NCBI GenBank assembly: GCA_903900335.1
Contig: CAIUMP010000003.1
Coordinates: forward strand, 1 to 46,585
DNA: 46,585 nucleotides
Reading direction: 5' to 3'
Origin: an uncultured Ignavibacteriota bacterium
GTDB lineage: Bacteria; Bacteroidota; Ignavibacteria; Palsa-1295
A program made the position numbers and the translations under genes. Below, in pieces: positions 1 to 46,585 of this stretch. The notes under the pieces are model-generated. The model was given only the letters and a program-made list of their open reading frames with translations. It did not search any database and was not told where the DNA came from. How positions within the stretch are numbered: position 1 is the first letter of the stretch; every line of letters starts with the position of its first letter.

Positions 1-727
1 GCAACCGTGTCACGGGCCGCTCCTAACGGAGCTTGATTGTTCTTGTTCCACTTTCAATTCTACAAACAGGCCGCGCCTACGGCGCTGTCAGCAAAACAAA
101 GCTCTTCGAGAAAGACACGACAACGGCCTCCGGAATAACGGTAAGAATGAACATCGTGCTGCGAAGATTCTCATCTTGGCCACAATGACAGTGACTTCTC
201 ACCGCGAAGTATTGCTACTCCTCAAGAGCATTGCTGCTCCCTTACAAGGGATCAAAGAACCGTTTATTCCCAAGTATCAATGGGTACTTGCCTTGAGATA
301 CCTCGTGCTTCCACTGTCCCTCATCTTGCGGAGTCAATGCAGTCGCTTCCGAAGAGGCGGTGCACTGAGCGTCGGCGAAGCAGTATCGGAGTTCTCCGCT
401 ACCGGAAACTCTCAAGCATTCGTTGTGTGCCAGCGCGTACGCCTAAACTAAGAAACTACGTACTGGACTGACCATTAGCGACATGCGAAGAGCTTACGAT
501 AGCGGAGTGAGGCCTGCATTCAGAATCAAGCGTCAAGCTCCCTATGGCTCACTGTTGGTTCTTTTATCGTTTGCGTTCCGGAGGCTTTGCGACGGAGATC
601 GTTGCCGATGCCCAATCGCGCTTCGTGTCTTCCTCGAAGAGCCTTCACAGATAACTACAAAATTGAAGCGAGGTCAGTTCTAGCCTTTGCCAACTAGATG
701 TCGAAGGCCAACGGCAGCTCTGGGAAC
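1..727. other. Gene-free stretch at window start
   Basis: No reading frame here looks like a real protein: the open frames are short, overlap in several frames and show no recognisable motif. The first 90 bases carry two small hairpins, listed separately. No RNA gene was recognised. The stretch lies beyond the 3' end of the minus-strand TPR gene. Confidence 0.6.
19..85. repeat. Pair of short GC-rich hairpin repeats
   Basis: Two small palindromes lie 40 bases apart: GCTCC-TAAC-GGAGC at 19-32 and GCGCC-TAC-GGCGC at 73-85. Both follow the same plan, a preceding GGCC or GG-CC and a 5-bp stem around a TAC/TAAC loop. They resemble dispersed REP-like units seen in many Bacteroidota/Chlorobi-group genomes. 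Family membership is judged from the pattern only. Confidence 0.5.
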
Positions 728-1942
728 CTAGGAGGCATTCTTTCTAGCGTCGATCGCAATCCGGACTTCCATATCACGAATAGCCTTTTGATTTCCCTGG
801 CTGAAGAGGAGTTGCTGTTGTTCAAGCGCAGCGCGAAGCAGAGTATGCGATAGTTTGTAATCCAACTGCTTGGCCGCGAGTTCGGAAAAGAGCACATTGA
901 CCTCGTACAACAACTGCGGACTGTTGATCTCTTGTGCAAGCTCAAGCGCTTGCTGCAATGCGGCGTGGGCCTTGTCGAGTTGCCCAAGATTGAAATACGC
1001 AGCTCCGATCTGCTGCTCCACCTTCTGAAGCAGAATACGATCGGTTGCTGGGTTGAGAAGATTACGAGCACGATTCAGATGATGCAATGCCTCGGCATCC
1101 TGCCCGGTCGCAGACGCCAGTTCCGCGAGCGATTTGAGTGAATGGACAAGGTTATCTGTAAATCCACCCGCCTCACAGATCGCCACAGATTCACGAAGGA
1201 AGGAACGGGCTTCATCGTACTTACGCTCAAAGAGTGAAGTCTCGCCAAGGAAAATCAGTGTACTTGCGATCTGGCGGTTATCCGCTAGGTCCCTCCCTAT
1301 CGCGAGAGCGCGAAAAAAATAGTCCTTTGCAACAGGGTGCTCTCCACTTCGTCGAAAGATCGCGCCAAGGTTGGTGAGCACACTTGACTCAAGATAGGGA
1401 TCCGGAAACTTCTGGAGCAATTCCAAACACTTCTCATAAGCGTGGAGAGCTTGCTCATAATCACCAACGCGAATGAAAACAATACCCCAGCTATTCCAAA
1501 TCCGTTGCAATGTAGAATAATCTTCATTTGCCTGCGCAATAGGCAGCGCGCGCTCAAAACAACCGGAAGCCAATGCTAATTCACCTTTTGCGCTATGAAT
1601 TGTACCAACGGCTTGGAGGGCCTTCGGGTAATCTTCGTTGTCTTTGATAGTTTCAAATAACTCAGCTGCCTGTTGAAATGCTTCAAGACTCGTGGCGAGA
1701 TCTCCCTTTTGGCGCACTGCTTTGCCGATCTCCATGAAGCTGCGCCCCATCAGCTTCTTGTCATTTGCGGCGGTGGCGATCTCCAGAACCTCTTTCGCGA
1801 TCTCCAATGCACCAGCTGCATCCGAAATAAAGAGCCCAGCGATATCATGCAGCATCCGCTTTGCGCGCGCAAGGAGTTCGTCCTGGATCCCATGCCGGGA
1901 CCCCATCATTCTAGTATCAGCTTTGTGTGTGGGGCCAGGCAT
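728..1942 (-). CDS. Tetratricopeptide-repeat protein without output domain
   Basis: A soluble protein of about 404 residues made almost entirely of TPR helices, such as the repeats containing ALHAYEKCLELL and AHAALQQALELAQE. No signal peptide or membrane segment is visible. The C-terminal tail (LFSQGNQKAIRDMEVRIAIDARK) resembles the linker that joins TPR arrays to GGDEF, adenylate cyclase or histidine kinase domains in related proteins, but the frame stops there. It may therefore be a truncated sensor or a stand-alone scaffold. The longest frame begins at a TTG at 1972; I prefer the ATG at 1942, with ATGs at 1909/1906 also possible. It lies 166 bp downstream of the response regulator on the same strand, so a shared signalling role is possible but unproven. 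Confidence 0.75.
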   Translation of the reverse strand: MPGPTHKADTRMMGSRHGIQDELLARAKRMLHDIAGLFISDAAGALEIAKEVLEIATAANDKKLMGRSFMEIGKAVRQKGDLATSLEAFQQAAELFETIKDNEDYPKALQAVGTIHSAKGELALASGCFERALPIAQANEDYSTLQRIWNSWGIVFIRVGDYEQALHAYEKCLELLQKFPDPYLESSVLTNLGAIFRRSGEHPVAKDYFFRALAIGRDLADNRQIASTLIFLGETSLFERKYDEARSFLRESVAICEAGGFTDNLVHSLKSLAELASATGQDAEALHHLNRARNLLNPATDRILLQKVEQQIGAAYFNLGQLDKAHAALQQALELAQEINSPQLLYEVNVLFSELAAKQLDYKLSHTLLRAALEQQQLLFSQGNQKAIRDMEVRIAIDARKNAS

Positions 1943-2138
1943 CGGGAAATAAGAGGAAAGATACAGCGCCAAATACTCCTAGATTTGACACAGTTGTTAT
2001 TGACGATGTTCCACTTTGGCACAGCCGCCGCCTAACATCCCTGTTTACAGAGATTCTCAGCGGATTTTAGTCAGTTGCCGAAAAACACAATAATCTCAAG
2101 CCAAAATTGGGCCAACATAGTAAGGAGCCCAACCGAAA

Positions 2139-2819
2139 TCACCGTTGGAACTTGTATCCAACGGTCGGGACGGTTATGATGTGGTGCGGATCCGAAGGAT
2201 CGGCTTCTAACTTCTTTCGCAGCGAGAGAATGAAGTTATCGACTGTGCGCGTTACGGGATATGTTTCGTAGCCCCAAACGTGATCAAGCAGCATGTCACG
2301 AGTAACGACCTCGCCCTCGTGAACGATGAAGAAGTGTAGGATGTCGAACTCCTTCTTTGAGAGCTTCACTTGCTGTTCAATCCGTCGCACCTCCATTCTT
2401 TTCAGATCAACAAAAACATCTCCGAATGCGTAGGTTTCGACTTCTAACTTCAACTCAGGAGACCGGCGAAGCAGTGCACGAATTCTCGCATGAAGTTCTA
2501 ATAAGCTAAACGGTTTAGTTACATAATCATCTGCCCCGATATCGAGACCGGTAACCCGCTCGATCTCTTCCTTCTTGCTGGTGACCATGATGATCGGCGT
2601 GGCGATTCCCTTCGAGCGCAGATCGCGGCAAATATTTTCACCGTCGCGCCCAGGAAGAACTAAGTCGAGGAGGATCAGGTCGAACTTCCGGGTCTGGGCA
2701 GCATGGTAACCTTTGTCACCATCGGAATGATGCACGACTTCGTAGTGCTCGGCTTCAAGACTGATCGTGACTGCCTTCGCGATGGAGGGGTCGTCTTCAA
2801 TCAAGAGAATACTATGCAT
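2139..2819 (-). CDS. OmpR/PhoB-family response regulator
   Basis: A 226-residue two-component response regulator that binds DNA when phosphorylated. The N-terminal receiver domain (about 1-118) has the acidic pair E8-D9-D10, phosphoacceptor D52 in LILLDLVLPGRDG, T80 and K102 in the KPF motif. The C-terminal winged helix (about 130-226) contains the usual VTRDMLLDHVWG and RTVDNFILSLRKKLE segments of the recognition region. Its ATG lies 3 bases after the stop of the PhyH-family gene, so the two are almost certainly cotranscribed. No histidine kinase is encoded nearby, so it is an orphan here. Its target genes cannot be read from the sequence. Confidence 0.92.
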   Translation of the reverse strand: MHSILLIEDDPSIAKAVTISLEAEHYEVVHHSDGDKGYHAAQTRKFDLILLDLVLPGRDGENICRDLRSKGIATPIIMVTSKKEEIERVTGLDIGADDYVTKPFSLLELHARIRALLRRSPELKLEVETYAFGDVFVDLKRMEVRRIEQQVKLSKKEFDILHFFIVHEGEVVTRDMLLDHVWGYETYPVTRTVDNFILSLRKKLEADPSDPHHIITVPTVGYKFQR

Positions 2820-2822
2820 GTT

Positions 2823-3791
2823 TTATCGCTCTTTGTTCTTCCTATCCCATCTATCCATCCACGGCCCACGAACGGTTGCATCGCTGGGCGTAATTGGTCG
2901 ATCCGGATCGGCGAGCACATCCTTCAATCCTACTTGTCTTGATCGTGCTGCCCACTGCTCCCAATTCGGTTTATACTGCGGATCCTTCGCGGTGCGCATA
3001 AGAATCGGCTCCTTGATCCCCTCCATGCCGCACTGCTCACCCGGACGCTGCCAGCGCAGGTCAATGGACCATCGAATAATGTCCGAGTGATTCTCTGTTG
3101 ACCGATGTGGCACAAGGTTGTTCAGCAACAATATGGAGCCCTTCTTCATCGCGCAGGTGACGATCTCTCCAGCGGGGAGATCCTTTTCATCGATGTACAA
3201 ATACCAAGAGTCTTTGCTGCCGCGGGTATTTTCAAGTTGGTGCGGGAGCACCCTTGCTTTCGAATCGTCCTCAGAACGATCCAAGCGGATCACCTGCATG
3301 CAGCCATTTACTTCATTCGCATCCACAAGTGGGATCCATGCGGTTGGTTGAAACGTGCGCTCGGATCCTTCCGCGAGATACGCTGTGTCTTGATGCCACG
3401 GAACAGTGGCCAGAGGATTGTGTGGAGTTTTGGAGCGAAGATTCCATACCGGATGACCCGCTATCTCCGGTCCAATAATTTGCTCAACTATTTCGAGCAA
3501 CTTATCAGAAGACCAAATCTCTGCGAAGGCTTTGGGAAGTATGCCGCCTGTATGGATTAGTGTTGCAGCACCCGGGAAAGCACGCTCTAGTTTTGCCAAC
3601 CGTGTTAGGAAGCCTGCTTCACTGAACAATTCAGTTATCTGCCCGCCGGCATACAGCCTGCGCGCCAGCTGATCTACCTTTTCATCAATGGCATCGATGA
3701 GTGGTTGCAATTCCTTCTCCGAGAAGAGGTCAGGAAGGACGAGGAATCCATCGCGATGGTACTTGTGAAGTTGTTCAGCGGTCAGGGGCAT
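2823..3791 (-). CDS. Phytanoyl-CoA dioxygenase (PhyH) family protein
   Basis: A 322-residue protein of the Fe(II)/2-oxoglutarate-dependent PhyH family, whose members hydroxylate diverse small molecules. It opens with the family's typical YHRDGFLVLPDLFS segment. Iron ligands are likely H133 and D135 (VPWHQDTAYL) and H229 (LVPHRSTENH), with an arginine at about 240 (IIRWSIDLRWQ) placed to bind 2-oxoglutarate. No signal peptide is visible, so it should be cytoplasmic. It sits between a lipoprotein gene 19 bp upstream and the response regulator 3 bp downstream, apparently one transcript. The substrate is unknown. The family call is firm and the specific reaction is open. Confidence 0.85.
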   Translation of the reverse strand: MPLTAEQLHKYHRDGFLVLPDLFSEKELQPLIDAIDEKVDQLARRLYAGGQITELFSEAGFLTRLAKLERAFPGAATLIHTGGILPKAFAEIWSSDKLLEIVEQIIGPEIAGHPVWNLRSKTPHNPLATVPWHQDTAYLAEGSERTFQPTAWIPLVDANEVNGCMQVIRLDRSEDDSKARVLPHQLENTRGSKDSWYLYIDEKDLPAGEIVTCAMKKGSILLLNNLVPHRSTENHSDIIRWSIDLRWQRPGEQCGMEGIKEPILMRTAKDPQYKPNWEQWAARSRQVGLKDVLADPDRPITPSDATVRGPWMDRWDRKNKER

Positions 3792-3810
3792 CGGTGTTGT
3801 TTGCAGAGAA

Positions 3811-4518
3811 TTACTTGGGGTAATAACCGATCAATTCGATCGTTGATCGTGAGCCACTTTCGCTATAGATCCCGTTCGCCGTGCGATTGCGAACCGAGTA
3901 GTCATAGATCTGCTTCCCAAAGGTCCCCACTGACGGGACAAACCAATAGTCTGTTGAGGCAAGCGTGGAATCATAGCTTGTGTGGCTGCTATCCATATAG
4001 CTTTGCGCTTGAGTTTCAAGCACATGCAAGGATGAATAGGAGGTTGCCAGCAAGCCCACCGACTCTTTGCCAACATACAAGCGCTGGCCAGCAGAGTGGT
4101 AGTGCGTCATACTACTGAGATTCGAATCGACGGTGACATCCGTCACGGTCGGTCCTCCGGATGTAGGAAACACTTTCCATGCATTCGGAGTCGTCGAGTC
4201 TATTTGCGAAAGGTCGCCGTTGGATTCATAGTGGTAGTAGGTAAGACCAGTGGCATCCGCACATGCGACTACTCCACTCTTTCCAAAGCGGGAAAGCCCG
4301 GCATCCACAATAACAACTGTATCGAACAGGGTTTGAATAGCGGAGGAGCCATGAGCCTGGTTCATGATCCGATAGACGTAACGGCTTTCCTTTGAGGGGA
4401 CAATCCACCCACTTAGATTAGAAACACCGCCCAAGTTGGTTGTGGGGCTATTCGTTGAGCTGCAGCCAAACAGCCAACACAGGCACAGCACAAGCAGATG
4501 GATGGAAGCCTTCTTCAT
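3811..4518 (-). CDS. Predicted lipoprotein of unknown function
   Basis: The predicted protein has 235 residues and begins MKKASIHLLVLCLCWLFGC, a classic lipoprotein signal with the lipobox LFGC followed by SSTNSPT. The frame is open upstream to 4593, but those residues do not form a leader, so the ATG at 4518 is chosen. The mature part is polar, with many Tyr, Ser and Thr residues. It contains no cysteines forming a motif and matches no family I recognise. It probably sits in the outer membrane facing the periplasm or the surface. It is the first gene of a likely operon with the PhyH-family protein and the response regulator, and is divergent from the M61 peptidase. Confidence 0.75.
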   Translation of the reverse strand: MKKASIHLLVLCLCWLFGCSSTNSPTTNLGGVSNLSGWIVPSKESRYVYRIMNQAHGSSAIQTLFDTVVIVDAGLSRFGKSGVVACADATGLTYYHYESNGDLSQIDSTTPNAWKVFPTSGGPTVTDVTVDSNLSSMTHYHSAGQRLYVGKESVGLLATSYSSLHVLETQAQSYMDSSHTSYDSTLASTDYWFVPSVGTFGKQIYDYSVRNRTANGIYSESGSRSTIELIGYYPK

Positions 4519-4665
4519 GCCAACAGTAACACCTTTAAGACGAAAGAACATTTCAATCCAGAAGATGTCATCGTCCGATTTCTGGGGACACAACGGGCCG
4601 AGCCATGGTTAGTCTGAGAGTATCGAAGCACCTTTTAGTTAGTCACCCTATTTCCGCCCTTTCAT

Positions 4666-6489
4666 ATGACCCGGTTCGCATCGCTATTTCTCACGGTCGT
4701 TGTTTGTTTGGTGAACCACAACCTGCCTGCTCGCGAGTTACATTTTACCGTGGATATTCGCGACACAAAAACCCACAAAGTGCACGTGACGATGACGGCC
4801 ACAGGGTTTTCGCAAAACGTGGCCTCTTACCAAATGCCGATCTGGGCTCCTGGGGCATACAGCGTCACTGGGTATGGAAGATACGTCAAGAGTTTTCAGG
4901 CATTCGATAAGTTTGGTAAACCGCTGCCCGTCACGCCGGTGAACGAGAATAGATGGACGGTTGCAAATGGCAAATCCGTCGCGAAGATAGAGTACGATGT
5001 GCTGGATTCACATACAGACACAACCAGTCTATACTTTGCAATGGCCGAGATGGACACATCTATCTTCTTTGCTAATGCTACCTGCCTCTTCGGGTATTTC
5101 GACGACGACAAGAATGCCTCAGCAACGGTGCAATACCTCAAGCCGAGTGATTGGAAGTTGGTCTGCCCCTTATATGATTCTAAGTCTGGAAGAGAAGAAA
5201 GATTGCCAGCAGGTCAGGAGCGCACGTCGTTTTATGCGAAGAACTACGATGTTCTTGCAGATGCCCCTGTCGGAGCCTCCCCCGCTCTGCATCTTAAGAC
5301 CTTCCAAGTTGGGACGGCGCTGTACGATCTGGCGGTGATGAGCAATGGCACCTTTTCTGACGTTAAAATGGATTCGCTGACGTATTACCTTCAAAGGATC
5401 GTACGAACCGAAACGGAATTCTTTCACGAGACGCCGTTCAACCATTATCTTTTCCTCGTTAATGCCCCAACGATGTCCCACATGTCATCTGTTGCGCAGG
5501 GAGCGTTGGAGCACGCCAACTCTAGCGATTACCTGGTCATGAATGTCGGTTGGAGCATGTTTCGCCGCGGCTTTCTAAGTGTGTTCTCCCACGAGTTCTT
5601 TCATTTGTGGAACGTCAAGCGCATTCACTCCTCCCTGCTCGGGCCGTTTGACTATACCTCACGAGTAAAAACGACCAGTCTGTGGCTTTCGGAAGGGGTA
5701 ACCGAGTATTATGCGCATACTCTGCTCGTGCGGGATGGAATCCAGTCCCCGAGCGAATTTTATGGCCAGATCGATCAGTGGAGGCAAATGTTTGGTAGCA
5801 GTGAATCGAGTTCGAGCGCCAAGACGCTGGAGCAACTCTCGATTGACGAAAGCGACTTTAACATCAACGACGCGATGCTCTTCTACATCAAGGGTCCGCT
5901 GGTCGCTTTGATGTTGGATCTGGAAATACGTAGCCGAACAGAGAACAAGAGGTCTCTCGACGATGTAATGCTTGCACTAAATGAGGACGCGAAAAAGGGG
6001 AAGACGTTCAAGGACGAGGATTTGATCCACCGAGTTGAAAAAATCGCAGGGATCGACCTCACGGATTTTTACAATCGATACATCCACGGCAATGATTCGC
6101 TCCCCGTTGATCGATATCTAGCACTTATGGGCGTCAGCTCGGCAGGGCCGGCAAACCCTTCCGCTCTTGGCCTTTCGCCAGAGGGCCAACTGTTAGTGGC
6201 TTCTGTTAATCCCGTTTCTCCTCTCGGTAAAGCGGGTGTCCATCAAGGTGACTTGCTGCTTTCGGTCAACGGTACAAAATTGACGATCGACAATGTCGAT
6301 CTATTCTCCAAGCTAAAGGACTCAACTGTGGCCACCCTTACACTTCAGCGTGATGGGCGAACTATGGACGTATCCGTTGACTTTTCTGAGAAGGAGGACA
6401 CGCATCGCAAGAAGATGGGGCCAATGGAAGTAGATCTCGATGCTCCACCTCTTGCACAGGCCATGAGACGGGGGATATTGGGTAATTGA
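4666..6489 (+). CDS. M61-family metallopeptidase with PDZ domain
   Basis: A 607-residue secreted peptidase of the M61 (glycyl aminopeptidase-like) family. A hydrophobic leader occupies residues 4-17. The N-terminal beta domain contains the family segment MPIWAPGAYSVTGYGRYV. The zinc site is H309-E310-F-F-H313 (SHEFFHLWNVKRI), with the third ligand at E343 in LSEGVTEYYA. A C-terminal PDZ domain (about 490-575; LVASVNPVSPLGKAGVHQGDLLLSVNG) probably recruits substrates. It is most likely periplasmic or surface-associated, trimming peptides. It is transcribed alone or with the barrel-like gene 50 bp downstream, and is divergent from the lipoprotein operon. Confidence 0.93.
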   Translation: MTRFASLFLTVVVCLVNHNLPARELHFTVDIRDTKTHKVHVTMTATGFSQNVASYQMPIWAPGAYSVTGYGRYVKSFQAFDKFGKPLPVTPVNENRWTVANGKSVAKIEYDVLDSHTDTTSLYFAMAEMDTSIFFANATCLFGYFDDDKNASATVQYLKPSDWKLVCPLYDSKSGREERLPAGQERTSFYAKNYDVLADAPVGASPALHLKTFQVGTALYDLAVMSNGTFSDVKMDSLTYYLQRIVRTETEFFHETPFNHYLFLVNAPTMSHMSSVAQGALEHANSSDYLVMNVGWSMFRRGFLSVFSHEFFHLWNVKRIHSSLLGPFDYTSRVKTTSLWLSEGVTEYYAHTLLVRDGIQSPSEFYGQIDQWRQMFGSSESSSSAKTLEQLSIDESDFNINDAMLFYIKGPLVALMLDLEIRSRTENKRSLDDVMLALNEDAKKGKTFKDEDLIHRVEKIAGIDLTDFYNRYIHGNDSLPVDRYLALMGVSSAGPANPSALGLSPEGQLLVASVNPVSPLGKAGVHQGDLLLSVNGTKLTIDNVDLFSKLKDSTVATLTLQRDGRTMDVSVDFSEKEDTHRKKMGPMEVDLDAPPLAQAMRRGILGN

Positions 6490-6539
6490 TGGGGTCGAGA
6501 TTTCGGCGTGGATTCTGTTCTCATAATGCTTGACGATAG

Positions 6540-7220
6540 ATGATTGGAAGAACACTTCTTAGGTTTGCATTTGCAGTGGCAGTTCTAATCCTTCGGCCTT
6601 TAAGTTCGTACTCCCAATTCCGCGCAACAGCACTCTCGTTCAGCTCATGGGCTTCAACAAACTCTAAGAAGTATGATACGCTGCTCCAAGTGCGGCAAGA
6701 CAACATTTACGAGGATCCTCTGTGGCTCATTGCCGGAGTAGCGCTCGATATTGGAACACCGAAGCTCGGGAAGGAGCCATTCGGTTTCTTCTTCGGTGGT
6801 AAACTGGGTGTGGCAAATGACGGCATCCTATACTCGGTCATTTATCATCCCGCGACTGGTAATTTCCTTTCGGATTGGGGAGCGCAACCACCAGACGAAT
6901 ACAGGCATGACTTCGCAATTTTGATTGGCCGCATTCGAAACAAGGTCCCTCTTTCGTGGAGCCTTGCCGCCGGGCTTAGTTATACTGAATACTCGTTTCG
7001 AGGAGATCCAGTTAAGAACAGCGAGGGATTCGAGACCGGCACATATTATCACAACACTGGAACATCCATCGGACTTGCGATCAGTGCAAACTACCTGTAC
7101 CTACCGGTTGAGAACGTCGGCGTCGGGGGGCTCGGACTATACGGGAGACTCTCAAATGAGGCGAGCTATGTCGCACTCGAATTTTCACTGATCCAATTGA
7201 ATCTCGCGCTTCCACAATAG
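6540..7220 (+). CDS. Secreted outer-membrane barrel-like protein
   Basis: The protein has 226 residues with a signal peptide ending near SSYSQ (about residue 26). The mature chain alternates aromatic and small residues in short amphipathic strands (FGFFFGGKLGV, WSLAAGLSYTEYSF, SIGLAISANYLYL, GVGGLGLYGRL) and ends in a strand-like ALEFSLIQLNLALPQ. This pattern fits a small outer-membrane beta barrel. I do not recognise a named family. It follows the M61 gene by 50 bp on the same strand and ends one base before the convergent SDR gene. Confidence 0.7.
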   Translation: MIGRTLLRFAFAVAVLILRPLSSYSQFRATALSFSSWASTNSKKYDTLLQVRQDNIYEDPLWLIAGVALDIGTPKLGKEPFGFFFGGKLGVANDGILYSVIYHPATGNFLSDWGAQPPDEYRHDFAILIGRIRNKVPLSWSLAAGLSYTEYSFRGDPVKNSEGFETGTYYHNTGTSIGLAISANYLYLPVENVGVGGLGLYGRLSNEASYVALEFSLIQLNLALPQ

Positions 7221-7976
7221 CTAGCCACACAAAACACTGCCTCCGTTTACATTCAATATCTCGCCGGTTATCGCGCTAGCATGCGGGCTTGCAAGAAAGG
7301 TGATGGCTTCAGCAATCTCTTCCGGACTTGCAGGACGACCGAGCGGAATGCTCCGCTTAATGGTTAGCAGGTCTTCCGGTGTACTCATCGCGCTCCTTGT
7401 CATATCTGTCTCAACCCATCCCGGCGCAACACAATTTACGCGAATACCGTGGGGTGCCAACTCGACTGCAATCGACTTCACGAAGCTTATCTGCGCGCCT
7501 TTGGACGCGGCATAATGCGAATGACCTGACTCACCCCGCTGGCCTGCGGTAGAGGACACAACGACGATGCACCCCTTGCTTTGAAGTTTCATAATGCGGG
7601 CGGCATGTTTGGCTAGAACGAACGTCCCCGTCATATTCACTTCCATCATATCTCGAAAGTCTGCTAAGGTCATCGAATCGACGGGTGCTGCGCGCCAAAT
7701 TCCAGCGTTTGCTACGACGACATCGAGCGTACCCCACTCGTCGCTGATCTGGTCCATGAAGCTCGCAAGGCCAAGCTCATCGGAGGTCTCCAGTGCTCGC
7801 GCCAAAGAGTGCACGCCCTGTGCTTCGATCAGCGTGCGTGCCTTCAAGGCAGCTTCTTTGTTGGTGTGGTATGTGAAGGCAATGTTTGCCCCTTGCTTTG
7901 CAAAGGCGAGTACCGAAGCCAAACCGATACCACGGGATCCACCGGTAATGAGTACGTTCTTGTTGCTGAAATTCAT
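7221..7976 (-). CDS. fabG: SDR oxidoreductase, 3-oxoacyl-ACP reductase-like
   Basis: A 251-residue classical short-chain dehydrogenase/reductase. It has the cofactor motif T11-G-G-S-R-G-I-G18, the NAG motif at 90-92, N114, the catalytic serine in VVVSSTAG (141-142), and Y155 and K159 in HSHYAASKG. The following AVELAPHGIRVNCVAPGWVETDM and the C-terminal GEILNVNGGS are typical of FabG-like NAD(P)H-dependent reductases. It may act in fatty-acid elongation or on another alcohol/ketone; no fab neighbours are present, so the exact substrate is uncertain. It is convergent with the barrel-like gene, with no gap between the two stops. Confidence 0.85.
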   Translation of the reverse strand: MNFSNKNVLITGGSRGIGLASVLAFAKQGANIAFTYHTNKEAALKARTLIEAQGVHSLARALETSDELGLASFMDQISDEWGTLDVVVANAGIWRAAPVDSMTLADFRDMMEVNMTGTFVLAKHAARIMKLQSKGCIVVVSSTAGQRGESGHSHYAASKGAQISFVKSIAVELAPHGIRVNCVAPGWVETDMTRSAMSTPEDLLTIKRSIPLGRPASPEEIAEAITFLASPHASAITGEILNVNGGSVLCG

Positions 7977-8074
7977 TTGATCTGCTGGATTGGCGACGAG
8001 AGACGGATATTAATTGAAGAACCGCACGTAGGAGGTTTGTCCCTTAAAAAGGAGCCGAAAAGCAATCAAGCCGA

Positions 8075-8479
8075 TCATTTCGTCCTCATACGGTTGTTTT
8101 TTGCATTGTGCTCTAATTCGCAAAGTCCAAGCGCTTCCAAGAGTGGTGGTACATACACTCCAAAGCGGCCACGCAATCCCTTTTTCAAGCCGTACCATCC
8201 GCCGATGGGATTTTCCACAGAGCGTCCCCATGCTTCCACCGTTCCCTCCTTTGCAGGTTTTTGCTCATCCGCACCACCAAGTTCCATCCAGTCTCCATGC
8301 CTCTTGAGCATTGCGTGAAGATCGTTAATGCAGCGAGCATCATAATGCAGGACGGTCTTACCAACAGTGCAGACAAGAATCGGTACACCATCTTTCGTGT
8401 CAGCGTGCATTGTATAGTCGGAGGTTCCGGGAGGAGTCTTTAGTTGTAGCGGGTTCGCCTTTGTATTCGTGAAGTTCAT
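8075..8479 (-). CDS. Small conserved protein of unknown function
   Basis: A 134-residue soluble protein starting MNFTNTKANPLQLKTPPGTS. The longer frame uses a TTG at 8527 and adds residues that look unconserved, so the ATG at 8479 is preferred. Segments such as TMHADTKDGVPILVC, KHGDWMELGGADEQKP, GTVEAWGRS and GWYGLKKGLRGRFG match my memory of a conserved family in Bacteroidota, possibly one of the DUF68xx groups; I am not sure of the number. It has no membrane segment or metal motif. It is divergent from the methyltransferase gene. Confidence 0.75.
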   Translation of the reverse strand: MNFTNTKANPLQLKTPPGTSDYTMHADTKDGVPILVCTVGKTVLHYDARCINDLHAMLKRHGDWMELGGADEQKPAKEGTVEAWGRSVENPIGGWYGLKKGLRGRFGVYVPPLLEALGLCELEHNAKNNRMRTK

Positions 8480-8587
8480 ACCATTCGCAGTTATGGAGTT
8501 TAGCGGCCAAGGCAACGGTCGACGCAAGATAGTGGTTTCAATGGTCCAACCACAAAGAAAATACAGTATCAGACAATTCGAACAACT

Positions 8588-9358
8588 ATGGCCCCTACCG
8601 GCTTCCTCGACCCTGTATTTGTTTCGTACTACGAACAGAATGAGAACGGACGTACTACCGATATCCCTTTCTACCTCGGCAAGGCTCAGGAGGCGAATGG
8701 CCCAGTGCTAGAGGCCGGTTGCGGATCAGGCCGTATTCTTCTACCCCTGCTTCAGTCGGGGCTTGATGCTGAGGGATTCGACTACTCGCAGATCATGCTT
8801 GAGGAGTTGTCACGCAACTTAAGCGCGCGCAGTCTCAATGCCCGTGCTTGGGCGGCCAGACTTGAGGATGTGATACTCGATCAAGGTAAGTACAGCCTGA
8901 TCATATCTGGCTTCAATACCTTTGTACATCTGCTCGATCAAGACTCACAACTTGGAGCATTGCGCCGCTTGCATGATGCACTGAGGATCGGCGGCACGAT
9001 CATTCTCGATATCATCAACCCCGCCAACTTCGATGTCTTCTCACGACAGGCTCTCAAGCGGACCTTTGAAGCGACTATCTATGACATGGCGTCCGAAGCC
9101 GAGATAGCTATCTGGCGATGGTTTGAACGAGATCTCATCACACAACGCGGCGTCTATCATCGTGAATATGTAACGTCAGGAAGATCCGGAACGGCGACCA
9201 AAGCAACAGAAGTTGAATTTCGGTGGACCTATCCAGAAGAGATGAAGCTGCTCCTACAACTGGCGGGATTTTCCAACGCAAAGGTCTTCGGGGATTTCAA
9301 CGATGCACCTTTAGACGAGGAGTCAGAGATGCAGGTGTGGGTGGCGCAGAAGACTTGA
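8588..9358 (+). CDS. Class I SAM-dependent methyltransferase
   Basis: A 256-residue cytoplasmic methyltransferase. Motif I is VLEAGCGSGRILLPL (about 41-55). It is followed by the acidic residue of motif II in GFDYSQIML, a motif IV-like SLIISGFNTFVHLL, and GGTIILDIINP for the core strand. It belongs to the broad Rossmann-fold group, and the substrate cannot be told. The last 62 bp overlap the end of the convergent pseudouridine synthase gene. Confidence 0.85.
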   Translation: MAPTGFLDPVFVSYYEQNENGRTTDIPFYLGKAQEANGPVLEAGCGSGRILLPLLQSGLDAEGFDYSQIMLEELSRNLSARSLNARAWAARLEDVILDQGKYSLIISGFNTFVHLLDQDSQLGALRRLHDALRIGGTIILDIINPANFDVFSRQALKRTFEATIYDMASEAEIAIWRWFERDLITQRGVYHREYVTSGRSGTATKATEVEFRWTYPEEMKLLLQLAGFSNAKVFGDFNDAPLDEESEMQVWVAQKT

Positions 9359-9920
9359 GAGATGAGATCTCAACGCTCGTGAGTTCTCGCCATTGCCCTG
9401 AGGCCAGCTCGCCAAGTTTGACACTCCCGATCGCGGTCCGTAGTAGGCGCAGCGTTGGATAACCGACGGCCGCTGTCATTCGACGTACCTGACGGTTTTT
9501 CCCTTCCGTGAGTTTGAGTTCTATCCAGGAGGTTGGGATCGAAAGTCGTACCCGAATCGGCGGATCACGTGGAGGCAGCGTAGGTTCGTGTTCCAACAGC
9601 CTCGCACTTGCCGGTAATGTGCGGTAACCTTGTATCGTTATGCCACGCGCAAGAGCGGTAATTGCTTCGGGCGTTGGAATACCTTCAACTTGTATGAGAT
9701 AAGTGCGCTCATGTCCCCTGCCAGGCTCTAGTAGCTTTTTGATGAAGATGCCGTCGTCTGTCAGCAGAAGCACACCTTCGGAATCGCTATCGAGACGGCC
9801 AGCGGCGTAAAGATCTTTCGGAAGATAGAAGTCTGCGAGCGTCCGCTGCCCCGGGAGCTCGGGTGTGAATTGGCTGAGAACGCCATACGGCTTGTGAAGA
9901 ATAACATATTGGTTTGGCAT
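9297..9920 (-). CDS. rluE: 23S rRNA pseudouridine synthase, RluE/RsuA family
   Basis: A 207-residue enzyme that isomerises a uridine in rRNA, most like RluE because it lacks an S4 domain. The catalytic aspartate is D44 in AAGRLDSDSEG. The frame also holds KPYGVLSQFTPE near the start and the conserved EGKNRQVRRMTAAVGYPTLRLLR near the C terminus. The ATG at 9920 is chosen because an AGATAGG ribosome-binding sequence lies just upstream and homology begins there; the open frame extends to 9980. The stop lies 62 bp inside the convergent methyltransferase gene. A degraded second copy lies at 20591-20929. Confidence 0.88.
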   Translation of the reverse strand: MPNQYVILHKPYGVLSQFTPELPGQRTLADFYLPKDLYAAGRLDSDSEGVLLLTDDGIFIKKLLEPGRGHERTYLIQVEGIPTPEAITALARGITIQGYRTLPASARLLEHEPTLPPRDPPIRVRLSIPTSWIELKLTEGKNRQVRRMTAAVGYPTLRLLRTAIGSVKLGELASGQWRELTSVEISSLKSSAPPTPASLTPRLKVHR

Positions 9921-9921
9921 C

Positions 9922-10452
9922 CTATCTAAGCGCAACTCTCTTTGAATAAGTGCCGACGAAACCCGCGCAGGCCCCGACATTCAATCTCCCACCCCACCGT
10001 CGCACGCCGCGGCGGTATTCCTCATACTGTTCACCAAATTGACGTCGCATCCTGTCATCTTCGAAGGGGATGAAGAAGAATGCGATGGGTGAAACGAGCA
10101 TCGGGAGCGTTCCAATCAGAAAGAAGACGCCGATCAAAACGCACTACATTCCGAAGCACATCGGATTCCGATTTGTCTTGACTGCCCCATCGGTAAGCAG
10201 GAGCCTGTTGGTTGGGGAAGCACGCAGCACCTCGGTTCCGCGCTTTTGAAATATCCTGCCTGCCTAAAGTACTTTGGTGAAACCGACAGCAAAGAGGACT
10301 GAGGCGAAGGGTTTGACACGCAGACCGTTCATCGCACGCCAGGGATAGAGTGCGTTAATGCCAAGACAAATGAGCACGAAGAACACTCCTCATATGGGTG
10401 GGAGGATCTTCACAAGGCGGGGAATTGGGATGCGCTGCGAAGTAAGACTCAT
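9922..10452 (-). pseudogene. Isoprenylcysteine carboxyl methyltransferase-family pseudogene
   Basis: Reading from the ATG at 10452 gives one continuous frame broken by three stops: TGA at 10390-10392, TAG at 10264-10266 and TAG at 10144-10146. Across these stops the frame still encodes FQKRGTEV, TNRNPM, a hydrophobic segment FFLIGTLPMLVSPIAFFFIP and FGEQYEEYRRGVRRW. These are the ordered motifs of small membrane methyltransferases related to ICMT. No frameshift is needed. The length of about 176 codons suits the family. It is probably a recently inactivated membrane methyltransferase. Its stop lies just before the start of rluE on the same strand. Confidence 0.75.
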
Positions 10453-10462
10453 CGTCAAGACC

Positions 10463-10846
10463 TCACCTCGTTTTGCTGACGTTTGTCTTCTTTGCCCTGG
10501 CTAAGTTTTGCTTCAGCGATTCCTTCACGATTGATTCTATCAACCGAACCGGCATCCGCTTGTCGTAAGAGAAATGCACCGCCGACTTCGTCCCATCAGA
10601 CCCTTCCAGCTCTTTGGCGAGGCTCTCCTTCACGCGAGGATACACATAGACCGCATAATGATTCTTCGCCGCTGCAAACCACACGACGATCCCCGCTTGC
10701 TTAAACGCTGGCATCGCATAGGAGACCACCTCCTCAGCCTCCGGCGCTGCTTTGCGGATGATTTGGCGGAGCTTTTCTAATATCTCGCGCTGTGGGGGAG
10801 GGAGTGCTGCGAGGTAGGAGTCGATGGTTGTGGGTTTGGTTGGCAT
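10463..10846 (-). CDS. DUF1801-family protein
   Basis: A 127-residue soluble protein. It shows the DUF1801 (YdhG-like) pattern: TIDSYLAALPPPQREILEKLRQIIRKAAPEAEEV, then YAMPAFKQAG, VWFAAAKNHYAVYV and SYDKRMPVRLIESIVKE. Members have been linked to frataxin-like iron handling, but the function is not established. The ATG at 10846 is used; a GTG four codons upstream (10858) is possible. No ribosome-binding site is clear at either. It follows the HicB-like gene on the same strand. Confidence 0.85.
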   Translation of the reverse strand: MPTKPTTIDSYLAALPPPQREILEKLRQIIRKAAPEAEEVVSYAMPAFKQAGIVVWFAAAKNHYAVYVYPRVKESLAKELEGSDGTKSAVHFSYDKRMPVRLIESIVKESLKQNLARAKKTNVSKTR

Positions 10847-10861
10847 TGAAACGTTCACAAA

Positions 10862-11071
10862 TTACGCATACACCAGCCGACCCTTCGGTTCCGGAACTTC
10901 GCGGCCCAACTCTTTCGCATAATCGATCCACTCGCGCATCACTTTTTCGACCTGCTGAAGGCACTGCTGATACGTCTTACCATCGGCCATACATCCGGGG
11001 AGCTCCGGCGCTTCAGCAATAAACCGGTCGTCCTGCTCGCTCCAGTAGATGATAATTTCGTACTTGAACAC
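10862..11071 (-). CDS. HicB-like antitoxin-family protein, orphan
   Basis: The 69-residue protein has the HicB/UPF0150 signature: FKYEIIIYWSEQDDRFIAEAPELPGCMADGKTYQQCLQQVEKVMREWI. In type II toxin-antitoxin systems this fold neutralises the HicA RNase. No HicA-like frame with the dsRNA-binding fold is adjacent, so it is either an orphan or acts on something else. It starts with GTG. It is the third gene of a minus-strand run after the RelE-like toxin, 41 bp downstream. Confidence 0.85.
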   Translation of the reverse strand: MFKYEIIIYWSEQDDRFIAEAPELPGCMADGKTYQQCLQQVEKVMREWIDYAKELGREVPEPKGRLVYA

Positions 11072-11112
11072 GGTGAGCCCCTAATTCATAGTCTAGGATA
11101 ATCCATCCTGCC

Positions 11113-11379
11113 TTAAGGGAAATACCGATACATCTCTCTGCGGTCAAGCACTCGATGCACAACAATATCATCTCCACGGCTTTCGATGCCTACACGATGC
11201 GCTCCTATTCGAATGCGGAAATATCCTTTATGGTCTTTAAGCGACTTAGCGGACGGCAGGTCCATAAGTCGCTTCAGCTTCGGTAGGATTTCAAAGACAA
11301 GTTCATCCACCTCAGATTGCACTGCGGGTGTGAGTCGTTCGCGATCCTTGAAGAAGGATTTCTTGAAGCGGACGTTCAC
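11113..11379 (-). CDS. RelE/ParE-superfamily toxin
   Basis: An 88-residue protein with the fold signature of RelE-type toxins: an N-terminal FKKSFFKDRERLTP helix, the middle KSLKDHKGYFRIRIGAHRVGI strand set, and the C-terminal VVHRVLDRREMYRYFP. RelE-family members cut mRNA on the ribosome; here this is inferred from the family. Its GTG start overlaps the antitoxin stop in a GTGA, which indicates translational coupling with the upstream antitoxin gene. Confidence 0.85.
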   Translation of the reverse strand: MNVRFKKSFFKDRERLTPAVQSEVDELVFEILPKLKRLMDLPSAKSLKDHKGYFRIRIGAHRVGIESRGDDIVVHRVLDRREMYRYFP

Positions 11380-11585
11380 CGTCGTCCAATAATTCGTTTT
11401 GCTTCCTCAAGATCGAATTCCTCGTCGTTCGCGCTCTCATGCATAGCGAGCGCAAGCCCTTCATCGAGGAGATCCTCATTATCGAGCGAATTCAACGCCT
11501 GATCGATGCGCCACCGCTCGATGACATCCGTATCGAACGTGACCACTACGCTATGCTCTCTCTCCGCTATTTCTATTCCGTGCAT
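11376..11585 (-). CDS. Putative antitoxin partner of the RelE-like toxin
   Basis: A 69-residue acidic protein (HGIEIAEREHSVVVTFDTDV..., LDEGLALAMHESANDEEFDLEEAKRIIGRR) immediately upstream of the toxin and overlapping it by 4 bases. The C-terminal acidic helix ending in a basic tip is typical of antitoxins that wrap RelE-family toxins. I do not recognise a specific antitoxin family. The assignment rests on gene order, size and overlap. Confidence 0.75.
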   Translation of the reverse strand: MHGIEIAEREHSVVVTFDTDVIERWRIDQALNSLDNEDLLDEGLALAMHESANDEEFDLEEAKRIIGRR

Positions 11586-11647
11586 AATGTACCTCTCTCA
11601 AAAGCAACAGCAATCCCCATCCCAAAAATCCCGGCTCCACCACCGCA

Positions 11648-11683
11648 CCAAAACCCCTCCAACACCCCAAAACCCTGCGCTAC
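11648..11683. repeat. 36-bp direct repeat, copy 1 (G-rich on minus strand)
   Basis: This 36-base unit is repeated with one mismatch at 12564-12599. On the minus strand it begins GTAGCGCAGGG and contains GGGTTTTGGGG and further G runs, so it could form a G-quadruplex. The two copies flank the two-gene cassette at 11855-12450. Confidence 0.85.
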
Positions 11684-11764
11684 ACACGCAACACCAACCC
11701 CACTCAAATCCCACGCGAAGCACACAGTGGCAACGAATGGGGCGGGGCGACACAAACCGACATG

Positions 11765-11855
11765 TAGAACAGACTTTCCAGTCTGTCCCCGGACTTTTAG
11801 TCTGCATCACCCAACACTCGGACTAAACGTCCTACGACAGGCTAAAAGCCTGTGC
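11765..11855. repeat. REP-like hairpins in the gap between genes
   Basis: Two perfect small stems lie here: ACAGACT-TTCC-AGTCTGT (11769-11786) and ACAGGCT-AAA-AGCCTGT (11837-11853). Between them are related GGACTTTTAGTCTG-like and GGACTAAACGTCC-like units, and the whole is bounded by GTAG and CTAC. The pattern matches common dispersed 'aggctaaaagcct' repeats. The rest of the 11586-11854 gap is C-rich and contains no gene. Confidence 0.7.
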
Positions 11856-12130
11856 TACACGGTCGCGAACGCCCCAAAGCACTTATGTAAATCAACGGCG
11901 ATCTGATTCAATTTGGAGTCACTCACATCTCCCTTACGAAACATGTACTCGAAAACTTCGCGTACAACTTCACGGGCGGATTCTTCGCTAATCATCAGTT
12001 CGGTTTTTCTTTTCTCGATCATCTTAATCTCGGCATCGTACTCATCGTCAGGTGCCCCGATCTCCAGCAATTCTACTGGGTCGTGAGTGTCGATGATAGA
12101 CTTGATAGTATGTATAGGTGAGTCGATCAC
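11855..12130 (-). CDS. DUF1871 (YugE-like) family protein
   Basis: A 91-residue acidic protein. IHTIKSIIDTHDPVELLEIGAPDDEYDAEIKMI resembles the DUF1871/YugE pattern (a helix, then DP...LL...GAP.DEYD.EI), and the C-terminal half is helical (REVVREVFEYMFRKGDVSDSKLNQIAVDLHKCF). The GTG at 12130 is chosen because it overlaps the upstream gene's stop in a GTGA and gives the family's usual length; the longer TTG start at 12175 would overlap by 49 bases. No enzyme motif is visible. Similar small acidic proteins often sit in toxin-immunity loci, so an immunity role is possible but is only a guess. Confidence 0.7.
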   Translation of the reverse strand: MIDSPIHTIKSIIDTHDPVELLEIGAPDDEYDAEIKMIEKRKTELMISEESAREVVREVFEYMFRKGDVSDSKLNQIAVDLHKCFGAFATV

Positions 12131-12450
12131 GGTAATCCTTCCAAATGCTTTTTGAGCCGAGCAGCGACTTCCCAAATAAAATCACCACCGCTGACTTCGA
12201 CTCCGAGCGCCTCGACAGGTGCTAAATCGCCCTCGGTTACTCTGCCGAAGCTGCAAAAATCAGCGATGATGCTCTCATCGCTCACCCAATAATTTTCTGG
12301 CTCCCAACCGAGCGCGCGCAGGATTTGCTCGACGTACGGCTGAAATATATCGCACTTCGTTTCCGGTGGATATTCGAAGCCCTTGTAGCCACGTTCTTGC
12401 ATTAATCCCATACGATTCGCAACAGCGCACCCACTCTCAAAAAATCCCAT
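12127..12450 (-). CDS. Unknown small acidic protein paired with DUF1871-like gene
   Basis: A 107-residue soluble protein starting at an ATG at 12450; internal ATGs at residues 14 and 17 are also possible starts. It contains GYKGFEYPPETKCDIFQPYVEQILRALGWEPENYWVSDESIIADF and ends in a helix (WEVAARLKKHLEGLP). I recognise no family. It is translationally coupled to the DUF1871-like gene (4-base overlap), and the two form a cassette lying between a large hairpin and REP-like repeats. A link to the reverse transcriptase upstream on the same strand is not shown. Confidence 0.65.
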   Translation of the reverse strand: MGFFESGCAVANRMGLMQERGYKGFEYPPETKCDIFQPYVEQILRALGWEPENYWVSDESIIADFCSFGRVTEGDLAPVEALGVEVSGGDFIWEVAARLKKHLEGLP

Positions 12451-12455
12451 CCATC

Positions 12456-12554
12456 GTCTGAACTCTGATTCGTCTGATTAAAGTGATTGGCGCATGATTG
12501 AACCACACCCATCATGAAGCCAATCATTCAAATCATAGAAATCACAGTTCAGAC
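12456..12554. repeat. Large imperfect hairpin downstream of the reverse transcriptase
   Basis: Arms at 12456-12491 and 12519-12554 pair over 36 positions with about eight mismatches. They start GTCTGAACT and end in the perfect inner pair GATTGGC/GCCAATC. The loop holds a second small stem, CATGAT/ATCATG. The arms contain recurring TGATT blocks roughly every 8 bases, like the dispersed GATT-rich hairpins of many Bacteroidota genomes. It lies between the stop of the reverse transcriptase and the start of the 107-residue protein, so it would be in their transcript. Confidence 0.75.
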
Positions 12555-12563
12555 ACTCCCTTA

Positions 12564-12599
12564 CCAAAACACCTCCAACACCCCAAAACCCTGCGCTAC
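12564..12599. repeat. 36-bp direct repeat, copy 2, abutting the RT stop codon
   Basis: This copy matches 11648-11683 at 35 of 36 positions. On the minus strand its first base is the G of the reverse transcriptase's TAG stop codon, followed by TAGCGCAGGG and the G-rich run. It therefore forms the first part of the RT 3' untranslated region, immediately before the large hairpin. Confidence 0.85.
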
Positions 12600-14113
12600 T
12601 AATAGTAAAATAGATCGATCTCAGACTTGGCCACAACGGGCTTAATCGATTTCAATTTTCGGCGGTCGATAATATCAACGCCTAGCGCCGCTAACAATGG
12701 TTTCGAGTCAATCCAACTACTATTCCAGAGCGATTTTTTATCACCGGCAACTAAGTGACATACTCGCTCCCCGAATTGAATCCCATCATCGTACCCGTAA
12801 CTAATACGTTGCAGCCAAATCTCCAGGAGACCAGTATTGGGAAGTTGCGACAGTTTTTTATGAATCTTTTCAACTAATTCAATCCGGTCAGAGTCGTTGT
12901 TGAATTTATAGAGAATTCTGCTAATTATCGCCACACATTTCGGAAATGTTCTCGGACTACCATGAGCGATGTCCGTAGCAATACTTACCAGTGAAACGGG
13001 GTTTGAAATTTTGGATTTGTTTTTCGATAAAAGATCATAATACTGTAAGAGCGGTCTAAGAAGACTCCCTGCATTTGGATACTCTACGGCATGCGCATGG
13101 ATCAGAAGTAGGTGCTTCTGAAGATCTGGGTCCGTCTGGCGACTCTGCATCCAAGCCAGTTTATCCTTTTTCAAGGAATTACTTATGACTGGTATACTAC
13201 GGGTTGTCTTCGTTGTGTTTATTCTCAGGCCCAACGGAATGAGTACCTCAGTGAGTGACTTCAGAATAATTTCGCCTGTTAGAGGACTATCGACAAAAAT
13301 TCGGTAATCGTCGCGATAGCGAAGAATTTTGTAAACTCCAAGGTTATCGATGCTTTCTACCTGTTCAGCCAAAAGTTCATCAACATATCCGAGGACCATC
13401 TCTGCGATAAAATCCATCAGGGTCGAGCCCTGAGGGATTCCATTGGTCTGCCCATATCGCATTTGCCGGATGTGTTCGTCGATCACGTTTCCTAGTAGCG
13501 AACGATTCTTTTTTTCTTTCTTGGACGCGGGCTTTCCGTGTAGTGCCCATGCGATGGAGTGGGTGTAGATTGCCCCGTAACAATCGGTTAGATCAGCGTG
13601 CAGAACATAGTTGTAATCTAACGCCAACTCGATTGATTTTTGCTCAATTGACTCCCACCATTGAAGAACTTGCTCGGCACCGTCTTTCCTTACGGTACTC
13701 GCTGAAATCGGGATGCTTATGCATTGACTATTTGGCAATGCTTGATATTTGGCGAAGCGTTCAAGAATGAACTGCCAATTGTCCGGTTGTGTAATCGAAC
13801 TTACTAACGAGACATAGAGCGCGGGATGAATTAGTTGAAATGGCCTCCACGCATGACGACCATCCTTATTAGTTAGCAAGGAATAGTTAACATCATCGAG
13901 ATCGCATGGATCCTGCTTATTCCGCATCTCAGACAATTTCTTATCCCCGATGGACTTGCTGACCGCCGTTAACAGCTTGTTGAATCGTACATAAGGCGGG
14001 AACTCAATGTTGCAGTAACTCCCTGGCTTTAGGAAGAACGCTCTTGCCTCCTTCGCACTCATTTCGAGAACGGATTTTCCACGTTTCGGACGCTTGATCG
14101 TCTTACTGGTCAT
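12599..14113 (-). CDS. Stand-alone reverse transcriptase, unknown-group/defence type
   Basis: A 504-residue RNA-directed DNA polymerase. The RT core is clear: motif A has D174 and D177 in HADLTDCYGAIYTHS, motif B is NGIPQGS at 224-230, motif C is Y266-R-D-D269 in ILRYRDDYRIF, and LGLRINTTKTT follows. The YRDD box, together with the absence of maturase and HNH domains, argues against a group II intron. The N-terminal FFLKPGSYCNIEFPPY and the roughly 200-residue C-terminal helical domain resemble the defence-associated 'UG/DRT' reverse transcriptases, though I cannot assign the clade (DRT4/UG15 or DRT9/UG28 would be candidates to test). It lies near toxin-antitoxin genes and repeats, next to groEL. 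Known relatives act in phage defence, sometimes with a nearby non-coding RNA. Confidence 0.9.
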   Translation of the reverse strand: MTSKTIKRPKRGKSVLEMSAKEARAFFLKPGSYCNIEFPPYVRFNKLLTAVSKSIGDKKLSEMRNKQDPCDLDDVNYSLLTNKDGRHAWRPFQLIHPALYVSLVSSITQPDNWQFILERFAKYQALPNSQCISIPISASTVRKDGAEQVLQWWESIEQKSIELALDYNYVLHADLTDCYGAIYTHSIAWALHGKPASKKEKKNRSLLGNVIDEHIRQMRYGQTNGIPQGSTLMDFIAEMVLGYVDELLAEQVESIDNLGVYKILRYRDDYRIFVDSPLTGEIILKSLTEVLIPLGLRINTTKTTRSIPVISNSLKKDKLAWMQSRQTDPDLQKHLLLIHAHAVEYPNAGSLLRPLLQYYDLLSKNKSKISNPVSLVSIATDIAHGSPRTFPKCVAIISRILYKFNNDSDRIELVEKIHKKLSQLPNTGLLEIWLQRISYGYDDGIQFGERVCHLVAGDKKSLWNSSWIDSKPLLAALGVDIIDRRKLKSIKPVVAKSEIDLFYY

Positions 14114-14183
14114 TTTTCCAGACTCCCGTAATTCTCAAGGCTAATAGCCTTCAAACGACGTAATCACTATGCAATATAAAAGC

Positions 14184-14214
14184 GGGAGGCGAGAAGTTTT
14201 GCTTCTCGCCTCCC
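14184..14214 (-). terminator. Rho-independent terminator after groEL
   Basis: A perfect 13-bp stem (14184-14196 with 14202-14214; GGGAGGCGAGAAG paired with its complement) has a 5-base loop. On the minus strand it is followed by a T-rich GCTTTTATATTG. It lies 10 bp beyond the groEL stop and separates groESL from the reverse transcriptase gene. Confidence 0.85.
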
Positions 14215-14223
14215 TTTGGACAA

Positions 14224-15894
<1,671 letters not shown>

Positions 15895-15977
15895 CTAAAT
15901 TTTATCTTTGTAGGGGCGTGCTGCGCACGTCCCAGCCAGGTTACATAGAACGAATTGTGCATGTCCTAACCGCGGGG

Positions 15978-16002
15978 GTAGGACGTGCGCAGCACGTCCT
16001 AC
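15978..16002. repeat. 25-bp palindromic repeat at the groES stop codon
   Basis: Perfect 11-bp arms GTAGGACGTGC and GCACGTCCTAC surround a 3-base loop. The arm nearest groES contains its TAG stop codon (15999-16001). A partial, related unit (GTAGGGGCGTGCTGCGCACGTCCC) lies at 15911-15934. This REP-like element sits in the groES-groEL spacer. Confidence 0.85.
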
Positions 16003-16289
16003 TTACCGACTACCGCGAACACATCCGCTTCGCGCATAATGAGGACGTCTTCCCCATCAACGGTGATCTCTGTGCCGGAGTATTTTCCGTACAGCACCAC
16101 GTCGCCGACCTTCACGCCCATAGGCATGAGCTTTCCGGCGTCATCGAACTTGCCTGGTCCGCATGCGAGGACTTCGCCCTGGACCGGCTTCTCTTTTGCC
16201 GTATCCGGCAGGATAATTCCGCCCTTGGTCACTTCGTCAGCCTTCGCCGGACGAACGATAAGGCGGTCATGTAATGGTTTTAGAGTCAT
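15999..16289 (-). CDS. groES: Co-chaperonin GroES
   Basis: The 96-residue cap of the GroEL folding chamber. It reads [35 protein letters not shown], including the mobile-loop region, then [35 protein letters not shown]. It is the first gene of the groESL operon. Its TAG stop lies within a palindromic repeat. The leader between CIRCE and this gene is about 200 bp long and holds a MITE-like inverted repeat. Confidence 0.97.
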
Positions 16290-16358
16290 TGGTAGAATGA
16301 TTAATGGTTAAAACTGAGTTGAAAATTGATGGTGAGTCGAGCTATTGTACACCGTTTC

Positions 16359-16444
16359 TGTCATTCCCGCGAACGCGGGAATCCAGACCCCGGATGTGCA
16401 GACGAGCGGCAAAAGCCTGGATTCCCGCGTTCGCGGGAATGACA
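16359..16444. repeat. MITE-like element with 28-bp inverted arms
   Basis: Perfectly complementary 28-base arms (16359-16386 and 16417-16444) enclose a 30-base loop. Each arm itself contains the inner palindrome ATTCCCGCG..CGCGGGAAT. This is the well-known 'attcccgcg-aacgcgggaat' type of dispersed element found in many bacterial genomes. Here it lies between the CIRCE operator and groES, in the expected 5' leader of the groESL transcript. Confidence 0.88.
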
Positions 16445-16488
16445 CATTCTGGACTTCAAGGCCAGTTTCGGCTATTCCACCTCACCTG

Positions 16489-16515
16489 TTAGCACTCGCA
16501 GGTGTCGAGTGCTAC
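16489..16515 (-). promoter_or_regulatory. CIRCE operator (HrcA binding site) of groESL
   Basis: TTAGCACTC (16489-16497), nine spacer bases and GAGTGCTAC (16507-16515) match the CIRCE consensus TTAGCACTC-N9-GAGTGCTAA at 17 of 18 arm positions. HrcA repressor binding here would give heat-inducible groESL expression. The operator lies 200 bp upstream of the groES start, unusually far, because of the inserted inverted repeat. Confidence 0.92.
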
Positions 16516-16797
16516 GCGCAAACAGGGAGGAGGTTTCAGGCCGTTCCCTGGGAGATGTCAAGCAGAATTATGTGTGCAAGTCAGAAATGGCTGACGGAAC
16601 AGCAGTCTGGAATTGTTAAGCGCGGTGTACACTTCAATCAGAGTTGAAGAGATCGGACTGGGGTGTTTGCCATCTTTCTAGATTAGCCCTGCCAGTAGTC
16701 ACACTACTACTTGGCACCATTGAATAATGAAACAGCGATACTGCTTCCCAATCCTTGTCTTCTTGTGCCAAACGAACACTCCTTCCCCCAGAAGATA

Positions 16798-17982
16798 TTA
16801 CTCAAACAGGGCGGTTCGAGCTGCGCAAGCGTTCTCCATCGCTTCCTCCGTTGACGAAGCCAGTGCCGAGATGTGTCCCATTTTTCTTCCCTTAAGTTTT
16901 CTTTGCTTTCCGTAAAGATGTATCTTGACCCCCGGGATTTTTAGAGCGGCATCCCAATTGGGTTCCGTGGCTCCCCACATTTCCCCGAGCAGGTTCACCA
17001 TCGCGGCCGGCTTCAGTTGTGCCGTCGAGCCTAGCGGAAGTCCGCATACGGCACGCAATTGCTGCTCAAACTGATTCGTTGCACAAGCTTCGACGGTGTA
17101 GTGGCCGGAATTATGTGGTCGCGGTGCGAACTCGTTGACGAGCAAGGTGCCATCTGGCATGACGAAAAGCTCCACGCAAAGGACGCCGACGTATTCCAAC
17201 TTCTCCAAAAGTATTCGTGTCAGTCGCGTGGCTTGCTGTGTTATCTCCGGACTTACGCGGGCCGGCGCGATCGTGCCGTCGAGTATGTGATTCTTATGAA
17301 TATTTTCGACCGTGCCATAGTCAACGATCTGCCCATCCATTCCGCGACAGGCAATGACGGAGATCTCGAGAGCGAAATTCGCAAATCCTTCTAGGACGCA
17401 CTCATTGGTTTTCACCAATTCATAAGCTTCCGCGAGTGCTTCTTGATCCTTAATTTTGAGTTGTCCTTTCCCGTCATAGCCAGATCGAACGGTCTTAAGA
17501 ATCGACCCAAATCCAATAGTATCGAGTGCTGATATTAGCTCAATTGCCGTATTAACGTGGACGTAGGGAACCGTTGGCAGCCCTATACTTTGGAAGAATT
17601 GCTTTTCCGCCAGGCGGTTCTGCGCTATTCGTAAGGCATTTTCGAAGGGCCGCACGGGGGTATATTGGGAAACGATGTCAAGCGTTCGGCTCGGGACATT
17701 TTCGAACTCGAACGTGATCACGTCAACCGACTTAGCGAAAGTTGTTAGAGCATCAGCGTCATGATAGTTTGAAACATACGCCTTGTCCGCAATTTGTGCA
17801 GTCGGTGAGTTGCGCTCCGGAGAAAGTGTCTTGATCTTGTAACCCATCCTCCTGGCTTCGATGGCAAGCATGCGGCCGAGCTGCCCACCCCCGAGAATTC
17901 CGATCGTTCCTCCGGGCGTAATGACAGCAAGCGGTTCCTTCATTGCAGAAAGACGAGAGGTAGCCTGGGATTTCTCAGTCAT
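16798..17982 (-). CDS. purK: 5-(carboxyamino)imidazole ribonucleotide synthase PurK
   Basis: A 394-residue ATP-grasp enzyme that carboxylates AIR to N5-CAIR in purine synthesis. It has the N-terminal [24 protein letters not shown], then [12 protein letters not shown] for the ATP-grasp phosphate loop, and [21 protein letters not shown] near the active site. The length is normal. Its ATG overlaps the end of purE by 8 bases, so the two are coupled in one operon. Confidence 0.96.
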
Positions 17983-18481
17983 TTGGAAGTTGTTCTTGCA
18001 ACACGGAATCCGTTTGCGCTACGCGGTATGCCCTTAGCCGTTCTCGGAGCTCGAAGTCGTTGTTTGCCAGGACTGCGATCGCGAGGAGGGCTGCATTCTT
18101 CGCACCTGTTTTGCCTATTGCGAGCGTCCCAACCGGAATGCCTCCCGGCATTTGCACGATCGAGAGCAAGGAATCAAGCCCGCTCAGAGCTTGAGATTCG
18201 ACGGGTACTCCGAAGACTGGAAGGAGTGTTTGCGAAGATACCATGCCGGGCAGGTGTGCTGCACCACCCGCGCCGGCAATGATAACTTTCAGTCCGCGCT
18301 GTTCTGCAGTTGTAGAATACTCTCTCAGAAGTTCAGGCGTCCTATGAGCGCTCACGACTCGGCATTCATGTGGTACCTTGAACTCCGTGAGGATAGCATC
18401 CGCTTCCTGCATCGCCTGCCAGTCAGATGTACTTCCCATGATGATCCCGACAACTGGTTCTAGATCTTTCATCTTCTTCAT
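17975..18481 (-). CDS. purE: N5-CAIR mutase PurE
   Basis: A 168-residue enzyme that converts N5-CAIR to CAIR, the step after PurK. Signature segments are [22 protein letters not shown] and [12 protein letters not shown]. The ATG at 18481 is used; the frame is open to a TTG at 18496, and an ATG at 18472 is also possible. It lies directly downstream of isocitrate dehydrogenase on the same strand and overlaps purK by 8 bases. Confidence 0.96.
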
Positions 18482-18496
18482 GTTAGAATAAAACAA

Positions 18497-19927
18497 CTAC
18501 TGCCCCTGTCCGAGCGAGAATCGCGTTACGCCATCGAACTCATACAGATGCTCCGTTTTGATGAAGTCGAGTCCAGTTGAGGCCACTTTCTGCAATAGCT
18601 CGATAACATCTGCATGGCCAAGACTTCCACCGCCCTGAAATCGGCAACGCCAATGGTCTGTGCAAAATGTTTCTGGAAATCCTTCCGGCCAAACCTTCAC
18701 CCCGCGATTCGTGATCATCTTCAAGGTAAAGCTATCTGTGTTCGCCGCTTGTAGTGTCTTCGCGACGTCCGATATGTCGTGCCCTCTCCAGTCTAAGAAG
18801 ATGTCGATGCCCTTCAGGACTTTTTTCGCCGGGGGTTTTCTTTGGTAGCTAAACTGCTTCATGGGCTCGTTTTTATAGGAAGTCCCGGCTAGTTTTTCTG
18901 GCTTCCGGCCCAGACGGTCAATCACGGCCTGCGTAAAGCCTTGTGTTCCAACTTTGGTGGTACTAATACCTTCCACAAACAGGTCCACGGTATGTATGCC
19001 ATCCTCGATTGTCTTCAGCCAAGCATCATACACTCTGGTGGCGACATCCCCCTGACCAATATGAGCGAGCATTTTGACCGCACTCAGAATTAAGCCTGAC
19101 GGGTTTGCAAGATCCTTACCGGCAATATCCGGTGCGGAACCATGGACAGCTTCGAACATCGCGCCAAGATCTCCAATATTTGCAGAGCCAGCAAGTCCAA
19201 CAGAACCCGAAATCTCTGCAGCGATGTCGGAGATGATGTCGCCGTAGAGATTTGGTAGCACGATGACATCAAACCTGTAAGGATCGGCTGCCAAGCGAGC
19301 CATTCCAATATCGACGATCATATGTTCTGTTTCGATCTCAGGGTATTCTAAAGCGACTTCATCGAACACCTGGTGAAATAGGCCGTCCGTCAATTTCATG
19401 ATGTTATCCTTCGTGAGGCAGGTCACTTTTTTTCTGCCTCGTGTGCGAGCATACTCGAAGGCGTAGTGAATTATTCGCTCACAACCCGGCCGCGTGATAA
19501 GCTTCAAGCATTGGATGACTTCCTGTGTCTGTTGATGCTCAATCCCTGCATAAAGATCTTCCTCATTCTCACGAATGACAACGACGTCCATTCCCGGAAA
19601 CAAGGTTTTAGCATACGGGGCGTATGATCGGCACGGCCTTACATTGGCATAGAGCCCCAGCGTCTTACGAATGGTCACGTTCAGACTCTTGACGCCACTC
19701 CCTTGTGGTGTAGTGATTGGCGCCTTGAGGAACACGCGGGTATTCCGCAGGCTGTCCCATGCTGAGGAATCAATCCCAGAAGTATTCCCTGAGAGATAGA
19801 CTTTTTCCCCTATCTCTATTGTCTCGATCGCGAGCTGTGCCCCCGCTTCACTGAGTATGCGCAGCGTGGCATCCATGATCTCCGGCCCGATCCCATCTCC
19901 TTTTGCTACCGTAATTGGTGTTTCCAT
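18497..19927 (-). CDS. icd: NADP-dependent isocitrate dehydrogenase, long (TtIDH-like) type
   Basis: A 476-residue decarboxylating dehydrogenase of the TCA cycle (isocitrate to 2-oxoglutarate). It opens ITVAKGDGIGPEIMDATLRIL and contains VVVIRENEEDLYAGIEH, the metal-binding LPNLYGDIISDIAAEISGS and the adenine-binding HGSAPDIAGKDLANPSG. The additional C-terminal domain of about 130 residues is typical of the Thermus/Rickettsia-type enzymes and not a fusion with another enzyme. NADP rather than NAD preference is inferred from the type. It is upstream of purE with no gap, an arrangement with no obvious metabolic logic. Confidence 0.92.
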   Translation of the reverse strand: METPITVAKGDGIGPEIMDATLRILSEAGAQLAIETIEIGEKVYLSGNTSGIDSSAWDSLRNTRVFLKAPITTPQGSGVKSLNVTIRKTLGLYANVRPCRSYAPYAKTLFPGMDVVVIRENEEDLYAGIEHQQTQEVIQCLKLITRPGCERIIHYAFEYARTRGRKKVTCLTKDNIMKLTDGLFHQVFDEVALEYPEIETEHMIVDIGMARLAADPYRFDVIVLPNLYGDIISDIAAEISGSVGLAGSANIGDLGAMFEAVHGSAPDIAGKDLANPSGLILSAVKMLAHIGQGDVATRVYDAWLKTIEDGIHTVDLFVEGISTTKVGTQGFTQAVIDRLGRKPEKLAGTSYKNEPMKQFSYQRKPPAKKVLKGIDIFLDWRGHDISDVAKTLQAANTDSFTLKMITNRGVKVWPEGFPETFCTDHWRCRFQGGGSLGHADVIELLQKVASTGLDFIKTEHLYEFDGVTRFSLGQGQ

Positions 19928-20121
19928 GTGTTTTCAATTTACTGTGTGACCCAGCAAGGTATGACTCTGAATTCTTCCCTGCATTCGAACTGTTTCGCAC
20001 CAGAATCTCAATGAGAGTCTTCGAGCGCTCCTTCAAGGCTATTGAAAGACTCTCTAATCATAAGACATTTAATTCACGACATTAGTTTCGTGCTTCCTTC
20101 GTGTTCGCAATTTATGGGGGG

Positions 20122-20472
20122 ATGATGGGGATAGTAAGGTCGCAGGGTAAGCAGACGCTTGGAAAACAAGCAAAGGATGAGAAAGCCGCTTCGTTAAGGC
20201 CGGAGTATCAATGGACATTCCTCACGAACCACTCTCACGTCCTGATCTGCTTGGAGCGACAACCCGATCTACGGCTTCGGGATGTAGCCGAAATGGTGGG
20301 AATTACGGAGCGTGCTGTCCAGAGGATCATTGCTGATTTGGAAGAGGCGGACGTGCTCTCGCATGAGAAGGAAGGACGACGTAATAGGTATCACGTTAAC
20401 AAAAAGCATCCTCTCAGACATGCAATAGAGAAGCATCGAACGGTTGGAGATTTATTGGGCCTCGTAGGGTGA
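20122..20472 (+). CDS. Small winged-helix transcriptional regulator
   Basis: The protein has about 116 residues with a winged helix-turn-helix: TFLTNHSHVLICLERQPDLRLRDVAEMVGITERAVQRIIADLEEADVLSHEKEGRRNRYHV. The recognition helix is within VGITERAVQRII, and the wing is EGRRNRY. This pattern is a MarR/ArsR-like family often found alone. The frame opens at a GTG at 20101, but ATGs at 20122 and 20125 after a run of G are more likely. It is divergent from icd, and its target is unknown. Confidence 0.8.
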   Translation: MMGIVRSQGKQTLGKQAKDEKAASLRPEYQWTFLTNHSHVLICLERQPDLRLRDVAEMVGITERAVQRIIADLEEADVLSHEKEGRRNRYHVNKKHPLRHAIEKHRTVGDLLGLVG

Positions 20473-20590
20473 GGCTGCGTATCCTAATGTGGCGCGGAGG
20501 TTGCTTAGTGGAACATGCAACCTATCTTCGTGGGCGCTCCTTGCCGAAAAAGGGAGCGAACTAACAGGCGAGAGCTTCCTTTTAAGAAGT

Positions 20591-20929
20591 ATGAGACTAT
20601 ATCGCAGCTACATCCTCCTCCACAAACCCTTCGGCGTCCTGAGCCAATTCACGCCGGAGCTCCCCGGTCAGCGCACGCTCGCGGAATTCAACATACCAGA
20701 TGACCTCTACGCCGCTGGACGACTCGACGGCGATTCCGAAGGATTGCTCCTGCTAACCAACGACGGCATCTTCATCAAAAAACTGCTCGAACCCGGACGC
20801 GGGCACGAGCGTACCTACCTCATTTAAGTCGAAGGTATCCCAACACCAGAAGCGCTCGCACAGCTTGCGAGGGGAGTTGAAATACAAGGCTATCGCAAAT
20901 TGTCTGCAAGCGCAGGCTCGCTAGCGTAA
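20591..20929 (+). pseudogene. Truncated rluE-like pseudouridine synthase pseudogene
   Basis: The frame encodes HKPFGVLSQFTPELPGQRTLAEF, AAGRLDGDSEG with the catalytic Asp, and GHERTYLI, then meets TAA at 20825-20827. The homology continues in the same frame after it (VEGIPTPEALAQLARGVEIQGYRKL) until a second stop at 20927-20929. The intact copy at 9297-9920 has Gln at the first stop (YLIQVEG), so a CAA-to-TAA change is likely. The C-terminal half, with the conserved GKNRQVRRM region, is missing. It is not expected to be functional. Confidence 0.88.
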
Positions 20930-20964
20930 GTTATTCCACTGTTGCACCGATGGGGCTTTCCGGC

Positions 20965-21075
20965 GTGATGTATCCAACCACCGTGGATCGTCCCATACCT
21001 GGTACGGCAGCGCTTCACTGTTTGGAGGAGAACATTAAAGCAGTTTTGCTTGGACTCTCAAGGGATGATCTCTAA
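20965..21075 (+). pseudogene. Aldo/keto reductase 3' remnant
   Basis: One frame reads DRPIPGTAALHCLEENIKA...LSRDDL and then TAA at 21073-21075. This closely follows the C-terminal signature of aldo/keto reductases (PIPGT...LEEN...L..DDL). No upstream part of such an enzyme is present in frame, as the rluE-like remnant occupies that DNA. It is most likely the surviving tail of a deleted gene. The following bases up to 21247 show nothing recognisable. Confidence 0.55.
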
Positions 21076-21247
21076 TTTACCAAGAGTTCTGCCTCGCCGA
21101 TTGCAATTCAAGGAGCACGGTAAACTGATGAGTTGGAGCGAAGAACGGGACCCTGAACTCATAGCTTCTACCCATTGTCCTCGCATTGCAGGGCCGCGTT
21201 CAATATCTCATGGGAGTGAAAGGAAAATCATGTTCATGCGGCAAGGC

Positions 21248-21973
21248 TTAATGGCAGATCCCGACTGTTGTTACCTCCGGCCCGGGCGCTCCTGGGCTAA
21301 GGTGCGGTATGCCAAGAGCTAGGCCCCGTAGGAGAAATAGGGATGCGATGACAAGACTGATGGCCGGTGCAGCATATCGGAGCCTCTTACGAACCTGGCA
21401 AGAAATTCGGGAGCCGCCAAGTGCAATAGCGCTCATGAGTGGAACTGTCCCTAATCCAAATCCGAACATAAAGATGGTGCCGGTGAACAGTGAACCGGTG
21501 CCAAGTGAGCCAAGGAGAGCGGCGGACACTAGTCCGCACGGAAGCAATCCGTTCAGAATTCCTATGCCGTAGTGCGTAAGCGCGCCGTGCTGAACTAACA
21601 GCGACGACAAACTGCGCTTGACGGGTGCTACCCAGCGTTCAGCAACCTTGCCGGAGATCAACTGACGATTCCAGACAAGTTGAAGCAAGAGTGCGGCAAT
21701 CATCGCCAATCCCGACACGATCGAAAGGGTCCGGCCGTACCCTGCAATAGCGATCCAACTCCCTCCGAATCCGAGCATAGCCCCGAGTGTGGTATAGGTC
21801 GTGACCCGGCCAAACTGATAGAGCAGTTTCTGGCTTGTCTCTTGCCACGTCAGGTCGGCCACCCGATTGGCACCCCTCGCGCTTGGCAGTGAAATGGCGA
21901 TCGGCCCACACATGCCTGCGCAGTGAAGGCTACCACCAAGGCCAAGTGCCAAACCGGCGAGGAATTCGATCAT
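21248..21973 (-). CDS. SafE/TauE-like (UreH-domain) membrane protein of the cbb3 cluster
   Basis: The 241-residue polytopic membrane protein has about six hydrophobic segments. It starts MIEFLAGLALGLGGSLHCAGMCGPIAISLP and includes YGIGILNGLLPCGLVSAALLGS. Cysteines in the first (HCAGMC) and middle (LPCG) segments match the 'sulfite exporter TauE/SafE' subgroup that accompanies ccoGHIS genes and is thought to handle copper or thiols during oxidase assembly. The ATG at 21973 is used rather than a TTG at 21985. It is the last gene of the cbb3 operon, 27 bp after ccoH. Confidence 0.85.
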   Translation of the reverse strand: MIEFLAGLALGLGGSLHCAGMCGPIAISLPSARGANRVADLTWQETSQKLLYQFGRVTTYTTLGAMLGFGGSWIAIAGYGRTLSIVSGLAMIAALLLQLVWNRQLISGKVAERWVAPVKRSLSSLLVQHGALTHYGIGILNGLLPCGLVSAALLGSLGTGSLFTGTIFMFGFGLGTVPLMSAIALGGSRISCQVRKRLRYAAPAISLVIASLFLLRGLALGIPHLSPGAPGPEVTTVGICH

Positions 21974-22000
21974 TGAGACGTGCAATCGTTGCTGAACCGA

Positions 22001-22447
22001 TTAGAGCGTATCGTCTGTGAACAGTTGATAGGCCTTCTTATTGTAAGACCAGTCTAATGTGACCCTCCAAAGTCCCTTCGAAAGTGGCACCGTAGAAATT
22101 AGCATTTGCCCGCTGGCAGATGTTTTCAATGCGACGGTGCGGTCCTCCCTGTTAGAATTCGGACGATAGAGTGAGACTGTGCCCGTCGCCTCAGCAGCAT
22201 GCTCTGCAGGGATCTGAATAATGAAGACGTTCTCTGCTTTATCCAAAGAGATGGATGCAGCCGCCTTTAATGCATGCGCACGACCAAGAGCAGCCGATGT
22301 CTGATCCTGATCCAAGCTGTGTTGATAGTAGTCCGGTCGCACCAAGTCAACCTCCTTCGTCATGGCATACCCGACCCAACTTAACGTTCCAGCGATGAAC
22401 AGGGTGTACGCAATGACGATTTTCCACCCCCAGTTGATGTGTTTCAT
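22001..22447 (-). CDS. ccoH: FixH/CcoH-family protein
   Basis: The 148-residue protein has one N-terminal membrane helix (WKIVIAYTLFIAGTLSWVGYAM) followed by the conserved VDLVRPDYYQHSLDQDQ and a periplasmic beta domain ending KGLWRVTLDWSYNKKAYQL. This is the FixH/CcoH architecture. The protein helps assemble or stabilise cbb3 oxidase. It is 16 bp after ccoG in the operon. Confidence 0.9.
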   Translation of the reverse strand: MKHINWGWKIVIAYTLFIAGTLSWVGYAMTKEVDLVRPDYYQHSLDQDQTSAALGRAHALKAAASISLDKAENVFIIQIPAEHAAEATGTVSLYRPNSNREDRTVALKTSASGQMLISTVPLSKGLWRVTLDWSYNKKAYQLFTDDTL

Positions 22448-22463
22448 GGTTATTTCGAAATGG

Positions 22464-23915
22464 CTAAGGCGTTAGCAGTTCAGTAGAGATTTTTTTGACT
22501 GTCTCATTTCCAGATTGCACGCCAATGACTACATGCACTTCGTTCATAGCGTGTGAAGAGTGTTCGTGCTCCTCTTCATGAGTTCTGTGAACAATACGCT
22601 CCGGTATTGTGATGAGGAAGCGCCCTTCGATTCGATGCCCGGCCAATACCGCACTCGGCAATCCAAGGGGCGTAATGATGGCACCGGCTGGTTGCAGTAC
22701 TGACAACTTAAATGGGAGATCCTTCGTCGACTTATTGATGATCGCCACATTATAGAAGTTTGCTGGGCCGTCTGCCGTTGCCGTCCACGTAGTGCCTGGC
22801 GAACGAAGTATGTTGATAGCAAGATTCGAACGAAATGCGAAGAGTCCCGTGGTCGTAAGCAGCAGCACAATCCAAATAGACCCGTACGCACGAACCCGAG
22901 GAGTGAACCAATGGGCTGCTCCGGCAAGAATCGCATTCGCACTCGTGTATCGAATAAGACCCTTCGGAAGGTTTACTCTTTCCATGACATCGTCGCAAGC
23001 ATCAATACAAGCTGTGCATGCGACACATTCCAGTTGAATGCCGTTGCGAATGTCGATCCCTGTGGGGCAAACGGCAACGCATTGATGACAGTCTATGCAG
23101 TGTCCGGACTGCTCATTGACACGAGCATCATCGCGCTTCCATTTCGAACGCTGCTCTCCTCGCTTTTGATCGTAGGTTACAGTAACCGTGTTATCATCGA
23201 CGAGTGCGGACATGAAACGCCCGTATGGACAAACCACAAGGCAGGCTTGCTCTCGGAAGCGTGCGAAAACAAGATAGAATACAACAGTGAATGCGACGAG
23301 TGCGAGGAATAACTCGAAGTGTGCGGAGGGGCCATCCGTAATGTAACCCCGTAACACGTCGCTCGAAACGACATACGCCAAGAAGATATTTGCAATCGCA
23401 AAGGAGATCGTGAAGAAGATGGATTGCTTCAGAATCACTCTCCAGATGCGATCGAAGGTCCAACCACCTCTATCCCGTTCATGCTGTGTTCCGGGGGGCC
23501 CGTCAATCAACCATTCGATCTTTCTGAAGACCATTTCAAGAAAGACCGTCTGCGGACAAAGCCAACCACACCAAATTCGCCCCAGGACCGCCGTGAAGAC
23601 GATGATGGATACGAGTCCGGTGAGAAATAGTACGACGACCAGATAGAAGTCTTCCGGCCAGATCGGGTATCCAAAGAAGACGAATTTCCGCTCAAGGATA
23701 TTCAGCAATAGGAACTGCTCGCCCCCTACCTTTAGAAATGGTGCACCAGCGAGGAAGGCAAGCAGCAGAACCGATACCGCTGAACGCCAGCGATAGAATC
23801 TGCCGCTCGGCTTCTTCGCATAGACCCACTTCCGTTTGCCATCGGCAGCAACGCTTGCTAGTTGTGCACGAAATCGTTCGTGCTCATCGATGACGTCTAG
23901 GTTGAGAATTGCCAT
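22464..23915 (-). CDS. ccoG: cbb3 oxidase accessory protein CcoG (polyferredoxin)
   Basis: A 483-residue membrane protein with several helices and two [4Fe-4S] sites. It contains GRIWCGWLCPQTVFLEM, a motif set HCIDCHQCVAVCPTGIDIR and LECVACTACIDACDDVM, and a C-terminal Ig-like periplasmic domain (PFKLSVLQPAGA). CcoG proteins reduce copper for insertion into cbb3 oxidase. It lies 9 bp after ccoP and 16 bp before ccoH. Confidence 0.94.
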   Translation of the reverse strand: MAILNLDVIDEHERFRAQLASVAADGKRKWVYAKKPSGRFYRWRSAVSVLLLAFLAGAPFLKVGGEQFLLLNILERKFVFFGYPIWPEDFYLVVVLFLTGLVSIIVFTAVLGRIWCGWLCPQTVFLEMVFRKIEWLIDGPPGTQHERDRGGWTFDRIWRVILKQSIFFTISFAIANIFLAYVVSSDVLRGYITDGPSAHFELFLALVAFTVVFYLVFARFREQACLVVCPYGRFMSALVDDNTVTVTYDQKRGEQRSKWKRDDARVNEQSGHCIDCHQCVAVCPTGIDIRNGIQLECVACTACIDACDDVMERVNLPKGLIRYTSANAILAGAAHWFTPRVRAYGSIWIVLLLTTTGLFAFRSNLAINILRSPGTTWTATADGPANFYNVAIINKSTKDLPFKLSVLQPAGAIITPLGLPSAVLAGHRIEGRFLITIPERIVHRTHEEEHEHSSHAMNEVHVVIGVQSGNETVKKISTELLTP

Positions 23916-23924
23916 GATCGTGAT

Positions 23925-24533
23925 TTAGCTTCCTGCTTCTACCAACACCTCGCGTGCTGGATCGACTGGTTTCGCATTGGGCGGATGTGTTCCGTGTTTG
24001 GAAAACACGTAGGATGCCACGTCAAGCAGTTCGTCATCCGTCAAATGGTTGTTGTTGCCATATGGCAACATTCCCTTTTCTGGATATCCCGTCGTAATGC
24101 TCTTGAGCACATCTTGGAATTTGCCTCCATGTATCCAGTAATCATCGGTCAGATTCGGCCCCACCAGTCCCCCGAGATCTGGGCGGTGGCAGGTAAAGCA
24201 GAGGTTCTTGTTCTGGAAGATCGTCTCTCCGATCTTCAAAGATGCCTCATCCGTCTTCTTCTGCCAGGATGAGAAATCACGTGCTCCTGGCTTAAGTGGC
24301 GTCTTGACATGTGACATCTCAGAACTATACTCTGCAACTTGTCCGCGAGCGCCGAACCAGAGCACATTCCAATCTCCTCCATCCCATACATGGTAGTAGA
24401 ACATGTACAGAACCCCGAGAAGCATCGTGATATAGAAACCATACAGCCACCATTTCGGCAGCGCATTATCGTACTCTTGGATCCCGTCAGCGTCGTGACC
24501 TTCGAGCAATACGTCCTTTTGTTCTTGTGCCAT
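23925..24533 (-). CDS. ccoP: cbb3 oxidase subunit III, single-heme CcoP
   Basis: The 202-residue protein has the CcoP N-terminal domain (GIQEYDNALPKWWLYGFYITMLLGVLYMFYYHVW, one membrane helix). It then has one cytochrome c domain with C112-F-T-C115-H116 and a likely Met ligand in PEKGMLPYGNN. Most CcoP proteins carry two hemes and about 300 residues; this one has one, a reduced form also known in Bacteroidota. It passes electrons to CcoO/CcoN. It is packed 3 bases after ccoQ. Confidence 0.92.
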   Translation of the reverse strand: MAQEQKDVLLEGHDADGIQEYDNALPKWWLYGFYITMLLGVLYMFYYHVWDGGDWNVLWFGARGQVAEYSSEMSHVKTPLKPGARDFSSWQKKTDEASLKIGETIFQNKNLCFTCHRPDLGGLVGPNLTDDYWIHGGKFQDVLKSITTGYPEKGMLPYGNNNHLTDDELLDVASYVFSKHGTHPPNAKPVDPAREVLVEAGS

Positions 24534-24536
24534 TGT

Positions 24537-24764
24537 TCAAGCTACAGATTGGTGGGAAAAACCGGAAAGGTGATCCGTTGGAGAATTCTCAAGATTAGCG
24601 GGCAACTCGTCATCCACGGCCGCCCAGGCCAATGCGTTAAGCCGCGCCTTGTCCGCACGGAAAAACCATACGATCAGCGTCGCAAAGAGTCCGAAAAATA
24701 GGAGTAACGATACGATGGGATAGTACTGTATCCCTGGTATTGATGTGAGTACGTTCGATTCCAT
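24537..24764 (-). CDS. ccoQ: cbb3 oxidase small subunit CcoQ-like
   Basis: A 75-residue protein with one membrane helix (IVSLLLFFGLFATLIVWFFRADKA), matching the CcoQ/FixQ form. The ATG at 24764 follows a strong GGAGGAAG ribosome-binding sequence; the longer frame begins at a TTG at 24779. It lies between ccoNO and ccoP, where CcoQ is expected. Identification is from position and topology because the family is poorly conserved. Confidence 0.85.
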   Translation of the reverse strand: MESNVLTSIPGIQYYPIVSLLLFFGLFATLIVWFFRADKARLNALAWAAVDDELPANLENSPTDHLSGFSHQSVA

Positions 24765-24780
24765 GCTATCTTCCTCCAAG

Positions 24781-27021
24781 TCAATTAGTTGGTGCTGGTT
24801 CTTTCTTTATGTCGGTCCCGAGCCGCTGGAGATAGGCGATTAGCGCTACGATCTCTTTGTTGGCGTCGATACCCTTCATGCCCGTCGCCGAGAGGTCTGC
24901 TGCTATTTCCTTTTGCTGCGCTTTGGCATTATCAACAGCATCGAACTCGAAGTCGTAAGGATAGGGAACTCCCAACTTACGGAGCGTGATGATTTTGCCC
25001 TCTGTGTGGGAGAGGTCGAGATCGTCATCGTAAAGCCATGTATAGGCTGGCATGATCGAGTTCGGAGAGGTCGAGCGCGGATCCATCATGTGGCGCCAAT
25101 GCCAGGCACCGGGGTATTTGCCACCGATTCGCGCAAGATCAGGACCCGTTCGCTTTGAGCCCCATAAGAACGGATGATCGTAAACAAACTCACCTGGTTT
25201 CGAGAAGTCACCATAGCGCTCCACTTCACTACGGAATGGACGTATCATTTGCGAGTGGCAATTATTGCAGCCCTCACGTATATAGATATCCCTACCTTCG
25301 ATCTCGAGCGGCGTGTATGGCTTCACGCTCGCAATCGTCGGAACATTCGACTGAATCAAGGCCGTCGGTACGAACTCTATGATTCCGCCAACAAGTATAG
25401 CTCCGAGAGCGTAAAGGCTGAAGCGCACTGGCTTGCCCTCAAGCACGCGGTGCCAGTGCTCCTTGACCTTCGTCTCCCTTACCAATCGATGATTGGTGAC
25501 CTGCACAACCTCATCGCGCAGTAGCGTTCCTGATTTGGCAGTCTTGTACAGGTTGAGCGCACCAAGCAATGTCCCGCTCAGATAGAGTACTCCGCCGATC
25601 GAACGGATTATGTACATCGGAATGATCTGCATGGTGATTTCCAGAAAGTTCGGGTACATGAGCGTACCGTCACCACGGAATTGCTTGAACATCAAGGATT
25701 CTGTGATCCCTGCCCAATACATCGGTATCACGTAGAAGAGCGCTCCAAGTGTCATCAACCAGAAGTGCCAATTCGCCATTTTTAGCGAGAAGAGCTTCGT
25801 CCGATAGATTCGTGGGAGGATATAGTAGAGCATCGCAAACGCAAGCCCGCCATTCCATAGCAACGCCGCAAGGTGTACATGGCCAATAACATAATCCGTG
25901 TAGTGCGTCAGCGCATTGACGTTCTTAAACGACATCATTGGCCCTTCGAAGGTCGCCATGCCATAGGCAGTAATTCCTACGACAAAGAACTTCAAGACGG
26001 GGTCAGTCCGTACCTTATCCCACGCGCCTCGAAGAGTCATGAGTCCGTTGATCATGCCGCCCCACGATGGAGCAATAAGCATGATACTGAATACAGAACC
26101 TAGCGACTGTGCCCAGTCGGGTAGCGCGGTATAGAGCAGGTGATGTGGTCCTGCCCAGATGTAGATGAAAATCAAGGCCCAGAAATGAACGATCGAAAGT
26201 CGGTAGGAGAAGACCGGTCGGTTCGCTGCTTTTGGGACGAAGTAGTACATGACGCCCAGAAATGGAGTAGTCAGGAAGAAGGCCACCGCATTATGACCGT
26301 ACCACCATTGAACCAGCGCATCCTGCACACCCGCGTACATGGAATAGCTCTTGAGGAAGGTTACTGGTAGTTCGAGCGAGTTGACGATGTGCAGCACCGC
26401 AACGGTCAGGAACGTCGCCAGATAGAACCAGATTGCAACGTACATGTGCTTGTCCTTACGACGGAGCACTGTTCCAATCATATTCCATCCGAATACAACC
26501 CAGACGAGTGCGATCGCAATGTCAATCGGCCATTCGAGTTCTGCGTATTCTTTACTCGTGGTAATGCCTAGGGGTAAGGTGATTGCAGCGCTCACAATGA
26601 TAAGCTGCCAGCCCCAGAAGTGGATCTTGCTTAGCAGATCACTGAACATGCGCGCCTTGCACAATCGCTGTAGAGAGTAATAGACACCAAGGAACAGCGC
26701 GTTACCGACGAATGCGAAGATGACGGCATTAGTGTGAAGCGGTCGCAGACGCCCATAGGAAAGGAAGCCGATACCGCCCAGTAAGTTCGGGATGTAGAGT
26801 TTGACTGCAATGATAAGCCCAACCAGCATTCCGACGATTCCCCAGACAACGGTGGCCATCGAAAACCACCGCACGATATTGTTATCGTATGCGACGGTTT
26901 CGAGCCCATTTGTGAGGGAGTCATGCGAATGTGGTGGACTGCCCCCCGGTCGTGGCGAGGGGAATGCTCGATTTTCCATATCGGATGTCATCTCCGATGC
27001 TTGGTTCGTTTCAAGTGCCAT
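24781..27021 (-). CDS. ccoNO: cbb3 cytochrome oxidase, fused CcoN-CcoO
   Basis: A 746-residue fusion of the catalytic subunit CcoN and the cytochrome subunit CcoO. The N-terminal part is a heme-copper oxidase core with RPLHTNAVIFAF (heme b ligand), GHNAVAFFLTTPFLG, IWAGPHHLLYTALP (CuB histidines) and YVIGHVHLAALLWNGG. The C-terminal part has CNNCHSQMIRPFRSEVERYG with the heme c site, then SKRTGPDLARIGG and IMPAY. It reduces O2 to water at low oxygen and pumps protons. The ATG at 27021 is preferred over a TTG at 27045; it overlaps the end of ccoS by 11 bases. Such fusions are frequent in Bacteroidota and relatives. Confidence 0.96.
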   Translation of the reverse strand: MALETNQASEMTSDMENRAFPSPRPGGSPPHSHDSLTNGLETVAYDNNIVRWFSMATVVWGIVGMLVGLIIAVKLYIPNLLGGIGFLSYGRLRPLHTNAVIFAFVGNALFLGVYYSLQRLCKARMFSDLLSKIHFWGWQLIIVSAAITLPLGITTSKEYAELEWPIDIAIALVWVVFGWNMIGTVLRRKDKHMYVAIWFYLATFLTVAVLHIVNSLELPVTFLKSYSMYAGVQDALVQWWYGHNAVAFFLTTPFLGVMYYFVPKAANRPVFSYRLSIVHFWALIFIYIWAGPHHLLYTALPDWAQSLGSVFSIMLIAPSWGGMINGLMTLRGAWDKVRTDPVLKFFVVGITAYGMATFEGPMMSFKNVNALTHYTDYVIGHVHLAALLWNGGLAFAMLYYILPRIYRTKLFSLKMANWHFWLMTLGALFYVIPMYWAGITESLMFKQFRGDGTLMYPNFLEITMQIIPMYIIRSIGGVLYLSGTLLGALNLYKTAKSGTLLRDEVVQVTNHRLVRETKVKEHWHRVLEGKPVRFSLYALGAILVGGIIEFVPTALIQSNVPTIASVKPYTPLEIEGRDIYIREGCNNCHSQMIRPFRSEVERYGDFSKPGEFVYDHPFLWGSKRTGPDLARIGGKYPGAWHWRHMMDPRSTSPNSIMPAYTWLYDDDLDLSHTEGKIITLRKLGVPYPYDFEFDAVDNAKAQQKEIAADLSATGMKGIDANKEIVALIAYLQRLGTDIKKEPAPTN

Positions 27022-27232
27022 GGTTGGTAGTTGAATGGATTTCAATCAAGGATGATATCGGCTTCGCTTGGAAGAGAGTCCGATGCTCACCCGCTTGGTC
27101 GTCAAAAAGAATTCGAATTGCTGGCGTGTGAATGTCGTCGTATTGTCCTGTACCTGTCGCCCAAAGGAATCCGACGAGGAATGCAGCAGCGGCAATCACA
27201 CTCGAAAGAACTAGAAGGATCACAATACTCAC
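27011..27232 (-). CDS. ccoS: cbb3 oxidase assembly protein CcoS
   Basis: The 73-residue protein has one N-terminal membrane helix (VILLVLSSVIAAAAFLVGFLWAT) followed by GTGQYDDIHTPAIRILFDD, the CcoS hallmark. It is needed for cofactor insertion into cbb3 oxidase in studied species. Its GTG start overlaps the ccoI stop as GTGA, and its 3' end overlaps ccoNO, showing tight coupling. Confidence 0.92.
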   Translation of the reverse strand: MSIVILLVLSSVIAAAAFLVGFLWATGTGQYDDIHTPAIRILFDDQAGEHRTLFQAKPISSLIEIHSTTNHGT

Positions 27233-29811
27233 GGTTCTCTCCTCCCTCTGCTACTTGCGATGCCCGTTGGAAGAAGGCGAATCAGCCTACGCGCCCCGCC
27301 AACACTTATTGCAATGACGGTCAGTGAGCTTATCGGCATTAAGATCGCTGCAATCATGGGTGACAGTAATCCCATGATCGCAAGCGTGAGCCCCAGGGCG
27401 TTATAAAAAACCGAGAAGCCGAGGCTCACCAGTATGACTCGCTTCATCGCGGCAGCGTATCGTAAAAGCCCGGGAAGCGAGGGCAAAGAATCCGCACGCA
27501 TGATGACATCACATGCAGGAACGAGCGTTGCAGTGTCGTCAGTAATAGCGATTGCCACATTCGCTTCCCCCATCGCTCCTGCATCGTTGAGTCCATCACC
27601 AACCATGAGGATGGCATGCCCCGCCGCTCGCTGCCCAGCAATGTGACGAGACTTGGACTCCGGCAAGCAACCGAAGGTCATCCGATCACTACCAAAATAT
27701 GGCTCAAAAAGCACCGCTGCTGAAATAGAATCGGTTTCGCTTCGATCGGAATCACCAGAGATGAGTGCCAGAGAGAATTTTTGCTTCAGTGTTGAAAGCA
27801 TATTCCCAATTCCACTGCGTAGGGCTGGTTTGGATGCGAAGTTTCCAACATATTCGCCATCTATCGCGACCGCCGTTGAGGACGTAGTCGTCACGGGGAT
27901 GCCTACTTGCTCCTTTATGAAGGATGATGAGCCAATAAGGATCCGATGTCCCGATACGTGGCCCTCTATTCCCCGACCTGCCTCTTCACGAATAAAATCA
28001 ACCTCGGCCACTGGTGCCTGGATCAGTGTGCTATGTTTAAATAGTTCGCTAGCGATGGCCCTGCTGATCGGATGAGTGCTATGGGAGGCAACTAGCCGAA
28101 TCGCCTCGCTCTCTTCCGAGGTTAGATTTCGTTGAGCTTGGAAGAAGATCGTGTTCTTGGGAGAGGTCAAGGTGCCGGTCTTGTCAAAAACTATCGTATC
28201 AATTCTACTAAGCTCAAGCAGAATACCCATATTCTTTAGGTATATGCCCACGCTTCCTAAACGACCCATCGCGCTTCCCAGTGTTATAGGAGCGGCAAGC
28301 GTCAGTGCACAGGGACAAGCGATGATGAGCACCGCCGTGAAAATATTGAAGGCCTTCCCCCAGTCTGGCAGCCATACAACGGCTCCGGCAACCGCGACAG
28401 CAATGGCAAAACCTGTGAACCATTGCCCAAATCGGTCGCTGACAGAAGTGTAATGCGAGATCGAGGAAGATTCGTCAGATGCAGATGTGGACGCCGCGCT
28501 CTGGCTTCTCCCCCACATTCCGGCTAGTTCACTGTGTGAGACATCCTTTGTTGCGATCAACTTAACTGCCCTTCCCATGACCTTACCACCCGCGTAGACG
28601 ATGGATCCCCTGAGAGACTCCACCGGGAGAGACTCCCCTGTCACGAAACTATAGTCAATGTAACCTATCTCACTATCGAATACGCTATCGCAGGGTACTA
28701 CTTCACCGTGCCTAACCGAGAGCACATCCCCAATTTTCACGCGTTCGATCGGAATGACTTCAAACGTTTCCGAATCGGGATGCTCATTCGACCTTCGTTG
28801 AACCCTTACAGACAGTGGGAAGAACGAGCGGTAGGTACGATCGAACGAAAGTGCGTCGAAGGCCTTTTGCTGAAAGAGCCTTCCGATGAGAAGGAAGAAC
28901 ACGAGTCCATTGAAGGAATCCAGATAACCTTCACCGTGTCCGCTAACAATATCGAAAACGCTCCGTGAGAAGAGCACTGCTATTCCCAAAGCGACAGGTA
29001 CGTCAAGATTGATTCTCCTTCCTCGGAGTGCTGCTCGCGCCCCAACGAACCATGGCGACGCGCCATAGAACAGAACTGGGACAGACAATGCGACGGAGAG
29101 CGTCCTGAAGACCATCATCAGGGGCCGCTCAAACCCTCCACTGCCAGCGAAGTACTGGGCAATGTACATCATCATCGTGTTGCCAGCAGCAAAGCCTGCA
29201 ATTCCGATACGCGCATACAGCCCACGTGTGGACTCATGCTTCACAGGCATATCACCCTCCAAGTGGAGCATCGGCGCATACCCGATGGATGCGAGCCGTT
29301 CCGCGATCTTTCGAAGGGAAGTAATTCGCGAATCGAAATCGAGTGTGACCGTCTTCCGCATGATATCGACTGTCGCTGCCAACACGCCGTTCTCCAATCG
29401 ATCAAAACGTTCGATTAGCCACACGCAGGAGGCGCAATGCATAGTGGGGATGGTCCAAACAACTCGAGACAATGTGGCGCTTGAGAACGCAAGCAACGTG
29501 TGACCTATCTCGGGATCATCCAGAACTTTGAACTCATCCTCTCGCAGCTCTTTCCGCCTCATGTTCACACCCACGAATGGAGCGGTTTGGAGATTCTCGC
29601 CTCTCTCGTAGTACTCACACAGCCCGTGCTGCGAAAGGATTTCGAACACGGCCTGACACCCGACGCAGCAAAACACGTTGTCGGCATTCCGAATGGCACC
29701 CGCACTCAAAGCATCTCCCCGCTGATCCACGGGCTCACCACAGTGGGCACAGGTGGGAACGGCAGGAGTGCCGGTGATATTACCAGGTGACTGTAGGGTA
29801 GTTTCTTGCAT
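27229..29811 (-). CDS. ccoI: Copper-transporting P-type ATPase CcoI/FixI
   Basis: The 860-residue P1B-type ATPase supplies copper for cbb3 oxidase. It has an N-terminal cysteine-rich domain (C21-x2-C24 and C48-C49-x2-C52), a heavy-metal-associated domain with C126-A-S-C129, and the membrane metal site C499-P-C501. The phosphorylation site is D543 in DKTGTLT, the phosphatase loop is TGES (391-394), and MVGDGLNDAGAM forms the hinge. It is the first gene of the cbb3 operon. Confidence 0.95.
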   Translation of the reverse strand: MQETTLQSPGNITGTPAVPTCAHCGEPVDQRGDALSAGAIRNADNVFCCVGCQAVFEILSQHGLCEYYERGENLQTAPFVGVNMRRKELREDEFKVLDDPEIGHTLLAFSSATLSRVVWTIPTMHCASCVWLIERFDRLENGVLAATVDIMRKTVTLDFDSRITSLRKIAERLASIGYAPMLHLEGDMPVKHESTRGLYARIGIAGFAAGNTMMMYIAQYFAGSGGFERPLMMVFRTLSVALSVPVLFYGASPWFVGARAALRGRRINLDVPVALGIAVLFSRSVFDIVSGHGEGYLDSFNGLVFFLLIGRLFQQKAFDALSFDRTYRSFFPLSVRVQRRSNEHPDSETFEVIPIERVKIGDVLSVRHGEVVPCDSVFDSEIGYIDYSFVTGESLPVESLRGSIVYAGGKVMGRAVKLIATKDVSHSELAGMWGRSQSAASTSASDESSSISHYTSVSDRFGQWFTGFAIAVAVAGAVVWLPDWGKAFNIFTAVLIIACPCALTLAAPITLGSAMGRLGSVGIYLKNMGILLELSRIDTIVFDKTGTLTSPKNTIFFQAQRNLTSEESEAIRLVASHSTHPISRAIASELFKHSTLIQAPVAEVDFIREEAGRGIEGHVSGHRILIGSSSFIKEQVGIPVTTTSSTAVAIDGEYVGNFASKPALRSGIGNMLSTLKQKFSLALISGDSDRSETDSISAAVLFEPYFGSDRMTFGCLPESKSRHIAGQRAAGHAILMVGDGLNDAGAMGEANVAIAITDDTATLVPACDVIMRADSLPSLPGLLRYAAAMKRVILVSLGFSVFYNALGLTLAIMGLLSPMIAAILMPISSLTVIAISVGGARRLIRLLPTGIASSRGRREP

Positions 29812-30496
29812 CGAAATCTGCGGAACAGCGACGGAGGACGGTCATTCAACAAAGCCCTCGTGGATGGTATTCATCCGTGGTTTAATGCTCTGCAATGCTG
29901 TGCCATGAGATGCCTGAGATAAAAACTGCCTAAATCGAGTGATTCCGCTGTTGTAACAAGCAACTTCGTGTTCTGGAGGCGTAAGATTTTTTAACACCCG
30001 CCTTTTAGGCACTAAGATATCTTTACGCCGACTGTGGGACCGCATTTGAATTATATAGAATTGTATGGGCGTTCACAGCATACGCTACAAGCGGATCTCC
30101 GGGCGAAGAAGAAACTTCCGCTGCAATTCGACGCACTGTCATCCGATGTCCTGCGAATTCTGACGCGCTGATCGGTTGAGCACAGCTACCTCCCCAACGA
30201 CCGATGTTGGATTTCGAACCACTCAAAATTCGGGGCAGGGAGCTTGCCTCAGAAGAGTCCATCCATTCGACGTCTTATCGACCAGGCTACTCACTGTTAT
30301 CTCAGCTTTGTTGGAACAGAATTATGCAATGGAGTCGACATGCACAGGGAGAACACCTTGGTTAGAGTACTCGGAACGAGAAAGCAGGAGAGCTTCGGAC
30401 CTAGCTCATCAATGAAAATCGAGCAGCCAAGAATGATCTTGAACCGCTCGAAATCAAATCCGGGGCAATAATAGGCAGAACTGTCCGAGCTAACTC
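29812..30496. other. Long gene-free spacer upstream of ccoI
   Basis: These 685 bases hold no convincing gene on either strand. The minus-strand promoter of the cbb3 operon must lie here if the operon is separate from the upstream cytochrome genes. I looked for an FNR-type TTGAT-N4-ATCAA box and did not find one. Confidence 0.55.
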
Positions 30497-30928
30497 CTAC
30501 GGCTTGTAAGTCGGACTCAGGGTACGGACAAATGCGATCGCCTGAGCGATCTGTTCTTCAGTGAGTTGTGGTTGTCCAGGCATTGTAGGATACCCAAATG
30601 CTGCACCACCATTCTTCACAACATCGTGGATGTGGCGGTTGGTGAGCTTATCCATATAGGCACCGTTAGAATGGTCGCGCGGCTTTGGATTCAGCGCAAC
30701 GGAAGCTGGGCCATCACCCTTGCCTCGTGGTCCGTGACACGGTGCACAGGTATGCTGGTACAAGCTGTCACCCTTGACGATGTTGTCTGGTGTCATCGCA
30801 ACATCGAACGGAGTTTCGGCCGCTGCGGGTTTGTTGGTATCGTCGCTGTTCAGCTTCTCATCTTTCCCGCATGAAGCAACGGCGATAATCAGAAAGAGCC
30901 CGAGGATAACACGCAAAAGTGTGTTCAT
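30497..30928 (-). CDS. Monoheme cytochrome c lipoprotein
   Basis: A 143-residue lipoprotein starting MNTLLRVILGLFLIIAVASC, with the lipidated Cys at 20. The heme site is C61-A-P-C64-H65 in a class I cytochrome c domain, with a likely Met ligand in GYPTMPGQPQ. The frame extends upstream to an ATG at 30970 but only the internal ATG yields a leader. It probably carries electrons in the periplasm, plausibly toward the cbb3 oxidase. It is 160 bp downstream of the diheme cytochrome gene. Confidence 0.87.
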   Translation of the reverse strand: MNTLLRVILGLFLIIAVASCGKDEKLNSDDTNKPAAAETPFDVAMTPDNIVKGDSLYQHTCAPCHGPRGKGDGPASVALNPKPRDHSNGAYMDKLTNRHIHDVVKNGGAAFGYPTMPGQPQLTEEQIAQAIAFVRTLSPTYKP

Positions 30929-31088
30929 TTTGTTTTGAGTTTCGAAATAAATGCAAAAACGTCGGGTCATAGGAAATTGCGCGAATCGGATAAACGCATT
31001 ACCCCGTTACCTCTGAAAGCACGTTGACCATGCAGAAGTGCTACTGAAAAAGCTGCATTCCGCAGGTTAGCTCCAGCTCGAATCATCC

Positions 31089-31928
31089 TCATTTCGAGCC
31101 GTGTGCCATCAGGATACTATCCGCGCCCGCGCCATCCATGTACTGGTCCGTGTTCTGCAGGGACCAAACATAATTTGCCAAGTGCCAACGATCCGTTTCA
31201 CTCAGCGTCTGTGCGTAGGATGGCATCGGCGTACCGTTGAGACCGGTTGAAAAGATCCGAAAGATATCCAGCGCACTTCGACCGAATTTAAAGTTTGATA
31301 GATTCGTCAGATCGGTAGGCATGATCTGATTCCCAAAATCGTCAACGTGAGTTCCCGCGGCAGGCCCATCGCCTTGGCCTCGAATGCCATGACAATTCGC
31401 ACACTGCATTTGCAAATAGAGTGTTCTTCCCTTCGCGAGGCTTTGCGGCGATGGCAGTACTTCCGCCCCCACGTTCAGGACATCAAGTGGGTATTCCGTG
31501 GAATCCGCGAATCGCGATGAGAACATCTTGATATACTGTACGATTGACCAGCGATCCCCAGGTGCCATCGCCTTGAAAGGAGGCATTGCGGTGTTGTGGA
31601 TGCCCGATGTGATTGTGCGATATAAGTCGTAATCTGTCGGGAGCTGGCCGCTTGCCGTCGAACGGTTCAGGTAGATTCCACGGCGTAGGTCGCGTGGAGA
31701 ATTTCGAAGGTTGACTTCGATCGGCCCATTGCCGGAGCCGTCCGCACCGTGGCACGGCGAGCAGGAAATGTTGAACATTAGCTTGCCACGTTCGAGCGTT
31801 GCGTTCGAAGTCGGCGCGCTCGTCATGGCGACTGGATCAGTGCCCAGAGTTGCAGCTCCGTTACTTGAAGCAATAGTAAAGCCCACGAGACCAAGCGCGG
31901 CGACGACTGTTAGTGATTGTAAGTACAT
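31089..31928 (-). CDS. Periplasmic diheme cytochrome c
   Basis: The 279-residue exported protein starts at the ATG at 31928, preceded by AAGGAG at good spacing; the longer frame has no leader. Two tandem cytochrome c domains carry C56-S-P-C59-H60 and C176-A-N-C179-H180, with likely Met ligands in TAMPPFKAM and TPMPSYAQ. It would move electrons through the periplasm. It follows the fused cytochrome-barrel gene by 16 bases and is likely cotranscribed with it. Confidence 0.88.
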   Translation of the reverse strand: MYLQSLTVVAALGLVGFTIASSNGAATLGTDPVAMTSAPTSNATLERGKLMFNISCSPCHGADGSGNGPIEVNLRNSPRDLRRGIYLNRSTASGQLPTDYDLYRTITSGIHNTAMPPFKAMAPGDRWSIVQYIKMFSSRFADSTEYPLDVLNVGAEVLPSPQSLAKGRTLYLQMQCANCHGIRGQGDGPAAGTHVDDFGNQIMPTDLTNLSNFKFGRSALDIFRIFSTGLNGTPMPSYAQTLSETDRWHLANYVWSLQNTDQYMDGAGADSILMAHGSK

Positions 31929-31944
31929 AGTGTTCTCCTTGAGC

Positions 31945-33171
31945 TTAAAATCCGAACAGAATTCCTGCGCCAAAAGTAGTAGTTGTCTTATCAACGCCAG
32001 CGGGTGGCTGAGTTTCCATTAGCGTCGTGTAGACACCGGTGAGTACGACGTTCGGCAGTAGATGATAGTGGAACCCCACGTCGATCTGATGCTGATTGTC
32101 GCTGACCTCCTTCTGGTTCATCCAGTCGTAACGTCCATATAGATAGAACTTCTCGGGAACAATGATGACGTTGAGTCCAGCGAAGCCCCCGACCATTGTG
32201 TAGGCACCCCCAGCTGTATCCACTTTATCGTCCTTGCCAATTGAGTACTCTCCGAAGAGATCAAATCGCTTTGTCCATGGATCATAGATCTCCGCATCCA
32301 CTCCTGCTCTAGTTACTCGGTTCGACCAGGGTGTTGCAGACATACTTGTGTCAGTGATGTCCTGTACTCCGGTGTAATAGAATCCTCCGAAACGCATCGG
32401 CGCGTTATTAATATAAACCGTCTGATCGAGCGAGCCGAAAACCGCTCGTGCCGTATTGAGATCGATATCGCTCTTCGTCCCACCAGTCGCCCCCACTTCC
32501 CAGCGTAGTCCTTCGCTGATAGCGTACAGGGTACCGTAAGCTGAGACTCCAAAGGTAGGGTCAGCTGCCGCAAACAGGTCGTTGGCTGTCTTCCCGGCTA
32601 ACGGATCATACGTGTCAACCAGCGGATCAGCGCCAGTCAGTAGAACATTCTTCAAGAATCCTGAAAAGATCCTGAATTTGCCAAGCCGAAAATTCAGTGA
32701 ACCCGTGCCATCGTTAAGCACATCCGAGTAGATCAAATGCGCTGCCTCTACTTCGATCGAAGTGGAGCCATTCGCAATGATGATCGGCACCGCGGCGAAA
32801 TAGGAAAAGTGAGAACCCAACGAAGCTGAACTGAAGAGCCCTACTTCGATCCCAGAAAAGGTATTCTGAATTCCGAATGTGGTGTCGAGGATATTGTCAT
32901 GAGTCTGCGTATGCAGAACCATCGGCGTAGCAAGAATCCCCAGAGCAGCGGTGGGCTGATCGGCCTGGGCAAATTTCTCACTTGTGCCTGGCAATTGGAA
33001 TCCATTCGCTTGAAAACGCCGACCAAACTCATTCAATAGCGGTTCCGTCGTGTGACACGTAAAGCACGTCGTGTTGTACTTTCGCGCGAACAGAGGAATC
33101 GCGTGTGATTCCGAGACGAGACAACTAAGGAAGACAACGACAAGTAGAAAGGCGACAGCTAGTTTCTTCAT
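31945..33171 (-). CDS. Fused monoheme cytochrome/outer-membrane barrel, Cyc2-like
   Basis: The 408-residue protein has a signal peptide (cleavage after SHA, residue 24), then directly IPLFARKYNTTCFTCH with one heme site (C36-x2-C39-H40) and LLNEFGRRFQANGF. The remaining 350 residues are transmembrane-strand-like and end in a barrel-type phenylalanine (FGAGILFGF). This is the architecture of Cyc2, the outer-membrane iron oxidase, in which a small cytochrome plugs a porin. Other fused cytochrome-porins share the plan, so iron oxidation is a hypothesis. Its ATG overlaps the upstream cupredoxin stop (ATGA), and the diheme cytochrome follows. No second heme is present. Confidence 0.75.
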   Translation of the reverse strand: MKKLAVAFLLVVVFLSCLVSESHAIPLFARKYNTTCFTCHTTEPLLNEFGRRFQANGFQLPGTSEKFAQADQPTAALGILATPMVLHTQTHDNILDTTFGIQNTFSGIEVGLFSSASLGSHFSYFAAVPIIIANGSTSIEVEAAHLIYSDVLNDGTGSLNFRLGKFRIFSGFLKNVLLTGADPLVDTYDPLAGKTANDLFAAADPTFGVSAYGTLYAISEGLRWEVGATGGTKSDIDLNTARAVFGSLDQTVYINNAPMRFGGFYYTGVQDITDTSMSATPWSNRVTRAGVDAEIYDPWTKRFDLFGEYSIGKDDKVDTAGGAYTMVGGFAGLNVIIVPEKFYLYGRYDWMNQKEVSDNQHQIDVGFHYHLLPNVVLTGVYTTLMETQPPAGVDKTTTTFGAGILFGF

Positions 33172-33974
33172 TTCAATTCAAAGTCTGTTATTGCTCCTCC
33201 CCCTGCAGGGACTGTTACCTGGTGTTGTTCGACGATTGCTCCAGAAAAGACTGGACGACCGCCCGGCTGTGTATCTACCGTCTTCCATCCTTCATGCCAC
33301 ATAACAACGGTGTACGTTCCGGGCGGGAGACCATCGATTGAATAGGATCCATCCGCCTTCGTGACGGCCGCGTACGGATTGTCTGTTACCCAGATCCACG
33401 AAGACATCCATGTATGACCAGCATCGCACTCAACATTAACCATTCCGGCCTTCCGCAGTTGCTGATCCGATGATTGGTCCTTGGTCGGCTGTGCGAAGTT
33501 GAACGCCGTGGAGCGGTCGTTGCCTATAAAGTAGTATCCATGCACATTGTGAAGGACTGGATCCTTATTAACGAACGTGACCGAAGCTCCGCGAGAAGCG
33601 ATCGCCATGTGCGGGGTGTAGCCGCAATCCACTTGAGTAATAGTCGGCGCGGGGAAATTTGCTTTGCCAGCGGGTGGATTCGCAATATATACCAACGTGT
33701 ATTCGACTCCGCCATTTTTTCCAACTACCAGTCTGTCGTAGGAATGCGTCTTTCCACACACTTCAGGGGAGATACACTTGGCGCGGTCAAGTTTCGGAGC
33801 AGCACCCGAAAAGCGAACGCTGCCTGTTATCGAAGCCCCCGCTGCAGGTGCTTTCTGGCTCTGCGGTATCAGCAAGAATCCAAAGCTGGTGACCGCACAG
33901 AGAAGTATTAAGAATGCGAGATCACTCTTCGAAATAAAGGGCTCTCGGAGCCGTGCATCTGTTACTTTCATCAT
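33168..33974 (-). CDS. Membrane-anchored cupredoxin-like copper protein
   Basis: The 268-residue protein has one N-terminal membrane segment (about 18-36) and a periplasmic cupredoxin-like domain. Type 1 copper ligands are likely H142 or H145 in PVLHNVHGYYF, C183, H187 and M190 in VECDAGHTWM. A C-terminal carboxypeptidase-regulatory-like beta domain follows (KADGSYSIDGLPPGTYTVVMWHEGW). The ATG at 33974 has AAGGAGAG upstream. It heads the cytochrome cluster and is coupled to the Cyc2-like gene by a 4-base overlap, which suggests it exchanges electrons with that protein or the diheme cytochrome. Confidence 0.8.
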   Translation of the reverse strand: MMKVTDARLREPFISKSDLAFLILLCAVTSFGFLLIPQSQKAPAAGASITGSVRFSGAAPKLDRAKCISPEVCGKTHSYDRLVVGKNGGVEYTLVYIANPPAGKANFPAPTITQVDCGYTPHMAIASRGASVTFVNKDPVLHNVHGYYFIGNDRSTAFNFAQPTKDQSSDQQLRKAGMVNVECDAGHTWMSSWIWVTDNPYAAVTKADGSYSIDGLPPGTYTVVMWHEGWKTVDTQPGGRPVFSGAIVEQHQVTVPAGGGAITDFELK

Positions 33975-34278
33975 TGGTATCTCTCCTTAGTTGTTGTTGG
34001 ACTCGTCCGTTAGCAAGACACCCAAATCCATTAATAGACTATCCTTGACAATCATGCCAACCCAATTCCTTTACACTAACCCCCGCTTCCGTTCAATATC
34101 TGTACTCCATTTTGCAGTACCGTTAAATACTTTAACAGCCATGTAAGAAATTCTTACTATGTTTAGGTTCCAACTCGGATAATGTGGGTGATGTTGACAA
34201 ACATTAGCCTAGGGGTCCGTGAACATGAACATGCTACGTTGATTAGACGTTAACCCTCGCAAGACCACAAAACCTACG
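33975..34278. other. Divergent intergenic region between cupredoxin and nnrS
   Basis: This 304-base region separates two divergent genes and should contain both promoters. It holds two matched dyads (listed separately). TTGACA sequences at 34045-34050 and 34194-34199 lack a convincing -10 at normal spacing, so I do not call promoters. Confidence 0.6.
34122..34157. promoter_or_regulatory. Two 15-bp operator-like dyads, 21 bp apart
   Basis: GTTAAA-TAC-TTTAAC (34122-34136) and GTAAGA-AAT-TCTTAC (34143-34157) are both perfect palindromes sharing the form GTWARA-N3-TYTWAC. Their centres are 21 bp apart, two turns of B-DNA, so two dimers would bind the same face. They sit midway between the divergent cupredoxin and nnrS genes. 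The cognate regulator is unknown; a redox or nitric-oxide regulator is a guess from context. Confidence 0.5.
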
Positions 34279-35472
34279 ATGACAATTCCGAAAACGCCGG
34301 CACCTCGCACCGCCACCCCACCAGATCCCTATCTCATCTTTTTCCCCCTTGGCATCGTGTTAGGATTTGCTGGAGTCATTGTATGGCCCTTGTTCTACCT
34401 GGGATTCACGGATGGATTTTGGGGTCTGTCCCATGCCTTTATCCAATCTAACGGATTCTTGTTCTGCTTCATTGCTGGGTTTCTTCTGACAGCTGTACCC
34501 AAATTCACAGGCACTGAGGCACCAACGCTTTCGTCCCAGATCTCACTGGCTACCTTCATTACGATAGGAGCTATCGCCTTCGAACTTCAATCCTACGCGG
34601 TTGGCCAAACCGCTTTCCTCGTTTCTTACACAATGCTTTTCGTCTTGCTGCTTCAGCGCTACCTCCGACGACACGGAGCGCTTCCCGTGACATTCTCCCT
34701 CGTTGGAATTGCACTCCTCACTGGAATGCTTGGCACCATCATCAACGCGCTCGCCGCATTCGAAGTGCTGCACTCCGGCTGGATCACCGCGGGCAAACGC
34801 TCCCTAACCGAAGGAATGACCCTCATGCTCGTCCTGGGTGTTGGCGGCTTCCTCGGACCTCGACTGCTCGGCTTCGACCGACTACCCGTAGTCCAGATCG
34901 CGGGTGTGGCCGGGCCGAAAGGCAGGCTCCTACCGGAGTCGCCTCGCTACCTCTTTATCATTGCCGGAGTGACTCTCCTGTTTTCGATTGCCTTCGAATA
35001 CGGGCTCGGAGTCACCTGGATGCCATTTCTCCGAGCCATCGTCGCCACGGTAGTCATTGCCGCCACGATGGAGCCCTGGAAATTCCCGCTCGTCCGATCT
35101 ACCCTCTCCTGGTGTGTCTGGACCGCCAACTGGCTCCTCATCTTTGGCCTATGGCTCGCAGCATTCCTGCCAATCTATCGTGTGGACATGATGCATATTA
35201 CCTTCATCGGAGGCTTTTCCCTACTTATTCTTGCCGTTGGCATGAGGGTCACCCTTTCCCATGGAGGACACGGGCTTACCGCCGAACTCAAGAACTGGCC
35301 ACTCCGAGTGGGACTCATCACTGGCACGATCGCAATGCTCGCCCGAGTAGGGGCACCTTTCTCTCCGGAAAGCACAGCCCGCCACCTGATTTACGCAGCA
35401 ACCCTCTGGATGATCGGGCTCGGATTCTGGGGTTGGAGAATATTCCGGCTCATCACCTCACGCCGGAAATAG
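34279..35472 (+). CDS. nnrS: NnrS-family membrane protein
   Basis: A 397-residue protein with about twelve hydrophobic segments. It carries NnrS family features: FFPLGIVLGFAGVIVWPLFYLG, HAFIQSNGFLFCFIAGFLLTAVPKFTG and HITFIGGFSLLILAVGMRVTLSHGGHG. NnrS proteins are heme/copper membrane proteins that lessen nitric-oxide stress. It is divergent from the cupredoxin-cytochrome operon and shares its control region, hinting at coregulation with respiration. Confidence 0.88.
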   Translation: MTIPKTPAPRTATPPDPYLIFFPLGIVLGFAGVIVWPLFYLGFTDGFWGLSHAFIQSNGFLFCFIAGFLLTAVPKFTGTEAPTLSSQISLATFITIGAIAFELQSYAVGQTAFLVSYTMLFVLLLQRYLRRHGALPVTFSLVGIALLTGMLGTIINALAAFEVLHSGWITAGKRSLTEGMTLMLVLGVGGFLGPRLLGFDRLPVVQIAGVAGPKGRLLPESPRYLFIIAGVTLLFSIAFEYGLGVTWMPFLRAIVATVVIAATMEPWKFPLVRSTLSWCVWTANWLLIFGLWLAAFLPIYRVDMMHITFIGGFSLLILAVGMRVTLSHGGHGLTAELKNWPLRVGLITGTIAMLARVGAPFSPESTARHLIYAATLWMIGLGFWGWRIFRLITSRRK

Positions 35473-35664
35473 CTGTCTCACACCCAGCTGTTCGCCACTC
35501 CGGGCACGCGCAAACACATTATGTTGTGTGATGTAAATTCGCGATTCATGAACTTCTCATATAAATCAACAACTTACAGCTTTTTGTCTATAAGACAGAA
35601 AGCACTTTCCATAAATATTTTGCGGTTCCCGAATTCCCAAGCCAACAGCAGAATTCTGAAAATC

Positions 35665-35689
35665 GTAGGTCGGGCAGCCCTGCCCCTAC
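35665..35689. repeat. GTAG...CTAC repeat overlapping a stop codon
   Basis: An imperfect palindrome beginning GTAGGTCGGGCAG and ending CTGCCCCTAC. Its right arm contains the TAG stop (35686-35688) of the T9SS-cargo gene. It belongs to the same general type as the repeat at the groES stop. Confidence 0.75.
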
Positions 35690-36351
35690 TTGACCACCTC
35701 GAACTTCACCACACGGCGAAGTGCAGCATTCTGGAACTGCGCATAGTAGGTGCCGCAAGGCAGCTTAGAGCAATCCAACGACGCGCAGAGGCCGATGTCC
35801 CCGGATGGGGTAGCATCGTAGAGCGTGGTGATCTTCTCGCCCTTCGCGCTCACAACATCTACGACCACCGGCACGCCATCCGGCAACTCCTCCACGCAGA
35901 TGTGAGCGATTCCCGTGACGGGGTTCGGGTGGACGGTGAGGGTAATACCCTTCTGCGCAGTGTTCACAGCGGACGTGACACGCGGAGCGGCGGAGCTGGG
36001 CTGCTGGATGGTAAAGAACGTGCGCGAGAAAGCGGTACCACGCGCCGGGTCGCTTGAAACCAGCTTGACCCGGAATTTCTGCCCCTCAAGATAGGAAGGT
36101 ACTACCCATGACAGGTGTCCCTCTTCTGCGGGCACGTTGGAGAAGATAGTACTCCACTTGCCCTTACCGCCGTCCCAAAGGGAGAGTGAAAGCATGCCTT
36201 TCGCGAGGTGGGTATCCCAAGATATTTCCTTTCTTGTACCGGCTTGAATCACTTCACCTCCGATTGGTGAAGTGATGACTGTTTGGGAACTCGCTGAAGC
36301 CGCGAAAATTAAAACAATTGTTATGGTGGCAGTCTGACGCAGAATGTTCAT
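35686..36351 (-). CDS. Small T9SS-cargo protein with Kre9/Knh1-like domain
   Basis: The 221-residue secreted protein has a signal peptide ending near SASSQ. An N-terminal beta domain (SPIGGEVIQAGTRKEISWD ... FFTIQQP) resembles the Ser-Thr-rich GPI-anchored/Kre9-like domain. The C terminus is a type A T9SS sorting domain: LTVHPNPVTGIAHI, VVVDVVSAKGEKI and YYAQFQNAALRRVVKFEVVK. It is therefore likely exported by the type IX system, though no T9SS machinery genes are in the window. Its stop lies inside a palindromic repeat. Confidence 0.85.
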   Translation of the reverse strand: MNILRQTATITIVLIFAASASSQTVITSPIGGEVIQAGTRKEISWDTHLAKGMLSLSLWDGGKGKWSTIFSNVPAEEGHLSWVVPSYLEGQKFRVKLVSSDPARGTAFSRTFFTIQQPSSAAPRVTSAVNTAQKGITLTVHPNPVTGIAHICVEELPDGVPVVVDVVSAKGEKITTLYDATPSGDIGLCASLDCSKLPCGTYYAQFQNAALRRVVKFEVVK

Positions 36352-36368
36352 AGTTTAGTTAGAAAAAA

Positions 36369-36791
36369 TTATTTTGAAATCAGACCAGGATAAGGTATGC
36401 TCCCACTTCTCAAAAAATCAGCAAAAATTGCAGCATTTCGAAGCCCAGGATGTGCGTATGGGAGTTCAAATCCGGGCCCATAAAAGACAGTCACGAGAAT
36501 ACTATCTCTGCTATGAATGGCGGTCAACGCATACCCATTGCCTCCACAAAAGAAGCATGGTTGCTCTGTAGCAATTAGACTATCGCTGTCGATCACCACG
36601 GGGTACCGAGAGTAGCGCGCGATGAATAAGTGCGCACGGGACCACAGCGTATCAAATTGATCAAGGGGTGTTGATATCGTGTTGCCTGCGTTAATAACTC
36701 CAGTTAGGTATTTCCGCTCCAAATGATTTGGCACACCGCAAGACGTGAGCAATATCGACAATAGGCAGAAGTTAATTAGTCTCTTGAGCAT
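36369..36791 (-). CDS. Small lipoprotein of unknown function
   Basis: A 140-residue lipoprotein with the lipobox LLTSC after a short leader (MLKRLINFCLLSILLTSC). The ATG at 36791 is used; the GTG at 36800 only adds three residues. A CFFCGG motif in the middle could bind a metal or form a disulfide. I do not recognise the family. It lies 10 bases after the 1081-residue gene and may be cotranscribed with it. Confidence 0.7.
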   Translation of the reverse strand: MLKRLINFCLLSILLTSCGVPNHLERKYLTGVINAGNTISTPLDQFDTLWSRAHLFIARYSRYPVVIDSDSLIATEQPCFFCGGNGYALTAIHSRDSILVTVFYGPGFELPYAHPGLRNAAIFADFLRSGSIPYPGLISK

Positions 36792-36801
36792 GTAGCGCAC
36801 G

Positions 36802-39800
36802 TCAGTTCGTATCTACTCGCAGGTGCCCTTTCAAGGTACCATAATCTCCTGCTCCATATGGGGTAGCCCAGTCTGGGTCCTGTATGTGACCTTCAATCCC
36901 ATCGTCATTATGGCGGTAACCCCAAAAGTCAAGTTTGCCAACCCCAGTCCATTCTAAGTTGCCAACATAACGGAGATAACCCCAAGTAATCCGATGAAGA
37001 TCGTAGTCGCTCAGAACACCTGCGGCAAGCAAGATTGCCTGCAATGATAACCGTGCACCAGTGATTTGCGGCATCTGAAAGACTTTTCCATTTGCTAATC
37101 GAATCCAGCCCCATTTTGCATCGCCATAACCCTCTAATGTGAGAAGGGAGTATACTTCCGTTAAAAAGGTGAAAAAAGAATGCCAATTACCGATTCCACC
37201 ACCGCCCGCCCACCCGTCCAAATGTCCACCTATAACGCCGTCATCCGCAATCTTCGCCTGTGAAAAAAGGGTCGTATTTGTGGAGGTGCTGGCATCACAG
37301 TCAGCGGCTTCGAAGTTGTCGTGATCATCAATTGGATTAGTATTCCAAGTTGGGATATGGACGGAATCAAATATTACCCGATTTTGAGTTGAATAGCACA
37401 TTGTGCCACTGATGCAAAAATCGTTCAAATTCCGCGAACTTATCCCTAACCAATCCCATAGACCGTCATCACAAATGCCGAAGGGCCAGAACCATTCGAG
37501 TGTCCAAGTGACATCCGGGTTTTCAGATGAGAAATTGAGAGCAGCCGGATTCGCTAACTCTTCACCATTAGCACCCCTAATTGTTTGATCCAAGCCGACG
37601 TAAAGGTTAGCATCCTGTCCCTTCCAAAGAGGTATGTAAGTGTCCCCCAACGTAACCTTAACGGTTTGCGAGTCGATGGTAGCGACTGAAGGCACTTCGC
37701 GGCCAATGCAATACGATCCTGCAAAATTCCGGGACGCTTCGAATGAAATAGCATGGTTTCCTATCGTTTTGATGGGTCTGTCGAAGTGCAGCCTCAGATT
37801 CAGCGGGGTTGTCTTCTCCCACGCATCTCCCATACAAAGATTATTCTGTCTGTCTCCCCATGAATTAACAGGAATTCTCACGTCCTGCACTGTCCCGTTC
37901 CTCCACTGCTTCATCATAATAGCGTCCAATCGAGGCCCACTTGAAAAAACTGCACACGCGTGCTTATCCTCAGTCATCGACATCGTTAAGCTAGGAGTGC
38001 TGCTTGCTGTGTACGTGCTTCCCGTGGCCCAGTGGTTGAACCTGTATCCGTTTGTTCCTCCGCACGTCAGTGCGACGTCAGCATCGCAGTCGTACGTTAT
38101 CACGTATGAAACCTTATTCGGAGGAGACCAGCTGGAACTGGCAATCTCGCACTTGGCCCCAAATGTTGACAACCTGCACCACATCCGATCACTCGCCGTT
38201 GTGCTTGTAAGCAGAGTACCCGCAGGCATCTCATTCCGATCCATTACGAGGTCAACGATCAACGTCCGTTTAAGCTTAGCAAGCTTAAATGTAACATACA
38301 AGGGTGGGGATGTTGTCATAAGGGGCAATTCCGGTGGGGTGAAAGTACCATCGCCTCCGGCTGCAAAGAGATCTTTTACATGTCCTTTCGTAGCGGGGTA
38401 GTATTTGTGCTCTCCGATCTGGTACCATTCAAGCCCGTATCTACTGTCGAGAATATGCACAGTAGCGCTGTATAGACCCGGACCAGGCGTCGGGTTCATA
38501 TTGATAACGCCCGTTGGATCAGGAAGCAACTCTGCCGCGTTGCTCCATGGCCATGTCACACCATCAATTATCATCTCAGGAATTGCAGAAGTGTAGGGTG
38601 GCATTGGTGGTTTGGGGCCGAAAACCGCATATGCCCACTGATTTCCTGACAGTTGAAGTTCGGCATCAGGGCACACCGAGCCGTCCACGTTCGGATCAGA
38701 GGAACTCCAATTAGAAAAGGTCAGCGTCGATGAAAACGCATGTAAAGTTACGAACTTGTCTCGCTCCACAAGATAGCGGCAAGTATCGCCACAGGTGTCA
38801 AGCAGAGGAGCGTGACAGTCCATCGCACCACTTTCCACTTGTAGATATGCGCCCAGTGAGCTCCCAACTGCCGTAACCCCAACCTTCAACGTATCAAACG
38901 GCGCAGGGCCATAAAGAGCGGTAGCTGTAACATCTCGCAACTGATCTGGGCTCAATGAAACAAAAATATTGGAGTCTGTCGAGTTATTAATCGCCACAAT
39001 CCCTGGGCAACTCCATCTCTTGAATACCGCGCAACCCACCCTTCCCGGGGCGCGAAACTCCGCCGTGTCGAATGCATTGATGATCTTTCCGAGGGCATTT
39101 GTGTCAATGATCACAGTGCTATCATTTATCAGAAGTGGCTCTTCGTTGATATTTGGATCGAAGTGGATGGTGGGAAGTGTTGCAAGTCCATCAGTAGCGG
39201 CGGCCAGTACGTTGAGCCTATAGCTCTTGCGAACGGAGAAGCCGAAGGTTCGGTCCTGAGAAGAATCACCGGTCAATCCACTCAGAATTATCTTCGCGTC
39301 ATATTTCCTACCAAGTTCGAATGTGACAGCTGGCAAAGCATGCAGTACCGAACTGTCGGCCACGTCAAGCCAAGCTACGGTTGGAATGATACTGTCGGTA
39401 GCGACCAGCGTATCGTAGGCGCTGTCGTAAGTAACACTGGGTCTAGTGAGGGAAAGCAGAGGACCAGCCGAAGTATTTGTGCTATCAAGCTTACTTGTGA
39501 ATCGTGCCGTCAACGTATCATGAAGGTGAATCCAGCCTCCCGAATCAATGAAAGACAAATCGAACAGCTTTGGGGGAAGGGCTACAGTCGTGAAGGTCTG
39601 CCGCGCGACTGTGTCCGAAACCTGCAGCGTATCTCCCATTGAATCGACACGAAGCCCAATTAGAATTGCTTCAAATTTTTGTCCGTTCGGCAACGGTTCT
39701 GGATGAAACTCAAAGGTTGTGTCATCGATAATATTCCCAGTTCCGTTCGCAGCAAATACCTGCCAGGAAGTGTCACCGAATCCAGTGTATATCTCATATG

Positions 39801-40047
39801 GTATGACACAAACGGTCGGAAAATGTAGGTGCGTGCTATCAGTCCAGTAGCGGTGAAACCATACTGAAGTGGTATCAATCTTCCACCTCGTCACAATCCT
39901 CAAGGTGGGCTGAATGGAGGTGCCTACTGTGCTGGCAGGTTCTGTAAACCGCGCAAGCGGCTGTGCCTTAATAGGTGCCCCCCCCGAAAACCATGAAAAT
40001 CGTAACAACCGCGAGAAACCGAAGTGTGTGTCGCATGGGTCAATCAT
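36802..40047 (-). CDS. Large secreted Ig-like/InlB-repeat protein, frameshifted leader
   Basis: A 1081-residue protein with repeated bacterial Ig-like domains near the N terminus (LARFTEPAS...TSIQPTLRI...) and InlB B-repeat-like modules (YRFNHWATGS...). It is rich in Ser, Thr, Tyr and Trp, with no recognised enzymatic motif and no T9SS sorting tail. The open frame starts MIDPCDTHFG, which is not a leader. In another frame, the ATG at 40036 gives a good signal peptide (RFLAVVTIFMVFGG) that runs into the G8 tract and stops at 39968. Deleting one G would join the leader to APIKAQ, a normal cleavage site. The gene is thus either switched off by the tract or carries a sequencing error. Confidence 0.7.
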   Translation of the reverse strand: MIDPCDTHFGFSRLLRFSWFSGGAPIKAQPLARFTEPASTVGTSIQPTLRIVTRWKIDTTSVWFHRYWTDSTHLHFPTVCVIPYEIYTGFGDTSWQVFAANGTGNIIDDTTFEFHPEPLPNGQKFEAILIGLRVDSMGDTLQVSDTVARQTFTTVALPPKLFDLSFIDSGGWIHLHDTLTARFTSKLDSTNTSAGPLLSLTRPSVTYDSAYDTLVATDSIIPTVAWLDVADSSVLHALPAVTFELGRKYDAKIILSGLTGDSSQDRTFGFSVRKSYRLNVLAAATDGLATLPTIHFDPNINEEPLLINDSTVIIDTNALGKIINAFDTAEFRAPGRVGCAVFKRWSCPGIVAINNSTDSNIFVSLSPDQLRDVTATALYGPAPFDTLKVGVTAVGSSLGAYLQVESGAMDCHAPLLDTCGDTCRYLVERDKFVTLHAFSSTLTFSNWSSSDPNVDGSVCPDAELQLSGNQWAYAVFGPKPPMPPYTSAIPEMIIDGVTWPWSNAAELLPDPTGVINMNPTPGPGLYSATVHILDSRYGLEWYQIGEHKYYPATKGHVKDLFAAGGDGTFTPPELPLMTTSPPLYVTFKLAKLKRTLIVDLVMDRNEMPAGTLLTSTTASDRMWCRLSTFGAKCEIASSSWSPPNKVSYVITYDCDADVALTCGGTNGYRFNHWATGSTYTASSTPSLTMSMTEDKHACAVFSSGPRLDAIMMKQWRNGTVQDVRIPVNSWGDRQNNLCMGDAWEKTTPLNLRLHFDRPIKTIGNHAISFEASRNFAGSYCIGREVPSVATIDSQTVKVTLGDTYIPLWKGQDANLYVGLDQTIRGANGEELANPAALNFSSENPDVTWTLEWFWPFGICDDGLWDWLGISSRNLNDFCISGTMCYSTQNRVIFDSVHIPTWNTNPIDDHDNFEAADCDASTSTNTTLFSQAKIADDGVIGGHLDGWAGGGGIGNWHSFFTFLTEVYSLLTLEGYGDAKWGWIRLANGKVFQMPQITGARLSLQAILLAAGVLSDYDLHRITWGYLRYVGNLEWTGVGKLDFWGYRHNDDGIEGHIQDPDWATPYGAGDYGTLKGHLRVDTN
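39978..39985. repeat. Eight-G homopolymer separating leader from gene body
   Basis: Eight C on the plus strand (G8 on the coding strand) lie within the N-terminal coding region. With seven or ten G, the signal-peptide frame from 40036 continues into the 1081-residue frame as VFGGAPIKAQ; with eight, it ends in TAA at 39968-39970. Such tracts are typical slipped-strand phase-variation switches, but homopolymer miscounts are also common in sequencing. Confidence 0.85.
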
Positions 40048-40137
40048 TTTTTAGGGTTCAATCATCTAACCCCACAGTATAGAAACGCAAAAAGTTCTCC
40101 CGGTTACAAAAATTCATGGAGAATTTTGGCGGCGTCG

Positions 40138-43100
40138 CTACCGCATCACCTGCACCATCCGAAATACCGTCTTCGATGGAGAGCGCAACACCAAACGATA
40201 TGCACCCGAGGAGATGTCATCTGTCCGATAACTCTCCGAGTATTCTCCCGGCTTCATCCACTCGCGTTTGAGCAGCTTCGCTGTGCGGCCGAGCACATCC
40301 TCCATCGCGAGCACCGTCTCTCCTTCTTCGGTCAACTCATAGTCAACTCGGAATTCGCCCAGCGATGGGTTCGGGCGCACACCTCGTATCCAGAACGCTT
40401 TGCCTGTCGTCGAGAGAAACGGCGCGCCGCACTCCCCGATCCGACAATACTCGCCATTGCGTGTCGTCACCGGAATGCTCGCGTTCGGGAAGTAGAATGT
40501 GTCGATCGTGAGATCGCTACAGGAATCCGAACTCGCGAGCGCCATGAAGTGCAACGTCGCGAGCACTCCGCTCGATTGTGTCACTGGGCCTGTCAGTGTG
40601 ATGATGCGGTCTGCGCCAACGACAACACCTGCTGGCGTTGATGCCTGTGGTGACAGCAGCGAAGCAACAAAGCGAATGTTCGCAACATAACTCAGCGCAC
40701 CACTCAGTGGCAGATTCGCAGAATTGATTAGCATCAGTGGAATATCAAGTGGAATCCCCGCCATGCCCGCGGCCCTCGATTGAATCGAGACGGACGCACT
40801 CGCGCCACCTGTACCACCAACGGAGAACGTCACCGGGTCGCTCGTCGCAGAGCAACCGTTGGCGTCGAAAACACTCACAGTGTACACCCCGCTTTGCGAG
40901 GGTGTGAATGTCTGCCCCATCGCTCCGGTGATTGGCACTCCACCCAGCAACCATTGGTACTGCGCCGCGCTCGATGAGGTCAATTGCGTGCTGCTCTGGG
41001 TAACAACAGGTTTGGCCGGAAGAGGATAGACTGTCACGGCAAAATTCTGTGATGTGCCATCACATCCGCTGGCGTCCGTCACGTGAACCGTGTAGTTGCC
41101 CGCAATACTCGTCGAATACTTCTGACTTGTTGCTGCGGGTATCGTACCACCATCTTTCGACCATTGGTAGCTGGAGTATCCTGCGCCGGCATCCAACATG
41201 ACAGAGCCGCCCTCGCAAAAAGCAGCAGGGCCACCGGAGGCGATTGTGGGGGAGAGGTGCGCGTCAATGGTGATCGGCATCCGCGCGCTTCCGTTACATC
41301 CATCGCTGGATACGTCCACCTGCAACGCGCCGGTTGCGGTCGCTCCCCACGTTACACTGATCTGGTTCGTACCCTGCCCACTCGTGATCGTACCAAGCGA
41401 CGGAGGGTTAATAGACCATGCGATGGTACCCGATGTGCTAGCGATCGAATAGCTGCCCGTGCTATTGACACACAGCGAGCTCGGACCAAAAATGACAGGG
41501 TGTGGCGAGGGATTGACCGTCACGACGACTGGTGTGGATGTCGCACTGCACCCGCTCTCATTCGTGGCGGTGACGGAATAACTGCCAGAGGTTCTCGCGA
41601 ACAGCGTCGAAGTGCTGTCCGGCAATATTGATGCGCCATTCCACCATCTATAATGATAACCGGCAGTCGCCTCAAGGCTGACAGAATCCCCGTCGCAGAT
41701 CGTCGTTGCCCCGGCTGCCGCGATCTGCACCTGTGGCCGCGGTTGAACCGAGAGCGTCAGCGGTTCGCTCGTCCCGCTGCATCCCGCGGCGTTCGTTACC
41801 ATAACGGAATACGTCCCACTCTTCGTTACGAAGATGGTTGGTGACGTCGCACCAGTGGACCATTGGTAGCCTGCGAACGTGCCCACTGGAGCAACTTGCA
41901 CGGAGTCACCCTGACAGAACGATGTTCGGGCTGCCTGCAAGATTGGGTGCGGCGCGCTGTCGGGCAGAATGGTCGCATGGAGTACTTTCGATGTTCCCGC
42001 GCAACCACCGCCTGTCATTACTCGTACAGAATAGTCTCCCGTCTTCGTAACGAGGATCGTTGGAGTCTTTTCTCCGCTAGACCATTGGTATGTGGTGTAT
42101 CCCGGTGCAGTTGAAAGCCGAAGCGTATCGCCAGCACAAACAGTCAGGGGCCCTGCCGCCGTGATTGGTGGATTCAGAGAATCCGAGACGACGACGCGGA
42201 CGGTATCCTGCGCAGTGCATCCAGCGGAGTTCTTCACAGTAACCGTGTAAAGCGTTGTCACCGAAGGTGATGCCACCGGTTGAATATTTGTCGGGTTGCT
42301 CAGGCCGGTCGTCGGAGTCCATTGGACGGTATATGGTAACGTACCCGTTTCTGATGCAGAGATCTTTATCGAGGAACCAGCGCAGATCGAAAGCTGCGGC
42401 CCTGCTGAAACTTTGGGAGCAGGCAGAACCGTAACGAACACCGAGTCCTGTGCTGTGCAGCCATGCTGATCCGATGCCAACACATAGTACATCGTGTTCA
42501 CCTTAGGTGAAGCGAACGCCGTGCTGGAATCGGTTCGATCAAGCCCGGCTGATGGCGACCACGCATAACTATAAGGCGCCGCCCCACTTGATGGAGTTGC
42601 GGTGATCGCTACCGGTGAACCCAAGCAGGTTGAACGCGTAGCACCAACCGACACCTTCGGTGGCGTGTACCATAGAACAGAGATCTGCTTGCTCGCCGTG
42701 CATCCGCTACCGTTAGTAACTGTTAGAGTATAGACGGTGGGCCCTTTCGGCGTTGCGATCGGCTGGGCGGAATCGGGATGGTCCAATGTGGATGCGGGAC
42801 TCCATGAATACGTGAGTGGAGCACCACCGATCGCGGAAGCCGGCAACCGGATGCCCCCACCAGGGCACACGCTGATAGCCGATTGCAGCGTTAGCTGAGG
42901 CGGTAACTTCACGATAAGTTGGAAGGTATCGGAACTGCCAAGGCAGAGATCCGGCCCGACGACATTCACATAATAATTGTATGTACCGGGAGTCGTTGGA
43001 GCTTGGAAAGAGAAGATATTGGAGTTCGGTGCGCCCTGAACCGGATCGCCGTTGAAGACCCATTGATACGTCGCAAAACCGGAGTTAGTAATGAGGGTGT

Positions 43101-45357
43101 CCCACACACCCGGGCATACGCTGCGAGGAGAGTTACTTCTGACATGAAGCTGCGGTGGTTCATCACAAAATTTCGCAATGAACGAGTTATACTCCCCATA
43201 AGGAATCGAATCATACGCACCTGGAGTGTTGTACTCATACCCTCGAGTCCCGGTAACGCCGCCGAGATAGATGTGCCCTTGTTGGTCAAGCCCTATCCCA
43301 TAGGCCCAGCCTCTCCTGCCATAATACGTCCCCCACTGGCGATGACCGCCGCTATCGAATTTGACTATCGTCGCATTCCAAGGACCAAGCAACGTTGTTT
43401 GATATTCCCCCGCCGTGGCGATCCCTGACTGGCTCTCGGTATAGCCACCGGCAAATAAATTCTCGGCAGAATCGAGCACCGCTCCCTGAAAATAATCCAA
43501 TTGCGATCCGCCGTAATAGGTCGCCCATATCCGGTGCCCAAGCGAATCAAACTTGGATAGGAATCCGTCGGGTTTGCCACCGCGGGTTGTTTGAAATGCT
43601 CCTGTTGTCGCGATGCCATCCTCACCGACGCTTCCGGCAAGATACAGGTTGCCATATCGTCCCGCGACGATCCGGCTCATGTTCGATGTTGTGGAGTCGA
43701 ACAAAAAGGTGGACCACACCAGTGAACCTGTCGGAGACCACCGAGACAGGTAGTTCGACCCCACGGCCGTTCGGAACGCGCCTGTTGTTGTCATCCCTGT
43801 CGAGTCGGTTGTCGTTCCACCCAGATAGATTGTGTTGTACTTGCCAACACAGACCTTCGTCTGGTCCTCAGCGTAGAACGTCCCGTAAAGCGTTCCCCAC
43901 TGCTGCACGCCTCCCGGCGAGAACTTTGTGAGGTATGCCGCTTGCGTTTCCCAGACAGGATGCCCATTGATAATCCTGACCGTCAGCGAGAGCTTTGTAC
44001 TCCCCGCGGTTCCTATTCCTGAGACAGCATTCGTAATACCCGCATTAAGAATATTTTGATCACTGTCGATCGCCACGCCCGTCCCGTTCGTTACTGCACC
44101 ACCGCCGTAGCCATTGATACCAGTGCCTCGAATATATGTTCCCCAACGGCGTGCACCGCTGCTGTCGAACGATGCCAGAAAGCCATTTGTCGAGGCCGAC
44201 CCGAATGATGGTTGATACGATCCTGACGAAGCAATCCCATTGGTACTGGACGTGAACCCAGTGATGACCATGCCCTTTAGGCTATCGCACGCAACGCCCT
44301 TCGCCCAATCCACACTGCTGCCACCATAGTACGTTGCCCACCGGATTCGTCCATCCGGCCAGAAGCGAGCCAGGAAGATATCAGTGTTACCACCGAATGT
44401 CGTTTGATAGGCACCCGTGGTCGCAATGTACGAGGTGCAGTCGGTGATCCCAAGCACGTCGACACTTCCTGAGCGGTCAACAGCAAGGTCGAACAGGTCA
44501 GTCGTAATCGTATCATGTCCACCGAAGTAGGTGCCCCACAACCGTTGGGGATCAATGATCAGATCAGCGTTAACATCGAACGAACCTGTCACAAAACCGA
44601 GCGTGGATTCGGAGAGGGAGAAACTGCAATCAACCTTGCGCTCTCCCTGATACGCATTCGGCTGCAACTCCGTCATTTCCCCGAATGGAGTCGTCAAACG
44701 GAATGCCCCTGCCGTGTTGATCGCGAGGGAATCCGCATGGTCATACGCCAACCTGATCTGATCTGGATTTCCACCGGGATGCACAATGAAATCATATTCC
44801 ATCGGAGTCTGCGATGCGGCGTTCGCATAAACCACCATGTCAATGTGGGGATAAACATCGCGATACACTAATCTTCCAAACCCCGGCACATGGGTGATTC
44901 CATCGGCGCATTGTGCGAGATAATAGTTAGTATAACTTTCACTCGAATCACTCGCTTCGATCTCCAGATTCGGGTTGGCATTCGTGAATTGAATGTCCAC
45001 GCGGTACAAACTCACGGAGTCGCGTCGGACGAGAGAATCTATCACATGCGAATCGCTAAGCGTTGCCAACGAATGCGCCATTGGATGCTTCGTAAAGACA
45101 TAATGAAACCCGCGCCTCGTGAAGTAGAAGATAACGCCGCCGTGCTGAGCGGTGTACAGCACTTCCGGCATAGCGTTGCCGAACTGGTCGGCAAGCTGCC
45201 CACGATTTGGTATGAATTCGAGGACGTTCGACGCTGTGGTATAGCGGCTCGAACTCGGCAAGACACTGGAGGAATCTGGGTGCTGAAGAAGCTGTGCACG
45301 AGAATCCGCCGACGTAAATACCGCGAGAAAGAGAAGGAGGAGAATTGACCGAACCAT
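40138..45357 (-). CDS. Giant SBBP/PKD-type surface protein with T9SS sorting domain
   Basis: A 1739-residue secreted protein. After a signal peptide (RSILLLLFLAVFTSADSRAQ) comes an N-terminal domain of the DUF7948 type (FIPNRGQLADQFGNAMPEVLY). SBBP beta-propeller repeats follow (WGTYFGG, RWATYYGGSSVDWAKGVACD). Then there is a long run of Ig/PKD-like modules with paired cysteines (VCPGG..., ICAGSSI...). A cohesin-like domain (ADRIITLTGPVTQSSGVLATLHF) precedes a C-terminal T9SS sorting domain (GVRPNPSLGEFRVDYEL ... AYRLVLRS). The ATG at 45357 is used over a TTG at 45369. It is likely an adhesin or extracellular matrix protein exported by the type IX system. Confidence 0.87.
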   Translation of the reverse strand: MVRSILLLLFLAVFTSADSRAQLLQHPDSSSVLPSSSRYTTASNVLEFIPNRGQLADQFGNAMPEVLYTAQHGGVIFYFTRRGFHYVFTKHPMAHSLATLSDSHVIDSLVRRDSVSLYRVDIQFTNANPNLEIEASDSSESYTNYYLAQCADGITHVPGFGRLVYRDVYPHIDMVVYANAASQTPMEYDFIVHPGGNPDQIRLAYDHADSLAINTAGAFRLTTPFGEMTELQPNAYQGERKVDCSFSLSESTLGFVTGSFDVNADLIIDPQRLWGTYFGGHDTITTDLFDLAVDRSGSVDVLGITDCTSYIATTGAYQTTFGGNTDIFLARFWPDGRIRWATYYGGSSVDWAKGVACDSLKGMVITGFTSSTNGIASSGSYQPSFGSASTNGFLASFDSSGARRWGTYIRGTGINGYGGGAVTNGTGVAIDSDQNILNAGITNAVSGIGTAGSTKLSLTVRIINGHPVWETQAAYLTKFSPGGVQQWGTLYGTFYAEDQTKVCVGKYNTIYLGGTTTDSTGMTTTGAFRTAVGSNYLSRWSPTGSLVWSTFLFDSTTSNMSRIVAGRYGNLYLAGSVGEDGIATTGAFQTTRGGKPDGFLSKFDSLGHRIWATYYGGSQLDYFQGAVLDSAENLFAGGYTESQSGIATAGEYQTTLLGPWNATIVKFDSGGHRQWGTYYGRRGWAYGIGLDQQGHIYLGGVTGTRGYEYNTPGAYDSIPYGEYNSFIAKFCDEPPQLHVRSNSPRSVCPGVWDTLITNSGFATYQWVFNGDPVQGAPNSNIFSFQAPTTPGTYNYYVNVVGPDLCLGSSDTFQLIVKLPPQLTLQSAISVCPGGGIRLPASAIGGAPLTYSWSPASTLDHPDSAQPIATPKGPTVYTLTVTNGSGCTASKQISVLWYTPPKVSVGATRSTCLGSPVAITATPSSGAAPYSYAWSPSAGLDRTDSSTAFASPKVNTMYYVLASDQHGCTAQDSVFVTVLPAPKVSAGPQLSICAGSSIKISASETGTLPYTVQWTPTTGLSNPTNIQPVASPSVTTLYTVTVKNSAGCTAQDTVRVVVSDSLNPPITAAGPLTVCAGDTLRLSTAPGYTTYQWSSGEKTPTILVTKTGDYSVRVMTGGGCAGTSKVLHATILPDSAPHPILQAARTSFCQGDSVQVAPVGTFAGYQWSTGATSPTIFVTKSGTYSVMVTNAAGCSGTSEPLTLSVQPRPQVQIAAAGATTICDGDSVSLEATAGYHYRWWNGASILPDSTSTLFARTSGSYSVTATNESGCSATSTPVVVTVNPSPHPVIFGPSSLCVNSTGSYSIASTSGTIAWSINPPSLGTITSGQGTNQISVTWGATATGALQVDVSSDGCNGSARMPITIDAHLSPTIASGGPAAFCEGGSVMLDAGAGYSSYQWSKDGGTIPAATSQKYSTSIAGNYTVHVTDASGCDGTSQNFAVTVYPLPAKPVVTQSSTQLTSSSAAQYQWLLGGVPITGAMGQTFTPSQSGVYTVSVFDANGCSATSDPVTFSVGGTGGASASVSIQSRAAGMAGIPLDIPLMLINSANLPLSGALSYVANIRFVASLLSPQASTPAGVVVGADRIITLTGPVTQSSGVLATLHFMALASSDSCSDLTIDTFYFPNASIPVTTRNGEYCRIGECGAPFLSTTGKAFWIRGVRPNPSLGEFRVDYELTEEGETVLAMEDVLGRTAKLLKREWMKPGEYSESYRTDDISSGAYRLVLRSPSKTVFRMVQVMR

Positions 45358-45524
45358 GAAAAGACACAAAGATTTAGTTGACCTCTTCTAATGTTCTGCC
45401 TTTCAAAATAATGCCCGAGCACGGCCCCGCTCCACAGTGGATCCGTCCAGAACCCAACACTTTAGACGGTTCGACAATCCTGACTACTAAACCTGACGGC
45501 AACACAGCGCGTATATTTGCGACA

Positions 45525-46585
45525 ATGTCAATGAGCATACTCAACGGAAAGAAGATCGCACTCGCCGTGACCGGATCGATCGCGGCGATAAAGTCACCCC
45601 TATTAGTGGACGAACTCTGCAATGCGGGGTGCGAGGTGACCGTGACTATGACCGATCACGCGACACGATTCGTTTCTCGGGAAACCATCACGGGAAGAAC
45701 TGCCGCTTCAGCGATCGTGGAAATCTTCCCCGCCGACTACGGGCCGGAACATGTCTCCCGCACCGCCACGGGTCAGGGCAACGCCACCTGGCATGTCCAT
45801 CTTGGCCGCACCACCGATGTCATGCTCATCGCACCGTGCTCCGCGACGACGATCGGCAAGCTCCGCGCTGGCATCTATGACAACCCGGTCACCCTGCTCG
45901 CCGCATCGCTTCCGCGAGATACGCCGCTGATCGTCGCACCAGCGATGGACGAAGAGATGTGGCTGCAACCGGCGCTACAAGAGTCGCTTACATGGCTGAA
46001 GGATCACGGAGTCGCAGTCATTGGCCCGGTCAGTGGCCCGCTTGCAAGTGGGCTTACGGGAATGGGACGAATGACCGAGCCCACCGAGATCGTTCAACAA
46101 GTAGCAGAACTTCTCGCCTCAAGAACCGCGCTCGCAGGAAAGCGCATCCTCATCACCGGCGGCCCAACCTACGAGCCGATCGACGCCGTCCGATTCATCG
46201 GCAATCGCTCCAGCGGCAAAATGGCGGCCGCACTCGCGGAGACGGCTAGCGCAATGGGAGCGAATGTCACTCTTATCATGGGGCCCTCATCGGTTACAAC
46301 AACCGGCCGAACTACAAGGCTTAATATCGAAACCGCTGAGGAGATGCACAGGGCCGTTCTGCAAGAACTTGCCGATGCCGACATCATCATCATGTCCGCC
46401 GCTGTCGCTGACTTCACCCCCGAGACCGTCAGCGAATCCAAGATGAAGAAGCGCGAGATGGATTCCGATGATGGCACCGTCACCATCCGACTCAAACCCA
46501 CCACCGACATCCTCGCCGAAATCGCAAAGCGGAAACGACCGGGCCAAATCATTGTTGGGTTCGCTCTTGAGAAGGGCGATCAGGC
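45525..46585 (+). CDS. coaBC: CoaBC, coenzyme A synthesis (partial, runs off window)
   Basis: The first 353 residues of a bifunctional phosphopantothenoylcysteine synthetase/decarboxylase. The decarboxylase (CoaC) half has the flavin-binding IALAVTGSIAAIKSP, the likely catalytic His in HVHLGRTTDVMLIAPCSATT, and APAMDEEMW; this has Asp where many families have Asn (PAMN), a variant common in Bacteroidota. The synthetase (CoaB) half begins KRILITGGPTYEPIDAVRFIGNRSSGKM. ATGs at 45525 and 45531 are both possible starts. The gene continues beyond 46585. It is divergent from the giant surface protein. Confidence 0.95.
   Translation, partial: MSMSILNGKKIALAVTGSIAAIKSPLLVDELCNAGCEVTVTMTDHATRFVSRETITGRTAASAIVEIFPADYGPEHVSRTATGQGNATWHVHLGRTTDVMLIAPCSATTIGKLRAGIYDNPVTLLAASLPRDTPLIVAPAMDEEMWLQPALQESLTWLKDHGVAVIGPVSGPLASGLTGMGRMTEPTEIVQQVAELLASRTALAGKRILITGGPTYEPIDAVRFIGNRSSGKMAAALAETASAMGANVTLIMGPSSVTTTGRTTRLNIETAEEMHRAVLQELADADIIIMSAAVADFTPETVSESKMKKREMDSDDGTVTIRLKPTTDILAEIAKRKRPGQIIVGFALEKGDQ

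Follow-up and report, generated by a model that had tools for sequence, protein, structure and literature searches.

Proteins of the Cyc2 family are defined by the motif AXPXFAR[QK][TY], a single CXXCH and a PXL, a length of at least 365 residues with a signal peptide, and a porin barrel of about 16 strands, together with a blastp similarity (1E-5) to a protein that represents one of the published clusters (PMC8406198). OprP and OprO are the structures named for Cyc2PV-1, and the functions of Cluster 3 were called "most uncertain" by the authors of the Cyc2 tree (PMC8406198). The presence of Cyc2 in a genome serves as a marker for iron oxidation, yet much of its diversity is functionally uncharacterised. 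A diheme cytochrome has been described in the literature as the partner of the HAO-like nitrite reductase of anammox bacteria.

Here we analyse a block of four genes in an uncultured Kapabacteria bacterium, which encodes a Cyc2-like cytochrome-porin (CYC2A) together with three putative electron carriers. An earlier, sequence-only reading knew of no description in this lineage of a complete route from an external electron donor to oxygen. This stands for Kapabacteria, for which we found no described case in the literature searched; it has to be qualified by the FeGenie iron-oxidation matches reported for Ignavibacteriales of the deep subsurface (PMC8478452).

Gene content of the block

The block lies within a stretch of 46,585 nucleotides (the window), and its features are given in Table 1. 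Checking of the open reading frames, starts and overlap bore out the four-gene cluster that had been read on the minus strand, with the cupredoxin and cytochrome-barrel genes overlapping as ATGA at 33168–33171. The start of the diheme gene probably lies not at the TTG of the mechanical reading frame (31994) but at the ATG at 31928, behind AAGGAG; that of the lipoprotein gene is likewise probably the ATG at 30928 rather than 30970, which yields the lipobox MNTLLRVILGLFLIIAVASC in a protein with one CXXCH. Scans of the block for promoters and terminators gave matches at chance level only. TTG-N10-CAA, a CRP/FNR-like box that precedes the cupredoxin gene by 86 bp, was dropped as a candidate, the upstream regions of the orthologs not conserving it.

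Table 1 Features of the block and its neighbours in the window
Feature	Position	Strand	Basis
Cupredoxin, membrane-anchored	33168..33974	-	Pfam CarboxypepD_reg above cut-off; ligand residues; profile matches
CYC2A, Cyc2-like outer-membrane cytochrome-porin (predicted), 408 aa	31945..33171	-	Motif, AlphaFold2 model, porin matches, orthologs
Periplasmic diheme cytochrome c (predicted), two CXXCH	31089..31928	-	Pfam Cytochrom_C x2; 6H5L chain B homolog
Monoheme cytochrome c lipoprotein	30497..30928	-	Pfam Cytochrom_C; lipobox; CAPCH
FixI/CcoI-type copper-transporting P-type ATPase	27229..29811	-	Pfam E1-E2_ATPase, HMA, ATPase-cat_bd
Fused CcoN-CcoO, cbb3 oxidase catalytic and mono-heme subunits	24781..27045	-	Pfam COX1 + FixO, single ORF; one CXXCH
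CcoP, short, one CXXCH	23925..24533	-	Pfam FixP_N + Cytochrome_CBB3; heme count
CcoG	22464..23915	-	Pfam Fer4_18 + FixG_C
CcoH/FixH	22001..22447	-	Pfam FixH
DsbD-like maturation membrane protein	21248..21985	-	Pfam DsbD_2
NnrS family membrane protein, divergent from block	34279..35472	+	Pfam NnrS, E 1e-29

The cbb3 operon that had been placed beside the block is indeed a complete FixI/cbb3 cluster by Pfam (CcoN, CcoO, CcoP, CcoG, CcoH and CcoI with a DsbD-like protein). It begins after a gap of 685 bp between the lipoprotein gene and FixI, compared with 93 bp in a sister genome (G204), and this gap leaves it uncertain whether block and oxidase form one operon in the window. A Rieske/cytochrome b complex is encoded elsewhere in the genome, not beside the block. 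Searches of the same genome found no large subunit of RuBisCO and thus lend no support to iron-based autotrophy through that enzyme. They found no NirK either, so NirK-type nitrite reduction is not claimed for this organism. The genome also encodes a DmsE/MtrA-type decaheme cytochrome, adjoining a large protein, which may be a separate conduit.

The cytochrome-porin CYC2A

The barrel protein was said to have the plan of Cyc2, and its sequence and model agree with this. A signal-like N terminus can be read from the sequence up to SHA, the mature protein probably starting at about residue 25 and directly followed by IPLFARKYNTTCFTCHTTEPLL. The motif AIPLFARKY, which conforms to that of Cyc2, precedes the only CXXCH (residues 36–40), and in the heme region, CFTCH-TTE-PLL, the PXL lies 4 residues downstream. 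The barrel occupies residues ~64–408, and the protein ends in FGF. At 408 residues it exceeds the Cyc2 minimum of 365. In three sister species (G204, G205 and G206) the orthologs have FAHKY in place of FARKY and thus fall outside the published Cyc2 filter.

No Pfam or NCBIfam model covers the protein, and its sequence gave no match when solved structures were searched directly. An AlphaFold2 model built from five orthologs alone reached a pLDDT of 42; addition of two paralogs gave a usable barrel of ~15 strands, of low confidence (pLDDT 52, pTM 0.56) and weakest around the heme. Residues 64–408 of this model match 16-strand porins (Foldseek, VIA), among them the two structures named for Cyc2PV-1: OprP with Z 20.1 and rmsd 4.3 over 290 aligned residues, and OprO with Z 20.0 and rmsd 4.0 over 292. 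Thus a porin-type fold was obtained where the absence of a barrel would have told against the sequence-only reading, and the model supports a C-terminal porin barrel of ~16 strands.

In a tree whose reference sequences have a predicted function only, CYC2A falls in a clade of its own of 11 rows, found only in its order. The stem branch of the clade is long (1.19 changes per column). The AU test (p 0.27) did not reject union with the other, FARQT-type Cyc2 group, but neither does it establish such a union. Plasmid records supplied Cyc2-like references of predicted function, and the similarity of CYC2A to those of named plasmids, a small database, is limited to the cytochrome segment. We found no relatives of known other function, and no relatives of any kind in the viral contigs searched. 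Judged by its sequence, CYC2A belongs to a divergent Cyc2-like clade whose members have a predicted function only.

The putative periplasmic carriers

The cupredoxin gene is preceded by the ribosome-binding site AAGGAG and encodes 268 residues: a hydrophobic anchor at the N terminus, an amicyanin/plastocyanin-like type-1 copper domain and a C-terminal carboxypeptidase-regulatory-like domain. The putative ligands H142, C183, H187 and M190 are invariant in 11 homologs and make up the His-Cys-His-Met set of type-1 copper sites. Its profile matches are amicyanins and the C-terminal (fused) cupredoxin domain of a copper nitrite reductase, 9cck.

6H5L chain B is a homolog of the diheme cytochrome: the two align along 215 residues (E 2e-53), both heme sites included. 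We take this chain to be kustc0457, the diheme redox partner of the HAOr nitrite reductase of Kuenenia stuttgartiensis, and by its full-length homology and two CXXCH motifs the cytochrome is assigned to the kustc0457 type. The cytochrome lipoprotein has a homolog, 79% identical, encoded by the last gene of a nos operon in the window's own genome.

Conservation and neighbours in relatives

Conservation as a block, which had been set as a check, was borne out. The cupredoxin, cytochrome-porin and diheme genes occur together in all seven genomes of the genus compared, followed by the lipoprotein gene in six, and the four genes are 52–80% identical among the window and three other loci (L002, L003 and L004). 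This recurrence in the genus is more than chance, and the block is conserved in the family also. At the level of the phylum, the linkage of cupredoxin and Cyc2-like genes is far above chance: of 90 cupredoxin genes, 25 have a Cyc2-like gene no more than 10 kb away, against 0.74 pairs expected.

The terminal enzyme next to the block differs between sister species. It is cbb3 in G204 (L061/L076), NirK in G164 (L059), and NirK-NosZ followed by FixI-cbb3 in G206 (L063/L075). Rieske-cytochrome b genes lie at or near the block in five of the seven genomes (G164, G202, G203, G204 and G206), FixI near it in the window, G204 and G206, and a SCO1/SenC gene in G164 and G206. In another family of the phylum (f20), which we take to be Chlorobiaceae, three clusters (L085, L086 and L090) combine a protein with the Cyc2 motif and a homologous cupredoxin with Rieske and cytochrome b genes; no cbb3, NirK or NosZ genes were recognised in the f20 stretches examined.

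Discussion

Our preferred reading, to which we give a probability of about 0.6, is that the block is an inward electron-transfer module feeding interchangeable terminal reductases, cbb3 in the window's organism. At the cell surface the cytochrome-porin would accept electrons, for which soluble Fe(II) is the foremost candidate source. Its single heme would hand them on to carriers in the periplasm, namely the type-1 copper protein on its membrane anchor and the diheme and lipoprotein cytochromes c, in an order that we infer. From these they would reach the adjacent cbb3 and O2 or, in sister species, also NirK and nitrite or NosZ and N2O. A Rieske/cytochrome b complex might feed the same carriers from quinol, or take electrons uphill. 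A complete route from an external donor to O2 had been proposed for this locus; what holds of it is that the block lies with electron-transfer complexes and with terminal oxidases or reductases. The route itself is deduced from context, and since the sister blocks adjoin NirK and NosZ, O2 is likely to be one of several acceptors.

That Fe(II) is the natural donor of this module we propose tentatively, at somewhat less than even odds. The same inward or bidirectional conduit could instead be supplied by Mn, humics, reduced sulfur, partner cells or solids. The separation of the CYC2A clade from the other sampled Cyc2 proteins, the uncertainty attached to Cluster 3 (PMC8406198) and the decaheme cytochrome as a possible separate conduit all speak for such a donor. 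We nevertheless consider it unlikely, as the conserved AXPXFARKY-CXXCH-PXL region and the porin fold are those of Cyc2 and no other oxidation pathway was seen in association with the block.

Every terminal enzyme neighbouring the block depends on copper, and the nearby FixI and SCO1/SenC genes would fit a module for copper supply, with porin and cupredoxin taking up or reducing the metal on behalf of cbb3, NirK and NosZ. This seems improbable, however, given that the ligand set of the cupredoxin is the full type-1, electron-transfer kind, that two c-type cytochromes belong to the block, and that the Chlorobiaceae-like genomes pair the cupredoxin homolog with Rieske-cytochrome b and multiheme genes, not with copper enzymes. 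Outward flow, in which electrons from quinol would leave the cell by way of the cytochrome-porin for an acceptor outside, suggested by the frequent Rieske/cytochrome b neighbours, is very improbable, since cupredoxin and cytochromes beside cbb3, NirK and NosZ are partners of a high-potential type, judged from established redox ranges, and would fit the reduction of Fe(III) minerals at neutral pH poorly.

In its fullest form the inward reading describes a standardised plug-in module of Kapabacteria, with Cyc2-like porin, amicyanin-like cupredoxin and HAOr-partner-type diheme cytochrome, which routes extracellular electrons, notably from Fe(II), to whichever O2, nitrite or N2O reductase lies next to it, and which would so give this group an iron-dependent lifestyle, both aerobic and denitrifying, that is as yet undescribed; this whole is doubtful. 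Tied by gene order to cbb3, NirK and NosZ, the CYC2A clade offers a concrete and expressible test case. If CYC2A oxidises Fe(II), iron oxidation would be linked with the reduction of O2, nitrite and N2O in a lineage of soil and permafrost; if it does not, the published motif overcalls iron oxidation.

Comparison with known systems

With Cyc2 of Mariprofundus ferrooxydans PV-1 and Acidithiobacillus ferrooxidans and Cyt572 of Leptospirillum, CYC2A shares the signal peptide, AXPXFAR[QK][TY], the single CXXCH and the PXL. From its gene and model it likewise appears to be a monoheme cytochrome of ~400 residues fused to a 16-strand porin, and, as in those systems, periplasmic carriers would lead from it to a terminal oxidase. 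It differs in that it belongs to a divergent clade confined to one order, in that some of its orthologs have FAH, and in that its donor is a prediction. The rus operon chain of A. ferrooxidans (Cyc2, rusticyanin, Cyc1 and aa3 oxidase) brings together the same kinds of protein in the vicinity of a terminal oxidase: a cytochrome-porin of the outer membrane, a copper protein and a diheme cytochrome c. Here, however, the oxidase is cbb3 rather than aa3, the cupredoxin is anchored and amicyanin-like with an additional carboxypeptidase-regulatory-like domain, and the diheme cytochrome is kustc0457-like. Compared with kustc0457 of K. stuttgartiensis itself, this cytochrome adjoins a Cyc2-like protein and cbb3, NirK or NosZ instead of an octaheme HAO-like enzyme. 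The Cyc2-like clusters of f20 differ again in having an 8-heme protein and a split cytochrome b.

The gene block and its surroundings

The four minus-strand genes proposed in the sequence-only reading are real by a check of ORFs, starts and overlap, and the cupredoxin and cytochrome-barrel (Cyc2-like) genes do overlap as ATGA. The likeliest start of the diheme cytochrome gene lies behind AAGGAG, 16 nt past the barrel-gene stop. The full cbb3 operon noted downstream in that reading was found as FixI and a complete cbb3 set, with a CcoN-CcoO fusion and a short, one-heme CcoP, after a gap of 685 bp between the lipoprotein gene and FixI. Divergent from the block is a gene for NnrS, whose family is linked with nitric oxide.

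Elsewhere in the window, a reverse transcriptase-domain protein may represent a group II intron or a retroelement. Two very large ORFs (1081 and 1743 aa) adjoin a gene whose Por_Secre_tail match falls short of the cut-off, which suggests that they are type IX secreted proteins.

Positions of features in the window and in compared loci (L numbers) of other contigs or genomes (G numbers)
Sequence	Feature	Position	Strand	Basis
Window	Cupredoxin gene	33168-33974	-	ORF check
Window	Cytochrome-barrel (Cyc2-like) gene	31945-33171	-	ORF check
Window	Diheme gene, likeliest start	ATG 31928	-	
Window	Lipoprotein gene, likeliest start	ATG 30928	-	
Window	NnrS gene	from 34279	+	
Window	Reverse transcriptase-domain protein	12599-14113	-	Pfam RVT_1
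Window	Two surface-type ORFs with their adjoining gene	35686-45369	-	
Window	Gene adjoining large ORFs	35686-36351	-	
L105 (window's genome, G000, contig C30)	nos operon	7921-14557	+	
L074 (G000 contig C17)	DmsE/MtrA-type decaheme cytochrome gene	12931-13959	-	
L074	812-aa protein, adjoining	10479-12917	-	No family match
L063 (G206)	NirK	8454-9920	+	
L062	Stretch with CYC2B-type paralog and neighbours	1392-6257		
L068	Stretch with CYC2B-type paralog and neighbours	4641-9698	+	
L086 (family f20)	Cyc2-like gene	13894-15216	+	

The cytochrome-porin

The published definition of Cyc2 (PMC8406198) asks for AXPXFAR[QK][TY], CXXCH, PXL, a minimum length of 365 aa and fusion to a porin. The window protein, with AIPLFARKY, CFTCH and PLL in 408 aa, matches the published motif and length; its orthologs in G204, G205 and G206 have FAHKY and would be dropped by that filter. 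It had no match in Pfam or NCBIfam, nor in a sequence search of solved structures. AlphaFold2, given seven sequences, predicted a porin-like barrel, as the sequence-only reading had proposed, of ~15 strands at low confidence (pLDDT 52, pTM 0.56) and with the heme segment poorly modelled. Residues ~64-408 of this low-confidence model resemble 16-stranded porins in a fold search (Z ~18-21), among them OprP (20.1) and OprO (20.0).

The 11 orthologs used, which in this sampling all belong to the order of the window, group as a single clade (support 100, stem 1.19 changes per column). The other sequences, plasmid proteins (Caballeronia, Methylocystis, Ideonella, Paraburkholderia, Polymorphobacter, Acidithiobacillus) and one group from the window's phylum, none with measured iron oxidation, form a separate second group. 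Both groups remain once one very long branch is taken out, and their union is not rejected (p-AU 0.27). The L086 gene (ATPAFSRQTGQSCAACHFQRYPLLNAYGRSFKANGYT), near a cupredoxin homolog, has SRQT in place of ARQT and a very long branch.

Conservation and neighbours

A match to the Cyc2-like protein was found in 11 of the 13 genomes sampled from the order, full-length in all seven of the genus. In the window and each of the other six genomes of the genus, the cupredoxin, Cyc2-like and diheme genes form one conserved block. G199, from the same family, has the three together as well, and G206 carries them a second time; a second copy in G203 retains the Cyc2-like and diheme genes. The block lies beside cbb3 in G204 (L061, L076; 93-bp gap to FixI), beside NirK, an FGE-like gene and SCO1/SenC in G164 (L059), and with NirK, NosZ, NosD, a lipoprotein-cytochrome homolog, FixI and cbb3 in G206 (L063, L075). 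A Rieske and cytochrome b-c pair is at or near it in G164, G202, G203, G204 and G206. The L063 NirK has a C-terminal cytochrome c domain with one CXXCH, a fused nitrite reductase.

NirK exceeded the NCBIfam cut-off in G164, G204 and G206 only, and none was found above it in the window's genome, which has NosZ (74% to L063). Last in that nos operon is a homolog (79%) of the cytochrome c lipoprotein from the window, suggesting that this type can serve NosZ.

Of 90 cupredoxin homologs in a sample of 198 genomes from the phylum, 25 have a Cyc2-like gene no more than 10 kb away. Uniform placement would give 0.74 pairs; this is a crude yardstick, and related genomes do not count as independent cases. 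In the family f20, which from groups known in this phylum we take to be Chlorobiaceae, the two cluster with genes for Rieske, cytochrome b and an 8-heme protein. The CYC2B-type second Cyc2-motif paralogs adjoin DsrO/DsrP-like quinone-oxidoreductase genes; others adjoin cytochrome c, Rieske and cytochrome b-c genes (L058, L059, L061, L068, L071).

Proposed function

The cytochrome-porin is a diverged form of Cyc2-like protein whose conserved gene block is joined to several terminal reductases. The Cyc2-like protein would be an external port for electrons in the outer membrane, and the cupredoxin and cytochrome carriers would pass them into a terminal reductase, where context and homology point. 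We infer the inward direction from the partners, which are high-potential; Fe(II) would be the leading candidate donor, this being the tested role of Cyc2. RuBisCO was not found in the window's genome, which makes autotrophic growth by that route less likely. A serious rival is a role in copper supply, since every terminal enzyme neighbouring the block needs copper. The L074 decaheme gene and its neighbour, ~9 kb from Rieske and cytochrome b-c genes of the window's genome, are a possible second outer-membrane conduit.

The electron route from an external donor to oxygen put forward in the sequence-only reading is partly supported. As to its being undescribed in the lineage, the literature searched holds no Cyc2 description for Kapabacteria, an absence that is no proof of novelty, and PMC9342728 names the class in taxonomy only; however, iron-oxidation genes called by FeGenie have been reported before in Ignavibacteriales of deep-mine fluids, sites at which Cyc2 predominates among them (PMC8478452).

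Comparison with known systems

The His-Cys-His-Met set of the cupredoxin is invariant across 11 homologs, and its profile matches amicyanins and the C-terminal cupredoxin domain of a Cu nitrite reductase. The diheme cytochrome matches chain B of 6H5L (E 2e-53, 215 residues), which we take to be the Kuenenia HAOr complex. In Kuenenia, kustc0457 is the diheme redox partner of HAOr (PMC12485887, PMC6423088). OprP and OprO are the structures reported for Cyc2PV-1 (PMC8406198), and the model of the window protein matches both as well.
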